Source: Synechococcus sp. CBW1002
GTDB lineage: Bacteria > Cyanobacteriota > Cyanobacteriia > PCC-6307 > Cyanobiaceae
Direction of reading: 5' to 3'
DNA: 64,000 nt
Assembly: GCF_015840915.1 (NCBI RefSeq)
Contig: NZ_CP060398.1
Coordinates: forward strand, 992,001-1,056,000
The position numbers were made by a program, and so were the translations under genes. Each line of letters starts with the position of its first letter. Within the stretch, counting starts at the first letter, position 1. Below, piece after piece: positions 1 to 64,000 of this stretch. Under the pieces are notes generated by a model, which worked only from the letters and a program-made list of their open reading frames with translations, searched no databases and was not told the origin of the DNA.

Positions 1-1
1 G

Positions 2-553
2 GCGGATCCCGGAACGCCCAGCTGTGGGCGGGAGGATCGGGAGAACAGGGCCAAGCTGCTGATCTCCTGTTACACCGTGCTGGGGCGCCTGCACTTCTCC
101 CTGGAGGATTTTCAGGCCTTCTCCGCTGTGGCGCGGCGTTCTGCCCAGTTGGCCGAGCAGCTTGATCTCGATCGGATCGACGCCGATGTGAGCTATCGCC
201 TGCTCAGCAATCTGCTGCGTTGCCTCGGCTGCTCCTGGCTGGAGGCCTGGTCGCGCCAGGATGCTGCCGCCCTGGCTCAGGTGACGACCCGCATCGAGGC
301 GGTGGTGCGGGAGGCCCAGTCGCCCCGGCACCAGGCCTCCCCTGCCCGCGAAGACCATGCCGGTTTCGCGCGCCAGGTGGCGGCTGCCCTGACAGGACTC
401 AGCCTGGAGGACCGGCGGCTGGAGCCCCTCTATCCCCTGGTGGCGCTGCTGTTCAAGAAAAAGGTCGATGGCCACGGCTTTCGCACCCGGATCGCACCGG
501 CGCTGCAGCGCTACCGCGATGCCGCCCTGCCCGGGTTGCCCACTTCATCCTGA
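2..553 (+). CDS. Hypothetical protein, 5' end outside the window
   Basis: The reading frame is open from base 2 and ends at the TGA at 551-553, so the true start probably lies upstream of the window. A GTG at 77 could be an internal start giving 158 residues. The protein is mostly helical in character, with many Leu, Ala and Arg, and has no signal peptide or membrane segment that I can see. I do not recognise the family. Its stop shares one base with the ATG of the sulfotransferase (TGATG), so the two are probably translated together. That places it in the envelope-glycan operon, perhaps as part of a larger biosynthetic or tailoring protein. The existence of the gene is well supported by frame and coupling; its function is unknown. 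Confidence 0.6.
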   Translation, partial: ADPGTPSCGREDRENRAKLLISCYTVLGRLHFSLEDFQAFSAVARRSAQLAEQLDLDRIDADVSYRLLSNLLRCLGCSWLEAWSRQDAAALAQVTTRIEAVVREAQSPRHQASPAREDHAGFARQVAAALTGLSLEDRRLEPLYPLVALLFKKKVDGHGFRTRIAPALQRYRDAALPGLPTSS

Positions 554-1500
554 TGACGGTTGCGTTGATGTCGTCTTCGCCTGAGTCCCGGCACCTGCTG
601 CCGCCCCTGCGGGTGCTCTACATCACCAGTCGCGGCCACAGCGGTTCCACCCTGCTGGATCTGTTGCTCAGCGGTCATTCCGGCCTCACCAGTGTGGGTG
701 AGATCAAGATGCTTTCCGCCACTGATCGCAGCCGCAAGCGCTGCAGCTGCCATGGCCTCGATCCTCTCGAGTGTCCCTACTGGAGGTCCGTGCAGGACCA
801 GCTGCGGGCCAGTACGGGCCTGAGCTTTGACGCCCTGCGGCTCGATAGCGTCGACCCCTGGGTGAACCATGGCCACAACCTGGCGCTCTACGAGAGTGTG
901 GCGGCGGTGAGCGGTTGCCGAACGATCGTGGATTCCTCCAAGAGTCTGCCGCGGTTGCGTGATCTTCTCCAGGGCCAGGAGCTTTACGGCGGCTATGACC
1001 TGCTGCCGATTCATCTGCTGCGCGGCCCCCTGGGACTGGTGCACAGCTATGTCAAGAAGGGCGCTGATCTTCGCGAGGTTTGTTACAACTACGCCAATGG
1101 TTATTTCCGTGCTGATGACCTGCTCCATCGCCGCCGCCATCTGTTGGTGCACTACGAGCGCCTCGCCGGCCAACCGCGCCGTGAACTGCAGCGGCTGATG
1201 ACGGCGATCGGTCTGCCCTTCGAGGAGGCCCAGATGGACTGGGGCCACGGACCGCGCCGCAACATCCATGGCAACGACATGCGCTTCAAGGCGGGCGGAC
1301 CGATCCGGCTCGATCGGTCCTGGAGGCGTGGACTCACCCCTCTGCAGATCCTGCAGGTGCTGTGGTTCACCCTGCCGGTGCGCCTGCGGCAGCGACGGCT
1401 CACCAGTCGGCGGCTGATGCGGTTGTGGCGGCTGCGTTACAAGCCTGCCGCCATGGCTTCAGGGAGCCGGGGCAGGGCCTCGCGGAGCCGGCGGGATTGA
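553..1500 (+). CDS. Sulfotransferase family protein
   Basis: This 315-residue protein probably transfers sulfate from PAPS to a carbohydrate or other acceptor. The motif RGHSGST at residues 27-33, followed by a Leu-rich helix, fits the 5'-phosphosulfate-binding loop of sulfotransferases. VDSSKSLPRL near residue 126 fits the 3'-phosphate-binding region. A Cys pair around CSCHGL and CPYW lies between them. The ATG at 553 overlaps the preceding stop as TGATG; a second ATG at 568 is also possible. The gene ends with another TGATG overlap into the next glycosyltransferase, so it belongs to a tightly coupled surface-glycan operon. Acceptor unknown; sulfation of an extracellular polysaccharide is the natural inference. 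Length suits small bacterial members of the family. Confidence 0.75.
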   Translation: MTVALMSSSPESRHLLPPLRVLYITSRGHSGSTLLDLLLSGHSGLTSVGEIKMLSATDRSRKRCSCHGLDPLECPYWRSVQDQLRASTGLSFDALRLDSVDPWVNHGHNLALYESVAAVSGCRTIVDSSKSLPRLRDLLQGQELYGGYDLLPIHLLRGPLGLVHSYVKKGADLREVCYNYANGYFRADDLLHRRRHLLVHYERLAGQPRRELQRLMTAIGLPFEEAQMDWGHGPRRNIHGNDMRFKAGGPIRLDRSWRRGLTPLQILQVLWFTLPVRLRQRRLTSRRLMRLWRLRYKPAAMASGSRGRASRSRRD

Positions 1501-2672
1501 TGGGGGATCCCCTGTTGCCGCCGTCGCCCGGGCCAGTGCTGCTCTACATCGATGCGCTCAAGGCCGGTGGCGCCGAGCGCATCACCCTGCAGTGGGCCCA
1601 GTGGTTGCAGCAGGCCGGCCTGCCGGTGCTGCTGCTCACCCGCCACGGGCCGGAGCGCGATTTCTACCCCCTGCCCGCCGGTCTGGATCGCCGCGTCGAG
1701 CTGCCCGAGCCCCGCTGGCTCAAGGCCCTTGGCTGGTGGGGCTTCCCGTGGCGGTTGCTGCGGCTGCGCAGGCTGCTGCGTCAGCTGCGCCCCTGCCTGG
1801 CGCTGGGGATCACGACCCTGCCGGCGATCAAGCTGCTGCTGGTCAGCGCCGGGCTGCCCTGGGCCGTGGTGGTGTCGGAGCGCAACTATCCGCCCGCCAA
1901 GCCGCCCGCCCTGCCCTGGCGCTGGCTGCGCCGGCTCACCTATCCGCGCGCGGCGGCCCACCTCGTACAGACCCGCCGCACCCTGGCCTGGCTGGCCACC
2001 ACCCAGGCGGTGCCGGAGTCGCGCTGCCATCTGGTGCCGAACCCGATCGGCTGGCCCCTGGCCGATTTCCCGCCACGGATCGACCCCGACACCCTGATCC
2101 CCGCCGGCGCCTCGCTGATGCTGGCGGTGGGCACCAAGCCCCACCAGAAGGGATTCGACCGGCTGCTGGCGGCCTTTGCCCGCCTGGCGCCGCGCCATCC
2201 CAGCTGGCATCTCGTGATTCTGGGCCTCGATCCGGCCAGCGGCAGCCATCGCCGCGCCGTGGCGGAACTGGTGGCGCAATGGCAGGCCGACCCGCTGCTG
2301 CGTCAGCGGGTGCATCTGCCGGGCCCGGTGGGCAACGTGGCCGATTGGTACGGAGCCTGCGACCTGTTTGTGCTCAGCTCCCGCTACGAGGGGTTTCCCA
2401 ACGTGTTGCTCGAGGCCATGGTGAGCGGCTGTGCCTGCCTGGCCTCCGCCTGCCCCACCGGTCCGGAGGAGATCGTTCGCCATGGCCAGGATGGCTGGCT
2501 GGTGCCGGCCCAGGCCGATGCGGCGCTGCTGGAGCGTGAACTGGAGCGGCTGATCGATGATCCCCCTCTGCGGCGGCGCCTTGGCAGCGAGGCCCGCGCC
2601 GTTCGCCAGCGCTATGGCGAAGCCACGGTGCGGGAGCAGTTCCTCGATGCCCTTCAGCCCCTGCTGCCCTGA
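1500..2672 (+). CDS. Glycosyltransferase, GT4 family
   Basis: The protein has 390 residues and the two-Rossmann GT-B layout of retaining GT4 enzymes. The N-terminal glycine-rich loop is at KAGGAERI (about residues 20-28), and the C-terminal donor-binding motif SRYEGFPNVLLEAM is at about 295-308, with the E-x7-E pair expected for nucleotide-sugar binding. It most likely adds a sugar to a lipid-linked or surface glycan in the cytoplasm. ATG at 1500 is chosen because it overlaps the sulfotransferase stop (TGATG); a longer reading to 1362 would run inside the upstream gene. Fourteen bases separate it from the next glycosyltransferase. Substrate and linkage cannot be told from sequence. Confidence 0.88.
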   Translation: MGDPLLPPSPGPVLLYIDALKAGGAERITLQWAQWLQQAGLPVLLLTRHGPERDFYPLPAGLDRRVELPEPRWLKALGWWGFPWRLLRLRRLLRQLRPCLALGITTLPAIKLLLVSAGLPWAVVVSERNYPPAKPPALPWRWLRRLTYPRAAAHLVQTRRTLAWLATTQAVPESRCHLVPNPIGWPLADFPPRIDPDTLIPAGASLMLAVGTKPHQKGFDRLLAAFARLAPRHPSWHLVILGLDPASGSHRRAVAELVAQWQADPLLRQRVHLPGPVGNVADWYGACDLFVLSSRYEGFPNVLLEAMVSGCACLASACPTGPEEIVRHGQDGWLVPAQADAALLERELERLIDDPPLRRRLGSEARAVRQRYGEATVREQFLDALQPLLP

Positions 2673-2686
2673 GCCGTGCCTCCGCC

Positions 2687-4027
2687 ATGTCCGCGCCCCT
2701 GACCACCGCCGCCTCTGCCGCCGCTTTCTCAGCCCCCGGGGATGATCTCTGGATCGTGCTGCCCCATCTGGGCCCCGGTGGTGCCCAGAAGGTGGCGGTG
2801 CTGGCGGCGGGGCACTTCGCGGCCTGTGGTCTGCGGGTGCGCTTGATCACCCTGCTGCCTGATCAGCCGGCCGTGCTGGAGCCTCCGCCCGGGGTGGAGC
2901 ACATCGATCTGGGCCCGCTGGTGGCCAGCGACCGGCAGCGGCTGGGCCCCGAGGTGGATGTCTCGGATCGCTCGCCGCTGGCGATCGCTGGGCGGGTGGC
3001 GGCCCTCTGGATCGGCCGGATCCGGCGCCGTCTCTCACCGCTGGGGCTGCGCCTGCTGCTCGGGCTGCAGCTGCCCCTCTGGCCGCCGGCGACGGGTTGG
3101 CGTGGCGGCCTGCAGCGCCTCTTGCTGCGGCTGACCCGCAACGTGGCTGGCCCCCAGGGGGCTCGCCTGCGCCAGCTGGTACAGCGGCAGCGGCCCCAGC
3201 GGCTGCTCGCCCTGCTCAGCCGTACCAACATGCTGTCCGCTCTGGCGGTCTGGGATCTGCCGATCCATCTGGTGGTGTCGGAGCGGAACGATCCCCGCCT
3301 GCAGCACCTGCCCTTCCCCTGGAACCGGCTGCGGCCCCTGCTCTACGGCCGCGCCGATGTGGTGACCGCCAACACCAGCGGTGTGCTGGCGGTGCTGCGC
3401 CAGTTCCCGCAGCCGTTCCGGCGGCTGGACCTGCTGGCCAACCCCTTGCCCCAGAGCCATCGCCCCGGTGAGCGGCTGCCCCTGGCGGAGCGCGCGCGCG
3501 AGTTCCTCACGGTCTGCCGGCTGGTGCCCCAGAAGGGGGTGGACGTGCTGCTGGAGGCCTTTGCCCAGCTGCCGCTGCCGATCCGGCAGACATGGCGGCT
3601 GCGGATCGTGGGTGATGGCCCCGAGCGCGCCTCCCTGGAACGGCAGGCCGGCCAGCTGGGGATTGCCGCCCAGGTGAGCTTCGAGGGCTTCTGCAGCGAT
3701 CCGCCCCGCTTCTTTCGCCAGGCGCCGATCTTCGTGCTGCCTTCCCGCTTCGAAGGCATGCCCAATGCTCTGCTGGAGGCGATGGGCTTCGGCTTGGCGT
3801 CGGTGGTCACCGATGCCTCGCCCGGGCCCCTGGAGCTGGTGGAGCCGGGGGTCACCGGGCTGGTGGTGCGCACCGGCGACGCGGCGGCTCTGGCGGCAGC
3901 CCTGCAGCAGCTGGTGGAGGATCCCGATCTGCAGCGGCGCTGCGGCGCTGCGGCGGCGGCGCTGCTGCGCCGCCACGACTGGCCGGTGCTCGAGCCGGTC
4001 TGGCGCGACCTGCTCAACCTCGCCTGA
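2687..4027 (+). CDS. Glycosyltransferase, GT4 family
   Basis: A second GT4-type enzyme of 446 residues. The N-terminal loop GPGGAQK begins near residue 28 and the C-terminal nucleotide-sugar motif SRFEGMPNALLEAM lies near 354-367, again with an E-x7-E pair. Between the lobes is the typical VCRLVPQKGVDVLLEAF segment that opens the C-terminal Rossmann domain. A proline/arginine-rich insertion around residues 95-150 makes it longer than the preceding GT4. It follows that gene by 14 bases and its stop lies one base before the GTG of the next one, so the three transferases look like one transcription unit assembling the same oligosaccharide. Donor and acceptor unknown. Confidence 0.87.
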   Translation: MSAPLTTAASAAAFSAPGDDLWIVLPHLGPGGAQKVAVLAAGHFAACGLRVRLITLLPDQPAVLEPPPGVEHIDLGPLVASDRQRLGPEVDVSDRSPLAIAGRVAALWIGRIRRRLSPLGLRLLLGLQLPLWPPATGWRGGLQRLLLRLTRNVAGPQGARLRQLVQRQRPQRLLALLSRTNMLSALAVWDLPIHLVVSERNDPRLQHLPFPWNRLRPLLYGRADVVTANTSGVLAVLRQFPQPFRRLDLLANPLPQSHRPGERLPLAERAREFLTVCRLVPQKGVDVLLEAFAQLPLPIRQTWRLRIVGDGPERASLERQAGQLGIAAQVSFEGFCSDPPRFFRQAPIFVLPSRFEGMPNALLEAMGFGLASVVTDASPGPLELVEPGVTGLVVRTGDAAALAAALQQLVEDPDLQRRCGAAAAALLRRHDWPVLEPVWRDLLNLA

Positions 4028-4028
4028 G

Positions 4029-5219
4029 GTGGCGCTTCCCAAGCCCCTGCGCCTGCTGGTGTTCGCCCCCTCGCGGCGGGCGCCCTCGGAGACCTTCATC
4101 CGCGCCAACCTGGCCGGCCTCGCCTGCGACACGGTGGCCTACTGCGGCGACGAGCGGCCCTGGGGCGGCCCGCCCCTGCGGCTCGCCTACGGCCTGGCAA
4201 TCCTGGTCAGCAAGGCCTGCTACCGCCTGGCCGCCCTGGTACCGCTGGAGGCGCTGCAGCGCTTTGGCACCTGGCTCCCCTCCCAGGTGGCGATCCGCAT
4301 CTGCCGCCAGGAGAGGCCCGATCTGGTGCTGGCGGAATTCGGCTTCCACGCGGTGCGGGTGATGGAGCTGGTGCCCGCCACCGGCCTGCCGCTGATCGTT
4401 CATTTCCGCGGTTCCGATGCCTCCTCCCGCCGCTACCTGGCCACGCTGCGGCCCCGCTATCGCCGCCTGCTGCAGCTGGTGGCGGCGGTGGTGGTCAAGT
4501 CGGAGCCGATGCGCGCCACCCTGCTGGCCCTGGCGACGCAGCGCCAGCGGCCCCTGCCGGTGCTGATCAGTCCCTCGGGGGCCGATCCCGCCCGCTTCGC
4601 CGGTGCCGATCCGGCCGCCGCTCCGCCCCGCTTCCTGGCGGTGGGCCGCTTCGTGGCCAAGAAGGGGCCGCTGCTCAGCCTCGAGGCCTTCGCCCGCGCC
4701 AGCGCCGGCCATCCCGACTGGCGGCTGGAGATGGTGGGGGAGGGGCCCCTGCTGGCCCGGGCCCGTCAGCGGGCCAGCGACCTCGGCCTCGACGATCGGG
4801 TGATCTTCGCCGGCCTGCTGCCGCCGCCGGCCATCGCCGAGCGGCTGCGGGGGGCGCGGGCCTTCCTGCAGCATTCGCTCACCGCACCGGATGGGGATCA
4901 GGAGGGATCGCCGGTGGCGGTGCTGGAGGCCCAGCTGAGTGGCCTGCCGGTGGTGGCCACCCGCCACGCCGGCATCCCCGAGGTGGTGCAGCACGGGGTG
5001 ACGGGCCTGCTGGTGGAGGAGGGTGACGTGGCGGCCATGGCGGAGGCCATCCGCCGTCTGGGGGAGGACCCGGCCCTGGCCGGCCGGCTGGGGGCGGCGG
5101 GACGGCGCCGCTGCCAGGAGCACTTCACGGTGCAGCACCACCTGCAGGCCCTGCAGGGCCTGATCGAACAGGTGGCGGCCACGCCGGCGCCTCTGCCCGG
5201 CGATAGCCTCAGCCCGTGA
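4029..5219 (+). CDS. Glycosyltransferase, GT4 family (WcaL/AmsK-like)
   Basis: A third GT4 enzyme, 396 residues. SETFI near residue 20 is typical of the WcaL/AmsK branch, which acts late in exopolysaccharide repeat-unit assembly. VGRFVAKKGP opens the second lobe and GSPVAVLEAQ near 294 supplies the donor-binding glutamate region. The start is taken as GTG at 4029, two bases after the previous stop; the open frame extends to 3765 but that part lies inside the upstream gene. The stop overlaps the GTG of the helicase gene (GTGA). Assignment to the branch rests on these motifs only, so the repeat-unit role is inference. Confidence 0.85.
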   Translation: MALPKPLRLLVFAPSRRAPSETFIRANLAGLACDTVAYCGDERPWGGPPLRLAYGLAILVSKACYRLAALVPLEALQRFGTWLPSQVAIRICRQERPDLVLAEFGFHAVRVMELVPATGLPLIVHFRGSDASSRRYLATLRPRYRRLLQLVAAVVVKSEPMRATLLALATQRQRPLPVLISPSGADPARFAGADPAAAPPRFLAVGRFVAKKGPLLSLEAFARASAGHPDWRLEMVGEGPLLARARQRASDLGLDDRVIFAGLLPPPAIAERLRGARAFLQHSLTAPDGDQEGSPVAVLEAQLSGLPVVATRHAGIPEVVQHGVTGLLVEEGDVAAMAEAIRRLGEDPALAGRLGAAGRRRCQEHFTVQHHLQALQGLIEQVAATPAPLPGDSLSP

Positions 5220-7615
5220 GCTTTCTTGCCGGCCTCAACGACGCCCAGCGCCGGGCGGTGGACCACCACACCGGTCCCCTGCTGGTGGTGGCGGGGGCGG
5301 GCAGCGGCAAGACCCGCGCCCTCACCCATCGCATCGCCCACCTGATCGGCCACCACGGCGTCGATCCGGCCGATCTGCTGGCGGTGACCTTCACCAACAA
5401 GGCCGCCCGGGAGATGAAGGAGCGGCTGGAGCTGTTGCTGGCCCAGAAGCTGGCCCAGAGCCAGTTCGGCCAGCCCTGGAGCACCCTGCCGCTGGTGCAG
5501 CAGAAGCAGCTGCGCAGCCGCATCTACCGCGAGGTGATCAAGGAGCTGTGGATCGGCACCTTTCACGCCCTGTTCGCGCGGCTGCTGCGCTTCGATATCG
5601 ACAAGTTCCACGACCCCGAAGGCCTGCGCTGGACGCGGCAGTTCTCGATCTACGACGAGAGCGACGCCCAGACCCTGGTGAAGGAGATCGTGACCCAGGA
5701 GCTGGGTCTGGATCCGAAGCGGTTCGAGCCCAAGAAGGTGCGCTGGGCGATCAGCAATGCCAAGAACCAGGGCTGGCTGCCGGAGCAGCTGGAGGCCAGG
5801 GCGGAGGGGGTGCGGGGCCGCAAGGAGGCCGAGGCCTACCGCCTTTATCGCCGCGCCCTGGCCGCCAACAACGCCCTCGATTTCGATGATCTCCTGCTGC
5901 TCCCGGTGCAGCTGCTGCGCCAGAACGAGCAGGTGCGGAACTACTGGCATCGTCGCTTTCGCCATGTGCTGGTGGACGAATACCAGGACACCAACCGCAC
6001 CCAGTACGACCTGATCAAGCTGCTGGTCACCGATGGGCGCGACCCCGCCGCCTTTGAGGAGTGGGCGGGGCGCTCGGTGTTCGTGGTGGGCGACGCCGAC
6101 CAGAGCATCTACAGCTTCCGTGCCGCCGACTTCACGATCCTGATGGGGTTTCAGGACGATTTCGGCGACGGCGCTGCCGATGAGTCCACCAGCACCATGG
6201 TGAAGCTGGAGGAGAACTACCGCTCCACCGCCACGATCCTGGAGGCGGCCAACGCCCTGATCGCCCACAACAGCGAGCGGATCGACAAGATCCTCCGCCC
6301 CACCCGCGGCGAGGGGGAGCTGATCACCCTCACCCGCTGTGACGACGAGATCGCCGAGGCCGAGGCGGTGGTGCACCGCATGCGCATGCTCGAGGCCGCC
6401 CATCCCGATCTGCGCTGGGGTGACATGGCGGTGCTGTATCGCACCAATGCCCAGAGCCGGGCCATGGAGGAGGCCCTGGTGCGCTGGGGGATCCCTTACA
6501 TCGTGGTGGGCGGTCTGCGCTTCTACGACCGGCGCGAGATCAAGGATGTGCTCGCCTATCTGCGGCTGCTGGTCAATCCGGCCGACACGGTGAGCCTGCT
6601 GCGGGTGCTGAATGTGCCTCGCCGCGGCATCGGCAAGACCACGATCGAGCGGTTGACCGATGCCTCCAATCAGCTGGGGATTCCGTTGTGGGAGGTGGTG
6701 AGCGATGCCGAGGCGGTGCGCTCCCTCGGCGGCCGTTCGGCCAAGGGGCTGCTGCAGTTCCATGAACTGATCACGGATCTGCAGCGCCGCATCCAGGACG
6801 CTCCTCCCTCTGAGCTGGTGCAGCGGGTGCTGGAGCAGAGCGGCTACCTGGCCGAGCTGATCGCCGCCGGCACCGATGAAGCCGAGGACCGGCGGCGCAA
6901 CCTCAACGAACTGGTGAATGCCGGTTTGCAGTACCAGGAGGAGAACGAGGAGGGGGATCTGGAGGGGTTCCTGGCCTCGGCCGCCCTGGCCAGCGACGCC
7001 GACAGCAAGGACACCGACCAGGACCGCGTGACGCTGATGACCCTGCACGCCAGCAAGGGGCTGGAGTTTCCGGTGGTGTTTCTGGTGGGGATGGAGCAGG
7101 GCCTCTTCCCCAGCTACCGCTCCCTGGAGGATCCCGCCGCCCTGGAGGAGGAGCGCCGCCTCTGCTACGTCGGCATCACTCGCGCCAAGGAGCGTCTGTT
7201 TCTCTCCCATGCCAGCGAGCGGCGCCTCTGGGGCGGCATGCGCGAGCCGGCGGTGCCCTCGGTGTTTCTCTCGGAGCTGCCCGAGGAGCTGGTGCAGGGC
7301 GACATTCCGCGCTCCGGCGGTGCGGCCCTGCGCCGGGAGCAGCGGCTTGATCGGCTCACCCGTGTCGATCGCGAGGAGTCCCGCCGCGTGGCTGATGGTG
7401 GGGAGGCCGGCGCCGCCACCAATGCGGTGCGGCGCCGCGCCGGTGCGGCCCGAAGCTGGGTGGTGGGTGACCGGCTGCGCCATGCCGCCTTCGGGGATGG
7501 CCATGTGACCCATCTGTTCGGCAGTGGCGAGAAGATCTCGATCGCCGTGAAATTTGAAGGCATGGGCCCGAAGATCCTCGATCCGCGCCTGGCGCCGATC
7601 GAGCCGCTGGCCTGA
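5216..7615 (+). CDS. pcrA: UvrD/PcrA-type superfamily 1 DNA helicase
   Basis: ATP-dependent 3'-5' DNA helicase acting in nucleotide-excision repair, mismatch repair and clearing of replication blocks. All SF1 motifs are visible in its 799 residues: the Q motif LNDAQRRAV at the N-terminus, Walker A GAGSGKT at 27-33, motif II DEYQDT near 254, GDADQSIYSFR near 292, motif IV ENYRST, motif V LHASKGLEFPVVFL near 610 and motif VI VGITRAKERL. The C-terminal 140 residues are basic, with a small beta-rich end (WVVGDRLRHAAFGDG) like the PcrA/UvrD C-terminal domain. The GTG start shares four bases with the upstream glycosyltransferase stop. Length is slightly above the usual 720-780. UvrD and PcrA cannot be separated by sequence alone. 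Confidence 0.95.
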   Translation: MSFLAGLNDAQRRAVDHHTGPLLVVAGAGSGKTRALTHRIAHLIGHHGVDPADLLAVTFTNKAAREMKERLELLLAQKLAQSQFGQPWSTLPLVQQKQLRSRIYREVIKELWIGTFHALFARLLRFDIDKFHDPEGLRWTRQFSIYDESDAQTLVKEIVTQELGLDPKRFEPKKVRWAISNAKNQGWLPEQLEARAEGVRGRKEAEAYRLYRRALAANNALDFDDLLLLPVQLLRQNEQVRNYWHRRFRHVLVDEYQDTNRTQYDLIKLLVTDGRDPAAFEEWAGRSVFVVGDADQSIYSFRAADFTILMGFQDDFGDGAADESTSTMVKLEENYRSTATILEAANALIAHNSERIDKILRPTRGEGELITLTRCDDEIAEAEAVVHRMRMLEAAHPDLRWGDMAVLYRTNAQSRAMEEALVRWGIPYIVVGGLRFYDRREIKDVLAYLRLLVNPADTVSLLRVLNVPRRGIGKTTIERLTDASNQLGIPLWEVVSDAEAVRSLGGRSAKGLLQFHELITDLQRRIQDAPPSELVQRVLEQSGYLAELIAAGTDEAEDRRRNLNELVNAGLQYQEENEEGDLEGFLASAALASDADSKDTDQDRVTLMTLHASKGLEFPVVFLVGMEQGLFPSYRSLEDPAALEEERRLCYVGITRAKERLFLSHASERRLWGGMREPAVPSVFLSELPEELVQGDIPRSGGAALRREQRLDRLTRVDREESRRVADGGEAGAATNAVRRRAGAARSWVVGDRLRHAAFGDGHVTHLFGSGEKISIAVKFEGMGPKILDPRLAPIEPLA

Positions 7616-7638
7616 GCGGCGATCCCTGGGATCCGACC

Positions 7639-9276
7639 ATGCACTCTGATCCGATTCTGCCTGACACCGCCCTGCAGGAGACGTCCACCAACCGCCCCAG
7701 CGCAGGACCGGGGCTGCGCTGGCTCGTCTGGCTGAGCCTTGGGGTGGCGGTGCTGTTTGCCGGGCGGGCCCTGGCCCTGGTGGATGCCACCAGCCTCTGG
7801 GGCGATGAGCTCAGCACGGCCCGCAAGTCGTTTCAGCCCTCACTGGCCTATCTGTTCACCTATCTCACCACCGACACCCACCCGCCCCTCTATTACGGCC
7901 TGCTCTGGCTCTGGGGGCAGCTGGTGCCCGACACGGCCGTGTTCCTGCGGCTATTTTCCTGGGGGTCCTATCTGCTGGGTGGGGGGGTGATCGTGGCCCA
8001 GGTGGCTCAGATGGCCAGGCCCCTGGCACCCCCACGGCGCCATCTGGCTGTGGCGCTGGCCGTGATCCTGGCCTTCTGCAGCCCCTTCCCGATTCGCTTC
8101 TCGATCGAGGCCAAGGGGTATGCGCTGTTGGTGCTCTGGATCGCCCTGGCCCTTCTCTGCCGCCGGCGCTGGTACCAGGGCGGTAAGCCCGCCGATGGCA
8201 TCGGCTACGGCCTGGCCCTGGCCGCCGCCAGCCTCACCCACTACTACGGCCTCTTCTACGGGGTGGCCCTGGCGATCACCGATCTCACGGTGCCCTGGCG
8301 GCCGCTGCGGCTGCGGCTGGAGAGCGCCGCGGTTTGCCTCGTGGCCGCCTTGCCGAGCCTCGCCTGGATCTGGCACAGCCGCCGCTATCTGCTGGAGGGA
8401 TCGGAGGCCGGCGAGTGGATCGGCAGGCCCGATGGCGGCATGGCCGAGGAGGTACTGGCGCGGGCCCTGGGACCCTGGCCGCTGCCGAAGCTGGCCCTGC
8501 TTCTGGCGATGGGAGCGCTTTATCTGGTGCTGTGCAGCCGGCGTGTCACGGCAGAGGCTGGCCTTGGCGTTGGTATCCAACGCCCCTGGCTGGCCTGGCT
8601 GGACGGGTCTGGTCTGCTCTCCGGCGGCCTGCTGGTGCTGCTGGTGGTGGGGGTGTCGTTCGTGAAGCCCATCGCCTACCCCCGCTACTTCGTGGTTCTG
8701 CTGCCTGCGGCGGTTCCCGTGGTGGCGCTGGCCTTTGCGTCTCTACCGGCTCCGGCCAGCAGCCTGCTGCGGCTGCTGCCGCTGGCCCTGGCCACGGCCC
8801 TGGTGCTCACCTTCTGGGTGGATTCCTTCCGCCCCCTGCAACAGGGAGGCGTGTTTCAGGGATCCCGCGAGATGAACGACTTCCGCCTGCTGGTGTTGGT
8901 CAGTCAGGACACGCCCGTGCGGATCAGTCCACGGGCCCATCATTTCCGCACGGCCGAGCGGCTGCTGCGTCAGGCCGGTACGATGAATCCAGCCCCGGTG
9001 TCACCAGGGCCTGTGCCGCCCCGTCCTGCCCCGACGGGCCTGGATTCCTGGGGCGATCTGCGCGATCTGCGCCGTCTGCTGCGCCGCCAGCAGCCCCCCG
9101 ATCGGTTGGTAATGGCCGAGACCGGTGGCCCGGACTCCGTGCAGCGTCGCATCGATCCAGCCCTCGCCCGGGTTGAGGAGCTGGGCTATGCCTGCCGCCG
9201 CGACCTGCCCAGCCGGCCTCACCTGCGTCTCTATCGCTGCCACTGGCCCGCAGCCGCTCAGAGGCTGGAGGGCTGA
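7639..9276 (+). CDS. Membrane glycosyltransferase, GT39/ArnT-like
   Basis: An integral membrane protein of 545 residues with about nine to ten hydrophobic segments in the first 430 and a soluble, Pro/Arg-rich C-terminal part. LWGDELS near residue 53 and [11 protein letters not shown] near 80 match the acidic catalytic pair region and the HPP motif of dolichyl/undecaprenyl-phosphate sugar transferases (PMT/ArnT clan). Such enzymes move a sugar from a polyprenyl phosphate onto a glycan, lipid or protein on the periplasmic side. It lies 23 bases after the helicase and ends convergently with kdsA, overlapping its 3' end by 19 bases. Placement beside the KDO genes suggests an envelope glycan substrate, but that is inference. 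Confidence 0.8.
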
Positions 9277-10067
9277 AAGCCTGCCGCGACGGCCGCACGG
9301 ATCACCAACAGCTGCTCCAGCAGCGGCTCGAGGCGGTGCAGAGGCACCATGTTCGGCCCGTCGCTGAGGGCCCGATCGGGGTCGGGGTGCACCTCCATGA
9401 ACAGCCCATCCACGCCCACGGCCACCGCCGCCCGGGCCAGGGGCGCCACGAACTCGCGCTGCCCGCCGGTGCTGCTGCCCCGGCCGCCGGGCTGCTGCAC
9501 CGAATGGGTGGCATCGAAGATCACCGGGCAGCCCAGGTCGTGGAGCTGGGGCAGGCTGCGGTAATCCACCACCAGCGTGTTGTAGCCGAAGCTGGTGCCG
9601 CGCTCGGTGAGCCAGAGGTTCTCCACACCGGCCTCCCGCAGCTTTCGCACCACCTGGGCCATGTCCCAGGGGGCGAGGAACTGCCCCTTCTTGACGTTGA
9701 TCGTCTTGTCTGTGCCCTGCACCGCGGCGGCGGCGGCCAGCAGCAGGTCGGTCTGGCGGCAAAGAAAAGCGGGGATCTGCAGCACGTCCACCACCGCGGC
9801 CACGGGTGCGGCCTGGTGGCTCTCGTGGATGTCGGTGAGCAGCGGCAGCCCGAAGCGTTGCTTCACCTCGGCCAGCACCTCCAGGCCATCGCCCACGCCG
9901 GGGCCGCGGAAGGAGCCGCCGGAACTGCGGTTGGCCTTGTCGAAACTGGCCTTGAAGACGTAGCGGATGCCCAGCCGGTCGGTGATGGCCTTCACCTGTG
10001 CGGCGATCTCCAGAGCCAGCTCGCGGCTCTCGATCACACAGGGGCCGGCGATCAGGGTGAAGGTCAT
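9258..10067 (-). CDS. kdsA: 3-deoxy-8-phosphooctulonate synthase (KDO-8-P synthase)
   Basis: KdsA condenses phosphoenolpyruvate with arabinose 5-phosphate to KDO 8-phosphate, the first committed step to KDO. The 269-residue protein shows IAGPCVIES at its N-terminus, [41 protein letters not shown], the [15 protein letters not shown] segment and [12 protein letters not shown], all signatures of the family. The Cys in AGPCV is at the position used for metal in metal-dependent KdsA forms. The ATG at 10067 directly precedes the conserved start TFTLIAGPC; a longer frame upstream is antisense to the next gene. It diverges from the GT8-like/kdsB pair. Together with kdsB, kdsC and kdsD within 4 kb it completes a CMP-KDO pathway. 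Confidence 0.96.
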
Positions 10068-10124
10068 GGCGGCAGGGTCAGGCCTCGGGTCGGGCCAGGT
10101 GCAGGATCGCCCTAGCCTCGCCCC

Positions 10125-10835
10125 ATGACCCAGCCCATCCCGATCTTCATCGGCGTGGATCCGCGGGAGCGGGCCGCCGTGACGGTGCTGATCGACAGCC
10201 TCTATCAGCACAGCTCGGCGCCTCTGGCGATCACGCCGCTGGTCACGCCGCAGCTGGAGGCCCAGGGGCTTTACTGGCGCGCCCGGGATCCCAAGCAGAG
10301 CACCGCCTTCTCCTTCAGCCGCTTCCTGGTGCCACACCTGATGGATTACCGCGGCTGGGGGATCTTCATGGACTGCGACATGCTCTGCCGCGGCGATATC
10401 GCCGAACTTTGGGCGCTGCGCGACGAGCGCTATGCCGTGCTCTGTGTGCAGCACGAGCATGTGCCGGCCGAAACCCGCAAGTTCCAGGGGGAAGTGCAGA
10501 GCGCCTACCCGAAGAAAAACTGGAGTTCGCTGATCCTGTTCCAGGCTGGCCGCTGCACCGCCCTCACGCCCGACTACGTGAACACGGCCACCGGCCTCGA
10601 CCTGCACCGCTTCCACTGGCTGGCCGGTGACCACGAGATCGGTGCCCTTCCCGATCGCTGGAACCATCTGGTGGCCGTGCAGCCTCCGCCACAGCGATCG
10701 GCCGGCGAGGGGGGACCTGTGCTGCTGCACTGGACCCTGGGCGGCCCCTGGTTCCGGGAGCAACGCACCATGGGGGAGGCGCTGGCGGCGGAGTGGTTCG
10801 CGGCCCGCGATGCCGCCTCCCGTCTGTGGGAGTGA
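10125..10835 (+). CDS. GT8-like glycosyltransferase linked to KDO genes
   Basis: A 236-residue cytoplasmic protein. It begins with IFIGVDPRE, a beta strand and loop typical of GT-A folds, and has [15 protein letters not shown] near residues 83-97, matching the D-x-D metal and nucleotide-sugar motif of GT8-type transferases. [10 protein letters not shown] near 131 and HWTLGGPWF near 207 resemble further conserved blocks of the family. Its TGA overlaps the GTG of kdsB (GTGA), so both are made together. That suggests a step in building or decorating a KDO-containing glycan. The specific reaction is unknown, and I am more confident in the fold than in the KDO link. Confidence 0.75.
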
Positions 10836-11734
10836 TCCGCGTGCCTCGTTCCGTCAGTCCTGATGCCGCCTCGCCGCTGCCCACGATCGTGGCGGTACCG
10901 GCCCGGCTCGCCTCCAGCCGTCTGCCCGGCAAGGTGATGGCCGACATCGGCGGCCAGCCGATGCTGCGGCGGGTGCTGGAGCGCTGCGCCGCCGCCGAGA
11001 CCCCCGCCGCCGTGGTGCTCTGTACCGACAGCCCGGAGCTGGTGGACGCCGCGGCCGGCTGGGGCTTCCCGGCCCTGCTCACAGGCGCCGACTGCCCCTC
11101 CGGCAGTGACCGGATCGCCTCGGTGGTGCAGACCCTGTTGACCATGGCCGACACCGGGACGGCGCCCCTGAGTGCCGAGACCACCCTGGTGATCAATGTG
11201 CAGGGGGATCAACCCTTTCTCGATCCCGCCGTGATCGATGCCATGGCCGCTGAATTCGGGCGGCGCCGGCCGTTGCCGGAGGTGCTCACGCCCGTCTATC
11301 GCCTCAGCGCCGCCAAGGTCCACAACCCCAATGTGGTCAAGACCCTGCTGGCCGCCGATGGCCGCGCCCTCTACTTCTCCCGCTCGGCGATCCCGCACGT
11401 GCGCGATGTGGAGCCGGCCGACTGGCCCGACCACGCCCCCTACTGGGGGCATGTGGGCCTCTATGGCTACCGCGCCGATGTGCTGGCCGGTTGGGCCGCG
11501 CTGCCCCATTCGCCCCTGGAGCAGGTCGAGAAGCTGGAACAGCTGCGGCTGATCGAGGCGGGCATCGGCATCGGCACCTTCCCGGTGGAGGGCGACTCCC
11601 TGTCGGTGGATACGGCGGAACAGCTCGAACAGGCCAGGGGGATCGCGGCCCAGATGAACGCCGCAGGAGGCCCCGTGGCTCAGGACATCGCCGTTCAGTC
11701 GTTGCGGTCGCGCCATCCCTCGGCACAGAGCTGA
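10832..11734 (+). CDS. kdsB: CMP-KDO synthetase (3-deoxy-manno-octulosonate cytidylyltransferase)
   Basis: KdsB activates KDO with CTP to CMP-KDO. The sequence shows [22 protein letters not shown] (read in two parts, residues about 17-38), the CTP-binding start of the family, then [23 protein letters not shown] and [11 protein letters not shown] near 205, and [15 protein letters not shown]. These are the expected nucleotide, magnesium and KDO contacts. The GTG at 10832 overlaps the stop of the GT8-like gene; GTG at 10841 is an alternative start and would leave 297 residues. At 300 residues it is longer than the usual 245-255 because of a short N-terminal extension and a C-terminal tail. The tail overlaps the kdsC 3' end by 40 bases, convergently. 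Confidence 0.95.
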
Positions 11735-12270
11735 CGCCACTGCGGCCGGCGCCCCAGGATCCGCTCCACCAGCTCCCGCACGGCCCCGTCGCCGCCGTTG
11801 CGCTCGAGCACAGCATCGGCCTGCCGCCGCAGGGGTGGGGCCGCATCGGCCGGGGCCAGCAGCAGCCCCACGCAGGGGCGCACCGCCAGGTCGTTGAAGT
11901 CGTCGCCCACAAAGGCGGTGCTGGCTGGCTCCAGGTCGAGTTGCTCCAGCAGCCGCGCCAGGGCGGCGGGTTTGTCCTTCACTCCCACCAGGCAATGGCG
12001 GATGCCGAGATGGCGGGCCCGGGCCTCGGTGGCACCGCCCATGCCGCCGCTGAGCAGGGCCACCTCCAGCCCGGCCTGTTGCAGCAGGCGGATCCCCAGT
12101 CCGTCCCGCACATCGAAGCGCTTGAACAGCTCGCCGTTGGGGCCGTACCAGAGACCGCCGTCGGTGAGCACCCCGTCCACATCGAGCACCACCAGGCGCA
12201 GCTGATCCAGGCGAGGCCCGAGCTGTCGCCAGCGCCGCCGTTGTCGCATCCATTCCAGGGCGCCGATCAT
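11695..12270 (-). CDS. kdsC: KDO 8-phosphate phosphatase, HAD superfamily
   Basis: KdsC removes the phosphate from KDO 8-phosphate, giving free KDO. The 191-residue protein has the small cap-less HAD layout: nucleophile motif LDVDGVLTDGG near residues 29-39, motif II Ser in LLSGGMGG near 73, the Lys of GVKDKPAAL, and the acidic motif FVGDDFNDLAV near 117. Its length and motif order match KdsC rather than larger phosphatases. The usual TGR of motif II is replaced by SGG. The ATG overlaps the kdsD stop (ATGA), so kdsD and kdsC are coupled. Its 3' end overlaps kdsB by 40 bases on the opposite strand. Confidence 0.93.
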   Translation of the reverse strand: MIGALEWMRQRRRWRQLGPRLDQLRLVVLDVDGVLTDGGLWYGPNGELFKRFDVRDGLGIRLLQQAGLEVALLSGGMGGATEARARHLGIRHCLVGVKDKPAALARLLEQLDLEPASTAFVGDDFNDLAVRPCVGLLLAPADAAPPLRRQADAVLERNGGDGAVRELVERILGRRPQWRQLCAEGWRDRND

Positions 12271-13295
12271 GGCTGCGGGCTCCGCCCGCTGGTGAGGCCG
12301 GCCTGCACCAGATCGTGCAGCCGCAGCAGCCCCAGCAGGTGCCTGTCCTGATCGGCGCTGCCGCCGGCGTTGGCCAGCACCGGCAGGATCGAGATCGGCT
12401 TGCGGCGGTTCCGCTCCATCCGCTCCAGCGCCTCCACCGCCAGCAGGCCAGGCCCCACCGTGATCGGATCGGCGGTCATCAGGTCGCGGGCCGTGAGCGT
12501 GGCCCAGGTGCCGGGGCCATGGGCCTGCAGGGCGCGGCGCAGGTCACCATCGGTGATCAGCCCCGCCAGCCGTTCGGGCTCGTCAGGGGGTGCCACCCAG
12601 CAGGCGCCGATGGCATCGCGCGTCAGCTGGGCAATCACCGCCGGCAGATCCGCCGACGGAGCCAGGGGGTGGAGACGGTCGGCCGGCACCATCAGGTCGC
12701 CGACGCGCAGGGTGAGCTGGCGGCCGAGGCTGCCGGCCGGATGGTTGAGGGCGAAGTCCTGGGGGGAGATGCCGCGCCGCTCCATCCACACCGCCGCCAG
12801 GGCATCGCCGATCGCCATCGCCACCGCGGTGCTGGCGGTGGGGGCGAGGTTGAGCGGACAGGCCTCCCGGTCCACCGAGCCATCCAGAACCGCATCGCAG
12901 CCCCTGGCCAGGCTGGAGTCCAGCCGGCCCACCAGGGCGATGCGGGCACTGCCGCGGCGTTGCAGATGGGGCAGGATCTCCAGCAGCTCCTGGGTTTCAC
13001 CGCTGTTGGAGAGCAGCAGGGCCACGTCCTGCGGCGCCACCACCCCCAGGTCGCCGTGCAGGGCATCGAGGGGGCTGAGGTAGATCGCCATCAGCCCGAT
13101 CGAGGAGAAGGTGGCCGCGATCTTGCGGGCCACGATGCCGCTCTTGCCCACGCCGGTGATCACCAGCTTGGCCCGATCCTCGGCGCAGCGATCGAGCAGC
13201 GCGAGGGCCGCCTCCACCTGGCCGGCATCGAGGCGACCGGCCGCGGCGGCGATCGCCCCGGCCTCCTCCTCCAGACAGCGCGTCAGGGCCGACAC
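12267..13295 (-). CDS. kdsD: Arabinose 5-phosphate isomerase
   Basis: KdsD interconverts ribulose 5-phosphate and arabinose 5-phosphate, supplying KdsA. The N-terminal SIS domain (about residues 20-190) has GVGKSGIVARKIAATF, SPLDALHGDLG and LLSNSGETQEL; the segment LNLAPTASTAVAMAIGDALA follows. Two CBS domains fill the C-terminal part (about 205-335), ending in LLGLLRLHDLVQAG. The start is taken as GTG at 13295 because an AAGGA stretch lies eight bases upstream and the family begins shortly before the first SIS helix; the open frame continues further with no good start. The start region diverges from the tRNA nucleotidyltransferase gene 64 bases away. Length of 342 is slightly above the usual 320-330. 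Confidence 0.93.
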   Translation of the reverse strand: MSALTRCLEEEAGAIAAAAGRLDAGQVEAALALLDRCAEDRAKLVITGVGKSGIVARKIAATFSSIGLMAIYLSPLDALHGDLGVVAPQDVALLLSNSGETQELLEILPHLQRRGSARIALVGRLDSSLARGCDAVLDGSVDREACPLNLAPTASTAVAMAIGDALAAVWMERRGISPQDFALNHPAGSLGRQLTLRVGDLMVPADRLHPLAPSADLPAVIAQLTRDAIGACWVAPPDEPERLAGLITDGDLRRALQAHGPGTWATLTARDLMTADPITVGPGLLAVEALERMERNRRKPISILPVLANAGGSADQDRHLLGLLRLHDLVQAGLTSGRSPQP

Positions 13296-13359
13296 CGGCG
13301 CAGTTCCTTCATGATGCGCCCATTCTCCCCATCTCCGGTCTGGACGGGGCTTGCGCGTC

Positions 13360-14820
13360 ATGGAGATCCCGGGCCTGCCGCCCCAGTTGCTGCCCCTGCT
13401 GCGCCAGGCCGCCGTGCACCATCGCCTCGCCCTGGTGGGCGGTGCCGTGCGCGATCTGCTGCTGCACCGGGTGCACCACGATCCCTGGCGGGGGCTGCCC
13501 GACCTGGATCTGGTGGTGGAAGAGGCCAGTCTGGGCGGGGTCAGCTGGCCCGCAGCCAGCCCCGAGGCCGCTATTGCCATCGAGGGGAGCTGGCAGCCAG
13601 CTCCCGAAGACTCCCAGCCGGAGCGGGTCAGTGCGCTGGAACGGCCGCCGGCGGCCCATCGGCTCGCCCGCCGGTTACGGCAGCAGTTGGGGCCCCAGCT
13701 GGTGCCCTTTCTCCAGGAGCACGGTGCCTACGGCACGGTGGAGCTGGAGCTGGATCTCGGCGCCTGTCACGGTGAGGCCCTCCAGGCGGGCGACCAGCCG
13801 CTGCTGCTTGATCTGGCCAGTGCGCGCCAAGAGAGCTACCCGGTGCCTGGAGAGAACCCCCGGGTGCGCTACGGCAGCCTCGATGACGATCTGGCCCGGC
13901 GGGACTTCACCATCAACGCGATGGCCCTGTTGCTGGTGCCCTGCCGTGGTGATCCCGCCTCCCCACCGGATGCCAGCTGCCTGCTGGATCCCCACGGCGG
14001 CCAACGGGATCTGGTCCGGCGCCAGCTCCGCTTTCTCCACGCCGCCAGCGTCCGCGATGACCCCACCCGGGTGCTGCGAGGTGCCCGCTACGTCGCCCGC
14101 CTCGGTTTCACGCTGGCCCCGGAGAGCCTGGAACAACTGCAGAGCACCCTGGCCACCTGGCCCTGGGGGTGGCGGCCGGGCGATCCGCCGGGGCAGGCTC
14201 CCTCGGCCCTGGGCACCCGGCTGCGCATGGAACTGGAGCTACTGCTGGAAAGGGAGGCCTGGCGCCGGGCTCTGACGGCACTGCAGGGGTGGGGGGCGCT
14301 GCAGCTGCTTGATCAACGGATCCAGGCGGATCGAACCTGGCCGCGGCGGCTGGCGTGGGCCCAGCGCTTCGGGTTGCCCCTGCCGGCGGCCCTGGTGGCG
14401 GCTGCCGCCGATCCCCTCGCCCTGGCCGAGCGGCTGCAGTTGCCCCATCGCCAGCACAAGTTGCTCAGTCAGTGGCTGCTGCTGCTGCAGCGGCTGGCGG
14501 AGGCGGCTTCCGCTCCGGCCGATGGCCCAGCGGAGCCCTCCCAGTGGACCCAGCTGCTGGAGAGTCCGGGGCTTTCAGCCGAGGCGGTCGCCCTGGCCCT
14601 CGCCTGCGGCAGTGGCAGTACCCGGCGGCGGCCCCTGCTGCGCTGGTGGCTGCTCTGGCGCCATGTCAGGTCGCCGTTGTCTGCGAAGGATCTGCTGGCT
14701 CAGGGTGTGACGCCTGGTCCCCAGCTGGGGATGCGGTTGCGCCAGGCCCGGCTGGAAGCCATCGATCAGCTGGAGGAGGCTCGGGTACTGCGGCGTCCGG
14801 CAGCCCCCACAAGGCGGTGA
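13360..14820 (+). CDS. CCA tRNA nucleotidyltransferase / poly(A) polymerase family
   Basis: This class II nucleotidyltransferase adds or repairs the CCA end of tRNAs, or only CC or A if the organism splits the task between two enzymes. The head domain has LVGGAVRDLLL near residue 25 and the metal-binding DLDLVVE near 48. RRDFTINAMALLL and DPTRVLRGARYVARLGF follow, the latter being the conserved neck. The remaining 250 residues are helical. ATG at 13360 is preferred to the TTG at 13351. The last 155 bases overlap the 3' end of the O-antigen-ligase-like gene on the other strand. At 486 residues it is longer than the minimal 400-residue form, with inserts in the head domain. Confidence 0.9.
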   Translation: MEIPGLPPQLLPLLRQAAVHHRLALVGGAVRDLLLHRVHHDPWRGLPDLDLVVEEASLGGVSWPAASPEAAIAIEGSWQPAPEDSQPERVSALERPPAAHRLARRLRQQLGPQLVPFLQEHGAYGTVELELDLGACHGEALQAGDQPLLLDLASARQESYPVPGENPRVRYGSLDDDLARRDFTINAMALLLVPCRGDPASPPDASCLLDPHGGQRDLVRRQLRFLHAASVRDDPTRVLRGARYVARLGFTLAPESLEQLQSTLATWPWGWRPGDPPGQAPSALGTRLRMELELLLEREAWRRALTALQGWGALQLLDQRIQADRTWPRRLAWAQRFGLPLPAALVAAAADPLALAERLQLPHRQHKLLSQWLLLLQRLAEAASAPADGPAEPSQWTQLLESPGLSAEAVALALACGSGSTRRRPLLRWWLLWRHVRSPLSAKDLLAQGVTPGPQLGMRLRQARLEAIDQLEEARVLRRPAAPTRR

Positions 14821-16087
14821 CGGCCAGATAGCCGATCAGGCACTGGCTGGCGGGATTGATCAGGAACACCGTGGTGGCCAGGGCGTTGAACAGCAGCAGC
14901 AGATCCAGGGCGATCGCCGCTTCCGTGAGGGTGGTGCCGTCGCGTCCCCAGGCCAGTCGCAACGGTGTGTGCCGCAGGCGCCACCTGATCGCCATCACCA
15001 GGATCACCAGCAGCAGCACCAGTGCCAGCAGGCCGAGACTGCCGGTTTCGCCCAGGATCTGGGCGACGCTGTTGTGGGCATGGCCCATCGGCCGCCAGCC
15101 GTCACCGCGCGCCTGGGCGGTGGCCTCAGCGCAGAACTCCCGCGCCCGCGTGCCGAAGCCGATGCCGTACAGAAAGCGGTTCTGACCGGAAAAGGCGATG
15201 CCTCCGTAGCACTCCGCCGCCTTGAGGCGGCCCAGGTCGGAGAGGAGATTGCGGCCGCTGCTGGGGGCCAGCACGAACCACCACAGGCTCATCACGGCGG
15301 CCAGGGCCGCGGAGCCGCCCAGGGCCAGCAGCGCTGCCTGGCCGGCCTTCAACCGGCCCCGGGCCCGACTGATCAGATACGCCATCGCCATGGCCAGCAG
15401 CGGTGCCAGCAGGGCCAGGCGTGATCCCGTGCGCAGGCAGAGCCCATAGCCCAGCAGCGCCGTGGCCAGCAGGGCCAGGCGTTTCCAGCCGGTCTTTTCC
15501 AGCAGCCCGCCATAGGCGGCGCAGACACTGAACAGCATCGCCAGGGTGGCGACGCGATTCAGGCCGCCAATCCCAACCTTCTTCTGTTCCAGCACGACTT
15601 CCAGGGGGGTGCTGAAGTCGAGGCTGCCGGGCCAGTGCAGGGCCAGCAGCACCACCACAGGCAGGGTCGCCAGGCCGATCCACTGCAACGAGGCCCGCCA
15701 GGAGGCTGGCCGCCGACCGGCACCGGCAGCCAGGCCCAGCACCACCATCAGCAGATCGCTGGGGCCGGAGGGACTGCTCTCCTCGCCGAACAGCACCACC
15801 CGCACGTTCACCAGCAGCAGCCCGAGCATCAGGGCCGCCCAGGGGGTTCCGGCCGGCCTCTGCCGCACCTGCCGCACCGCCTGACTGACCAGCCGCAGGG
15901 CCAGCCAGATCAGCAGCAGGCCGGTGGCGAGCAGTTCCTGGGAGCGGAACAGCTGCAGGGCGAAGATCAGCGGCAGCAGGGCATCCAGCCAATCCGTCGC
16001 CCCCTCGCCCGGCCAGCCCCACCGGCGTGGACTCCTGCCGTGCGGAGCTGTGTCTTCGGACGCGATCACGGCAGAAGTCGTGGCCAT
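14666..16087 (-). CDS. O-antigen ligase/polymerase-like membrane protein (Wzy_C domain)
   Basis: A polytopic membrane protein of 473 residues with roughly ten to twelve hydrophobic segments. The large periplasmic-type loop around residues 280-340 ends in HAHNSVAQILGETG, which matches the H-N...E-x-G signature of the O-antigen ligase/polymerase clan. These proteins join O-polysaccharide or exopolysaccharide repeats in the periplasm. ATG at 16087 is chosen (MATTSAVIAS); an earlier start at 16171 would add a non-hydrophobic leader. The C-terminal 50 residues are Pro/Ala/Gly-rich, and their codons lie antisense to the tRNA nucleotidyltransferase gene. Ligase and polymerase cannot be told apart by sequence. 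Confidence 0.82.
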   Translation of the reverse strand: MATTSAVIASEDTAPHGRSPRRWGWPGEGATDWLDALLPLIFALQLFRSQELLATGLLLIWLALRLVSQAVRQVRQRPAGTPWAALMLGLLLVNVRVVLFGEESSPSGPSDLLMVVLGLAAGAGRRPASWRASLQWIGLATLPVVVLLALHWPGSLDFSTPLEVVLEQKKVGIGGLNRVATLAMLFSVCAAYGGLLEKTGWKRLALLATALLGYGLCLRTGSRLALLAPLLAMAMAYLISRARGRLKAGQAALLALGGSAALAAVMSLWWFVLAPSSGRNLLSDLGRLKAAECYGGIAFSGQNRFLYGIGFGTRAREFCAEATAQARGDGWRPMGHAHNSVAQILGETGSLGLLALVLLLVILVMAIRWRLRHTPLRLAWGRDGTTLTEAAIALDLLLLFNALATTVFLINPASQCLIGYLAVTALWGLPDAAVPEPPPADRWLPAGPGATASPAGDQASHPEPADPSQTTAT

Positions 16088-16195
16088 AGGCAGGGCTGCG
16101 CGGAGATCAGGTCTGGCCGCAACGTTGTCGGGGGGGATTCCAGCACAGGCCCCCATAGCCGCAGCGGTCACCGCTGCTCGGGCGCTTGGCCTCGA

Positions 16196-18385
16196 TCAGG
16201 CTTCGACCACTTCACCGATCACGCTGGCCTGTTCAAACCCGGTTGCTGCCAGGGCCTCCAGGGCATCGGCGACCTGGGCCGCCGGCAGAGCGGCCAGGAG
16301 GGGGCCACAGGTCTGCGGATCGATCAGCAGCCCCAACGGGGAGCCTGGGGCTGGCTGGTCCAGTCGGATCGGGCCGTCCAGCGTGGCCAGGGCTGCCGCA
16401 TTGTCGGGGGCGAGGCTGCTGGCGAAGCCCTCCTCCAGCAGCTCCAGAGCACCGGCCAGGGCGGGTACCGCAGCGGCGCGCAGCCGCACGGCCAAGGGAG
16501 GGGGTCCTTCGCCGCGACCGATCCCGAGCATCTCGCCCAGGTGTCCCAGCAACCCGAAGCCGGTGATGTCGGTGCAGGCCCGGCAGCCGTGACGCGCCAG
16601 CAGCGGCACCAGATCCGCCTGGCTGCGCTGCATCTCGGCCAGGGCCGCGGCGATCCACTCCGGCCGGGCCGCGCCGGCCATGGCGGCGGCAAACAGCACG
16701 CCACTGCCGATCGGCTTCATGATCAGCAGCTGATCCCCGGGGCTCAGGCCGCCCTTGGGCCACAGCTGTTCTGGCGGGGCAACGCCGTTCACTGTGAGCA
16801 CCAGGGTGATCCGTTGGCCGGGTGGCTCAGCAGCGGCCTGCCTCTGTGCCGCTGCACCCACCCCGTCAGACAGCTCCTGGCGCTCCTCGAGGGTGTGGCC
16901 GCCGATCAGAGAGGCTCCCATCGGCTCCAGCACCGAGCGGATCCCGGCCAGGGTCTGGACCAGCAGCTCCTCCTGCAGGCTGGGCCCCACAGCCGGCAGG
17001 GTCACGGCCGCCTGAACGCTGTGCACCGAGGCACCGCAGGCCCAGAGATCGCTGCAGGCATGCAGGGTTGTGAGCCGGGCATTCAGCCAGGGGTCACTCA
17101 GCAGGGCTGGGAACCCATCCACGCTCTGCAGCCAATGCTCACCGTTGGCGCCGCGGCCCAGTTCCACCGCATCCTCCGGCGCCGGTGGATGGCTGCTGCC
17201 ACTGACGCGGGCCAGGGCGGCGGTCAGGGGCGCCGCGGCCAGCTTGGCGGCGCAGCCGCGACAGGCCATCGGCTCGCCATTGGCGGTCTGCATCGGCTGC
17301 AGGGCCGTGAACAGCTCCAGAAAACTCCGGTCGATCTGCTCCTTCCAGCGCCAGAGCCACCCCGCCGGCCCAATCGCCAAGGGGCCCCACAGCGCCACCG
17401 CCTGGCGGGGAGGCCCCGGTAGGCCCAGCAGTTGCAGGGCCCGCCGCTGGGGCCGCCAGGGCCGCAGGGGGCGCCCGATCAGGCTGCGCTCCAGGTTGGT
17501 GGCCAGCACCGGCGCAGACCGCACAGCCCAGACCCCCGAGGCCGCACGCGGATCTATTCCAATCAGGCCGCAATCTCCGCTGGCAAAGATCGTCGCCTCA
17601 CCGATCACCCGCAGGCTCGAATCGGTGATCACCCGGCCCGAGGTCGGCTCCACCGGCAGACCCGCGGCGGCCAGCCAGGCCGGGGCCCGGCTGCCGGTGC
17701 AGGCCAGATCAGCCGGGGCATTCTCCGGCTGGTGGCGCTGCACGCCGATGCCGGCGGCCGCCAGCAGCCGTTCGCCCAGACGGTTGGCGGCGGCCGAGCC
17801 GAGATGGAGCTCCGCTCCGCGCAGCAGCAGAGCGCAGGCGATCCCCCGCCCTCGCAGGGCCAGGGCCAGCTCCACGGCGGCGGCGCCACCGCCGCGGATC
17901 CGCAGGCTGCCTCCGGCGCTGGGGGTCAGGCCGTCGCAGTAGTCCAGAAAGGGCTCCAACGGCTTCACCGGCACGGGAGCCTCTGGCACCCCTCTATCGC
18001 CAGCCTTCACGCCTGCCGTCGGTGCGGTCACGGCTCCCACATCGAGGCTGAGCCGGTCCCAGCGCAGCGCCGGCCGGCCGGCCAGGTGCACCTCCCTCTT
18101 CCGGAGATCCAGCCCGGTGATCTCCGCCTCCACGAAGGCCGCCCCCGCCAGATAGCAGAGGCGCCGCAGGTCGATGGCACAGGCGTGGCGGTCGTACCAG
18201 CCGGCCACCAGCCCCGGCACCATGCCCGAATAGAAGGCCGTGCCGGAGCGGCTCACCAGGGTGACCAGGGCGGCCGGTCGCCGCTCGGGCCGCATCGCCC
18301 ACCTCCGCAGCACCAGGGCATGGCTGTGGCCACCGCCGGCCAGCACGAGATGCTGCTGCGGAAGCCTGCGGCTCTCAGGGGCCAT
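16196..18385 (-). CDS. selD: Pyridine nucleotide-disulfide oxidoreductase fused to selenide, water dikinase (SelD)
   Basis: A two-domain fusion of 729 residues. The N-terminal part (about 1-350) is an FAD/NADH-type oxidoreductase like type II NADH dehydrogenases: LVLAGGGHSHALVL near 13 binds FAD, SLRIRGGGAAAVELA is the second nucleotide loop, and TIFASGDCGLIG is the C-terminal FAD contact. From about residue 370 it is SelD, which makes selenophosphate from selenide and ATP. The catalytic Cys and Lys are in RGCAAKL, followed by PEDAVELG, LIGGHTLE and the glycine-rich DITGFGLLGHL. The fusion is known in cyanobacteria. The start overlaps the galE stop by 11 bases, so it lies downstream of galE on the same strand. 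It probably feeds tRNA selenouridine synthesis; no selenoprotein machinery is visible here. Confidence 0.92.
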   Translation of the reverse strand: MAPESRRLPQQHLVLAGGGHSHALVLRRWAMRPERRPAALVTLVSRSGTAFYSGMVPGLVAGWYDRHACAIDLRRLCYLAGAAFVEAEITGLDLRKREVHLAGRPALRWDRLSLDVGAVTAPTAGVKAGDRGVPEAPVPVKPLEPFLDYCDGLTPSAGGSLRIRGGGAAAVELALALRGRGIACALLLRGAELHLGSAAANRLGERLLAAAGIGVQRHQPENAPADLACTGSRAPAWLAAAGLPVEPTSGRVITDSSLRVIGEATIFASGDCGLIGIDPRAASGVWAVRSAPVLATNLERSLIGRPLRPWRPQRRALQLLGLPGPPRQAVALWGPLAIGPAGWLWRWKEQIDRSFLELFTALQPMQTANGEPMACRGCAAKLAAAPLTAALARVSGSSHPPAPEDAVELGRGANGEHWLQSVDGFPALLSDPWLNARLTTLHACSDLWACGASVHSVQAAVTLPAVGPSLQEELLVQTLAGIRSVLEPMGASLIGGHTLEERQELSDGVGAAAQRQAAAEPPGQRITLVLTVNGVAPPEQLWPKGGLSPGDQLLIMKPIGSGVLFAAAMAGAARPEWIAAALAEMQRSQADLVPLLARHGCRACTDITGFGLLGHLGEMLGIGRGEGPPPLAVRLRAAAVPALAGALELLEEGFASSLAPDNAAALATLDGPIRLDQPAPGSPLGLLIDPQTCGPLLAALPAAQVADALEALAATGFEQASVIGEVVEA

Positions 18386-19475
18386 AGCCGCGGGGGTTGG
18401 CGCTCTGCCAGGCCCAGCCATCCCGGCAGATGTCCGCCAGGCTGCGCCGGGTGCGCCAGTCCAGCCGCTTGCTGGCCAGGCTGGGATCGGCCACCGTGGT
18501 GGCGGCGTCCCCTGGTCGGCGATCGACCAGCTCATAGGGCAGGCGATGGCCGCAGGCCGCCTCAAAGGCGCGCACCACGTCCAGCACCGAATGGCCCTGG
18601 CCGCTGCCCAGATTCACGGTGAGCAGCTGGGGCTCTTCCCGCAGCAGCGTGTCGAGGGCGGCCCGGTGCCCATCGGCCAGATCCATGACGTGGATGTAGT
18701 CGCGCACGCCGGTGCCGTCCGGGGTGGGCCAGTCGCTGCCGAAGATCTGCAGCGTCTGGCGCCGGCCCACCGCCACCTGGCTGAGGTAGGGGAAGAGGTT
18801 GTTGGGGATCCCCTCGGGGTCTTCACCGATGCGGCCGCTGGGGTGGGATCCCACCGGGTTGAAGTAGCGCAGCCGGGCGATGCGCCAGCCGGACTCGCTC
18901 GCTGCCACATCAGCCAACACCTGCTCCACCGCCGCCTTGGAGTGGCCGTAGGGGTTGATCGGCTGAATCGGGGCCGTCTCCGGAATCGGCACCGCCTCCG
19001 GATAACCGTAGAGGGTGGCGCTGCTGCTGAACACGATCGTGCGGCAGCCATGGCGGCGCATCGCCTCCAGCAGCCGCAGGCTGCCGCCCAGGTTCGTGTC
19101 CCAGTAGCGCAGCGGTTCCGCCACCGATTCCCCCACAGCCTTGAGGCCGGCGCAGTGCACCACCGCCGCGATGCCGGGCGGGGTGATGTCGCCGGGGGTG
19201 GCGCCGTCCGGGGTGGGAGTGAAGGCCGTGTCCAGATCGTCGGCACAGCGCACATCCCCTTCCACCAGACGTAGCCGCACCGCGCCGTCGCCATCGCGCC
19301 AGGGCCCGCCTGCCTCTCCCTCCAGGCCGCCCAGCTCCGCCACCCGCCGCAGCGCCTCCGGCGAGCTGTTGTCGAAGTTGTCGAGTACCACCAGCGCATG
19401 CCCCGCCTCAAGCAGCGCCACGCAGCAGTGGCTGCCGATGAAGCCGGCGCCGCCAGTGATCAGCAGAAGGGCCAT
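18375..19475 (-). CDS. galE: UDP-glucose 4-epimerase
   Basis: GalE interconverts UDP-glucose and UDP-galactose through a bound NAD+. The 366-residue protein opens with [11 protein letters not shown] (NAD-binding GxxGxxG), has FSSSATLYG with the catalytic Ser/Thr, and [12 protein letters not shown] near residue 172 with the Tyr-x3-Lys pair. [18 protein letters not shown] and [15 protein letters not shown] are further GalE signatures. The ATG at 19475 sits 92 bases from the divergent hisS gene. An insertion near residues 55-85 ([13 protein letters not shown]) makes it longer than the usual 330-340. It shares 11 bases with the selD fusion start and probably a transcript. Confidence 0.95.
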
Positions 19476-19567
19476 GGCGGGCAGGGGAAGCGGGCCTGGC
19501 TTCAGGGTACGGACAGCCTGCGATCCCGCAGACTGTCTGCAATGACGGGGCGGGCCGGCACGGGGCG

Positions 19568-20884
19568 ATGGTGGAGAAGCTGCAGAGTCTGCGGGGCATG
19601 GTTGATCTGCTGCCCGCCTCCATCGGCCTGTGGCAGCACGTGGAGGCCACGGCCCGCGACCATTTCCGCCGGGCCCGCATCGCCGAGATCCGCACCCCCC
19701 TGCTGGAGGTGACGGATCTGTTCGCCCGCGGCATCGGTGAGGCCACCGATGTGGTGGGGAAGGAGATGTACACCTTTCTCGACCGGGGCGAGCGCAGCTG
19801 CACCCTGCGGCCGGAGGGCACCGCCTCGGTGGTGCGCGCGGCGATTCAGCACGGCCTGCTCAGCCAGGGGCCGCAACGGCTCTGGTATGGCGGGCCGATG
19901 TTCCGCTACGAGCGCCCTCAGGCGGGCCGGCAGCGCCAGTTCCATCAGATCGGCGTCGAGCTGCTCGGCTTCCCCGATGCCCGCAGCGATGTGGAGGCGA
20001 TCGCCATCGCCTGGGATCTGCTCGCCGATCTGGGGGTGGGCGGTCTGGCCCTCGAGCTCAACACCCTCGGAGCTCCCGAGGACCGGATCCGTTACCGCAC
20101 CGAGCTGCTGGCCTGGCTGGAGGCCCATCGGCAGCAGCTCGATCCCGACTCCCAGGCCCGCATCCAGACGAACCCCCTGCGGGTGCTCGATTCCAAGCAC
20201 CCTGGAACCCAGGAACTGCTGGCGGGTGCGCCGGCCCTGGCCGACGCCCTCAGCGGCGAGAGCCATGAGCGCTTCACCCAGGTGCGCCAGGGGCTCGAGG
20301 CCCTCGGCATTCCCTTCACGCTCAATCCGCGGCTGGTGCGCGGCCTCGACTACTACAGCCACACCGCCTTCGAGATCACCAGCGATCAGCTGGGCGCCCA
20401 GGCCACCGTGTGTGGCGGCGGCCGCTACGACGGCCTGGTGCAGCAGCTGGGTGGGGCGGCGACGCCGGCGATCGGCTGGGCCCTCGGCATGGAGCGGCTG
20501 GTGTTGTTGCTGCAGCAATCGGAGGCCCAGCCCTGGATGGCGGCCGCAGCGCCGCAGGTGTATCTGGTGAACCGGGGCGAGCGAGCCGAGGCCGTGGCGC
20601 TGCAGCTGTGCCGTGATCTGCGCCGCACGGGAATCGCCGTGGAGCTCGATGCCAGTGGCGCCGCCTTTGGCAAGCAGCTGCGGCGGGCGGATCGCCAGGG
20701 CGCCGCCTGGGCGGTGGTGATCGGCGACGAGGAGGCAGTCGCCGGCGAGGCCCTGCTCAAGGACCTGCGGCGCTGCGAAGCGCCTGGAGTCGAGGCTGAA
20801 ACCGTGGCGGATCGGACGAGTCCGGGCCGGAGGCTGGCGTTGGTTGAGATACCAGCGCAACTGGCGCATCTGCTGGCTTGCTGA
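19568..20884 (+). CDS. hisS: Histidyl-tRNA synthetase
   Basis: Class II aminoacyl-tRNA synthetase charging tRNA-His in the cytoplasm. All class II motifs are visible in 438 residues: motif 1 around [18 protein letters not shown], motif 2 [13 protein letters not shown] followed by [19 protein letters not shown], the histidine-specific [14 protein letters not shown] near 255, and motif 3 GGGRYDGL with GWALGMERL. The C-terminal 100 residues form the anticodon-binding domain ([15 protein letters not shown]). ATG at 19568 lies directly before the conserved [10 protein letters not shown] short gap of 49 bases separates it from the UDP-glucose dehydrogenase gene. Confidence 0.97.
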
Positions 20885-20933
20885 GCCCGGGGCCTCAGCT
20901 CCCCTTAACCTCGCCCCACCGCGAACCGCTGCG

Positions 20934-22382
20934 ATGACTGCCGCTTCAGGGATCCGCACCATCTGCTGCATCGGTGCGGGCTACGTGGGCGGCCCGACCA
21001 TGGCGGTGATCGCCGATCGCTGCCCCCACCTGCAGGTGACGGTGGTGGATCTCAACGCTGCCCGCATCGCCGCCTGGAACGATGCCGATCTCAGCCGCCT
21101 GCCGGTCTATGAACCGGGTCTGGATGCGGTGGTGGGCCGCGCCCGGGGCCGGAACCTGCACTTCAGCACCGAGGTGGACGCGGCGATCGCGGCGGCCGAC
21201 ATGGTGTTCCTCTCGGTCAACACTCCCACCAAGACCCGCGGGCTGGGGGCTGGTCAGGCCAGTGATCTGCGCTGGATCGAGGCCTCGGCCCGCCAGGTGG
21301 CCCGCTGCGCCCGGGGCCACACGATCGTGGTGGAGAAAAGCACCCTGCCGGTGCGCACCGCCGAAGCGGTGAAGGCGATCCTGGAGGCGGCTCAGGGGGA
21401 GGCCGAGGCCCGAGAAGATGCCGGTGGACCGGCCGCCAAAAGTTTCGCGGTGCTCTCCAATCCCGAATTCCTGGCGGAAGGCACGGCGATCGGCGATCTG
21501 GAGCAACCCGATCGGGTGTTGATCGGCGGCGAGGATCCGGCCGCGATCGAGGCCCTGGCCGCGATCTACGGCCACTGGGTGGCGCCGGAGAAGATCCTGC
21601 GCACCAACCTCTGGAGCAGTGAACTGTCCAAGCTCACCGCCAATGCGTTTCTGGCGCAGCGGATCAGCTCGATCAACAGCATCGCCGCCATCTGTGAAGC
21701 CACCGGAGCGGATGTGCAGGAGGTGGCTCGGGCGATCGGCACGGACAACCGCATTGGTGCCCGCTTCCTGGCGGCGGGCCCCGGCTTCGGTGGCAGCTGT
21801 TTCCAGAAGGACATCCTCAACCTGGTGTACCTCTGCCACCACTACGGCCTGCCGGAGGTGGCGACGTACTGGGAGCAGGTGGTGCGGCTCAACAGCTGGC
21901 AACAGCACCGCATCAGCCGGTTGGTGGTGCAGAAACTGTTCGGCACCGTCACCGGCAAGCGCCTGGCGGTGCTGGGCTTCGCCTTCAAGGCCGACACCAA
22001 CGACACCCGCGAAGCGCCGGCAATCCGCATCTGCCACGATCTGCTCGAGGAGGGGGCGCAGCTGAGCCTCCATGATCCCAAGGTGAGCACGCAACAGATC
22101 GAACGGGACCTGGCCCAGGCGGCGGTGGCCCCCGCAGCCGCGGCTCAGGCGGCTCAGGCGGGGGAGGGGAGCTGGCGACGTGCAGCCACCGTCGATGAAG
22201 CCGTGCAGGGCGCCGATGCGGTCCTGCTGCTCACCGAATGGAGCGACTACCGCCAGCTCGACTGGTCGGCCCTGATGGCTCGGATGCGCCAGCCGGCCTG
22301 GCTGTTCGACGCCCGCGGCGTTGCCGATGCGGTGGCGGCTCGGGCCGCTGGCCTGCGGGTCTGGCGGGTGGGGGAGGGCTGA
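20934..22382 (+). CDS. UDP-glucose 6-dehydrogenase
   Basis: Oxidises UDP-glucose to UDP-glucuronate with two NAD+. In 482 residues it shows the NAD loop [16 protein letters not shown] at 10-25, LSVNTPTKT near 92, [22 protein letters not shown], the catalytic Cys in FGGSCFQKD near 289, and [17 protein letters not shown]. The glycine loop and overall length are of the plant/animal type, which cyanobacteria share, rather than the shorter E. coli Ugd type. ATG at 20934 precedes the Rossmann strand closely; the frame upstream lies in hisS. Its product feeds both the UDP-xylose synthase 4 bases downstream and the 4-epimerase after it. An Ala/Gln-rich insert near 395-415 is unusual. Confidence 0.95.
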
Positions 22383-22386
22383 AGCG

Positions 22387-23349
22387 ATGATCCCGACCCC
22401 ATCACTGCGCTCTGGCCCCCTGCGCAATCTGGTGACCGGTGGCGCCGGTTTCGTGGGCTCCCATCTGGTCGATCGGCTGATGCAGGCCGGCGAGGAGGTG
22501 CTCTGCCTCGACAACTACTTCACCGGCCGCAAGGCCAACATCGCCCAGTGGATCGGCCATCCCCGCTTCGAGCTGATCCGTCACGATGTGACCGAGCCGA
22601 TCCAGTTGGAGGTGGACCGGATCTGGCACCTGGCCTGTCCCGCATCGCCAGTGCACTACCAGTTCAATCCGATCAAGACTGCCAAGACAAGTTTTCTCGG
22701 CACCTACAACATGCTCGGTCTGGCCCGGCGGGTAGGGGCAAGGCTGCTGCTGGCCAGCACCAGCGAGATCTATGGCGATCCGGAGGTCCATCCCCAGCCC
22801 GAGAGTTACAGGGGGTGCGTCAACACAATCGGCATTCGCTCCTGCTATGACGAGGGCAAGCGGGTGGCTGAAACACTCTGTTTCGACTACCGGCGCATGC
22901 ACGGAACCGAAGTGCGGGTGGCGCGCATCTTCAATACCTATGGGCCCCGCATGCTTCCGGATGACGGCCGGGTGGTGAGCAACTTCATCGTGCAGGCGCT
23001 GCAGGGTCAACCCCTGACGCTGTATGGCGATGGCCAGCAGACGCGATCGTTCTGCTATGTGGATGACCTGGTGGAGGGACTGATCCGCCTGATGAACGGC
23101 GCCCATACCGGCCCGATCAACCTGGGCAATCCTGGCGAGTTCACCATCCGGGAGTTGGCCGAACTGGTGCGTACTCGCATCAATCCTGGCCTCGAACTCG
23201 TGCTGCAGCCCCTCCCCCAGGATGATCCCCGCCAGCGGCAACCGATCATCGAGCTGGCCCAGCGAGAACTGGGCTGGGAGCCCACGATCCCCCTGGAGCA
23301 GGGCCTCGAGCCCACCATCGCTGATTTCCGCCGCCAGCTGGGCCTCTGA
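22387..23349 (+). CDS. UDP-glucuronate decarboxylase (UDP-xylose synthase)
   Basis: Converts UDP-glucuronate to UDP-xylose and CO2 using bound NAD+. The 320-residue short-chain dehydrogenase fold shows [16 protein letters not shown] at 17-32, [34 protein letters not shown] and [11 protein letters not shown] near 153 with the Tyr-x3-Lys pair. [10 protein letters not shown] and [18 protein letters not shown] complete the UXS signature. It starts 4 bases after the dehydrogenase that makes its substrate, so the pair is an enzymatic unit. Length suits the soluble form without a membrane anchor. Confidence 0.95.
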
Positions 23350-23503
23350 GAACGGGATTTCTGATCACGGGTTCCCCTGGGTGAGCACGGGTTGTCCTGG
23401 GAAGGATGTCTCGATCGGGCTTCTCCCTGGGGTGGCAGGCTGAGGGGTGGCCGTCGCCGGAGCCCTGACCGGAGATGCGCCCGTTCCCCTGCCCTGTCTG
23501 CCC

Positions 23504-24535
23504 ATGACCGCCGCGCAGCGTCCCACCCTCGTGACCGGTGCCGCCGGCTTCATCGGCACCGAGGTGGTGTTGCGACTGCTGGAACGGGGCGAGCCTGTGG
23601 TGGGGCTCGACAACCTCAACACCTACTACGACCCGGCCCTCAAGCAGGCTCGCCTGGAGCGGCTGCAGCACCATCCCGCCGCCGCCGCCTTTCACTTCGT
23701 GCGGATGGATCTGGAGGATCGGGCCGCTATGGAGGGCCTGTTCGCCGAGCAGCGACCGCGGCGGGTGGTGCACCTCGCCGCCCAGGCAGGGGTGCGCTAT
23801 TCCCTGGAGAATCCGGCCGCCTATATCCAGAGCAATCTAGTGGGTTTCGGTCACATTCTTGAGGGTTGCCGCCATCACGGCGTTGAGCATCTGGTCTATG
23901 CCTCCAGCAGCTCGGTCTATGGCGGCAACCGCGAGATGCCGTTCTCGGAGCAGCACGCCGTCAATCATCCGGTGAGCCTCTATGCGGCCACCAAGAAGGC
24001 GAATGAACTGATGGCTCACACCTACAGCCATCTCTACGGCCTGCCGGCCACCGGTCTGCGCTTCTTCACCGTGTATGGCCCCTGGGGCCGGCCGGACATG
24101 GCCCCGATGCTGTTTGCGCGCGCGATCCTGGCGGGTGAGCCGATCCGGGTGTTCAACCACGGCCACATGCAGCGCGACTTCACCTACATCGATGACATTG
24201 TCGAGGGGGTGATCCGCTGCAGCGACAAGCCGGCCACAGCGGATCCGCACTTCGATCCCCTTCATCCGAACCCGGCCACCGCGGCGGTGCCGCACCGGGT
24301 GTTCAACATCGGCAATTCCCAGCCCACCGAGCTGCTGCGTTTCATCGCCGTGCTGGAGCAGGCCCTCGGGCGCCAGGCGATCCAGGACCTGCAGCCGATG
24401 CAGCCGGGCGATGTGCCCGCCACCGCCGCCGATACCCAGGCCCTGGAGGCCTGGGTGGGGTTCCAGCCCGCCACCCCGATCGAGGTGGGGGTGGAGCGGT
24501 TTGCTCAGTGGTATCGGGAGTACCACGGACTCTGA
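23504..24535 (+). CDS. UDP-glucuronate 4-epimerase-like NAD-dependent epimerase
   Basis: Probably interconverts UDP-glucuronate and UDP-galacturonate. The 343-residue protein has VTGAAGFIGTEVVLRL near residue 8, DNLNTYYDPALK, HLAAQAGVRYSLENP, YASSSSVYGGN and SLYAATKKANELMAH near 155 with the Tyr-x3-Lys pair. RFFTVYGPWGRPDMAP and RDFTYIDDIVEGV are typical of the CapI/WbnF/GAE group. ATG at 23504 is preferred over a GTG at 23447, as it lies just before the Rossmann strand. It follows UDP-xylose synthase by about 155 bases on the same strand, so it may have its own promoter. Substrate is assigned from the group motifs and the neighbouring UDP-glucuronate producer. Confidence 0.88.
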   Translation: MTAAQRPTLVTGAAGFIGTEVVLRLLERGEPVVGLDNLNTYYDPALKQARLERLQHHPAAAAFHFVRMDLEDRAAMEGLFAEQRPRRVVHLAAQAGVRYSLENPAAYIQSNLVGFGHILEGCRHHGVEHLVYASSSSVYGGNREMPFSEQHAVNHPVSLYAATKKANELMAHTYSHLYGLPATGLRFFTVYGPWGRPDMAPMLFARAILAGEPIRVFNHGHMQRDFTYIDDIVEGVIRCSDKPATADPHFDPLHPNPATAAVPHRVFNIGNSQPTELLRFIAVLEQALGRQAIQDLQPMQPGDVPATAADTQALEAWVGFQPATPIEVGVERFAQWYREYHGL

Positions 24536-24589
24536 CCCTGCCCAGGCCAGCAGCCTGGTGGTGCTTGGCAGTCAGAAAGTCATTTCATC

Positions 24590-24613
24590 AAAAAAGGGGC
24601 CTTCAGGCCCCTT
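24590..24613 (-). terminator. Intrinsic terminator of psbEFLJ
   Basis: A perfect 8-bp stem, AAGGGGCC and GGCCCCTT at 24594-24601 and 24606-24613, encloses a four-base loop. Read on the minus strand the stem is followed by a further run of four T's, the pattern of a rho-independent terminator. It lies 55 bases past the psbJ stop. On the plus strand the T-run is on the wrong side, so it should mainly serve the psb operon. Confidence 0.85.
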
Positions 24614-24667
24614 GCTGCTCCATCGGCCAAAAGGGCCGTGCGAGATGAATCGAATGCTCAGGTCCGC

Positions 24668-24868
24668 TCAGGCGGAACCGACACCCACGTAGGAGCCGTA
24701 GAAGAACAGGCCCACCACAAAGATCACCGCCATTCCGCCGGCAGTGGCGACCAGCCAGAGGGGAAGGGTTCCCTCTGTCCAGCGGGAACGCCAGGCCACA
24801 GCGGGGCGCCCATCGGGCAGACGATCGGGAATCCGACCGTCAGGCATGGACATTTTCTTGCCGCTCAT
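24668..24868 (-). CDS. psbJ: Photosystem II protein J
   Basis: Small thylakoid membrane subunit of photosystem II near cytochrome b559, needed for plastoquinone exchange and assembly. The 66-residue form has the conserved single membrane span [20 protein letters not shown] followed by [10 protein letters not shown], the family's invariant end. A 25-residue hydrophilic N-terminal stretch makes it longer than the usual 38-40-residue PsbJ, as in several picocyanobacteria. It is last in the psbE-F-L-J operon and lies 15 bases after psbL. Confidence 0.95.
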
Positions 24869-24883
24869 CGTGAATCCTCCCGA

Positions 24884-25003
24884 TCAGTTGAAGAAGTAGC
24901 TGCTGAACAGCACACCGGTGACGAACACGAACAGCAGCCCCAGATAGAGGCTGGTGCGGTTCAGTTCGACCGGAAGGTTGTTCGGATTGGGATTGCGTTG
25001 CAT
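24884..25003 (-). CDS. psbL: Photosystem II protein L
   Basis: A 39-residue single-span subunit of photosystem II at the dimer interface, affecting QA function. Reading the minus strand from the ATG at 25003 gives the start [19 protein letters not shown] and ends in FSSYFFN, both diagnostic of PsbL. Length is exactly that of the family. It sits between psbF (10 bases upstream) and psbJ (15 bases downstream). Confidence 0.97.
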
Positions 25004-25013
25004 GGGGACGACC

Positions 25014-25151
25014 TCAGCGGCGGACAAACTGCATGGCAGCCAGGGCGCCCAGGAAAAACACCGTGGGGATGCCGAGGGCGTGAACCGAAAGCCAGCGCAC
25101 CGTGAAGATCGGGTAATTGCGTGGCGTGGTGGGGGCGGGAGTCTGGGTCAT
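25014..25151 (-). CDS. psbF: Cytochrome b559 beta subunit
   Basis: The 45-residue beta chain of cytochrome b559 in the photosystem II core. The minus-strand frame from ATG 25151 reads [18 protein letters not shown], with the heme-ligand His in SVHALG, then a single membrane span and the end AMQFVRR. Together with the PsbE His it binds one b-type heme. It starts 3 bases after the psbE stop, so expression is coupled. Confidence 0.97.
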
Positions 25152-25154
25152 GAC

Positions 25155-25403
25155 TTACTGCAGGCGCAGGTCGAGTTGGCTCTTGCCCTCGTAGCGCTGG
25201 CTCACAACAGGAGCCTTGCTTTCCTGGGCCTGGAAATAGGCATCCGGACGAGGCGTGCCGAAGGCGTCATAGGCCAGGCCCGTGGACACGAACATGAAGC
25301 CGGCCAGGAAGATGGCAGGCAGGGTCACCGCGTGGATGACCCAGTAACGGATGCTCGTGATGATTTCGAAGAACGGGCGTTCTCCTGTAGAGCCGGCAGC
25401 CAT
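25155..25403 (-). CDS. psbE: Cytochrome b559 alpha subunit
   Basis: The 82-residue alpha chain of cytochrome b559. It shows [18 protein letters not shown] with the heme-ligating His, a single membrane span ([19 protein letters not shown]) and the lumenal segment [12 protein letters not shown]. Length and motifs match the family. It is first in psbE-psbF-psbL-psbJ; 118 bases separate it from the end of ycf48, where the operon promoter probably lies. Confidence 0.98.
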
Positions 25404-25521
25404 GGCGACAAGCGTTCAGCTCGGCGATCCTAGGGGGGTGGCGGCAGGGGACGGGAGCCCCTGCCTGGCTTGGTTACAAAGGTTGGCGGGGCTCAGCCTG
25501 GCGCGGCTCGGCCCAGCCCGA

Positions 25522-26535
25522 TCAGCCCACCCAGCGCAGCAGCGATCCCCGCTCGCCCAGCACGAAGCCCTTGCCATCCGGCAGGAAGGCGATCCGGCTG
25601 AAGTTGGTGGGCTGGGCGGCACCCACCGGATCCTTCTGCCAGGTCTTGCCACCGTCGGGGCTGGTGAGCAGGGTGCCGCTGCCGCCGCCGGTCCAGATGG
25701 CGCCGCTCGGATCCCAGGCCATGTCGAGATAGCCATAGCCGTTCGTGATCGGGATCACCGGCTTGCTCCAGTCGTCGACGTTGGCGGCATCGGAGTTGAA
25801 GCGCAGCTGGGCGCCGCGGGTCACCATCCAGAGGTTGCCGTTGGGCTGGAAGCCGAGGGATTGCACCCGTTGGCTGCTCACCCGCTGGTGGGGCTGCCAG
25901 GTGGGCTGACCCGGATCCCAGGTGGCGAAGAAGTTGCCGAGGCTGCTGACGCTCACATAGCGGCCGTCGGGGCTGCGGCGCAGATCACGCACGGCACCGG
26001 CGGCGTCACTCACCTCGGCCTGCCAGCTCTGGCCGCCATCGCGAGTGCGATAAACAGCGCCCACGTTGGTGGCCAGTTCAGCCTCTCCCTTGCCCATGGC
26101 GGTGATCAGGTACGGCTCACCGGGCAGCTTGGTGTCGAGGAAGAGGCGGCTCCAGCTCTGGCCGGCGTCGGTGCTGTGCAGCAGCAGGCCGGGCTGGCCG
26201 GCGATCCAGCCCTCTTTGCCGTTGAAGTCGATGCTGAGCAGGCGGAAGTTCTCCTCCTCCGGCAGATCGAGGGCGCGCTGGGCCCAGCTGGCACCTCCGT
26301 CGTTGGTTTCGAGGATCAGCCGGTTGCTGCCCACCAGGAAGCCGTGGCTCTGATCGCTGAAGGCCAGATCGAGGGGGTTGGAGCTGGTGTCGAGGGGCAC
26401 GGGCTGCCAGGGGCTGGCACTGGCGATCGGCAGGCCCGTGGTGACGCAACCGGAGAGCCCGAAGCCGAGGCCCACGAGCAGGACCAGGCTCAGCAGGGGA
26501 CTGAACAGGCGTCGGGTCAGACGATGCAGGTGCAT
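25522..26535 (-). CDS. ycf48: Photosystem II assembly protein Ycf48 (HCF136)
   Basis: Lumenal assembly factor that binds pre-D1 and helps build photosystem II reaction centres. The 337-residue protein starts with a lipoprotein signal whose lipobox is LSGC, with Cys 30 as the likely lipidated residue. The rest is a seven-bladed propeller with repeated sorting-domain-like blocks such as [27 protein letters not shown] and TSPDGGKTW. The gene lies between rubredoxin and psbE on the same strand, the usual cyanobacterial order, which puts two assembly factors with the genes of their target. Confidence 0.97.
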
Positions 26536-26573
26536 GGCAGGGGGGAGAACGGAGGAAGGGAAGCGAAGCCGAT

Positions 26574-26987
26574 TCAGCGCAGCGAATACAGGGAGAGGAA
26601 AAAGGCGATCGCCAGGGCGAAGCTGCCGAAGATCAGCACATTCTTCTGACCGGGCGTCAGCCGGTTGACCCCCAGACCGAAGTTGAGGTTCTCCTCAAAA
26701 CCGCTCGGCTTGTTGCGGGGGCCGATGTCCTTGAAGGCCCCCACCTTGCTGCGGCAGACCGGACAGCGAAAGCTGGCGGGGTCCAGGGCTGTGAAGGGGG
26801 TGCCCGCTTCGATGCCCACCTTGCGCACGCCCTCGGCGGGGTCGTAGACGAAGCCGCAGCTGCGGCACTCGAAGCGATGGGTGTCGGGGTCGGAAACCGC
26901 AGGCGGCTCCGTCGTGGGGAGGGATTCGGCCGTGGCGCCCGCCCCTGGGGCGGCGATGGTGTCGCTGCTCTCGATCTCCGGACTCAT
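26574..26987 (-). CDS. rubA: Membrane-anchored rubredoxin for photosystem assembly
   Basis: One-iron electron-transfer protein needed in cyanobacteria for photosystem assembly. The rubredoxin domain has [10 protein letters not shown] (about residues 42-51) and CPVCRSKVG (about 75-83), supplying the four Cys ligands for iron. The C-terminal hydrophobic segment [20 protein letters not shown] is a single membrane anchor. A 40-residue acidic, disordered N-terminal leader precedes the domain. ATG at 26987 is chosen; a GTG directly before it is also possible. It diverges from ndhC and is 38 bases before ycf48. Confidence 0.96.
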
Positions 26988-27104
26988 CACCTGCCAGCCG
27001 ACGGTGTCAAAACTCTATCGACCACGTTCCAACGCCGATTCCGCCGGAACTCGTCAGCGCCGGGAGGTGGATGCCAGACTGCCGCCCAGGTTGGTCCAGC
27101 CCGC

Positions 27105-27467
27105 ATGTTCGTGCTTTCCGGCTACGACGCTTTTCTGGGGTTTCTGCTGATTTCAGCAGCTGTTCCCGTGCTGGCGCTCGTGGCCAACAAGGTGCTGTCT
27201 CCTCGGAGCCGGCAGGGCGAGCGTGAGCTCACCTACGAATCCGGCATGGAGCCGATGGGTGGCGCCTGGATTCAGTTCAATATCCGCTACTACATGTTCG
27301 CGCTCGTCTTCGTCGTCTTCGACGTCGAGACCGTGTTCCTCTACCCCTGGGCCGTGGCGTTCCATCGCCTCGGACTGCTCGCCTTCATCGAGGCCCTCGT
27401 CTTCATCGCCATCCTGGTGGTGGCCCTGGCCTACGCCTGGCGCAAGGGTGCCCTCGAGTGGAGCTGA
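27105..27467 (+). CDS. ndhC: NAD(P)H-quinone oxidoreductase subunit 3
   Basis: A 120-residue membrane subunit of the NDH-1 complex in the thylakoid and plasma membrane. It has three hydrophobic spans and the conserved loop [12 protein letters not shown] followed by [18 protein letters not shown], diagnostic of NdhC/NuoA. ATG at 27105 fits the family's start; the open frame upstream is antisense to rubredoxin. It leads the ndhC-ndhK-ndhJ operon, which diverges from rubA with about 117 bases between the starts. Confidence 0.97.
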
Positions 27468-27501
27468 TTCGTCGTTACGGCCCCGGCGCCGACGTGTTGC
27501 C

Positions 27502-28272
27502 ATGACCCTCACGCCTTCCTCCCCGTCCAGCGGTGAGCTCCCCTCGATCGGGGCTCTGCGCGATCTGCGCGCCGCCAGCTGCAGCCCCACGGGTGCCCCC
27601 ACGATCACTTCGGATCTGTCCGAGAACGTGATTCTCACCAGCCTCGATGACCTGCACAACTGGGCCCGCCTGAGCAGTCTCTGGCCCCTGCTCTACGGCA
27701 CTGCCTGCTGCTTCATTGAGTTCGCGGCCCTGATCGGCTCCCGCTTTGATTTCGACCGCTTCGGTCTGGTGCCACGCTCCAGCCCCCGTCAGGCGGACCT
27801 GCTGATCGTGGCCGGCACCGTGACCATGAAGATGGGCCCGGCCCTGGTGCGGCTCTACGAGCAGATGCCCGAGCCCAAGTACGTGATTGCCATGGGGGCC
27901 TGCACGATCACCGGCGGCATGTTCTCGGCTGACTCGACCACCGCCGTGCGCGGCGTCGACAAGCTGATCCCCGTGGACCTCTACCTGCCGGGCTGCCCGC
28001 CGCGGCCGGAGGCGATCTTTGATGCCGTGATCAAGCTGCGCAAGAAGGTGGGCAACGAAGCCCTGGCTGAGCGCGGCAACCTGCGTCCCACGCACCGTTA
28101 TTGCACGATTCCGCATCAGCTCAAGGCGGTGGCGCCGATCGTGGATGGCCGCTACCTGCAGGCCGAGACCCAGAAGGCCGCCCTCGCCGCCGCCGCCGGT
28201 CTGCCGCTGGGGGCTCCTGTTTCCGATCCAGCGGCAGTCATCGCCGCCACCACCAGCCAGGCCGACGCCTGA
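27502..28272 (+). CDS. ndhK: NAD(P)H-quinone oxidoreductase subunit K
   Basis: Peripheral NDH-1 subunit (NuoB family) holding iron-sulfur cluster N2, which passes electrons to plastoquinone. In 256 residues it shows [10 protein letters not shown], the adjacent Cys pair, [20 protein letters not shown] and [10 protein letters not shown], which supply the four cluster ligands. The N-terminal 35 residues and C-terminal 30 residues are variable and Ala/Pro-rich. ATG at 27502 lies 34 bases after ndhC, and ndhJ follows by 7 bases. Confidence 0.97.
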
Positions 28273-28279
28273 GGACACC

Positions 28280-28840
28280 ATGCCCGAGGACACCACCAGT
28301 TCCACCCCGGCCATCACCACTCCTGTGGCCGGTCCGATCAGCCAGTGGCTGAGCAGCCAGGGTTTTGAGCATGCCGTGCTGGAGGCCGACCATCTCGGTG
28401 TGGAGGTGCTCGGCGTGGAGCCCGACTTCCTGCCCGTGATCGTGGCGGCTCTCAAGGCGACAGGTTTTGATTACCTCCAATGCCAGGGCGGCTATGACGA
28501 AGGCCCAGGCGGTCGTCTGGTGAGCTTCTACCACCTGATCAAGCTGGCGGCGCTGGCTGATCCCACGGCGGTGGATCGTGCCCTTGCGGCCGATGTGAAG
28601 CCCGAGGAGATTCGTCTGAAGGTGTTCCTGGCCCGTGATGGCGATCTCACCATCCCCACGCTCTACGGCCTGTTCCGGGGCGCCGACTGGCAGGAACGCG
28701 AGACCTTCGATATGTACGGCATTCGTTATGCCGGCCATCCCCATCCCAAGCGTCTGCTGATGCCGGAAGACTGGAAAGGCTACCCGCTGCGCAAAGACTA
28801 TGTGCAGCCCGATTTCTACGAACTCCAGGACGCTTACTGA
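28280..28840 (+). CDS. ndhJ: NAD(P)H-quinone oxidoreductase subunit J
   Basis: Peripheral arm subunit of NDH-1 (NuoC family, 30 kDa). The 186-residue protein ends with the family signature [20 protein letters not shown] and [14 protein letters not shown]. The central part [13 protein letters not shown] and [11 protein letters not shown] matches the conserved NdhJ core. ATG at 28280 lies 7 bases after ndhK. The C-terminal YELQDAY is typical of cyanobacterial NdhJ. A GC-rich imperfect hairpin lies shortly after the stop but has no clear T-run. Confidence 0.97.
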
Positions 28841-28968
28841 TCCCCGTTGGATTGAGAGAGGGGCCTTGAAAACAGGCTTTCACCAGAATTGAGTGCACAA
28901 AACTGGTCTGACGAGGCAACCAGTAGAGGCGTCATCACGACTCGCCTGAAGATTCCGTGATTGCATCA

Positions 28969-30369
28969 TCAGCTCACCCGCCGATGATGCTGCCGGTAGA
29001 AGCGCATCACCGCCAGCGCCACGCTCTTGGAATCGTGGCGCAGTGTGGCCCCGGGACGGCTTCCCTGCATCGGCGCCAGCATCACCTCATAGCCCTGGCT
29101 GGTCAGGCGGTGGGTATCGCACTCCACCGGCTCGGCACCGCGGCGGCGATAGGCCTCCACCAACGGCGAGGGACTGAGCTTCTCCTGAGCCAGCACCGCA
29201 TCGAACAGCCTCTGGTCCACCCCCAGAGTGGCGAGCTGGGCCTCGATCGCCCGGAGATGGCCTTCGACATCGAGCCCGTCGGTCTCCCCGGGCTGGGTCA
29301 TCAGGTTGCAGATGTAAAGGCGCGGAGCACGGCTCTGGCGAATCGCCGCCACCAGTTCCGGCACCAGCAGGTTCGGCAGCAGGGAGGTGTAGAGGCTGCC
29401 GGGACCCAGCACGATCAGATCGGCATGGGCGATCGCCTCGATGGCTCGGGGCAGGGCGGGCGGCCGTTCCGGGATGCAGCCGAGCCGCACGATCGGGCTG
29501 GAGGCATGGCCGATCGCCGATTCCCCCTCGATCCGATCGCCGTTCTCCAGCTCGGCCCAGAGGCGAACGTCGGCGTTGGTGGCCGGCACCACCTGGCCCT
29601 GGACCGCCAGCACCCGGCTGCTGGCGGTGATCGCCGATTCGAGGCTGCCGGTGATGGCCGTGAGGGCCGACAGGAAGAGGTTGCCGAAACTGTGGCCTTC
29701 GAGACCACTGCCCGCCTGGAAGCGGTATTGGAACAGGCGGGTGAGCAGAGGCTCCTCACGGGCCAGGGCTGCCAGGCAGTTGCGGATGTCGCCCGGCGGC
29801 TGGACGCCCAGCTCTCGCCGCAGCACGCCGCTGCTGCCGCCGTCGTCGGCCACCGTGACGATCGCGGTGATGTTGCCGCTGTAGCGCTTCAGGCCGGAGA
29901 GCAGGGTGGAGAGCCCGGTGCCGCCGCCGATCGCCACGATGTTCGGGCCGCGGTTGAGCCGGCGCTGGGCCACGAGGGCATCCACCAGCACCGTGCCCTT
30001 CTCAGGAGCCAGGGCCCGCTGGATCGACCCGAAACTGCGGCTCTGGCCCCAGATCACCAGGGCCGCCCCCAGGAGCAGCACCAGCGGCCCGGTGATGCCC
30101 CGCGGCAGCACCTGGGTGACCTGAGCCAGCAGCCAGGTGAGCGTTTCGATCGTCCAGTAGATCGGTTTGAAATCCGCCCAGACCGCCGCTCCGAGCAGGG
30201 CGATCATCAGACCCAGGCCGGAGGTGAGCACCCAGCGCTTCACCACCAGGCCGGGCTGCAGCCAGCGGGCGGCCCGGCGGGAGCGGCTGACCAGATCACG
30301 GCGGCGCATGTCACCCCGACCCATCCAGCCGGGTCGTCGGGGTGGGCGTGGGGCGTGCCGGGTGCTCAT
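28969..30369 (-). CDS. YvcK/CofD-like protein (gluconeogenesis factor family)
   Basis: A 466-residue member of the YvcK family, which binds UDP-sugars and influences cell shape and carbon metabolism in Bacillus. The fold is shared with CofD phospholactate transferase. VAIGGGTGLSTLLSGLKRY near 145 is the nucleotide-binding loop, followed by VADDGGSSGVLRRE and PPGDIRNCLAALA. GLEGHSFGNLFL and LGPGSLYTSLLPNL are further signatures. The first 130 residues add a basic leader and two hydrophobic segments (near 49-68 and 92-112), so it is probably membrane-tethered, as in other cyanobacterial members. ATG at 30369 is used; ATG at 30309 is an alternative. It diverges from the MCE transport genes. Confidence 0.9.
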   Translation of the reverse strand: MSTRHAPRPPRRPGWMGRGDMRRRDLVSRSRRAARWLQPGLVVKRWVLTSGLGLMIALLGAAVWADFKPIYWTIETLTWLLAQVTQVLPRGITGPLVLLLGAALVIWGQSRSFGSIQRALAPEKGTVLVDALVAQRRLNRGPNIVAIGGGTGLSTLLSGLKRYSGNITAIVTVADDGGSSGVLRRELGVQPPGDIRNCLAALAREEPLLTRLFQYRFQAGSGLEGHSFGNLFLSALTAITGSLESAITASSRVLAVQGQVVPATNADVRLWAELENGDRIEGESAIGHASSPIVRLGCIPERPPALPRAIEAIAHADLIVLGPGSLYTSLLPNLLVPELVAAIRQSRAPRLYICNLMTQPGETDGLDVEGHLRAIEAQLATLGVDQRLFDAVLAQEKLSPSPLVEAYRRRGAEPVECDTHRLTSQGYEVMLAPMQGSRPGATLRHDSKSVALAVMRFYRQHHRRVS

Positions 30370-30634
30370 CGCCCGTGGCCTCCCCTATCGCCTCTGCGGC
30401 CGTCTGCCTGGCCCGTGCGGCTCCGCCAGGGCTCCCCGCAGACGAGGAGGCAAGGCAAGGGCTGGGAGCAGGACGCCATCGGCAAACCGGGCTGATCGAA
30501 CTGTACGGATGAAACGGCGGGAGGGTGAAACCTCGGCTGGTTGCAGGCAGGATGGGAGCCTTGCGCTGTGGTCCGTGCCGGATGCTGTTCCTCTGCCGGC
30601 ATCCCGACGCACCCAGTCCCACGGGGGTGTGGCG

Positions 30635-31495
30635 ATGAAGGTCGCTGGGGCGGCGGAGCCTGGGTCGCTGGCTGATGGCTCGGCTGTTGCAGGGTCTGCT
30701 GTTGATGGGCCTGGGGGAAAGGTGCCCGTGGCCCAAATGCAGGGGGTGTCGATGCGCTGGGGTGAGAGCCTCGTGCTCGACGACATCAACCTGGTGGTGC
30801 ATCCGGGCGAGCGCCTGGTGGTGGTGGGGCCCTCCGGATCGGGCAAATCAACGATCCTGCGGCTGCTGGCCGGCCTGCTGCTGCCCAGCGCCGGCAGCCT
30901 GCGGATCCACGGGCTGGAGCAGCGCTACCTGCGCCTGGATCAGCGCCAGCCACCGGATGTGCGCCTGGTGTTTCAGAACCCTGCCCTGCTGGCCTCGCTC
31001 ACGGTGGGTGAAAACGTCGGCTTTCTGCTCTATCGCTACGGGCGGCTGGGCGAGGCCGAGATTCGCCGCCGGGTGGGCGACGCGCTTGCGGCCGTCGGAC
31101 TGGCCGGCATCGAGGGAAAGATGCCCGGCGAACTCAGCGGTGGCATGCAGAAGCGGGTCAGCTTCGCCCGCGCCATCATCCAGGACCCCTCCCGGGCCGA
31201 TGTCCAGGAGCCGCTGCTGTTGTTCGATGAGCCCACCGCCGGGCTCGATCCGGTGGCCTGTACCCGCATCGAGGATCTGATTGTCACCACCACCGACATG
31301 GCCCAGGCCTCCTCGGTGGTGGTGAGCCACGTGATGAGCACGATCGAGCGCTCCGGTGAGCGGCTCGTGCTCCTCTACGACGGCCGCTTTCGTTGGCAGG
31401 GCACCGTGGAGGAGTTCCGCAGCACCGATAATCCCTACGTCGAGCAGTTCCGGAGCGGCAGCTTGCGCGGACCCATGCAGCCCAAGGAGGTCTGA
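30635..31495 (+). CDS. ABC transporter ATP-binding protein, MlaF/TGD3-like
   Basis: ATPase of an MCE-type lipid transporter. The 286-residue protein has Walker A GPSGSGKST near residue 67, Q-loop FQNPAL, the ABC signature LSGGMQKR near 167, and Walker B LLLFDEPTAGLDP near 196, with VVSHVM as the H-loop. The spacing and the signature with Met-Gln-Lys-Arg are typical of MlaF and chloroplast TGD3. A 35-residue Ala/Gly-rich leader precedes the domain; ATG at 30635 is the closest start. The MlaD-like gene starts 3 bases downstream, so the two are one unit. Related systems move phospholipids between the inner and outer membrane. Confidence 0.92.
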   Translation: MKVAGAAEPGSLADGSAVAGSAVDGPGGKVPVAQMQGVSMRWGESLVLDDINLVVHPGERLVVVGPSGSGKSTILRLLAGLLLPSAGSLRIHGLEQRYLRLDQRQPPDVRLVFQNPALLASLTVGENVGFLLYRYGRLGEAEIRRRVGDALAAVGLAGIEGKMPGELSGGMQKRVSFARAIIQDPSRADVQEPLLLFDEPTAGLDPVACTRIEDLIVTTTDMAQASSVVVSHVMSTIERSGERLVLLYDGRFRWQGTVEEFRSTDNPYVEQFRSGSLRGPMQPKEV

Positions 31496-31498
31496 ACG

Positions 31499-32539
31499 AT
31501 GCGCCGCAGTGTCCGTGAAGCCCTGGTGGGCTTTTCCCTTCTCGCCGCCATCGTGGGTGGTGGCGCGCTCTGGCTCTGGCTGAAGGGCATCTCCCTGCGC
31601 CGCGACACCTGGACGGTGCAGGCCAGCTTCCAGGATGCCGCCGGCCTGGCGGATCGCTCGCCGGTCTCCTTCCGGGGCGTGCTGGTGGGCAATGTGCGCC
31701 GGGTGCGGGTCACCCCGGAGGCGGTGCTGGCTGATCTGGAGATCACCGATCCTGATCTCCGTCTGGCCCGCCCCACCCAGGCCCTGGTGGGCACCGGCTC
31801 GTTGCTGGGGGGAGATGCGGTGGTGGCGCTGGTGAGCAGCGGCAAACCCCTGCCGGCCAGCACGCCCGGGCCGCGCAGTCCGGGCTGCAACACCAAGCTG
31901 ATGCTCTGCAACGGCAGCCGCATCGAGGGCGGCGCCCAGGCGAGTCTCGGCACCGTCACCGAGACGATGCAGCGGATCCTGGCCGAGAGCGAGCGCCAGA
32001 AGCTGGTGGACAAACTGGTGGGAACCACCGTGAGTTTCGATCGCACCTCCAACGAGGCGGATCGCTTCCTGCGCGAGGCGCAGAAACTGGTGCAGGAGCT
32101 CAACACGGCCGTGAAGAAGGCCGATCCGATCCTGGACAATCTCAACACCGCCACCGTCGAGGCGGCCCAGGCCGGCCGGCATGTGCGCAACCTCACCGCC
32201 GCCCTGGACAACCCCCAGACCGTGAGCGAGCTCAAGGGCACTGTGACCAATGCCGAGAAGCTCACGGCCCGCTGGGAGGCGGTGGGCGGTGACGTGAACA
32301 AGCTCACGGGCGACCCCCAGTTCGTCGATGGGATCCGCAGCCTGGCCATCGGCCTGGGCAAGTTCTTCGAAGAGCTCTACCCCGCCCAGACCGGCCAGGC
32401 GCGTGACAAGGCGGCCCGGGAGAAGGCGGAACGCGAAAAGCGCGACCAGGCGGACCGGGAACAGGCGGATCGTGAAAAAGCTGGCAGCCCGTCGGTCTCG
32501 CGTGCCCGAACCAACCAGCCTCGCGCCGTGAGCCAGTGA
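31499..32539 (+). CDS. MCE family (MlaD/TGD2-like) lipid transport protein
   Basis: A 346-residue substrate-binding component of an MCE transporter. Residues 6-29 form one membrane anchor (LVGFSLLAAIVGGGALWLWL). The MCE domain spans about 38-120 and includes PVSFRGVLVGNVRRV. A helical region follows (about 160-290), and the tail from about 300 is strongly charged with repeated K/R/E/D blocks (REKAEREKRDQADRE), probably a coiled coil. It follows the ATPase gene by 3 bases. No permease gene is adjacent, so that subunit must be encoded elsewhere. The gene ends convergently 42 bases from chlD. Confidence 0.9.
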   Translation: MRRSVREALVGFSLLAAIVGGGALWLWLKGISLRRDTWTVQASFQDAAGLADRSPVSFRGVLVGNVRRVRVTPEAVLADLEITDPDLRLARPTQALVGTGSLLGGDAVVALVSSGKPLPASTPGPRSPGCNTKLMLCNGSRIEGGAQASLGTVTETMQRILAESERQKLVDKLVGTTVSFDRTSNEADRFLREAQKLVQELNTAVKKADPILDNLNTATVEAAQAGRHVRNLTAALDNPQTVSELKGTVTNAEKLTARWEAVGGDVNKLTGDPQFVDGIRSLAIGLGKFFEELYPAQTGQARDKAAREKAEREKRDQADREQADREKAGSPSVSRARTNQPRAVSQ

Positions 32540-32581
32540 AGAGGTGAAACGGTGAAAGCCTGAGGCCGGGACCGTTGCAGC

Positions 32582-34708
32582 TCAGACGCCGTTGATCGCC
32601 TCCAGGGCAATGGCGGCGATCGCCTGATCGCTGGCCTTGGGCAACTGCACGTACTTGCCGCCGGCGGCCTCGGCCAGTTCCTTGCCCATGCCGCTGCCGA
32701 TGAACTTGCGCTCGGTGTCGATCACCAGCAGCTTCAGCCCCAGGGCGCGGTAACGGCCGGCCACCTGCTTCACCTCCTCCTTGAGGTCCACCGGTTCCTC
32801 GCCCTCCAGCTCGGGTTGGCCGAGGGAGCGGCTCAGGGGCACGTTGCCGCGGCCGTCGGTGATCGCCACCACCACCACCTGGCCCAGATCGCCGGTGGCG
32901 AGGGCATTGGCGCCCACCCGTGCCGCCTGGGAAAGACCATGGGCCAGGGGCGAACCGCCGCCGCAGGGCATCGATTCGAGCCGGCGCCGGGCCGCGGTGA
33001 TCGATCGGGTGGGGGGCAGAAGCACCTCGGCCTGCTCACCGCGGAAGGGGATCAAGGCGACTTCGTCGCGGTTTTCGTAGGCCTCGGTGAGCAGCCGGAT
33101 CACGGCACCCTTGGCGCTCTGCATGCGGTTGAGCGCCATCGAACCGCTGGCATCCACCAGGAAGATCACCAGGGCGCCGGCCTTGCGTTGCAGTTGCTTG
33201 GCCCGCAGGTCGCCATCCTCCACGATCACCGTTCGGTGCGGCTCCCGCTCCCGGCGGGCTTTCTGATACGGGGCGGCGGCCCGCAGGGTGGCATCCACGG
33301 CGATGCGCGTCACCGGGCCGCGGGGCAGCATCGGTTTCACGTAGCGACCGCGGGAATCGCTGAGCACCACGCTGCGCTTGCCGCTGCCGCCGCTGCGGGC
33401 CTTGGCAGCGTTGAACAGCAGCAGGTCGGGGTCGATGGCGATGGCTTCGGGGTCGAGCAGGAATTCCTCCGGCACCTGGGGAGGCGGCTGGTCGTCCGGG
33501 GTGTCGTCTTCGTCCTGGTCGTCGTCCTGGTTGTCCTCGTTCTGGTCGGGTTCATCGGGTTGCTCCGGCTCCTCCGGCGGTTGCTCCCCCTGGGGCGGTG
33601 GCGGCGGCGGCGGCTCCATCGGCTGCTCGGGATCCGGGGGCGGCAGCTGCAGGGCCCGCGGCGCAATCACCAGGCGCACGGCCACCTGCAGGTCGTCGGC
33701 TTCCACCCGGTCGCGGCCGCTCAGGGCGGCGTGGGCGCGGGCCACCCGCACCGCATAGAGCTCGGAGCGGTGCCCTTCGACGCCGCCGCGCAGGGCCTCG
33801 GTCACCAGGTAGGTGATCTGCTCGCGGCTGATGCTCACGTCCGGCAACCACTGGCGGGCCAGCAGCAGCTGGGTGGCGAGGGCGTCGGTCTCCTCCTGCC
33901 ACCGCTGCCGGAAGCTGTCGCTGGATTCGCCATGGGCCAGGGCGGAGCGGGTAATCTCGACGCGCTGATCCAGATCCAGCGACTGGTTGGCGCTCAGGGC
34001 GATGGCGAAGCGATCCAGCAGGTGGTCCCGCACCGCCCCCTCCTCGGGGTTGTAGGTGGCGATCAGCAGGCAGCGGCAGGGGTGGCTGAGGCTGAGCCCC
34101 TCCCGCTCGATCCGGTTCTCGCCGCTGCCCACCGCCGCCAGCAGGAGGTTGGTGATGCCGTCGTCCAGCAGGTTGAGCTCGTCGACATAGAGCACGCCGC
34201 GGTGGGCTTCCGCCAGCAGGCCCGGCTGAAACACGGCCTGGCCGCTGGCCAGGGAGGCGGTCACGTCGACCGAGCCCACGAGCCGGTCTTCGGTGACACC
34301 CAGCGGCACCTGCACGAAGGGTGCCGGCACCACCCGGGTGGGCAGCAGGGCGCTGGGGTCGGCGCCGCTGGCATCGCCCCCCAGTTCGGTGATGCGACGG
34401 CGGGTCGCCTCGTCCCAGTCCTCCGGTCGGGTCGGATCGGCATTGAGGCTGTCCACGATCACATCGATCGGTGGCAGCAGCGCATGCAGACCCCGGGCCA
34501 GCACCGATTTGCCGGTGCCGCGTCCGCCGGCGATCACCACTCCGCCCAGGCCCGGATCCACCGCCGCCAGCAGCAGGGCCAGCTTCAGGGTGCCGTGGCC
34601 CGTGATCGCGGCCAGGGGGAAGGAGCGGGCGGCCTGGTCGGCGCTGGCCGTGGCCGTGGCCGTGGCGGCGGTGGGGGGACCGGAGGGGCTGGTGGCGCTG
34701 GCAACCAT
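32582..34708 (-). CDS. chlD: Magnesium chelatase subunit D
   Basis: Subunit D of the ATP-dependent complex that inserts Mg into protoporphyrin IX, first step of chlorophyll synthesis. The 708-residue protein has an N-terminal AAA+ part (about 30-345) with the Walker A loop [14 protein letters not shown] near 64 and the segment [12 protein letters not shown] linker rich in Pro, Asp and Glu (about 355-430) follows. The C-terminal VWA domain has the metal site [13 protein letters not shown] near 515. The start is ATG 34708; a longer frame reaching 36187 is only a GC-rich read-through across the NUDIX and photolyase genes. Length and domains match cyanobacterial ChlD. Confidence 0.97.
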
Positions 34709-34978
34709 GGGGGAGGAGGAGGGCCCGCGCGGGGACGTTGTCTGACGTCCAGTCTCGCTGACCGATTGCGCCGCGGCTCTGCGGCCAGACGTCGCCGAGG
34801 CAACTCCTCGCTCTCCCGGCCAACCTGCTGGATCGGCTCCTGCCGAGCCTTGGCGCCCTGCTGCAAGACCGTGCTGCCGGCCGCCCGAGCTGCTGCCGCC
34901 TGGCTCCGGCCGCCCGAACTGCTGCCTCCTGGCTCTAGCTGGCCGGTTTAGCGTCCGCCCCAGCCGTTGATCCCCGCC

Positions 34979-35539
34979 ATGGCGCCCCTGCCGCCCCCTG
35001 AGCCCGCGCGCCATCTCGAGACCCTCGAAGCCCTCGATGCCCGCAAGATCCGCTTCGAGATCAACCGGGTGGAGCTGCCGATGGGGGTGGAGGGCAGCTT
35101 CGGGATCATCCGCCATCCCGGCGCTTCGCTGGCGGTGCCCGTGCTCGATGACGGGCGCGTGGTGGTGCTGCGCCAGTACCGCTTCGCGGTGGCGGCCCGC
35201 ATCCTCGAATTCCCCGCCGGCACCCTGGATCCCGGCGAGGAGCCCCTGGCCACGATGGAGCGGGAGTTGCAGGAGGAGGCGGGCTACAGCGCCTGCCGCT
35301 GGGATCCGCTTGGCCTGATGCTGCCCTGCCCCGGCTATTCCGATGAGGTGATCCACCTGTTCCTGGCCCGGGGGCTCACCCCCCTGGAGGCGCCGCCGGC
35401 CGGCGACGACGACGAGGACCTGGAGGTGCTGCTGATGGAACCCGCCGCACTCGATGCGGCCCTCGCCAGTGGCGACGAGGCCCTCGATGGCAAGAGCGTG
35501 ACCGCCTGGTTCCGGGCCAAGCAGCTGCTGGGGCTCTGA
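34979..35539 (+). CDS. NUDIX hydrolase (ADP-ribose pyrophosphatase-like)
   Basis: A 186-residue NUDIX enzyme, probably cleaving ADP-ribose or a related nucleotide-sugar. The Nudix box is [20 protein letters not shown] plus AGY at about residues 80-102, with all the conserved Gly, Glu and Arg positions. [16 protein letters not shown] precedes it and [13 protein letters not shown] follows, as in the ADP-ribose group. ATG at 34979 is preferred to the TTG at 34967. Its stop shares a base with the photolyase ATG (TGATG), so the two are coupled. An acidic run DDDEDLE near 143 is a species-specific feature. Confidence 0.9.
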
Positions 35540-37110
35540 TGGCTTCCCCTGAGGCCGCCCGCCGCTGGCTGTTCTGGCATCGCCGCGATCTGCGGCTGGC
35601 CGACAACCTCGGCCTGGCGGCGGCGGCGGCGGCGACCCCAGCCCTGACGGGTGTGTTTGTGCTCGACCCGGCAATCCTGGCCGACCCGGCGATGGCACCG
35701 GCCCGCCGCTGGTTCCTGCTCGAAAGCCTGCGGGAGCTGGCCGCCTCCTGGCGGGCCTGTGGATCGCGGCTGGTGCTGCTGGAGGGAGACCCGCTGGTGC
35801 TGCTGCCACGGCTGGCTGCCGCCCTCGGTGCCGAGGTGGTGGCCTGGAACCGCGATGTGGAGCCCAGCGGGCGAGCTCGCGACCGGGCCGTGGCCGCCGC
35901 CCTGCAGACCGATGGCCGCCGCGTGCTGGTGGACTGGGATCAGCTGCTGGTCGCCCCGGAGGCGCTGCGCACCGGTGCCGGTGATCCCTATCGCGTCTAC
36001 GGCCCCTTCCTACGCAACTGGCGCGGCCAGGTGGAGCGCAAGCAGGTTCTCGCGGCTCCTGGCACCGCCGGGGGGATCGAGCCGCTGGTGGCACCAACCG
36101 GCCTGCTGGATCTGGACCCGGCGATGCTGCCCCGGCCTGATCTGTGGGAGGCCCTGCCGCGCCTGGAGGCGGTGCCGCCGGCCACACGCTTCGGAGCGGC
36201 CTTCTCCGGCGCCGACCTCTGCCCCTGCCGTCCCGGCGAGGCGGCGGCCCTGGCCCAGCTTGAGGCCTTCTGTGAGGGGCCTGCCAGTGGCCGCGGCCAG
36301 CGAGCTGCGCTCCTGGCCTATGAGCCCCAGCGCAACCTGCCGGGCATCGCCGGCACCTCAGGCCTCAGTGCCGCGCTCGCCTTCGGCACCCTCAGCCCGC
36401 GCCAGGCCTGGGCGACGGCCCGCGCTGCCCGCGACCTCACCCGCAGCGAGGAGGAGCGCACGGCGATCAGCGTCTGGGAGCAGGAACTGGCCTGGCGCGA
36501 GTTCTACCAGCAGGCGCTGTTCCATTTCCCGGAGCTGGCGGAGGGGCCCTACCGGCCCCAGTGGCGTCACTTCCCCTGGGAGAACGACCCCGAGCGCCTC
36601 GAGGCCTGGCGGCAGGGGCTCACCGGGGTGCCGATCGTCGATGCGGCGATGCGGCAGCTCAACGCCAGCGGCTGGATGCACAACCGTTGCCGCATGATCG
36701 TGGCCTCCTTCCTGGTCAAAGACCTGATCTGCGACTGGCGCCTGGGGGAGCGTGCCTTCATGGAACGCCTGGTGGATGGCGATCTGGCGGCCAACAACGG
36801 CGGCTGGCAGTGGAGCGCCAGCAGTGGCATGGATCCGAAGCCCCTGCGCATCTTCAATCCCGCCAGCCAGGCCGCCAAGTTCGACCCGGAGGCCATTTAC
36901 ATCCGCACCTGGCTGCCGGAGCTACGCCACGTGGCCACGGCCGATCTGATCCGCGGCGAGATCGCTCCCCTGGAGCGCTGCGGCTATCCTGCGCCAATCG
37001 TGAGCCATCAGCGGCAGCAGGCCCACTTCAAGGCTCAGTACTCGGCCTTGCCACGAAATGGAGCGGAGGCGGTCCCGGGCTCAGTGGACAGGTCGACAAG
37101 ACTTGCGTGA
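35539..37110 (+). CDS. phrA: Deoxyribodipyrimidine photolyase
   Basis: Light-driven repair enzyme for cyclobutane pyrimidine dimers. The N-terminal Rossmann-like antenna domain begins with [16 protein letters not shown] and runs to about 130. The C-terminal helical FAD domain (about 200-490) shows [51 protein letters not shown] and [12 protein letters not shown] with [10 protein letters not shown], which form the FAD pocket and the Trp electron path. Cyanobacterial class I enzymes of this type use 8-HDF as antenna. At 523 residues it is somewhat longer than the E. coli enzyme, with a variable 30-residue tail. It overlaps the NUDIX stop by one base. Confidence 0.94.
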
Positions 37111-37651
37111 AGACCACTCCCAGCGGTTGCATTCATCCGGTTCAGCGCCTTCATCGCCGCGCAATGATCAATCGAAAGCAGCCGTTGCCGAGAGAGGGCA
37201 GGCTCTGTATTGGATTCCTGGGCAAAGCGAGCATCGCTTACTGGCGTGGCATATTGTCACTGGATTGAATGCCAAGAAAGTCACCTTCTTTGTTGCTTAG
37301 CGGTGCATAGCGGCTGCCCATGACTGCAGCAAACTGCCATCTGGAGAGAAGTGCGCGGTTATGAGCTGGGGCTTGATTTTCAGACCCATCTCAGCTTGCC
37401 AAGGGACTGATCCGAAGGCTTCCGAATCCTCCCTAGCGAATGCACCACCAGGACCTGCTATCCGATCGACAGGCAGACGACTGGAGTGTCGATTTGCACG
37501 TGCCGACCTCGTGCCCACGAATGGACAGATGACATCTCGCAGAGATCGCACTCTCCCAGAGGTCATCGGGCGTTACCGAAAATCCAGGAATTCATGCGAT
37601 GGTGAGTTGACCATAATTTAGCCTTCCCTGAGCGCTATTCAGCCATCAATC
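37111..37651. other. Intergenic region, no convincing gene
   Basis: This 541-base gap lies between the photolyase and the cyanophycin-synthetase-like gene. Base composition looks more AT-rich than the flanks. Two small open frames (minus strand 37297-37566 and plus strand 37361-37621) overlap each other and resemble no family that I recognise. I see no transposase, tRNA or clear terminator. An AT-rich patch around 37608-37622 (CATAATTTA) close to the next gene may be part of a promoter. The region may be the scar of an insertion. Confidence 0.5.
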
Positions 37652-40213
37652 ATGAAAGTTGCTCGGCTCCGCTTTCTGCGCAAGGGCAACATGCAAGCCC
37701 CCTGCAGCGGGGCTGTCATCGAATTCACCGGGGTCGACCCTGCTGAAGAGCTGGACGCAGAGAGGCTGGCCCGTTGGCTCACGGCGCTTCCCACCAGCCT
37801 GAGGCTCTCACCGGCTGATTGCCAGGGTCCGTTGGTCGCTGTGCTGCCAAGGCTGCTTCTGGCCTGCAGCGAACACGCCCGGCTGGAGCAGGCACCAGTT
37901 CGGCTGCTGCATCAGGGGCCAACAACCCTCTGCCTCTGGCTGCCTGTCGATGACCCCAAGGCCGCCAAGGCGGTCGCAGCCCTCAGCATTCATATCGTTG
38001 AGGCAGTGAGGCGGGGCAACCTGCCTGATGCGACCACAACCAACCACTGGAACGCACTGCGCTCCCGCTTCTGGAACCAGACCCACGCCCACCTGGCCCG
38101 GGCGGCCAATCAGCTGGGAATTCCGTTTGCTCTGGTGGACAAGGATTGGCAGCGGTTTCTCCAGTTGGGACAGGGCTGCCACTTGCGTCTCTTCCATGAG
38201 ACCCTCACCGATCGCACCCCACTCTTTGCCCGCTCAGCCACCAATAAGGAAGCTCTCCACAACCTGCTGAAACATCGCGGTGTGCCTCTGCCGGCCCAGG
38301 AAACAGTCGAGACACTCGAGAATGCGCTGGCCGCCGCTGAACGGATTGGCTGGCCAGTGGTGCTCAAGCCCGCTTCCGGTGGCAAAGGCCGAGGCGTATG
38401 GGTCGGGCTGAGCGACCCGATGGAACTGCGACAGGCCTGGCAGAGCCAGGAGCAGAGCGGCGAGGGGCGGCAGCTGTTGCAGCAGAACCTGACGGGGGCA
38501 GACCATCGCCTGCTGGTGGTGATGGGCAAGTTGCTGGCGGTGGCGCAGCGCCAACCGGCAACGCTCATCAGCGATGGCCTGCTACCCCTGCACAGGCAGA
38601 TCGCAGTCCTCAACGCTGATCCGGAGAGGGGCGTGGGCTATGAACGCCTGAAGAATCGCGTCCCGGTGGACGGCCGGCTCGATCTGATCCTGGGCGAGCA
38701 GGGCTTCACGCTGGCATCTGTACCTCCGGCCGGCACGCGGGTTCAGCTCTCCCGCACGGCCAACATCTCCCAGGGCGGCACGGCAATCGATTGCAGCGCC
38801 CGGGTGCATCCCGACAACCGCCGCCTCGCTGAGGACATTGCCCAACTGATCGGTACCGACGTGGTGGGCCTCGACCTGATCAGTCGTGACATCGGCGTGA
38901 GCTGGCGTGAAGGCGGCACCTGGCTGCTGGAGGCCAACCTCTCCGCTGGCCTGCGGCCCCATCTCCTGGCCGATCCTGATACCGATCTGTGCCAGCGGAT
39001 TGTTCGCCTCTGGATGGGTGAGCATCCACAGGCGGGCCGGATCCCCATCGCGCTGATCACCGGCAGCGTCGGCAAGACCACCACAAGCCGCATGCTCGCC
39101 CATTTGCTCCTCGATGCCGGGAAGCGGGTGGGCCTCTGCTCCAGCACGGGTGTGGAGCTGGACGGGCAGCTGATCAAGGCCGGTGATCTGGCGGGAGGCG
39201 GACCGGCGCAGTGGCTGCTGCAAGACCGCCGGATCGAAGCCCTGGTGGCGGAAGTCGCCCGGGGTGGCATCCTCATGGCCGGCCTGGGGATCGAGAGCGC
39301 TGATGTGACCGCCGTGCTCAATGTGCTGGATAACCACGTCGGAATGGACGGTATTCGCTCGCGCGAAGATCTGGCCCGGATCAAGGCGGTCGTGGCCCAG
39401 GCTGCCGAAAAGCTGTTGGTGGTGAATGCAGATGATCCTCTGACACTGGGCATGGCCCAGAACCGAGACCCCGCCACTGTCGCCCTGGTGAGCGAGGATC
39501 CGGGGTGCAGCGCCTGGCACGCCCACCGCAGAGCAGGACACCTGGTGGCGAGCTACAGCAGAGAGCGGCAGGGGAACATCAAGTTGCACCATCAGGATCA
39601 GCAGCTCCTCTCTATCGCTTTGCGCGAGATTCCCGCCTCAGACGATGGGGCCGTCGGCACGATTGCCACAGCTGCAGCATTCTCCGCGGCACAAGCCATT
39701 GGGCTTGGCCTCAAGGCAGACCAGATCATCCAGGGGCTGCGAAATTATGGGCTCAAGGCGAGCCATCGCCGCGGGCGGTTTGAAATTCTGATGCGCGAGC
39801 CCTGGCAAGTCGTGCTCACCTGGGCCGATGGCCCTGAAGCGATGGCCTCCCTCTCCAGCTACGCCCTGGCCGCCACCGAGGCGGAGCCATGCCGCAGAAT
39901 GTTGCTCTGCTCAGCCCCGGACACCCGTCCGGATGCTTTTCTGCAGAAGGTTGGTCAGGCCACCTGGGGCTTCGATCTTGTGGTCTGTGCCGCATGGAGT
40001 GAACGGAGGAACAGAACTCCAGACATGGTGCCTGCTCTTCTGGCCAAGGGAGTGCGCAGTCTCGGCCCCGACGGGCCAGCGGTATTGGAGTCAGGACTGG
40101 AATCCGAAGCAGTGGCCTTGCTGGCCGAGCAGATCCGGCCAGGGGATTTTTGTGTGGTCTCCACCTTTGAGAGTGAAATCATGAGGGAAAAATTGCTCGC
40201 AGCCTTGAGCTGA
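37652..40213 (+). CDS. Cyanophycin synthetase (CphA)-like ATP-grasp/Mur ligase
   Basis: An 853-residue relative of CphA, which builds cyanophycin (a poly-Asp backbone with Arg side chains) from Asp, Arg and ATP. The ATP-grasp domain (about 190-440) has VLKPASGGKGRG near 236, DHRLLVVMGKLLAV, TANISQGGTAID and EANLSAGLRPHL near 427 with the Mg-binding Glu and Asn. The Mur-ligase-like part starts at ITGSVGKTTTSRM near 469 and continues with EVARGGILMAGLG near 533, NHVGMDGI, NADDPLTLGM and RRGRFEIL. Two deviations stand out: the N-terminal domain is divergent and lacks the H-x3-EH-VALELQ motif of CphA, and the usual DYAHNP is TWADGP. No cyanophycinase gene is nearby. The product may be cyanophycin or another peptide polymer. 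Confidence 0.85.
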   Translation: MKVARLRFLRKGNMQAPCSGAVIEFTGVDPAEELDAERLARWLTALPTSLRLSPADCQGPLVAVLPRLLLACSEHARLEQAPVRLLHQGPTTLCLWLPVDDPKAAKAVAALSIHIVEAVRRGNLPDATTTNHWNALRSRFWNQTHAHLARAANQLGIPFALVDKDWQRFLQLGQGCHLRLFHETLTDRTPLFARSATNKEALHNLLKHRGVPLPAQETVETLENALAAAERIGWPVVLKPASGGKGRGVWVGLSDPMELRQAWQSQEQSGEGRQLLQQNLTGADHRLLVVMGKLLAVAQRQPATLISDGLLPLHRQIAVLNADPERGVGYERLKNRVPVDGRLDLILGEQGFTLASVPPAGTRVQLSRTANISQGGTAIDCSARVHPDNRRLAEDIAQLIGTDVVGLDLISRDIGVSWREGGTWLLEANLSAGLRPHLLADPDTDLCQRIVRLWMGEHPQAGRIPIALITGSVGKTTTSRMLAHLLLDAGKRVGLCSSTGVELDGQLIKAGDLAGGGPAQWLLQDRRIEALVAEVARGGILMAGLGIESADVTAVLNVLDNHVGMDGIRSREDLARIKAVVAQAAEKLLVVNADDPLTLGMAQNRDPATVALVSEDPGCSAWHAHRRAGHLVASYSRERQGNIKLHHQDQQLLSIALREIPASDDGAVGTIATAAAFSAAQAIGLGLKADQIIQGLRNYGLKASHRRGRFEILMREPWQVVLTWADGPEAMASLSSYALAATEAEPCRRMLLCSAPDTRPDAFLQKVGQATWGFDLVVCAAWSERRNRTPDMVPALLAKGVRSLGPDGPAVLESGLESEAVALLAEQIRPGDFCVVSTFESEIMREKLLAALS

Positions 40214-40339
40214 TCGAACCCCGGTTGATGGTCGACCCTGGGTATGCCCTGTGAGGCTTGCCACCCACAACTAACCAATCAGGAGGGGACGAAGTGTTTC
40301 GATTCGCTGCTGCATGGTTCCGTAGCTGAGCGGCACCGA

Positions 40340-41551
40340 TCAGGCCGGCACAGACACCTTCAGGGCCGACTGAATCACACTCTTGAGAACCTCAATCACC
40401 TGCTGCTGCTGCTCCGCACGCAGCTCCGGGAAGATCGGCAGGCTCAGCACCTCGGCGCAGAGGCGCTCGGTGACCGGCAGGCTGCCGGGTCCGTAGCCCA
40501 GGGCGGCGTAGGCGGGCTGGCGATGAATCGGGATGGGGTAGTAGATGATCGTGGTCACGCCGGCTTCCTGGAGCTGCTGCTTGAGCCAGTCGCGGCAGCA
40601 GGCCTCCGGCAGGCCGAAGTCGGCGCTGTCGGAGGCGGGGGTGCATTGGCCGCCGCAGGCGGCCTGGCCACCGGGGCAGCTGGGGACCCGCACCACGAAC
40701 TGGTTCCAGCTGTGCCCCGCCGGCCCGGCCAGCGGCAGCTGGATGCCCTTCAGATCGGCCAGGGCCCCGTCGTAGGTGGCGGCGACCCCGCGACGGCGCT
40801 CGATCCAGCGCTCCAGGTGGGGCAGCTTGACGTTCAGCACCGCCGCCTGCATGGCATCGAGACGGCTGTTGTAGCCGAGGGTCGTGTGCAGATAGCGGCG
40901 CGGCATGCCATGCACCGCCAGCTCCCGCACCGCCTGGGCCACGGCGGCATCGCGGCAGGTCACGGCGCCACCGTCGCCGGCGGCGCCGAGGTTCTTGGTG
41001 GGGAAGAAGCTGAAGCAGCCCGCATCCCCCCAGCTGCCCACCGGTTGCCCGGCCCACTGGGCACCGGTGGCCTGGGCGCAATCCTCGATCACACGCAGGC
41101 CGTGGCGACTGGCGATGGCGCAGACCCGCTCCATGTCCACCGGGCGGCCGAACAGATGCACCGGCATCAGGGCACGGGTGGCGGGTGTGATCGCCGCCTC
41201 GATCTGATCCAGATCGATCAGATAGGTGTCCGGGTCGACGTCCACGAACACGGGAGTTGCGCCCACGGCACTGATCGCCTCGGCGGTGGCGAAGAAGCTG
41301 AAGGAGCAGGTGATCACCTCGTCGCCGGGGCCGATGCCCAGGGCCCTCAACGCCAGGATCAGGGCATCGGTACCGCTGTTGCAGCCCATTGCGTGGGGCA
41401 CGCCGCAGGCCCTGGCGAAGGCCTCCTCGAACCGGGCGATGCCGGCGCCACCGATGTATTGGCCACTGCGCAGGACCTGCAGTACGGCAGCGTCGAGTTC
41501 CTCCCCGAGGTCCTGGAGCTGCTCGCTGAGACTGAAGGGAGGCACTTGCAT
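40340..41551 (-). CDS. DegT/DnrJ/EryC1/StrS-type sugar aminotransferase
   Basis: PLP enzyme that aminates a keto-sugar nucleotide for surface glycan synthesis. In 403 residues it shows GCNSGTDALILALRALGI near 58, GDEVITCSFSFFATAEAI, the PLP-ring contact VIEDCAQATGA and the catalytic Lys in FFPTKNLGAAGDGG near 182. YNSRLDAMQAAVLNVKL follows, as in the family. Near residues 290-322 there is an insertion with six cysteines (for instance CPGGQAACGGQC and EACC) that I do not expect in this family. ATG at 41551 begins close to the conserved VPPFSL; the longer frame to 43183 is a read-through. The redoxin gene lies 53 bases upstream on the same strand. Confidence 0.92.
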   Translation of the reverse strand: MQVPPFSLSEQLQDLGEELDAAVLQVLRSGQYIGGAGIARFEEAFARACGVPHAMGCNSGTDALILALRALGIGPGDEVITCSFSFFATAEAISAVGATPVFVDVDPDTYLIDLDQIEAAITPATRALMPVHLFGRPVDMERVCAIASRHGLRVIEDCAQATGAQWAGQPVGSWGDAGCFSFFPTKNLGAAGDGGAVTCRDAAVAQAVRELAVHGMPRRYLHTTLGYNSRLDAMQAAVLNVKLPHLERWIERRRGVAATYDGALADLKGIQLPLAGPAGHSWNQFVVRVPSCPGGQAACGGQCTPASDSADFGLPEACCRDWLKQQLQEAGVTTIIYYPIPIHRQPAYAALGYGPGSLPVTERLCAEVLSLPIFPELRAEQQQQVIEVLKSVIQSALKVSVPA

Positions 41552-41604
41552 GGCGGACACCTTAAGGCCAGTTCCAGCCTGCAGGAACCGCGATTGCGGG
41601 GCCT

Positions 41605-42204
41605 TCAGCGTGCCCAGGCCGGCTCCTGGCCTGGAGGCCATTTGATGTTGCAGCCGATCGAGGCGGTCTGGTCCGGTGCGACGGGCCGGCCGGCCAGCAG
41701 TGCCTCGATGGCGGCCCGCAGATCCCGCCCGTCCAGGGGAACGGCGTTGCCGGGGCGGCTGCCGTCCAGCTGGCCGCGGTAGGCGAGGCGCAGATCGGCA
41801 TCGAACAGGGACGGATCCGGCGTGCAGGCGGCCCGCAAGGAGTGCGCCAGTTGCTGCTCCTGGTCGAGCAGGTAGGGGAAGGTCCATCCGTTGCGCTGCG
41901 CCTGGGCCTGGAGTCCTGCCGGGCCGTCCTGCGGATGGGTGAGGGTGCTGTTGCTCGAGATCCCGATCAGCTGCAGCCGCCCGCCGTAGTCGGCCTGGAG
42001 CCGGCTCAGCTCCGGTTCGATGTGCTTCACAAAGGGGCAGTGGGCGCAGAGAAACAGCACCAGCAGCGGCTGGCCGCCCAGGGCCGCAGGCTCCAGTGGG
42101 GCACCGGCAACCAGCTCGATGCTGCCGCTGGTCAGGGCCTCGGCCAGTTCCGTCAGGGGCAGGGGGGTCCCCAGCGGCAGCATCGTCGAGGGGGTGAGGG
42201 CCAT
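41605..42204 (-). CDS. Thioredoxin-fold redoxin protein (AhpC/TSA-like)
   Basis: A 199-residue thioredoxin-fold protein. LLVLFLCAHCPFVKHIEPEL near 47-66 has a single active-region C-x2-C, CAHC, followed by the conserved Pro; ISSNSTLTHPQDGP and PYLLDQEQQLAHSLRAACTPD are typical of the redoxin/AlkD-like group with a C-terminal SIGCNIKW. The latter motif ends the family. It probably acts in thiol redox control or peroxide removal in the cytoplasm; no signal peptide is seen. ATG at 42204 is chosen over an upstream 42270 start. It diverges from the lipoprotein gene and precedes the DegT gene. Confidence 0.85.
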   Translation of the reverse strand: MALTPSTMLPLGTPLPLTELAEALTSGSIELVAGAPLEPAALGGQPLLVLFLCAHCPFVKHIEPELSRLQADYGGRLQLIGISSNSTLTHPQDGPAGLQAQAQRNGWTFPYLLDQEQQLAHSLRAACTPDPSLFDADLRLAYRGQLDGSRPGNAVPLDGRDLRAAIEALLAGRPVAPDQTASIGCNIKWPPGQEPAWAR

Positions 42205-42286
42205 GACCGGGGCGGCGTTCTGACGCCGATGCTGCAGCAGCAGCCCGCCGTTCGGGGAGGATCGACCCACTTGAGATCGGCCTGGC

Positions 42287-42859
42287 TTGACGGATGACCT
42301 GCCGCCCCAGCGTTCCCGCCTGGCGGCTCTGCTCTGCCTGGGGGGGCTGGTGGCCCTGATCGGCGGCTGTGTTCCCGCCCATCGCCATCCCAGCTGGGCC
42401 CTCTATCCCCTGCAGCGCCGGGTGCCCCACGACGGCCTGGCGGTGGTGAGCCAGCCCGATGGCTACGGCCTCCATCTCTGGCTGGACACCGACACCCGCC
42501 AGGAGGGGGTCTGCAAGCCGCGCTGGAATCCCAATCCGGCTCGGCTCTTCAACGGCAATGGCACGGCGCCGTTCAGCTCCGGGCTGGCAACCCAGCAGGA
42601 GTTCTTCGCGGCGGTGGCCCGCCCCGATGTGCAGCGCCTGCTGCGGCGCGAGCTCGAGGCCCTCTGTGCGGCCCGGGCCCCGCGCAGCAGCTTCACCTGG
42701 GTGGAACCGCCCCGCCGCCCCCAGGACATCAAGCCCGAGGCCTTCCCGCAGCTGGAGGAAGCCGACCTGCTCAGCGATCCGGAAGCGGTGCTGCAGCAGG
42801 AACGCAAGCTGCTCGGCGAGGATCCGCCGATGGGGCCTCCGCCAGCGGGTGTGCCCTGA
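42287..42859 (+). CDS. Putative lipoprotein, conserved in cyanobacteria
   Basis: A 190-residue protein with an N-terminal hydrophobic stretch LAALLCLGGLVALIGGCVPA whose GGC can serve as a lipobox (Cys about 28). The mature part is rich in Trp, Pro and Arg and has a charged segment at the end. I do not recognise a domain of known function. The start is TTG at 42287; an ATG nearby (42294) is out of frame, so the start is uncertain. It stands alone on the plus strand between the divergent redoxin gene and the convergent photolyase-like gene. It is probably attached to a membrane on the periplasmic side. Confidence 0.7.
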   Translation: MTDDLPPQRSRLAALLCLGGLVALIGGCVPAHRHPSWALYPLQRRVPHDGLAVVSQPDGYGLHLWLDTDTRQEGVCKPRWNPNPARLFNGNGTAPFSSGLATQQEFFAAVARPDVQRLLRRELEALCAARAPRSSFTWVEPPRRPQDIKPEAFPQLEEADLLSDPEAVLQQERKLLGEDPPMGPPPAGVP

Positions 42860-42900
42860 TGCAGCCGCCTCGGGGTTCGGCCTGCGCAAGGGCCTGCGGG

Positions 42901-44469
42901 TCAGGGCCTTCCGCGGCCAGCGGCGGCCCAGACCCTCGCCTCGGCGCGGCGCCAGTAGCGGCTGAAGCGCCCCAGATCCACCGCCTGCTCGAGTACAACG
43001 AAAGGCTCGGGCGGCAGCACCGTGAGAGGCAAAGCGCCGGCGAGCTGGGCCTGGATCGCCGCGAGGCGCGGGTCCACGGCGGCGCTGGTGACGATCCCAT
43101 CGGCGCCGTGACGTTGCGCGAACGCCAGCAGCTCGGCCGCTGGGTCGCCGTGGCGGATCGTGACCGGCAGCTCCACCAGGCACTCCGCCAGAAAGCCAAG
43201 CCGCTTCAGGCTGGGGGGCGGGCCGCTGGTTGTGGTGCCGGTCAGCCAGGCGCTGTCGAAGACGAACAGGGCCGGCCGGCCCGGGTAGGCCCGCAGGGCG
43301 GGGTTGGCGGGGCCGAGGGCTTCGCCGTGGATCCAGAGGACCGGTCGCTGGGGTGGATCCGGATTGGGGCGGCTGGTGCCCGTGGGCGCCAGCGGTCCAG
43401 CTGAAACGGCGAGGCCGGAGGCAGAGGCAGTGGAAGGCTCTGGCGCCGGGGGTGGAGGGCTGGGAGTTTGCGGAGCCGGAGCTGAAGCCGGCGGCGCCTC
43501 AGTGGCCCATGGGAACAACTGCTGCTGCAGCTGCTCGTAGTCGGCGTCGAAGGGACAGCCTCCGGCGACATCCGGGCCGCCGCGGCGGGCGGCAGGACAG
43601 CGGGCGCAGAGGCTCTGGCCGCCGTAGCGCTCCAGGTTGGCCCGGTTGAAGATGTAGGGCTTGCTGCTGAAGCTGCTGGCCACCCACTGCCAGCTGAGGG
43701 CGTTACTGGCGGGGTCGCCATCCAGCAGGTGCTGCAGGAACCACTGGGCACCGGCCTGCCAGCGCACCCGGCGCCAGTGCACCACATAGGAGGCCAGCCA
43801 GAGGCGGGCGTGGTTGTGCAGCCAGCCGCTGCCGATCAGCTCGGCCGCAAAGGCATCGATGCAGGTCAGGCCGGTGCTGCCCTCTTGGATGTCGGCTGGC
43901 AGCACGGCGGCGTAGCTGGCGGCGGGGTGGCCGGTCTTGAGCGGTTCGCGGTCGTGCCAGATGCCGTCGCCCAGCTGGTGCCAGAGGCGTTGCCAGTAGT
44001 CGCGCCAGCCCAGCTCGGCGATCAGCTTGGCGGCGGCGGCGCGGGGGGCACCGCTGGTCTCCAGCCAGGCGAACACCGCGTCGCGCACCTCGGCCAGGGT
44101 GAGCACGCCGTGGCGGATGTAGGGCGACAGGCGCGTGACGGCGCCATCGAGGGCATTGCGGCTGCGGCCATAGGCCCCTGGATCGATCGCCGCCAGGCGC
44201 CGCTCGGCCGCGGCTCGACCGCCACGGATTGGGCTCAGGCCACTGGCGGGGCTGAGGAGCAGGGGCCGCAGCGCCTGTACCAGGGCGGCCCTGGAGGCGA
44301 ACTTGCGGGGCAGGTCGCCGTGTGCGGTGGCGGTGGCATGGGGCGCGCGCGCGTCCAAGGCGGCAGGGCGGGGTTGGCTCCGATCCTGGCTGCGATGGTC
44401 ATGGCCTTGCCTTGTCCGGGCGCTGGCCTGGGCCGGGCCGAGCTGGGAGCGGGTGGGGGAGAATCCCAC
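42901..44469 (-). CDS. Photolyase/cryptochrome-like protein with permuted domains
   Basis: A 522-residue protein in which the photolyase FAD-binding domain comes first and the alpha/beta (antenna-type) domain last. Residues about 80-300 show TRLSPYIRHGVLT, ELGWRDYWQRL, GSGWLHNHARLWLASYVVHW and ASNALSWQWVASSF with KPYIFNR, the FAD-pocket sequence of photolyases. A Cys cluster, CARCP and GGCP, follows near 290-310. A Pro/Ala-rich linker (about 325-375) leads to VLWIHGEALGPANPAL, ALFVFD and KRLGFLAECLVEL with GDPAAELLAFAQRHGADG, typical of the N-terminal domain of ordinary photolyases. The first 60 residues are low-complexity and the true start may lie downstream. Function (repair or light sensing) is open. 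It diverges from fabI 23 bases away. Confidence 0.85.
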   Translation of the reverse strand: MGFSPTRSQLGPAQASARTRQGHDHRSQDRSQPRPAALDARAPHATATAHGDLPRKFASRAALVQALRPLLLSPASGLSPIRGGRAAAERRLAAIDPGAYGRSRNALDGAVTRLSPYIRHGVLTLAEVRDAVFAWLETSGAPRAAAAKLIAELGWRDYWQRLWHQLGDGIWHDREPLKTGHPAASYAAVLPADIQEGSTGLTCIDAFAAELIGSGWLHNHARLWLASYVVHWRRVRWQAGAQWFLQHLLDGDPASNALSWQWVASSFSSKPYIFNRANLERYGGQSLCARCPAARRGGPDVAGGCPFDADYEQLQQQLFPWATEAPPASAPAPQTPSPPPPAPEPSTASASGLAVSAGPLAPTGTSRPNPDPPQRPVLWIHGEALGPANPALRAYPGRPALFVFDSAWLTGTTTSGPPPSLKRLGFLAECLVELPVTIRHGDPAAELLAFAQRHGADGIVTSAAVDPRLAAIQAQLAGALPLTVLPPEPFVVLEQAVDLGRFSRYWRRAEARVWAAAGRGRP

Positions 44470-44492
44470 GATCGCCCCCGACCCGTTTCCGC

Positions 44493-45275
44493 ATGCTCCT
44501 CGATCTGCGCGGCAAGAAGGCCCTTGTCACCGGCATCGCCAACAACCGCTCGATCGCCTGGGGCATCGCCCAGCAACTGGCGGCGGCCGGGGCCGAGCTG
44601 GGCGTCACCTACCTGCCGGATGAGAAGGGCCGCTTCGAGGCCAAGGTGCGCGAGCTCACCGCGCCCCTGGCTCCCACCCTGTTCGAACCGCTCAACGTGC
44701 AGGACCCCGCCCAGATCGAGGCGGTGTTCGCGCGGGTGAAGGAGCAGTGGGGCTCGATCGATGTACTCGTGCACTGCCTGGCCTTCGCCGGCAAGGACGA
44801 ACTGATCGGCGACTACTCCGACATCAGCCCCGAGGGCTTCGGCCGGGCCCTGGAGGTGAGCGCCTATTCCCTGGCGCCCCTGTGCCGCTGGGCCAAGCCC
44901 CTGTTCAACCCGGGCGCCAGCGTGATCACGCTCAGCTACCTCGGCGCTGAGCGCGCCATCCCCAACTACAACGTGATGGGCGTGGCCAAGGCGGCGCTTG
45001 AGGCCTCGGTGCGCTACCTGGCCGCCGAGCTGGGCCCCGACAAGCAGGTGCGGGTGAACGCGATCAGCGCCGGCCCGATCCGCACCCTGGCCAGCTCCGC
45101 CATCGGCGGCATCCTCGACATGATCCACAACGTGGAGGAGAAGGCCCCCTTGCGCCGCACCGTGACGCAGGATGAAGTCGGAGCCACCGCCGCCTTCCTG
45201 GCAAGCCCCCTGGCCAGCGGCATCACCGGTCAGGTGCTCTACGTGGATGCGGGCTACTGCATCACGGGAATGTGA
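44493..45275 (+). CDS. fabI: Enoyl-[acyl-carrier-protein] reductase (NADH)
   Basis: Last reduction step of fatty-acid elongation. The 260-residue short-chain dehydrogenase fold has VTGIANNRSIAWGIAQQL near 13, the FabI-type NAD loop, VHCLAFAGKDELIGDY, and the Tyr of YNVMGVAKAALEA with the Lys six residues on, the FabI Y-x6-K pair. ISAGPIRTLASSAIGG is the substrate-loop region. ATG at 44493 sits directly before the conserved LLDLRGKKALVTG. Its stop overlaps the start of the next gene (GTGATG), the first gene of the AT-richer island. Confidence 0.97.
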   Translation: MLLDLRGKKALVTGIANNRSIAWGIAQQLAAAGAELGVTYLPDEKGRFEAKVRELTAPLAPTLFEPLNVQDPAQIEAVFARVKEQWGSIDVLVHCLAFAGKDELIGDYSDISPEGFGRALEVSAYSLAPLCRWAKPLFNPGASVITLSYLGAERAIPNYNVMGVAKAALEASVRYLAAELGPDKQVRVNAISAGPIRTLASSAIGGILDMIHNVEEKAPLRRTVTQDEVGATAAFLASPLASGITGQVLYVDAGYCITGM

Positions 45276-46366
45276 TGGGATCATCCGGGATCAGGCAGGG
45301 CATGTGGGGCCTGACCTGTTACTTCAATCCCCTTGGTTGGAAGTCGCGACGAAGGATCTTCGAGATCTTCCGCAGGGCCTTGAGGATTCCACTTGTCGTG
45401 GTGGAGTGGAGTCCATCAGGCCAGTTTGAACTAGAATCTGGGATTGGCCTGAAGGTTCTGCAGATCAGCGGAGGCAGCATTCTATGGCAGAAGGAGAGGC
45501 TTCTGAACATTGGCATCAAGGCGCTTCCCGAGGAATGCACCCATGTGACATTGATGGATGCTGATCTCATCTTTGAAGATGCTGACTGGCCGGAGAAAGC
45601 AATCTCAGCATTGAAGATTTATCGGATAATCCAACCCTTTTCCGAAGTCTGTCACTTGCCATCAACCATCCAGTCCGATGGGTTCCTGAGCGAGTCGGAG
45701 GAGCCTCCTTACACATCAAGATGCATCGGACTGGGGCATGCCTTGTCGAGGGTAGCCGATCAGAAGGAGCTTCTGAATCAGATCATCAGCAATCAATGCC
45801 TGCGGTTTCAAGATCTTCTGGAGCAAGGGAGGAGTAGTGAGCAGTCTTCAAGGCGCGAGGATGAGAATGCTTTCAAGGAATTGCCCATCCCAACCCCGGG
45901 CCTTGCCTGGTCCTGCCTTCGGAAAACACTGGATCAGTTGGGCGGAATACCGGATCGCTTCATCGGCGGTGGGGGAGACCTTTTCCTGATGCTTGGGCTG
46001 CTCGGGCGAGGCGATGATCTCGTCGCAGGCTGCAATGCAGCTGGGCTCACGTATGTGAACCATGTCGCCTATCAGAAGTTCTGTGGATCACAAACCCAGC
46101 GTGAAAAGCCAATGGGCTCCTTGCCTCAGCGTGTCTTCCATCTCCACCATGGCTCACTCTCGAACCGCCATTACGATGCTCGACATGTGGCCCTGCAGTA
46201 CTTGAATATCGACCTCGACGCACACCTCGGATTCGACAGCTCTGGCCTTCTTTGCTTTCTGGGTCCAGGCAAAGAGCTGATGGAACGTCATTTACATCGT
46301 TACTTTATGGAGAGAATGGACGACGATGATCTCTCAGCCATCGCACACCCTAGAAGCCAGCGCTGA
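45275..46366 (+). CDS. Putative GT-A type glycosyltransferase
   Basis: A 363-residue protein with the layout of a metal-dependent GT-A transferase. It starts like other family members with LTCYFNPLGWKSR. LMDADLIFEDADWPEKAI near residue 93 supplies the D-x-D. LPTPGLAW-like PTPGLAWSCLRK near 208 is followed by FIGGGGDLFLMLGLLG near 229, the GGGD block seen in some galactosyltransferase-like proteins, and HHGSLSNRHYDARH near 292. The ATG at 45275 overlaps the fabI stop; a GTG one codon earlier is also possible. It ends with a TGATG overlap into the GT2 membrane synthase, so both work together. Codon use and composition are more AT-rich than the core genes. Sugar and acceptor unknown. Confidence 0.7.
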   Translation: MGSSGIRQGMWGLTCYFNPLGWKSRRRIFEIFRRALRIPLVVVEWSPSGQFELESGIGLKVLQISGGSILWQKERLLNIGIKALPEECTHVTLMDADLIFEDADWPEKAISALKIYRIIQPFSEVCHLPSTIQSDGFLSESEEPPYTSRCIGLGHALSRVADQKELLNQIISNQCLRFQDLLEQGRSSEQSSRREDENAFKELPIPTPGLAWSCLRKTLDQLGGIPDRFIGGGGDLFLMLGLLGRGDDLVAGCNAAGLTYVNHVAYQKFCGSQTQREKPMGSLPQRVFHLHHGSLSNRHYDARHVALQYLNIDLDAHLGFDSSGLLCFLGPGKELMERHLHRYFMERMDDDDLSAIAHPRSQR

Positions 46367-48156
46367 TGGTATGGCCCATTCTTGCATCGGTCCTCACCTT
46401 GATGCTGGTGGTACCGATTCACCTCAGGCTGTGGCTGCCGGTCGGCGATCGCCGCTTCAGTCAGCCGGGTCACGATGGCAGGGGTGGAGAGCCGCTTGGT
46501 TTCAATATAATTGGCTTGCTGTTCTGCGTCCTCACGTTTCATCTTGCCTGGACGTTGTCCAGCTGTTCCACCGCTCCTACTGCCACCGGTATGGCCTTGC
46601 TGCTGCTGGGGAATACGCTTCTGGCACCTTGCTTCTTTGCCTGGGCCCATACGCTTTGGTTTTACAATGGTTTGAGGAAGCTGCCCATCGATCGGCCTTG
46701 GTCGAGCGAACTACCCCGCTCTGTTGTCGATGAACTTCCCTCTGTATCTGTGGTTGTTCCTTGTAGGAACGAGCCCCTTGCAGTGGTTCGGCTCACGATC
46801 GAGTCTGTACTTAATTTGGAATATCCCAAGCGAAAGCTCTCACTCGTTGTAACTGACAATAGTGATGATGATGATGGCGAGCTGAGAGGCTTATGCCAGT
46901 ACATCCACCAACTGACGTCTGTTGGAGTGAATGTGAGCTTGTTGCATCGCCGTGGCACTGAGGGGTTCAAAGCGGGGAACCTCGATCATGCACTCAAGGA
47001 GATCAGCGCAGATCTGGTGCTGTTTTTGGATGTTGACAACTCCATTCCAGCAGATTCTCTGATCAATCATGTGGGGGCTTTTGATAAAGAAGGTGAGCTG
47101 GCATTCTTGCAATTTTACAATGTTCCAGTAAGTCAGCCGCTCGGCCGAGTGCCCTCAGCCACGGCAAATCTATTAGAAAGAATAAAGTTTGAAGAATTCA
47201 TCCGCGCAGACCTAGGTGGATGGCCAATGTTCCAAGGACACAATTGCATCTGGCGAACATCAGCACTGAAGCAGATTGCACCACTAAGTCAAACACTATG
47301 TGGAAAGAGTCTGCTGGTCGAGGACATGCACATGACCCTCCGAACCAATCGGCTGGGCATGCATGGCAGGATGGTGTGGAGTCCTGCAGCGTTCTGGTCA
47401 CCCCTGCGCTTGGTTGATCTGGAATCGATGCTTGTGCGGTGGTGCTACGGCACAATCCAGATCCTACCGAAAGAGTTTACGTTCCTACTTTCTCGCTGTC
47501 ACGGTTCCTTGACGCTGTGTGAGTATATGGATCTTTGGGACCGCCTCATTGGCAGCCGGGCAAAGGCGTTGTTCCCCTTCATTCTGATCCTGCTGCCCAA
47601 GTGGGGCAAGGGTTCGGAAGCTCTCTTCGCCTGCTGGGCCTTCATCTTATTGATCGAAACCGTCATTTCCATCACTCCTGCTCGGCCCGACTACGACGCA
47701 CCTCACGCACCAAGGCTGCACCCCAGTAAATTGTTCGATATCTTTCTGCTGGGTCAATTCGCAAGATGGTGCGATCTGAGGGCGATGGCTGAACTTTTGA
47801 TACCCCGAAGAAAGCGGTGGGTTCCCACAAGCAAAGTAGCAGCCTCAGATCAGTCAAAGAATCGGCAGGCGCCCACCTCATTCGGTGAAACAAAGCGCCG
47901 CCCTTTTGGCTCCCTTGGCCTCCCTCTTGCCTGCCATCTCAGCCTCATAATGCTAATTATTATGCATCAGATCCTTGACCCAATGAGTCCTTCTGCATTG
48001 GTTGCATGGATTCCTTTGATGGTGCAAGTATTGGGAGTATTGGCAGCTATAATCATATGCCGCCAAGCGAATCCAGTCGGTTCAGAATCGCTCATCTTGG
48101 CATGTTCGGCAATTCGTTGGGGACGCATCCATGGAAGAGATCACGTCGCGCCTTGA
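46366..48156 (+). CDS. GT2 membrane synthase, cellulose-synthase-like
   Basis: A 596-residue membrane protein resembling processive GT2 synthases. Three or four hydrophobic segments lie at the N-terminus (to about 110). The catalytic domain follows: VSVVVPCRNEPLAVVRLTIES near 127, DNSDDDDG near 163, FLDVDNSIPADS near 220 (D-x-D), QGHNCIWRTSAL near 290, VEDMHMTLRTNRLG near 317 and RWCYGTIQ near 358, in place of the Q-x2-RW motif. Two to four further hydrophobic segments fill the C-terminal third. Such enzymes polymerise and extrude a polysaccharide, but a single-sugar transfer is possible. It is coupled to the upstream glycosyltransferase (TGATG) and is followed by the epimerase gene after 95 bases. 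AT-richer than the core. Confidence 0.8.
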   Translation: MVWPILASVLTLMLVVPIHLRLWLPVGDRRFSQPGHDGRGGEPLGFNIIGLLFCVLTFHLAWTLSSCSTAPTATGMALLLLGNTLLAPCFFAWAHTLWFYNGLRKLPIDRPWSSELPRSVVDELPSVSVVVPCRNEPLAVVRLTIESVLNLEYPKRKLSLVVTDNSDDDDGELRGLCQYIHQLTSVGVNVSLLHRRGTEGFKAGNLDHALKEISADLVLFLDVDNSIPADSLINHVGAFDKEGELAFLQFYNVPVSQPLGRVPSATANLLERIKFEEFIRADLGGWPMFQGHNCIWRTSALKQIAPLSQTLCGKSLLVEDMHMTLRTNRLGMHGRMVWSPAAFWSPLRLVDLESMLVRWCYGTIQILPKEFTFLLSRCHGSLTLCEYMDLWDRLIGSRAKALFPFILILLPKWGKGSEALFACWAFILLIETVISITPARPDYDAPHAPRLHPSKLFDIFLLGQFARWCDLRAMAELLIPRRKRWVPTSKVAASDQSKNRQAPTSFGETKRRPFGSLGLPLACHLSLIMLIIMHQILDPMSPSALVAWIPLMVQVLGVLAAIIICRQANPVGSESLILACSAIRWGRIHGRDHVAP

Positions 48157-48251
48157 AATAAAGCACACCGGTAGGCGCAAGAGTCGGTCAGCCAGTTTCT
48201 CGACCAATGCAGGGTAATCCTCTGCGGACTGATCTCTAACTTTCATTAGCA

Positions 48252-49475
48252 ATGATGAACTCCGATCGAGTGCGACAACTACTCCACACCCACGTGCTGG
48301 AGGTTTGGTTTCCTCGATGTTTTGACCCTGCTGGACCCGGCCTCTTAGCCGAATTCGGTCCAGACTGGGCACCGAGACATGGTCGTCCAAAGCTTCTGGA
48401 ATTCAGTGTACGCCAGGGCTGGGCCGCCACGGTTCTTGCTGCCCAATTCCCGCAGCATGCAGAGATCCTTCATGAAGCGGTCCGGAGAGCGAGACACGAC
48501 ATCGATCATGTCTTTCATGATCCTCACAGCGGCGGCTGGCGGCAGTGGAGCAATCCCATCGAGGGTCGACAGCAAGGGTCCGAAGTCCATCTCCATGGAT
48601 TGGCCTATATGATCAGCTTTGAGGCAACTCGGGCCCTGCTGTTCCCACAAGATGGAGCACTGGAACGATCCCTTGCCTGCTGGCACTGGGTGACCCAGGC
48701 AGTCGGAGACACCCTCCCAATCGGCCTGCGAATACCCCTTACCAGTGCAGACCCTGGGGAAGCCTGGCATCGGCTGGATGGCGTCGGAACTCCTTATGCT
48801 CTATGCGACCTCAATGTGCTTGGGGACTGCTTCGAAGCACTGGTCTTGCTGCATCAGGCCTGGCCCGAGTCAGACCTCTTGCCCCAACTTGAGGCACTAA
48901 GAGATCAACTGCTCAGCCTGGTCCACAGGGCAACCGGTACAGTGCAGTTCTTTTTCAATTCAGTTGGAGAAGTCGGGCCAGGACATCATTGGAGAATTGG
49001 CCAGACCTGGCAATTGGTCAAACGGATACTTCAGGCTGAGGTGATCTTGCCAATCACGCCTGAGACAATCGGGACCTTGAAGTCAATTGTCTGGAACACT
49101 ATCGAAAGGGCCTGGGATGATATGGGTGGCGGCTTCTTCTTCGCTTTGCCTCATTGCCTTCCAGACTCCATTGAAGGGCACGACTTAGTTGTACGGCGAA
49201 AGAGTTGGTGGGTGCAGTTTGAGGCACTGGCAGCCCTAGACGCCGTTGCTGTTACCGCGCATTTTGACAAGGCTACAAGGGTAACAGCCTCAGAGTATAC
49301 GAGCAAGACACTCACATTCATTGAACAATATCTCTTGGATGAGCATTCGGGTGGTTTCTTTGATCATGTCGCTAACAGTGACGAGAATAAGACAGATCTC
49401 TTCAAAGGTGGGGCCTGGAAAGATGCCTCTCATGAGACGCTCTGCTTGAGCCAATTGCTCGAAAGGGCAGGATAA
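48252..49475 (+). CDS. N-acylglucosamine 2-epimerase (AGE) family protein
   Basis: A 407-residue (alpha/alpha)6-barrel protein of the AGE family, which covers N-acylglucosamine 2-epimerases, cellobiose 2-epimerases and YihS-type aldose-ketose isomerases. Recognisable blocks are HVFHDPHSGGWRQW near 86, HLHGLAYMISFEAT near 113, GPGHHWRIGQTWQLVK near 237 and GGGFFFAL near 297, followed by RRKSWWVQFEAL near 320. The His of GHHWR and of HLHG are plausible active-site residues of the barrel. The ATG at 48252 is used; the next codon is also ATG. Located 95 bases after the GT2 synthase, it may supply or modify the sugar for that polymer. Substrate cannot be set from sequence. Confidence 0.75.
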   Translation: MMNSDRVRQLLHTHVLEVWFPRCFDPAGPGLLAEFGPDWAPRHGRPKLLEFSVRQGWAATVLAAQFPQHAEILHEAVRRARHDIDHVFHDPHSGGWRQWSNPIEGRQQGSEVHLHGLAYMISFEATRALLFPQDGALERSLACWHWVTQAVGDTLPIGLRIPLTSADPGEAWHRLDGVGTPYALCDLNVLGDCFEALVLLHQAWPESDLLPQLEALRDQLLSLVHRATGTVQFFFNSVGEVGPGHHWRIGQTWQLVKRILQAEVILPITPETIGTLKSIVWNTIERAWDDMGGGFFFALPHCLPDSIEGHDLVVRRKSWWVQFEALAALDAVAVTAHFDKATRVTASEYTSKTLTFIEQYLLDEHSGGFFDHVANSDENKTDLFKGGAWKDASHETLCLSQLLERAG

Positions 49476-49722
49476 ATCACTGCTTTGAAGGACTACTTAC
49501 TTCTGACCAGCATTCAATCTGCAATCACTCAACGAGAGAGCCTGCAGCAGTCGTAGCACCAAGGTTTTCGCTCGATTGTCTTGATTGCTCCGAAGGGGAA
49601 GTCTCATATTCCGGCAGCCCTAGAGCCTTAAGGTTACACAGGGCCTCCTGAGAAAGTAAGAACCAGCCCCAGGTCAGCAAAGTGGGGAGGCCCCGGCCTA
49701 ACACTGAGTGTTGCTCAGGCTG
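49476..49722. other. Intergenic, left edge of transposase remnant
   Basis: No gene found. The stretch from the AGE stop to the remnant contains a Gly/Pro-poor, AT-richer sequence. A block around 49640-49665 (GGGCCTCCTGAGAAAGT) has the look of an IS terminal repeat, but I could not match it to a right-hand partner. Confidence 0.4.
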
Positions 49723-50041
49723 CTATCCGGCGACAATCTGGTTGAGCGATCGGCCAAGGGGGTTGACGCGGGGCATACGGGTTCTCCATAAGTTGTTCAA
49801 CCAGCTCTTCGTCTGTGATCGCCATGCGAGCTTTGATGATCAGGGCACCCAATGCCATTCGAAATGGCTTGGCAGGTGCCCCAAAGCCTTTACAGAACTG
49901 CGACGCGTAGTCGTCCTCCAGCTCATCCCAGGGAATGAGCTCAGCAAGCTTGATCAAGCGATTATCACCTGAGAGTTTGCCGCCAAACGGCAAGAAGAAA
50001 TCCTCAAACGAGAGCTGATGACGATGCTCGCGCTGATACAT
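49723..50041 (-). pseudogene. Transposase remnant, IS5-type N-terminus
   Basis: From the ATG at 50041 the minus strand reads an N-terminal transposase segment: HQLSFEDFFLPFGGKL, DNRLIKLAELIPWDEL and MALGALIIKARMAITDEELVEQL, as in IS5/DUF772 transposases. At MENPY near residue 90 the homology stops and the frame runs into Pro-rich residues. In the next frame the sequence continues as PRVNPLGRSLNQIVAG followed by TAG at 49723-49725, which may be the transposase C-terminus. This fits an internal deletion that removed most of the DDE domain, about 350-400 residues. The gene is inactive. I did not identify complete terminal repeats. Confidence 0.72.
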
Positions 50042-50171
50042 ATGAAAAACTCTGGGCTGGTTTTCGGCGACATCGAGCCGAATTGAACACATTCTACAGT
50101 TGAAATCTGCTCGGATCTACTGCGGCACAGCCGCTCTGCCCTTTCGCAGGAGGCCCGACTTAGCTGGTAGT

Positions 50172-52229
50172 TCAGTGAGTGTTCCACTTGCTTATAGACC
50201 TTGCTTCCTGTCTTCTTTGCAGCAACAGAATGATCTGCTCGGCAATCTCATTGGCTGACTCTCCTGATGTCATGACAACCTTGGCTGGCCCCACAGGGAG
50301 GTGCGTAGATCTATCTTTCGATGCCAAAACAAGTTCGGCTCGGCTGACGAGCCAATGCTCCCATGATTGAGGCATAGGAGCCTCTCCGTCAAGCAAAACC
50401 AGGAGATCTGTTCTGGCCCAAGGCAGTCCATCTTTCATCAGCGATTGGCTCTTCAGCTCAAAAAGAAATGCTTCAACATCAGGGTCGGATAAAGCCTGTC
50501 GATAGCTGTTGAAATTGCGACTGTCTGCTTGCTGCCAGACGATGCTTCCATCACGCCGACCTTGACGGTCAACAACAGCCAACTCGGGATGAGTCTCCGA
50601 GAGTGCATCCGCAAGTGTGTTGATCACAGTTGGAGTAATACCTCCTCCATGGAACGCAATCAAGGGTGGCCTGACCAAATCTTCTAGCAACAGGGCGAGA
50701 GTTTCCCCCATGAGCTTTCGATTCGGCTCAGCCAACTGATGGGGAAGGATTCCCGGCATTCCATTCACTTCACAGATCACGCCCCCATTCCGATGTAGGG
50801 GTTCTTCCATCGTCGGAGCGATCACATCAATACCAACCACGTCCAGATGAAAGATTTTACCAACTTTAGTCAGTATCTGCCTGTTAGCTGGATGAACCTC
50901 GGCTAGGCATTCACGTACGGTTCCTCCCATGCTGAAGTTGGCGGAAGGGCTCAGTTGAATGGTGTGTCCATCGGCTGGAATGCTGTCGGCTGTGAGGCCC
51001 TGGGCCTTCAGAAGGTGCATGGCCTCCTGGTTCAGATTGATTCGGTTGAATCTACTTTTCTCGCCACCCTCCATGATGATGGGGGAATGCCAGCGGCGAA
51101 GATTCTCCTTTTCTACAAGTGCTCGAACCTTGCTGCTGCCATCTCCTCGGATATGAGCCGGGATTCGTTCCACTCCCGCCAGTAATTTTCCCTTCACCAC
51201 ATAAAAGCGAAAGTCTCTCCCGATGATCTGCGGTTGGAGTAGTACAGGTTTGCCTGCCTGTTCGCTGCGTCGAAAGGCTTTTTGCAGCACCTCCCGGCTC
51301 TCGATATTGGTGACAACACCCTTACCTTGATCCTCATTGGCCGGCTTAGTGACGACTGGATAGCCCAGTTTTTCCGCCAGAACCATTGCGTCTCGAAGCG
51401 TCCAAACAGGTCCCCCTGCAGGCGCTGGCAGTCCAGCCTTGGCAAGCAGCCTTGCAGTCACCACCTTCTGCTTGACACTGTGCAGACCCCAACCGGAGGT
51501 TTGATCTGTGAGCTTCTGCGACAGACGCCGTTGGCCGCGACCACGACCGACGACGAGCATCGGCATCCCTCGATTGAGTTGCTCAAAGTGCCAGTCCATA
51601 CCCAGTTCGACAAGATGAAGAGCCATGGCTGGAAGGGCAGGTTTGGGCCCAGGCTTGCTCGAAGGAGCGGAGGCAAGAACTTCGCGCCGGTGCCGACCCT
51701 TTTCATCATTCAGAGCAAGGTTCCAAAGTTTGATCGACCAACGCAGACCATCAAGCAGCTCCTGAACTGGCCAATCCTGCATATCGACTTGAATGCGTAG
51801 AAATTCATCCTCCGTGCCTCCTCTCCCATCTACTCTGGATCGAGAATTCAAGTGCCGCGGTTTTTCTAGCCGAAAGGCTCCTGAGCGAACTTGCAGTCCG
51901 TCAAGCCAGCGTGGGATCCATGTCTCAATATCAAGAACTGGAACTATCTCCAAGCCTACGCTATCATATTCCTCTTCCTGATTAGGATCAATTACCGGGT
52001 CACAGTTAGCGCCTTCCTCTAGTTGCTCTTTTCGTTGTATCCTGAAGCTCTCCAAGAGGACGTTTGAATCCGGGATCTCCCTTAGAAGCTCTCGCAAACG
52101 CTGAGTATTCGGCTTGTGCAAAAGTTGCTGCAGGCGCAGCTTGTCAACTTTGAGTCGAAGCACCCCAACCGGCCAGGGACTCATGGGACTGCTTCCTTGA
52201 AAGATTCCCAGGAGATTGAACTGGATCAC
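50172..52229 (-). CDS. CphA-like ATP-grasp protein with degenerate Mur-ligase domain
   Basis: A 685-residue protein in which residues about 255-510 form an ATP-grasp domain close to that of cyanophycin synthetase: VVTKPANEDQGKGV near 295, GRDFRFYVVKGKLLAGVERIP, IRGDGSSKVRALVE, SANFSMGGTVREC and GGVICEVNGMPGI near 484 with the Mg-binding Glu and Asn. The C-terminal 160 residues align in position with a Mur ligase, but the P-loop is replaced by AFHGGGITPTVINTL and the Mur catalytic motifs are missing. The first 200 residues resemble no domain that I know. The GTG start overlaps the methyltransferase stop (GTGA). CphA2, which joins beta-Asp-Arg dipeptides, also lacks a working Mur site, so a similar role is possible. 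The substrate is unknown. Confidence 0.75.
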   Translation of the reverse strand: MIQFNLLGIFQGSSPMSPWPVGVLRLKVDKLRLQQLLHKPNTQRLRELLREIPDSNVLLESFRIQRKEQLEEGANCDPVIDPNQEEEYDSVGLEIVPVLDIETWIPRWLDGLQVRSGAFRLEKPRHLNSRSRVDGRGGTEDEFLRIQVDMQDWPVQELLDGLRWSIKLWNLALNDEKGRHRREVLASAPSSKPGPKPALPAMALHLVELGMDWHFEQLNRGMPMLVVGRGRGQRRLSQKLTDQTSGWGLHSVKQKVVTARLLAKAGLPAPAGGPVWTLRDAMVLAEKLGYPVVTKPANEDQGKGVVTNIESREVLQKAFRRSEQAGKPVLLQPQIIGRDFRFYVVKGKLLAGVERIPAHIRGDGSSKVRALVEKENLRRWHSPIIMEGGEKSRFNRINLNQEAMHLLKAQGLTADSIPADGHTIQLSPSANFSMGGTVRECLAEVHPANRQILTKVGKIFHLDVVGIDVIAPTMEEPLHRNGGVICEVNGMPGILPHQLAEPNRKLMGETLALLLEDLVRPPLIAFHGGGITPTVINTLADALSETHPELAVVDRQGRRDGSIVWQQADSRNFNSYRQALSDPDVEAFLFELKSQSLMKDGLPWARTDLLVLLDGEAPMPQSWEHWLVSRAELVLASKDRSTHLPVGPAKVVMTSGESANEIAEQIILLLQRRQEARSISKWNTH

Positions 52230-52897
52230 AGCACAGTGGATGGAATTGTCTGTGGGGTTCGCTGAACCAGCGTGACACCTTGAGCAATCGGCAGGTCAAA
52301 AACCTGAAGGTCGCGCCGACCCCTTAATTCTTCAATATAGCGCCAGGTTGTGTGGGCATAGCTCTTCTCCTTACCATAGATTTCCGAGATGACCTGACTA
52401 TGGCTATCATGAAATAGAGCTATGGCCCTAGGAGTCAGCCGAGGAAGAAAGGATTCAAACTCCAATCGGCATTGCTCCTCTGTATGGAGGCCATCGATAA
52501 ACAGAAGATCAATAGCCATCCTGGAAAATTCAGGCTCAGCAATGACCTCTTGACTTGTCTGTTGTCGATGTTCAATACAGGTGATACCGTATGAGGAGAA
52601 ATAGTCTTTAGCTCGTCCATCTTTCCATTGATTGTCGACAAAAGATGGATCGATGAACAAGAGACTCCCTGAGTTTCCATTGTCCTGAATTGCCTGACCA
52701 ATCAAGAGGGGCACGAAGCCGCGCCAAGAGCCGATGACAATCGAAAAGCTTGGGCGAAGTGTTCGCGTCAAGCCATAGTATGTCCATCCAAGGCCAAGGT
52801 CCTTGACCTCCTGCCGTTGTCCATGGCCCATTTCCCAGAGATCGGGGTTATCTGCCATGGCGGCTATCAGGCTGGGCAGACGTAATTCAGGGCTCAT
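52226..52897 (-). CDS. Class I SAM-dependent methyltransferase-like protein
   Basis: A 223-residue Rossmann-fold protein of the methyltransferase_24 type. SIVIGSWRGFVPLLIGQAI near 52 takes the place of motif I, SLLFIDPSF near 78 is the acidic motif, LLFIDGLHTEEQCRLEF near 132 is the typical IDGxH block, and ALFHDSHSQ near 159 follows. The motif I glycine pattern is looser than in most methyltransferases, so it could also be a related hydroxylase-like protein. Its stop overlaps the GTG of the ATP-grasp gene by four bases on the same strand, so the two proteins very likely act together. The start ATG at 52897 directly faces an empty 377-base gap. Confidence 0.7.
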   Translation of the reverse strand: MSPELRLPSLIAAMADNPDLWEMGHGQRQEVKDLGLGWTYYGLTRTLRPSFSIVIGSWRGFVPLLIGQAIQDNGNSGSLLFIDPSFVDNQWKDGRAKDYFSSYGITCIEHRQQTSQEVIAEPEFSRMAIDLLFIDGLHTEEQCRLEFESFLPRLTPRAIALFHDSHSQVISEIYGKEKSYAHTTWRYIEELRGRRDLQVFDLPIAQGVTLVQRTPQTIPSTVL

Positions 52898-53274
52898 TCA
52901 AGGCCGGTCAATGAGTTAATAATACCAGAGTCTCACATCTTCCCACGTGGACTTAGCCCTTCAAGCTATTCAGGCCAGCACGCTGGCTGCACCGACAGCG
53001 GATGTTGATGGCAAGCTGAGCCTACCTGCGGTGCATGAAAGCAGAATTCAGACACCCTTCGATCGTGATTCTGAGCTGAAGCCCACTGGAGAATCACTTT
53101 GAATTCCCCGCGCACGGCCGCTGAGTCTTGCAAGACTTCTCCGGGAAAGAGGAAGAGGCCTTATCAGGCAAAAGACAGCGCCCTGATCTTTATTCTCTTT
53201 TGCAGACTCAAGCATGCAACGCTTCTGAGAAAGCGTCCGTGGTGCCTTTCCGGCCGCTCCACTACCACCAGGGG
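52898..53274. other. Intergenic region at the right edge of the island
   Basis: No gene is convincing here. Small frames at 53048-53278 (minus) and 53099-53356 (plus) overlap each other and the carbonic anhydrase gene, and show no family features. The region includes the promoter of the methyltransferase gene and the 3' flank of the carbonic anhydrase gene. It marks the change from AT-richer sequence back to GC-rich core. Confidence 0.5.
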
Positions 53275-53895
53275 TCATGGGGATGTGATCAGGGCCTCAG
53301 AGTGCATCGGCATCACCGATCCCATCCAGTCGATCGTGGTGCTGTGCAGGTTATAGAAGGCGGCTTCCACCTGCAGGCGGCCGGCGCGCATCAGGTCGGT
53401 GAGCAACACGCTGGAATCGACCAGGTTGCGGGCCGCGTTGAGCGTGTGGTGGCGTGAGGCCTGCTCCAGGTCGTGGAGGCCGCCAAGACTGTGCAACTCC
53501 ATACGCAGTTGACCCACCAACTGGGCCAGGCTCGGGGTGAGGGTCAGCGCCGGGTTCAGGGCCGCCTCCACCGCACCGCAGCGCTCATGACCGAGAACCA
53601 CGATCACGGGCACGCCCAGATGGGCCACGGCATACTCCAGAGAGGCGATTGCCGCGGTGGTGGAAAGGGTACCGGCGTTGCGCACCACGAACAGATCACC
53701 GAAACCCGTGTCGAACAGCAACTCCACCGGCACCCGGGAATCAGCACAGCCCAGCACCGCAGCAGTCGGATGCTGGCCGGACTCCACCTCAAGCATGCGC
53801 TCGCGACTGCTGTGAGGATGGAGCGACTTCCCGTCCAGAAAGCGTCGATGGCCGGCGCGCAGCTCAGCGAGCACCGCTTGGGGAGAGTCGTTCAA
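53275..53895 (-). CDS. Beta-type carbonic anhydrase
   Basis: Zinc enzyme for reversible CO2 hydration. The 206-residue protein shows AAVLGCADSRVPVELLFD near 44, with the first zinc Cys and the Asp-Arg pair, and VVLGHERCGAVEAAL near 98, with the zinc His and second Cys. DLFVVRNAGT and SLEYAVAHLGV are further signatures. The protein appears soluble, with no signal peptide. ATG at 53895 is used. It diverges from hisB by 85 bases. In a cyanobacterium it may support the CO2-concentrating mechanism, though the carboxysomal type is a different family. Confidence 0.94.
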   Translation of the reverse strand: MNDSPQAVLAELRAGHRRFLDGKSLHPHSSRERMLEVESGQHPTAAVLGCADSRVPVELLFDTGFGDLFVVRNAGTLSTTAAIASLEYAVAHLGVPVIVVLGHERCGAVEAALNPALTLTPSLAQLVGQLRMELHSLGGLHDLEQASRHHTLNAARNLVDSSVLLTDLMRAGRLQVEAAFYNLHSTTIDWMGSVMPMHSEALITSP

Positions 53896-53980
53896 GCGGC
53901 GGACGGTCGGTACCTCTGAATTGTGACCCGATGTCGGCTTCCGACTTGGGCATGATCAGTACACTCCCATCCCAACGCCC

Positions 53981-54622
53981 GTGTCCGCCCCCCTGGCCCC
54001 TGATCGCGGCTCCGCCGCTGGACGCACCGGCAGTGTCCACCGCGTCACCGGCGAAACCGACGTGCGCGTCAGCCTCAACCTCGACGGCAGCGGCCGCTGC
54101 CAGGCCGCCACTGGGGTGCCGTTTCTCGATCACATGCTCCATCAGATCGCCAGCCACGGCCTGGTGGACCTGGAGATCCGTGCTGTGGGCGACACCCACA
54201 TCGACGACCACCACACCAACGAAGACGTGGGCATCGCCGTGGGCCAGGCGCTGGCCCAGGCCCTGGGCGATCGGCGCGGCATCCATCGCTTCGGCCACTT
54301 CGTGGCGCCCCTGGATGAGGCCCTGGTGCAGGTGGCGCTGGATTGCTCCGGCCGGCCGCACCTCAGCTACAGCCTGCAGATTCCAGCCCAGAAGATCGGC
54401 AGCTACGACACCGAACTGGTGAAGGAGTTCTTTGTGGCCGTGGTCAACAACTCCGGCCTCACCCTCCACATCCGCCAGCTCGATGGGGCCAATTCCCACC
54501 ACATCGTCGAGGCCTGCTTCAAGGCCTTCGCCCGCGCCCTGCGGCTGGCGGTGGAGATGGACCCACGCCGCGCCGGGGCCGTGCCCAGCAGCAAGGGCGT
54601 GCTGGAGCGCGCCGGGGCCTGA
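53981..54622 (+). CDS. hisB: Imidazoleglycerol-phosphate dehydratase
   Basis: Sixth step of histidine synthesis, dehydrating IGP to imidazole acetol phosphate in the cytoplasm. In 213 residues it shows the two metal-binding repeats: [16 protein letters not shown] near 44 and [17 protein letters not shown] near 75, then [15 protein letters not shown] and [20 protein letters not shown] near 170. The bifunctional phosphatase domain of E. coli HisB is absent, as expected in cyanobacteria. GTG at 53981 is the start; the family begins with a similar Thr/Arg-rich leader. Confidence 0.97.
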
Positions 54623-54652
54623 GCACCTGGTCGTGGGCCACGCGAGCGCCGT

Positions 54653-55273
54653 TCAGCTCGCGGAATCGCCAGCGGTTTGGGCGGCCAGATAAGGGCGGAT
54701 CCAACGCTGGCCCCGCTCCAGCCAGAAGCGATCGAACAGGGGCTCGAAGGCGGTGGCGACCCGCTCGATGGCGACCTCCATCCGAGGCTTGCCGTAGACG
54801 AGGAACTGGGCGGTGGAGGCGGCGAAATAGCGGCGCCGGGCCTCGGCATCGTTGCGCTTGAAGGCTTCGCGGTAGAGGGCCTGACCCTCGCCGATCATCC
54901 GGATCACCGCTGGTGAAAAGGTGATGCGGCTGCCATCCGGCAGGGTGATGCAGCGCTCGTTGATGAAGCCGATCACGGTCCGCATGCAGTCGCGGGTGCG
55001 GTCGGCGGACAGGGCTTCGGCGTCGCCGCGACGGAAGCCCCACTGCAGGCAGCCGTTGGTCACCTCCAGCACCCGCAGCAGCGCCAGCTTGTCGAGCTGC
55101 TCCGTTGGGAGGGCCATGATCGCAGCCATCTCAGCGCTGATGGCAGCCCGGAAACCCTCCGCGTCAGCGGAGAAATACTCCTCCAGCTCACGGATCCGAC
55201 CGAGAGCATCCCAGTCGATCGCCGCCCCGGGGGGTGAATCCGTTTCGGCAGGGGACTCACTGCTCTGCTGCAT
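54653..55273 (-). CDS. Conserved hypothetical protein
   Basis: A 206-residue protein, acidic at the N-terminus and helical throughout. Blocks such as MAALPTEQLDKLALLRV-like LPTEQLDKLALLRVLEV, DCMRTVIGFINERCI and STAQFLVYGKPRMEVAIERV are regular enough for a folded protein of the phycobilisome era or similar, but I cannot assign a family. It has no signal peptide or membrane segment. ATG at 55273 is selected; a longer frame to 55429 would run into the carotenoid oxygenase gene. It diverges from that gene and converges with hisB. Codon use matches the core. Confidence 0.7.
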   Translation of the reverse strand: MQQSSESPAETDSPPGAAIDWDALGRIRELEEYFSADAEGFRAAISAEMAAIMALPTEQLDKLALLRVLEVTNGCLQWGFRRGDAEALSADRTRDCMRTVIGFINERCITLPDGSRITFSPAVIRMIGEGQALYREAFKRNDAEARRRYFAASTAQFLVYGKPRMEVAIERVATAFEPLFDRFWLERGQRWIRPYLAAQTAGDSAS

Positions 55274-55391
55274 GGCACCGGTGCCGTTGCGGGAATCATG
55301 GCGGCGACCGACCGTCTGGTGCACCCTCGCGTTGTCACACTCTGTTACGGGATGATGGCTGCAGCCTGATCCATATCCTCCCCACCTCCCC

Positions 55392-56960
55392 ATGACCCTC
55401 GCCCCCAGTCGTGACCCCGGATCCCCCACAGGATCGGCAGCAGCCGGATCCGCCTCCGGCCGATCGGGAGCTGCCTACGACCGAGCCGACTGGGCCAGTG
55501 CATTCCGCAATGTGCTCGGCGAACTGGATCGGGTGCCGCTGAACGCCGTGCGCGGCACGATTCCGCCGGACCTGGCCGGCACCCTCTACCGCAACGGGCC
55601 GGGCCGGCTGGAGCGGGGCGGCCACTGGCTGCACCATCCCTTCGATGGCGACGGCATGATCACCGCCCTGCGCTTCGAGGCGGGCCAGGCCGTGCTCACC
55701 AACCGCTTTGTGCGCACCGAGGGCTGGCTGGAGGAGGAGGCCGCGGGCCGCTTTCTCTATCGCGGCGTCTTCGGCAGCCAGAAGCCCGGTGGCCTGCTGG
55801 CCAATGCCTTCGATCTGCGCATGAAGAACATCGCCAACACCCATGTGGTGCGGCTCGGCGATCAGCTGCTGGCCCTGTGGGAGGCCAGCTCCCCCCACGC
55901 CCTCGATCCGGACACACTCGAGACCCGAGGCCTCACGCTGCTGGATGGGGTGCTGGGCAAGGGGGAGGCCTTCAGTGCCCATCCCCGCTTCGATCCCGGG
56001 CACCACGGGGAGGCCCGCATGGTCACCTTCGGGGTCAAGGCCGGCCCGCGCAGCACGATCCGCTTGATGGAGTTCGCCGCCAGCGGCCCGCGCGCCGGCC
56101 AGCTGCTGGCTGACCGTCACGACAGCGTGGCCGGCTTCGCTTTCCTGCACGACTTCGCGATCACACCGCGCTACGCCGTGTTTCTCCAGAACGCCGTGGC
56201 CTTCAACCCCCTCCCCTTCGTGGCGGGTCTCAAGGGGGCGGCCCAGTGCCTGGCCTCCAAGCCCGGCGAGCAGGGCCACTTCCTGATCGTGCCGCGCCCT
56301 GGCGCCACGGCCGCTGGCGACTCCGCCGCCGAACCCACGGCGCCGATCGTGGTGCCAGCGCCAGAGGGCTTCGTGTTCCACCACCTCAACGCCTTCGAGG
56401 ATGCCGCCACAGGCGAGCTGGTGGTGGATTCGATCTTCTACGACGACTTCCCGTCGATTGATCCGGGCGTGGATTTCCGCGCCGTGGACTTCGACACCCT
56501 CCCCGCTGGCCGCCTGGTGCGCACCCGCATCGATCTGGAGCACCGCACCGCCGCCAGCACCGTGCTGGAGGAGCGCTGCTGCGAGTTCGCCATGGTGAAC
56601 CCCGAGCGCCAGGGCCTCGATGCCCGCTACGGCTGGACGGCGGTGGCCGAATGTGAGCGGGGCAACGCTCCGCTGCAGGCGATCGAGAAGCTTGATCTGC
56701 ACACCTGCGAGCGCCGGGTCTGGAGTGCGGCGCCGCGGGGCTTCGTCAGTGAGCCGGTGATGGTGCCGCGGCCTGCGACCGCGACCAGCGCACCCCGCGC
56801 AGAAGACGACGGCTGGGTGCTGAACCTGGTCTGGAACGGGGCCCGCTGTGCCAGCGATCTGGTGATCCTCCATGCCGCCGACCTGAGCGAGCAGGCCGTG
56901 CTGGAACTGCCGCTGGCGATTCCCTACGGATTGCACGGCAGCTGGGCACCCCTGGGGTAG
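55392..56960 (+). CDS. Carotenoid oxygenase (apocarotenoid oxygenase family)
   Basis: An RPE65/CCD-family enzyme that cleaves carotenoids or apocarotenoids with a ferrous iron held by four His. The 522-residue protein shows TLYRNGPGRLE near 57, HHPFDGDGMI, NTHVVRLGDQLLALWEAS near 137, FLHDFAITPRYAVF near 253 (His ligand), VFHHLNAFEDAATGE near 327 (His ligand) and PYGLHGSWAP at the C-terminus (last His ligand). This is the seven-bladed propeller layout. ATG at 55392 is the start. Probable product is a retinal-like or apocarotenal compound. Substrate not assigned. Confidence 0.92.
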   Translation: MTLAPSRDPGSPTGSAAAGSASGRSGAAYDRADWASAFRNVLGELDRVPLNAVRGTIPPDLAGTLYRNGPGRLERGGHWLHHPFDGDGMITALRFEAGQAVLTNRFVRTEGWLEEEAAGRFLYRGVFGSQKPGGLLANAFDLRMKNIANTHVVRLGDQLLALWEASSPHALDPDTLETRGLTLLDGVLGKGEAFSAHPRFDPGHHGEARMVTFGVKAGPRSTIRLMEFAASGPRAGQLLADRHDSVAGFAFLHDFAITPRYAVFLQNAVAFNPLPFVAGLKGAAQCLASKPGEQGHFLIVPRPGATAAGDSAAEPTAPIVVPAPEGFVFHHLNAFEDAATGELVVDSIFYDDFPSIDPGVDFRAVDFDTLPAGRLVRTRIDLEHRTAASTVLEERCCEFAMVNPERQGLDARYGWTAVAECERGNAPLQAIEKLDLHTCERRVWSAAPRGFVSEPVMVPRPATATSAPRAEDDGWVLNLVWNGARCASDLVILHAADLSEQAVLELPLAIPYGLHGSWAPLG

Positions 56961-57012
56961 GTCCAGGCCCCGAGGCTCAAACCATGTAGCTCAACGAATT
57001 CCGTGATCCCAT

Positions 57013-57621
57013 TCAGGTGTCTTCGTGCAGTGGGGGGCGTTGGAAGGCATCGACCAGCTCCCGGGTCAATCGGGTGCGGTGGTACCGCATGTGACAGAGC
57101 TGTTCCTTGTAGATGCCGCCGTAGAACAGCAAGAGCCCGGCCGCGAACCCCATCAGCCCCACCTGCACCAAGGCCAAGTTGGGTTCTGGTCCAAAGGCGT
57201 AGACGATCACGAGCAGGAAGAGCAGCGCCAGCACGACGCCGCCCACGTACACCAGCACACTCGACCAGGTCTCGGCTAAACGGATGCGATCCATCACCGT
57301 TTTGTCGCACCAGCGGGTCAGGGCGGGATCGGGGGTGGCCTCCGGTTGCAGCAAGGGCTCGTCACTCCTGTTCCAGCTGCGGAAGTCGCTACCCCCAAGC
57401 ACCACGATCCGCTTCAGCCAGGCAGGGAGCCGCCCAGCTGTCTGCCGCCCTGGCAGGAGCACATCACGCCGCCAGCGGCCAGGATCCACCGGCCGGCAGG
57501 AGGCGTCACAGTCGACCAGATAGGCATGCCAACACTCCAGGTGATTCCGGCAGAGCGGCACTCCCGGCGTTGCCTCCGGCTCACCACAGACCACACAGCC
57601 AGGGGATCGGTCCGCAGTCAT
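57013..57621 (-). CDS. Hypothetical membrane protein with Cys-rich N-terminus
   Basis: A 202-residue protein. The N-terminus has CVVCGEPEATPGVPLC and CDASC, which resemble a small zinc-binding unit. Two membrane segments, LVYVGGVVLALLFLLVIVYA and LVQVGLMGFAAGLLLFYGGI, lie near 123-170, followed by a basic tail. I do not recognise the family. It is downstream of the pilin-like gene on the same strand with 58 bases between them. Function unknown. Confidence 0.6.
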   Translation of the reverse strand: MTADRSPGCVVCGEPEATPGVPLCRNHLECWHAYLVDCDASCRPVDPGRWRRDVLLPGRQTAGRLPAWLKRIVVLGGSDFRSWNRSDEPLLQPEATPDPALTRWCDKTVMDRIRLAETWSSVLVYVGGVVLALLFLLVIVYAFGPEPNLALVQVGLMGFAAGLLLFYGGIYKEQLCHMRYHRTRLTRELVDAFQRPPLHEDT

Positions 57622-57679
57622 CAGGGTGTTGCCGCAGTGTGCTCATACTGCTCAGCCATGGCGGAATCAAACCGAGCCT

Positions 57680-58060
57680 TCAGGGTTTGGGACAGGGGGC
57701 GGGAAAGAGATCGGACTCGCAGGGGGCTGCGGTGACCAGGGCGGCGACGCCAGGATCAAGCGACGCTGGCTTCGGACATTTCACGAAAATGCCACTCGCC
57801 CCCTTGCTTTCGTCGCTGAAATTGCAGCCCTCGGGTGCGGTGATCTCATTGCCATCAAGCGATAGAACTCCTTTGTCATCCAATGTGAGATTGCCGTCAG
57901 AGCGGCGCAGCTGAATCTGCAGCCGTTCGGCGAAAGCATCGGCGGCGGTCTGACCGGTGAGATCGGTATTGCTGCGCAGTGGCGTCGAGAGCAGCTGCAC
58001 CATGAAGGGAGCTCCGATACCGAGCAGGGTGGCGGCGATCAGAAGGGCGACAAGATTCAT
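57680..58060 (-). CDS. Putative pilin-like protein
   Basis: A 126-residue protein with a hydrophobic N-terminus (LVALLIAATLLGIGAPF) followed by an amphipathic segment (DAFAERLQIQLRR) and a Cys-containing C-terminal part. This organisation is like type IV pilins and pseudopilins, though no clear prepilin peptidase site is seen before the hydrophobic segment. Its helix and the one in the upstream broken gene look related. ATG at 58060 lies 10 bases after the upstream stop. The gene may belong to a pilus or secretion accessory set. Confidence 0.5.
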   Translation of the reverse strand: MNLVALLIAATLLGIGAPFMVQLLSTPLRSNTDLTGQTAADAFAERLQIQLRRSDGNLTLDDKGVLSLDGNEITAPEGCNFSDESKGASGIFVKCPKPASLDPGVAALVTAAPCESDLFPAPCPKP

Positions 58061-58069
58061 GTCCAGGCC

Positions 58070-58944
58070 TCAATCATCGAACTCCAGAGTGAGGGTTTCG
58101 GTACAGTCGACCTCACTACCCGGACTAGGGCTCTGATCGTCAACTCTTCTGTTCTTCTCCCAATTCTTGGCTCGGATGATTCCCCCATACTTATTCCAGG
58201 CATCACCGTCAGGATTATCTTTATATTTTTTGTCATCCTCGTCAGGCACCTTGCAGAGCTTGGGCTCGGTGTCGTCGTCACCTCCGGAGCTGATCTGGGG
58301 CGGCTTGACCGAGGCATCTACTTTGGAGCAATCTTCATCGCTGATGTCGTGAACCCGCACATAAAGCTCGTCACTGCTGGAAACCGATTTCCCCAGGGGA
58401 GACTTGGTCGCCAATGCAATTTGTCCGACCTCTGAGGCTGAGCCTCGGAATACGTTCTGGCCGTCGTATTCAAGTCGCTTTTTTCATTATCACTTTGCCA
58501 ATCACCATTCTTATCGTAAAGGCTATAGCAGATATCAGCTTCTCCCTCGGTTTCGTCGCCAGCGCCAAGTTCGCTACTCAGATACAAGGGCTGCCAGGCC
58601 ACTGCAAAGAATTTGTCCCCCTCCTCACCTATCTTACATTCCACGAAGTTATCCACGACGGTGTTATGGCCGGTGGGAATAGCATTGTCGTCCGGCCAGA
58701 ACTGTTCGCAGATCTCAGGAATGGTCAGACCTTTTAAGTCGACCCGGCCCACCTCTGCAGCCTGCTTTCAAACGGCAATCGCGTTGGATTCAGCTAGGGA
58801 GAAATTGCTCTTCTGTCGAGACGTCTCGACAGGCAACAGGGCCAGCCGCATCATGGGCGGCGCCACTAGACCCATGATCGCGGTCGCGACTAAAATTGCT
58901 GCCAGCTGGCCCAAGGGCTTCCCCTTTGCGCTCTGCCTGATCTT
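58070..58944 (-). pseudogene. Pilin-like gene broken by a stop and a frameshift
   Basis: Read on the minus strand, the frame from 58944 gives KGKPLGQLAAILVATAIMGL and SNFSLAESNAIAV, a pilin-type hydrophobic helix and amphipathic segment. It is interrupted by a TGA at 58768-58770. It then continues as KQAAEVGRVDLKG to near 58485. At a run of six A's (58479-58484, T's on the plus strand) the frame changes, and RLEYDGQNVFRGSASEV, then SDELYVRVHDIS, runs on to the stop at 58070. The reconstructed protein would be about 290 residues. No ATG starts it, only the in-frame TTG of the PLG stretch. A sequencing error at the A-run is possible for the second break but not for the TGA. It precedes the intact pilin-like gene by 10 bases. 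Confidence 0.55.
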
Positions 58945-59055
58945 TTACAGTAACCAGCCTGTCGGCTTTCCTCTCCAATGAGAGATGAAAACGCGATGAA
59001 TAGGGGATGAGGAGTTTCAGGAAGGCGCCGCAAGGCTGATTGCCGCGATGGCGGC

Positions 59056-59787
59056 TCAGATCGTGCTGGTCAGCACCCGCGGGCCGGTGGGTGCCGCGCC
59101 GAGGGGGTCGGCTTCCACGCTGACGCTGAGGCTGCTGGCCTGGCTGGTGGGAAAGGGCGGGATCAGCATGGCCACATGGCCCTGGGCGGTGGGTTTGAAG
59201 GCGACGCAGCCCACCTGCCGGCCGTTCACGTTGGCCCAGAGCCGATAGACATGGTGGGGCGGCGGCGGCGGCAGATCATTGAGCATCAGGATGTTGTTGG
59301 TGGGGCTGCCGGTCACGAGCACCTCGCCGAACGCCTGGTCGCGGCCCTCCATCGCCCGCAGAGGCAGGCGCCGGCTGGCCGGCATGAGGGTGGCCGAAGG
59401 CGGCACCGTCAGCTGGAGCTGCGCCAGCTGCTGACGGGTCTGGTGCAGCTCCATGCCGAGGAACAGCAGCCCCAGGGAGAGCAGGCCAGGCACCAGCCAC
59501 GACGGAGCGGCCACACGGCGGCTGACCTGGGGTTGCGGCGCCGGGCTCAGCAAGCGGCGACGCACGCCCTCTGGTGCCGGCTGCGTCGCCGGCAGAGCCA
59601 GGGGCAGCAGCTCGAGGGTGGTGCGGAAGTCCTCCAGCCGCTGGTGCAGCTCCGGTCGTTGCAGCAGCAACAGCGTCAGCTGCTCCCGTTCCTCTTCGTC
59701 CAGATCCCCCAGGGCATGGCCGGCCAGCAGGGCATCGACGGCGGCGTCCGGGTTGGTGGCCTCTGGGTTGGCGTCGTGCGGTGTCAT
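59056..59787 (-). CDS. Anti-sigma factor, RskA-like
   Basis: A 243-residue regulator that probably holds the upstream ECF sigma factor at the membrane. An N-terminal cytoplasmic anti-sigma part (about 15-85) is followed by one membrane span (WLVPGLLSLGLLFLGMEL, near 98-115) and a C-terminal periplasmic RskA-type domain with FGEVLVTGSPTNNILML, the run LPPPPPHHVYRLW and VGCVAFKP. ATG at 59787 overlaps the sigma-factor stop by four bases. The sensing signal is not known. Regulated proteolysis in response to envelope stress is typical of the family. Confidence 0.85.
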   Translation of the reverse strand: MTPHDANPEATNPDAAVDALLAGHALGDLDEEEREQLTLLLLQRPELHQRLEDFRTTLELLPLALPATQPAPEGVRRRLLSPAPQPQVSRRVAAPSWLVPGLLSLGLLFLGMELHQTRQQLAQLQLTVPPSATLMPASRRLPLRAMEGRDQAFGEVLVTGSPTNNILMLNDLPPPPPHHVYRLWANVNGRQVGCVAFKPTAQGHVAMLIPPFPTSQASSLSVSVEADPLGAAPTGPRVLTSTI

Positions 59788-60368
59788 GGTGTGCTCCGGA
59801 AATCAATCAGCAACTCCCGCAGGCGGATCAGGCCCTGGCGGGAACGGGTCTTGACGGTGCCCAGGGGCAGGTTCAGCCGCTGCCCGATCGCCGACTGGCT
59901 CAGGCCTTCGTAATACGCCAGCTCCAGCACCTGCCGTTGATTGGCGGGGATCGTCGCGAGGGCACGGCGCACCCGCTGGCTGAGGTCATCCGCCTCGGCG
60001 GACTCCTGGGGGCTGCGCACGGCCTGCGGGAACAGCTGCTCCGACCAGCGTTGCACCAGCTGCCAGCGATTGCTCCGCTGATTGAGGCGGTTGATCGCCA
60101 TCGAGCGGGTGAGCAGCAGCAGGTAGGCCAGCACCGGCCCGCGGGAGGGCTCGTAGCGGTCCTGCCTCCAGTAACGCAGGAAGACATCGTGGCAGAGGTC
60201 TTCCGCCTCCTGGTTCGAGCGGCACAACCGCAGCGCCAGGCGGAAGACGGGCCCGCCGTAGGCGTCGTAGAGCGCGCCGAGATCGGTGGGGCTCGGCGGA
60301 TCGGACGCGAGCCCCTGCACCAGGGGCCTGGCGGCAGCGACATTCGGTTGTTGAGGAGGGAATTCCAC
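59784..60368 (-). CDS. ECF RNA polymerase sigma factor
   Basis: A 194-residue extracytoplasmic-function sigma factor with region 2 (ALRLCRSNQEAEDLCHDVFLR near 47-67, recognised -10 part) and region 4 (IPANQRQVLELAYYEGLSQS and LPLGTVKTRSRQGLIRL near 150-185, a helix-turn-helix for the -35 element), with the SigK-like LGTVKTR. It lacks region 1.1 and 3, as in the class. The ATG at 60368 is preferred. It diverges from the secreted DM13 protein gene, and both may be read from the 204-base space between them. Confidence 0.93.
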   Translation of the reverse strand: MEFPPQQPNVAAARPLVQGLASDPPSPTDLGALYDAYGGPVFRLALRLCRSNQEAEDLCHDVFLRYWRQDRYEPSRGPVLAYLLLLTRSMAINRLNQRSNRWQLVQRWSEQLFPQAVRSPQESAEADDLSQRVRRALATIPANQRQVLELAYYEGLSQSAIGQRLNLPLGTVKTRSRQGLIRLRELLIDFRSTP

Positions 60369-60572
60369 TGGGAAGTGGCCGATCAGGCTCTGTCAGCAGG
60401 CGCCATCAACAGGCACCGTCTGATGGGGATACCGCTGAGCAGCCTGATCGGTTTGGCGGAACGGGCAGCGGCTGCAGCACTGCCGTGGGCGGGAATGGTG
60501 GCGTCCCAATCCGAAACCTCATCCCACCGGTACCTCCTCTGCCCACCCTCACACCCCCAGTCCTCGTTCGTC

Positions 60573-61076
60573 ATGACCTTGTTCTCTTCACCCGTGGCCC
60601 GCTCCTCTGCCCTGGCCCTGGTCGGCGCCACCCTGCTCTGGGGTGCGGCGCTCCATGCCGAATCCATGTCCAAACCGATGACCAAACCCATGCAGAAAGA
60701 GGCCGCCGGGATGACGGCCTCTGCCATGGCCAAGGGGAATTTCCGGATGGGGGAGAAACCTGTGAGCGGTGGTTTCTCGATCCACAGCGAAGGCGGCAAG
60801 CAGGTGCTCAAGCTCAGCAAGGACTTCAAGACCAGCGACACGGCCCCCGATCTGAAGATCGTCTTCAGCCCGTCCCCCACCCCCCTGGCCAGCAGCAAGG
60901 CCCCCGCTTACCCGCTCAAGCCCGGCAGCTACACGATCCTGGCGCCCCTGAAAACGAGCCAAGGGGGGCAGAGCTACACCATCCCCGCCTCGATCGATCT
61001 CAGCAAGCAGGGCTCGGTGCTGATCTGGTGCCAGAAGTTCAACGCCACCATGGCCTGGGCACCGCTGAAGTCCTGA
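60573..61076 (+). CDS. Secreted DM13-domain protein
   Basis: A 167-residue exported protein with a signal peptide ending near AALHAESM. The DM13 domain, about residues 55-165, is an electron-transfer-type beta fold; GGFSIHSEGGKQVLKLS, LKPGSYTILAPL and VLIWCQKFNATMAWAPL with the conserved Cys are visible. It diverges from the ECF sigma factor. In other bacteria, secreted proteins beside SigK/RskA modules are the main targets of the sigma factor, so this may be its output. Function uncertain; a redox or envelope-sensing role is likely. Confidence 0.82.
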   Translation: MTLFSSPVARSSALALVGATLLWGAALHAESMSKPMTKPMQKEAAGMTASAMAKGNFRMGEKPVSGGFSIHSEGGKQVLKLSKDFKTSDTAPDLKIVFSPSPTPLASSKAPAYPLKPGSYTILAPLKTSQGGQSYTIPASIDLSKQGSVLIWCQKFNATMAWAPLKS

Positions 61077-61099
61077 CTTACCGAACCTCGCCAGATGGA

Positions 61100-61714
61100 T
61101 CAGCCCAGCAGAGCGCGCAGCTGGGGTTCCAGCAGGGTGAAGGCTCTTCCGCGGTGGCCGAGGCGGGCTTTCTCCGTATTGGCCATCTCCGCGAAGGTCA
61201 GCCCGGCTTCCTCCACGAAAAAGACCGGGTCGTAACCGAAGCCACCGGATCCGCGCGGCGTCGCGAGGATCGTGCCCGGACAGATCCCCTCCACCTCCAG
61301 ACGGATGGTGCCGCCGGGATCCGCCACCGCCAGGGCAGCGATGAACTCGGCCGCACGGCTGGCGACCGGGTCAGCCTTCTGGGCGGTGGCCAGCTCCTTC
61401 AGCAGGCGGTCGATCCGGGCGGAGTCTGTGGCGGCGTAGCGGGCCGAGTGCACGCCCGGAGCTCCGCCGAGGGCCTCCACGGCCAGGCCCGAATCGTCGG
61501 CGAGGGCCCAGGCGCCTGTGGCGCGGGCCACGGCGGTGGCTTTGAGGCGGGCGTTCTCAGCGAAGCTGCTGCCGGTTTCCTCCACCTCCAGGCCCTGCGG
61601 CTGGGGCCGGATCTCCAGGCCCAGCCCGGCGAGCAGATGGCTGAACTCACGCACCTTGCCGGCATTGCCGCTGGCGATCACCAGCACGGATGTTGGGGAG
61701 GAAGAGGCGGCCAT
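61100..61714 (-). CDS. rdgB: XTP/dITP diphosphatase (RdgB/HAM1)
   Basis: Removes non-canonical nucleotides (XTP, dITP, ITP) from the pool before they enter DNA. The 204-residue protein has IASGNAGKVREF near 13, GSSFAENARLKA, ADDSGLAVEALGGAPGVHSARYA near 72 and GFGYDPVFFVEEAGLTFAEM near 158, with the HRGRAF C-terminus. The ATG at 61714 sits right after the upstream gene's stop by 31 bases. Length and motifs match the family. Confidence 0.96.
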   Translation of the reverse strand: MAASSSPTSVLVIASGNAGKVREFSHLLAGLGLEIRPQPQGLEVEETGSSFAENARLKATAVARATGAWALADDSGLAVEALGGAPGVHSARYAATDSARIDRLLKELATAQKADPVASRAAEFIAALAVADPGGTIRLEVEGICPGTILATPRGSGGFGYDPVFFVEEAGLTFAEMANTEKARLGHRGRAFTLLEPQLRALLG

Positions 61715-61745
61715 CGGTGGTGCAGCGGTTGGAGAGCGACCCGGC

Positions 61746-63212
61746 TTAGATCCCCTCGGCGAGCTGCCGCCCCCAGTGCAGCACGGCGTCTACCCGGTCC
61801 TGGCTCGGGGCTTCGCAGTAGAGGCGCAGTAACGGTTCGGTGCCCGAAAACCGCAGCATCAGCCAGTGGCTGGGGCCGAGGCGCAGCTTGACGCCATCGG
61901 TGGTGATCACCTCCTGCACCGCGGCGCCGGCCACCTCCGCCGGCGGGGTGTCCGCCAGGAAAGCCTCCAGACGGCTGCGAGTCGCCATGTCCGGCAGGCG
62001 CAGATCAAGGCGGTCGTAGGCCGCGGCGCCGCCGCAGCGCTGCTGCAGGGCGTCGATGCGGGCCCCCAGGGGAAGGCCGCCCTCCACCAGGGCCTCGATC
62101 AGCAACAGGGCCGCGAACAGGGCATCCCGCTCCGGCAGGTGCATGCCAAATCCCACTCCACCCGATTCCTCACCGCCCACCAGCACCCTGCCGCTGAGCA
62201 TCTCGGCGGCGATGTACTTGAAGCCCACGGCCTTCTCCATCACGGGGCGGCCCAGGTCTTCGGCCACCTGCTGCATCAGGTCCGAGCCGCTCACGGTCTT
62301 GATCACCGTGCCCGGCAACTGGCGGGCACGGGCCAGGTGGTCGATGAACAGGGGCATCAGCAGCTGGGTGCTGCAGAAGCGGCCGTGTTCATCGACTGCA
62401 GCGATGCGGTCGCCGTCACCGTCGAAGACGATGCCCACCGCCGGCCGGCCCGCCAGGGTGGAGGCGCGCACCTCGGCGACCAGCTCGCCCAGATAGGGGG
62501 CCAACGGCTCGGGTGGGTTGCCGCCGAACAGGGGATCCCGATGCGAGCGGATCTCGCGGAGGTGGTCTGCAGCGGCAGCTTCCGGCAGCAGGCGGGGCAG
62601 GCCTCCGGCCGCTGAGCCGTGCATCGGGTCGACGATCACCTGCAGCCCCAGCCGCTCCAGTCCGGCGCTCAGCTCAGCCGTGTCCACCTTCGCCCGCAGG
62701 CCCGCCAGGTAGCTCCCCATGGCATCGAAGCGCAGGGTGGCCCCGGGGATCGGCACGGTGATGCCGCCCGCCGCCAGCCGCTGCTCCACCCGCTTGGTGA
62801 AGCTGCCTTCCACTGATCCGCCGAAGGGGCCCTTGATCTTCAGACCCAGCCATTCGGGAGGGTTGTGGCTGGCGGTGATCACCAGGGCCCCGAGGGCGCC
62901 GCGCTCCACCACGGCCCAGCTGGCGGCGGGGGTGGGGATGGCGCTGTCCGCCAGCACCGGCACCAGGTCGGCGCCGCGCACCGCCGCTGCGATCGCCTCG
63001 GCCAGTTCGGGGGCCAGGAAACGGCGGTCGTAGCCGATCACCACCTCGCGGCTGCTGAGGCCTTCGGGCGCGGCATGCTCCAGTTCGCGCGCCGCGGCGG
63101 CCGCCACCGGCAGCAGGCGCTCCACGGTGATGTCCACCCCGAGGATGCCGCGCCAGCCATCGGTGCCGAAGACGATCGGGCTGGCCTCCAGGGGCAGGGG
63201 GGCAGAGGCCAT
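61746..63212 (-). CDS. Phosphoglucomutase/phosphomannomutase family protein
   Basis: A 488-residue alpha-D-phosphohexomutase, interconverting hexose 6- and 1-phosphates for nucleotide-sugar supply. The catalytic Ser is in ITASHNPPEWLGLKIKGPFG near 111, the metal loop is FDGDGDRIAAV near 248, the sugar-binding loop is GGEESGGVGFGMHLPERD near 349, and the phosphate-binding tail is RFSGTEPLLRLYCEAPS near 455. The GTDGWRGILG start is typical of the cyanobacterial phosphoglucomutase group. It is upstream of rdgB on the same strand. Preference for glucose or mannose cannot be told. Confidence 0.92.
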   Translation of the reverse strand: MASAPLPLEASPIVFGTDGWRGILGVDITVERLLPVAAAAARELEHAAPEGLSSREVVIGYDRRFLAPELAEAIAAAVRGADLVPVLADSAIPTPAASWAVVERGALGALVITASHNPPEWLGLKIKGPFGGSVEGSFTKRVEQRLAAGGITVPIPGATLRFDAMGSYLAGLRAKVDTAELSAGLERLGLQVIVDPMHGSAAGGLPRLLPEAAAADHLREIRSHRDPLFGGNPPEPLAPYLGELVAEVRASTLAGRPAVGIVFDGDGDRIAAVDEHGRFCSTQLLMPLFIDHLARARQLPGTVIKTVSGSDLMQQVAEDLGRPVMEKAVGFKYIAAEMLSGRVLVGGEESGGVGFGMHLPERDALFAALLLIEALVEGGLPLGARIDALQQRCGGAAAYDRLDLRLPDMATRSRLEAFLADTPPAEVAGAAVQEVITTDGVKLRLGPSHWLMLRFSGTEPLLRLYCEAPSQDRVDAVLHWGRQLAEGI

Positions 63213-63321
63213 GGGGGCGAAATCAAGGCGGCGCTGCCCTGGTCGTAGCAGCCCACCCGCCCGCCGGTGCCTTTCCGGGTGCCGGCCGGTGGGCAGGCCA
63301 CCGCCTCCCTAGCCTGCGGCG

Positions 63322-64000
63322 ATGGCCCAGCCGACTGGATCCGCTCCGATCACTGACGCTCCCCTCACTGACCGATTGCTGCGGGGCTGGCTGCGCTGCC
63401 GGCGGCGGGCCTGGCTCGATCGCCATGGCCCGCCGCAAGAGCGCCTCTGGAGCGCCCATCGGGCCCTGGCCCTGCAGGACCAGCTGCGCAGTTTCCAGAG
63501 CCTGCTGCCCAGCCGGCCCGGCCACGGTGAGGCGGCCTGTGCCCGAGGGGAGGCCGGCGTTGTGGGCGTGCGCCTGCGGGGACGGACCCGCGGCGGCCAG
63601 GCCGTTGAAGCCCACCCCAGCCTGCTGCAGCGGCTGGAGGGCGACAGCCGCTGGGGCGCCTTCCGCTACCGGCCGGTGCTGGCCCGACAGGGGCGCCGGG
63701 TGACGCGTGAGCACCGGCTGCTGCTCGCCCTCTGGGGCCGGCTGCTGGCCGAGCACCAGCAGGCTCCGGTGCCCGAGGGGCTGGTGGTGGCGGGCGAGGG
63801 GCGGCGTCTGGAGAGGGAGCGGCTGGCCCTCAGCAGTGGTTTGATGCGCCAACTGGACGACAGCCTCGAGCGCCTCGGCCAGGAGCTGAACCACGACCAG
63901 CCGCCGCCGCTGGTGAACGACCGCAAGAAATGCACCCTCTGCTGCTGGCGGGGGCACTGCGACCGGGAAGCTGCCCGGGAGGGCCATCTCAGTGAGGTGA
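63322..64000 (+). CDS. RecB-like nuclease (TM0106 family), 3' end outside the window
   Basis: The frame is open from the ATG at 63322 to the end of the window (226 residues so far). The start TDRLLRGWLRCRRRAWLDRHG matches the N-terminal Cys-containing helix of TM0106-family RecB-like nucleases. The Cys cluster CTLCCWRGHC near residue 211 may be the iron-sulfur or zinc region of the family. The nuclease and possible helicase parts lie beyond the window. The gene diverges from the phosphohexomutase with 109 bases between them. The full length is unknown. Confidence 0.8.
   Translation, partial: MAQPTGSAPITDAPLTDRLLRGWLRCRRRAWLDRHGPPQERLWSAHRALALQDQLRSFQSLLPSRPGHGEAACARGEAGVVGVRLRGRTRGGQAVEAHPSLLQRLEGDSRWGAFRYRPVLARQGRRVTREHRLLLALWGRLLAEHQQAPVPEGLVVAGEGRRLERERLALSSGLMRQLDDSLERLGQELNHDQPPPLVNDRKKCTLCCWRGHCDREAAREGHLSEV

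Follow-up and report, generated by a model that had tools for sequence, protein, structure and literature searches.

A gene pair encoding a CphA2-layout ligase and a methyltransferase in a low-GC island of Synechococcus sp. CBW1002

Introduction

The closest described systems to the locus considered here are the cyanophycin synthetases CphA1 and CphA2, the Methyltransf_24 methyltransferases of glycan loci and the graspetide loci. According to the available sections of PMC9427784, the M domain of CphA2 has neither P-loop nor lid; among the residue roles described there, E215 binds the side chain of the Arg at the chain end and R458 is located near the α-carboxylate of the incoming Asp. The HxxEH motif is absent from CphA2 (available sections of PMC9262961), and cyanophycinase is present in 98.7% of 79 CphA1-encoding cyanobacteria (available sections of PMC10206079). 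Graspetide loci unite ATP-grasp, methyltransferase and SPASM genes, and the available main text of the corresponding paper (PMC8939145) does not contain the words cyanophycin or CphA. The original prediction for the present locus held that no described cyanophycin pathway is known to have a coupled methyltransferase, and this agrees with the titles and abstract openings of the open-licence literature, in which none is described.

Results

Gene pair and its distribution

The window, that is, the whole 64,000-nucleotide stretch of DNA that was analysed, derives from the 3.85-Mb single-contig genome of Synechococcus sp. CBW1002. Within it, a methyltransferase (MT) gene and a CphA-like ligase gene are both intact open reading frames (Table 1) and overlap by four bases, GTGA, in that the MT gene ends in ...CTGTGA and the ligase gene begins with GTGATC. 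The same GTGA overlap is present in Synechococcus sp. 1G10, a member of the same family, where the junction reads ...CAGTGA/GTGATC and where the ligase is 51% identical and the MT 71% identical. The proposed four-base coupling is confirmed and is also found in a second genus, and the gene-neighbourhood survey reveals that the pair is not confined to CBW1002, with 1G10 (one genome, counted once) as the second carrier. Neither promoters (2 promoter-like sites vs 2.3 expected) nor terminators (5 terminator-like sites vs 3.9 expected) are found above chance around the pair.

Table 1. Coordinates of the features in the window (positions are those of the whole stretch)
Feature	Position	Strand	Description
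Second CphA-family gene	37652-40213		
364-aa protein	45272-46366	plus	No Pfam family; 76% identical copy in 1G10
Low-GC island	45276-53274		About 8 kb between fabI and the carbonic-anhydrase gene; carries the pair and the glycosyltransferase
Family 2 glycosyltransferase (GT2)	46366-48156	plus	62% identical copy in 1G10
N-acylglucosamine 2-epimerase-like protein	48252-49475	plus	
Short ORF	49715-50092	minus	Transposase domain match (DUF772), probably a fragment
CphA-like ligase gene	50172-52229	minus	685 aa; its GTG start codon lies within the MT stop
Truncated Mur-like end (M core)	50172-50669	minus	Residues 521-685, without lid-sized extension
GGGITPT	50628-50648	minus	Residues 528-534, in place of the M-domain P-loop
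ATP-grasp (G) domain	50670-51563	minus	Residues 223-520, from the alignment of 64 family members
N-terminal (N) part	51564-52229	minus	Residues 1-222; HxxEH zinc motif absent; perhaps a CphA N domain that has diverged strongly
MT gene	52226-52897	minus	223 aa; ATG start; first gene of the pair

The full-length ligase is present in 2/201 family genomes (CBW1002 and 1G10); in the genus of CBW1002, it occurs in 1/2 genomes and in that of 1G10 in 1/9. Among the matches listed (sorted) for 386 phylum genomes, the CBW1002 ligase alone is full length and the second match covers residues 230-621; both counts refer to drawn samples (201 family and 386 phylum genomes), and 1G10, which carries the pair and would have given a match, apparently lies outside the phylum draw. 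The MT is found at full length only in CBW1002, both among 60 relatives (three partial matches besides) and among the 386 phylum genomes (two partial matches besides). Ligase matches are obtained in 128 plasmid records and 8 phage records, none of which covers more than 80% of the protein, and the phage matches listed (5 of 8) cover 32-34% of it. A phage origin is rejected on the basis of these partial ligase matches, the lack of any MT match in phages and the lack of a confirmed viral contig.

Comparison of CBW1002 with 1G10 reveals that codon positions 1, 2 and 3 are 63, 71 and 36% identical in the ligase gene and 76, 85 and 35% identical in the MT gene. Positions 1 and 2 are far better kept than position 3, and both frames therefore appear to be under selection. 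At position 3, the identity is 65% for the gene of the 364-aa protein, 52% for GT2 and 76% for fabI. The equal divergence of the two pair genes, unlike that of their neighbours, suggests that the pair has travelled as one unit, whereas the glycosyltransferases, being closer at position 3, may have a different history.

Low-GC island and neighbouring genes

The pair is located in an island with a GC content of 52.9%, compared with 68.9% in the rest of the window; the corresponding values in 1G10 are 54.8% and 69.9%. In 6/7 relatives, fabI is directly followed by the carbonic-anhydrase gene and then hisB, which represents an empty site; the seventh has a partial carbonic-anhydrase match approximately 1.4 kb further on, at the end of the stretch examined. 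The 1G10 contig, which ends 284 bases before the MT start, does not show this edge of the island.

The 364-aa protein contains a DxD-like stretch, which may point to a GT-A glycosyltransferase. It occurs in the same 2/201 family genomes as the ligase and, among the 386 phylum genomes, is full length only in CBW1002, with one partial match. The nearest NCBIfam model of GT2 is cellulose synthase, at 84.5 bits and under the cut-off. At the position of the epimerase-like gene, 1G10 carries a radical SAM/SPASM gene instead. The notion that all island genes form one machine is weakened by the different codon position 3 divergence of the glycosyltransferases and the pair. Anti-phage defence was considered and rejected, as none of five island proteins has a PADLOC match at E 0.01.

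The low GC content, the transposase fragment, the site that is empty in most relatives and the rarity of the pair would also fit genes that have lost their function and are decaying as cargo of a mobile island. This explanation is very improbable, as both frames are intact in two genera, conservation is much higher at codon positions 1 and 2 than at position 3, and the catalytic residues are kept.

Family and domain layout of the ligase

The profile search places the ligase in the cyanophycin synthetase family, as the CphA-like label of the original prediction had it, at scores far under the curated cut-offs: 260.3 bits over residues 224-614 with NCBIfam NF010623 (cut-off 877) and 239.7 bits with the other NCBIfam cyanophycin synthetase model (cut-off 850), which is below both. 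The best solved sequence relatives are the cyanophycin synthase of PDB 7wac (E 1.3e-48), followed by 7ta5 and 8fxh, which are listed as glutathione synthase and RimK domain protein and which we take to be CphA2 structures. The alignment used for the comparison contains 64 family members, namely the 2 pair ligases, 14 CphA2-type proteins, 30 CphA1 and 18 others. The label CphA2-type was assigned by length, the lack of a P-loop and membership of one clade in the tree, and the one such protein that was checked (L083) matches 8fxh (917 bits) and 7ta5 (734 bits) over its whole length.

The N, G and M parts comprise 221-227, 298 and 155-166 residues in the two pair ligases and 183-215, 299-301 and 151-166 residues in the 14 CphA2-type proteins, whereas the M part of the 30 CphA1 comprises 389-444 residues. 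The original prediction pointed to an unknown N-terminal domain and a Mur-like end; this combination is not a novel layout, as the domain lengths match those of the CphA2-type proteins and not those of the CphA1 proteins, with the N part somewhat longer. Similarly, GGGITPT is indeed found at the place of the P-loop, where it aligns with GTNGKTT of CphA1, but a short Mur-like end without a P-loop is ordinary, as in CphA2. The 1G10 copy reads GGEEARA at this place; therefore, no P-loop is conserved, and GGGITPT is best regarded as a relic. The Mur-like end also matches Pfam DUF4938 weakly, with an E value of 0.0004 and 20 bits vs a cut-off of 32 bits. The structure prediction for the ligase (3 sequences) has a mean pLDDT of 36.1, too low for a usable model.

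N-terminal part

The approximately 200 N-terminal residues were described as unassigned, and no Pfam match is found for residues 1-195 at E values up to 5 (filters drop most matches above approximately 0.1); however, their place in the layout is that of the CphA N domain. The HxxEH motif, found in 28/30 CphA1, is absent in both pair copies, in 14/14 CphA2-type proteins and in 18/18 others. With HH-suite, a broad N-domain profile built from 61 sequences gives a global score of 12.6 (shuffles: mean 3.7, sd 2.2, maximum 12.45) and a local score of 19.7 over 25 columns (shuffles: mean 11.9, sd 2.0, maximum 19.06), and 0/100 shuffles reach either score, whereas the probabilities reported by HH-suite itself are only 1.2% (global) and 2.4% (local). 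The CphA1-only N profile is matched by 53/100 (local) and 41/100 (global) shuffles, and the CphA2-only N profile by 4/100 (local) and 100/100 (global). The broad profile in HMMER scores 4.6 and 4.9 bits with residues 1-200 of the two copies, values reached by 1/500 and 2/500 shuffles, whereas the CphA1-only profile yields nothing on the N part (reached by 122/500 and 500/500 shuffles); other pieces give mixed results. The structure prediction for the N part (2 sequences) has a mean pLDDT of 40.7, which is likewise too low for use. The sequence signal is very weak, and the N part is probably a diverged CphA N domain, somewhat longer than those of CphA1 and CphA2 (221-227 vs 158-215 residues). 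A new N-terminal domain is less likely because the N part occupies the same place as the N domain in CphA1 and CphA2.

ATP-grasp active site and cyanophycin metabolism

The ligase retains 8/8 named general catalytic residues of the G domain (K255, K295, R341, R355, N431, S433, D468 and E487). Three positions are changed, with H250 in the place of E215, Q301 in that of H267 and L495 in that of R458, and His occupies the place of residue 215 in both copies. Among the 30 CphA1, residue 215 is E in 28 and D in 2, R458 is present in all 30, and residue 267 is H in 26 and Q in 4. In the 14 CphA2-type proteins, residue 215 is D in 11 and E in 3, R458 is present in none, and residue 267 is K in all. 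The remaining 18 family members have E at 215 in only 2 and R458 in 6. The changes of E215 and H267 are not special to the pair, given that H267 is replaced by Q in 4/30 CphA1 and E215 is replaced in 16/18 of the other members. As judged from the alignment, the residues for ligation are complete, whereas those predicted to recognise cyanophycin are lost, as is common in CphA-like proteins of the family. The loss of E215, R458 and H267, while the eight catalytic residues are kept, supports a changed substrate.

No match to cyanophycinase is found in the CBW1002 genome with TIGR02069, the one model used, which may miss a diverged hydrolase or the CphE and CphI types. The same result is obtained for 4/4 family members that carry CphA-like ligases but no canonical CphA1 (1G10, G035, G141 and G082), whereas a match is present in 6/6 genomes with canonical CphA1, one of which (G032) is from the same family. 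The lack of a match in CBW1002 and in these four members supports a function other than cyanophycin metabolism, and since all five tested genomes without canonical CphA1 show none, the annotation "cyanophycin synthetase" may mislead there. The window contains a second CphA-family gene, whose product has a Mur P-loop-like GSVGKT but, at 495 bits, is below the cut-off of 850.

These results bear on the explanation that the ligase is a divergent form of CphA2 and continues to produce a storage polymer resembling cyanophycin, of which methylation would be a modification. The layout is the same as that of CphA2, and R458 is lacking in all the CphA2-type proteins too; however, residue 215 is D or E in 14/14 CphA2-type and 30/30 CphA1 proteins and H in both pair copies, and the genome has no cyanophycinase match. 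Additionally, in the family tree, the pair is on its own long branch (1.88) outside the 14-member CphA2 group, with the deep branch order unresolved. We consider such a polymer improbable.

Methyltransferase

The methyltransferase_24-type assignment agrees with the Pfam profile search: the MT is a class I SAM-dependent enzyme of Methyltransf_24 (PF13578, E 1e-17), and the two copies score 65.4 and 66.8 bits, above the gathering cut-off of 26.3 bits. Eleven plasmid records contain relatives, none of which covers 80% of the MT, and those among the matches listed (8 of 11) are 24-33% identical. In the neighbourhoods that were read, glycan genes are found in 5/5 (of the 11 records): two glycosyltransferases in the first; glycosyltransferases and rhamnan synthesis F in the second; dTDP-rhamnose genes, an ABC exporter and rhamnan synthesis F in the third; glycosyltransferases and wecB in the fourth; and an ABC transporter, a glycosyltransferase and dTDP-rhamnose genes in the fifth.

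The nearest MT relative among the family genomes (in G005) is located inside a 1352-aa open frame. A fusion with a glycosyltransferase was considered for it and dropped, as the 658 aa of this frame that were searched show only Methyltransf_24 and no glycosyltransferase family. The MT also has a weak match, over residues 112-169, to PHROG 2675, which is labelled DNA methyltransferase (E 1.9e-5). A very weak match to PDB 6g7d (E 0.66), presumably a sugar O-methyltransferase, is observed.

Discussion

The original prediction suggested a modified peptide or a small ATP-grasp-linked natural product as the outcome of the pathway. The neighbourhood and the MT relatives point to a glycan rather than to a peptide or small natural product, and this is supported by the occurrence of glycosyltransferase, rhamnose or lipopolysaccharide genes in all five plasmid neighbourhoods. 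Our tentative reading is that the pair consists of an amide ligase with CphA2 layout and new specificity and a glycan-type O-methyltransferase, which would together tailor a surface glycan. For the two enzymes, we infer the activities, the substrates, the order of the steps and the link to a glycan as follows. The ATP-grasp domain would catalyse a single reaction in which a carboxylate, activated as an acyl phosphate, is coupled to an amine, the substrates would differ from those of cyanophycin, and the short Mur-like end without a P-loop may be kept as structure. The MT would be an O-methyltransferase like those encoded in glycan operons, and it may be translated together with the ligase and act on one product; the pair and its overlap are both conserved in 1G10. 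The most likely product would be a surface glycan or glycolipid that is O-methylated and substituted with an amino acid or amine, and in whose synthesis the neighbouring glycosyltransferase would take part.

Several observations stand against this reading. The MT relatives (8 of 11 listed) are only 24-33% identical with none over 80% coverage, the relative in G005 shows no glycosyltransferase family in the 658 aa searched and the label of the weak PHROG match is DNA methyltransferase. The glycosyltransferases are on the opposite strand to the pair and show another divergence, and the intervening gene varies (epimerase here vs radical SAM/SPASM in 1G10). Additionally, the assignment of the substrate site comes from aligned sequences only, and the E215 and H267 changes are not pair-specific.

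Some of these observations suit the alternative that the ligase joins two small molecules into a small peptide or amino-acid conjugate that the MT caps, the glycosyltransferases being mere neighbours in the island. The pair is on a different strand from the glycosyltransferases and has diverged to a different degree, it is followed in 1G10 by a radical SAM/SPASM gene, and graspetide loci bring the same kinds of genes together (available sections of PMC8939145). CBW1002 has another CphA-like ligase near an aKG-HExxH-type hydroxylase gene, and other CphA-like ligases of 1G10 are near a P450 gene and a methyltransferase of another kind. Such a conjugate is nonetheless unlikely, though a serious candidate, as the MT relatives are in glycan loci in every neighbourhood read.

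The glycan reading can be extended into a more specific proposal, doubtful but quite possible, in which a re-purposed ligase of CphA2 layout couples a glycan or glycolipid that carries a carboxylate to an amine or amino acid and the coupled O-methyltransferase acts on the same product. The ligase would then be one of a wider set of picocyanobacterial CphA-like enzymes without cyanophycinase that have departed from storage metabolism. If this is true, cyanophycin synthetase is not solely a storage-polymer enzyme, and picocyanobacteria have recruited its ATP-grasp core for other ligations; the E215 and R458 changes would offer a direct, testable reading of substrate choice.

Comparison with known systems

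The ligase resembles CphA2 in its N part, ATP-grasp domain and short Mur-like core without P-loop or lid, in the single ligase site, and in the absence of R458, which is also absent in 14/14 CphA2-type proteins. It differs from CphA2 in that its G domain is 28.5-33% identical to the 14 CphA2-type proteins (range shown), in that E/D215 is replaced by His and Q, not K, is present at the place of H267, and in that its gene overlaps a methyltransferase gene in a genome with no cyanophycinase match. With CphA1 (PDB 7wac), the ligase shares all of the residues K220, K261, R309, R323, N394, S396, D431 and E450; unlike CphA1, it lacks the Mur-type P-loop GTNGKT and the lid, the HxxEH motif of the N part, and E215 and R458.

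Graspetide loci are similar in that an ATP-grasp ligase gene is near methyltransferase and SPASM radical SAM genes, whereas graspetide ligases act on ribosomal peptides (both from the available sections of PMC8939145). The MT belongs to the same Pfam family as the Methyltransf_24 enzymes of glycan loci (rhamnan synthesis F type proteins) and has the stretch FIDGLHTEE...FHD in common with them; in contrast to these enzymes, it is a stand-alone protein of 223 aa that is coupled to an ATP-grasp ligase.

Other CphA-like genes and their neighbors

The second CphA-family gene of the window encodes a CphA1-like protein that groups with three others in one clade, with a tree support of 100/100. In the alignment, the P-loop of these four proteins reads GSVGKT or GSIGKT, and E215, the CphA1 residue that binds the Arg side chain of the cyanophycin chain end, is replaced by R, K or Q. 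A genome search with the cyanophycinase model TIGR02069 gave no match in any of the four genomes. The product of this clade may be other than cyanophycin.

Coordinates of the CphA-like genes and neighborhoods
Feature	Stretch (genome)	Positions
CphA1-like gene	window	37652-40213
CphA1-like gene	L035 (Synechococcus sp. 1G10)	8525-11086
CphA1-like gene	L044 (G035)	7597-10185
CphA1-like gene	L009	577-3162
CphA1-like neighborhood	L035 (1G10)	7723-12156
CphA2-like neighborhood	L043 (G082)	4390-9353
CphA2-like neighborhood	L044 (G035)	2632-10185
Ligase and hydroxylase	L004 (CBW1002)	868-3714
Ligase and P450	L047 (1G10)	5091-8738
ATP-grasp and Mur ligase	L048 (G149)	5109-8462

In 1G10, the CphA1-like gene lies 40 bases after a gene for a 253-aa methyltransferase (Methyltransf_23/11) and is directly followed by a PGA_cap (CapA-type) gene; neither adjoins the window's copy in its ORF list. 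In G035, the CphA1-like gene directly precedes a CphA2-like gene, which there and in G082 is followed by a gene for a 537-539-aa protein without a Pfam match and then by a group 1 glycosyltransferase gene (445-462 aa).

In CBW1002, the gene for a further CphA-like ligase (624 aa) and an aKG-HExxH-type peptide beta-hydroxylase gene are neighbors in tail-to-tail orientation. In 1G10, a cytochrome P450 gene is found approximately 480 bases from a CphA-like gene. In G149, a CphA-like ATP-grasp gene is faced by a stand-alone gene for a Mur ligase with middle and C domains, as if CphA had been split into halves.
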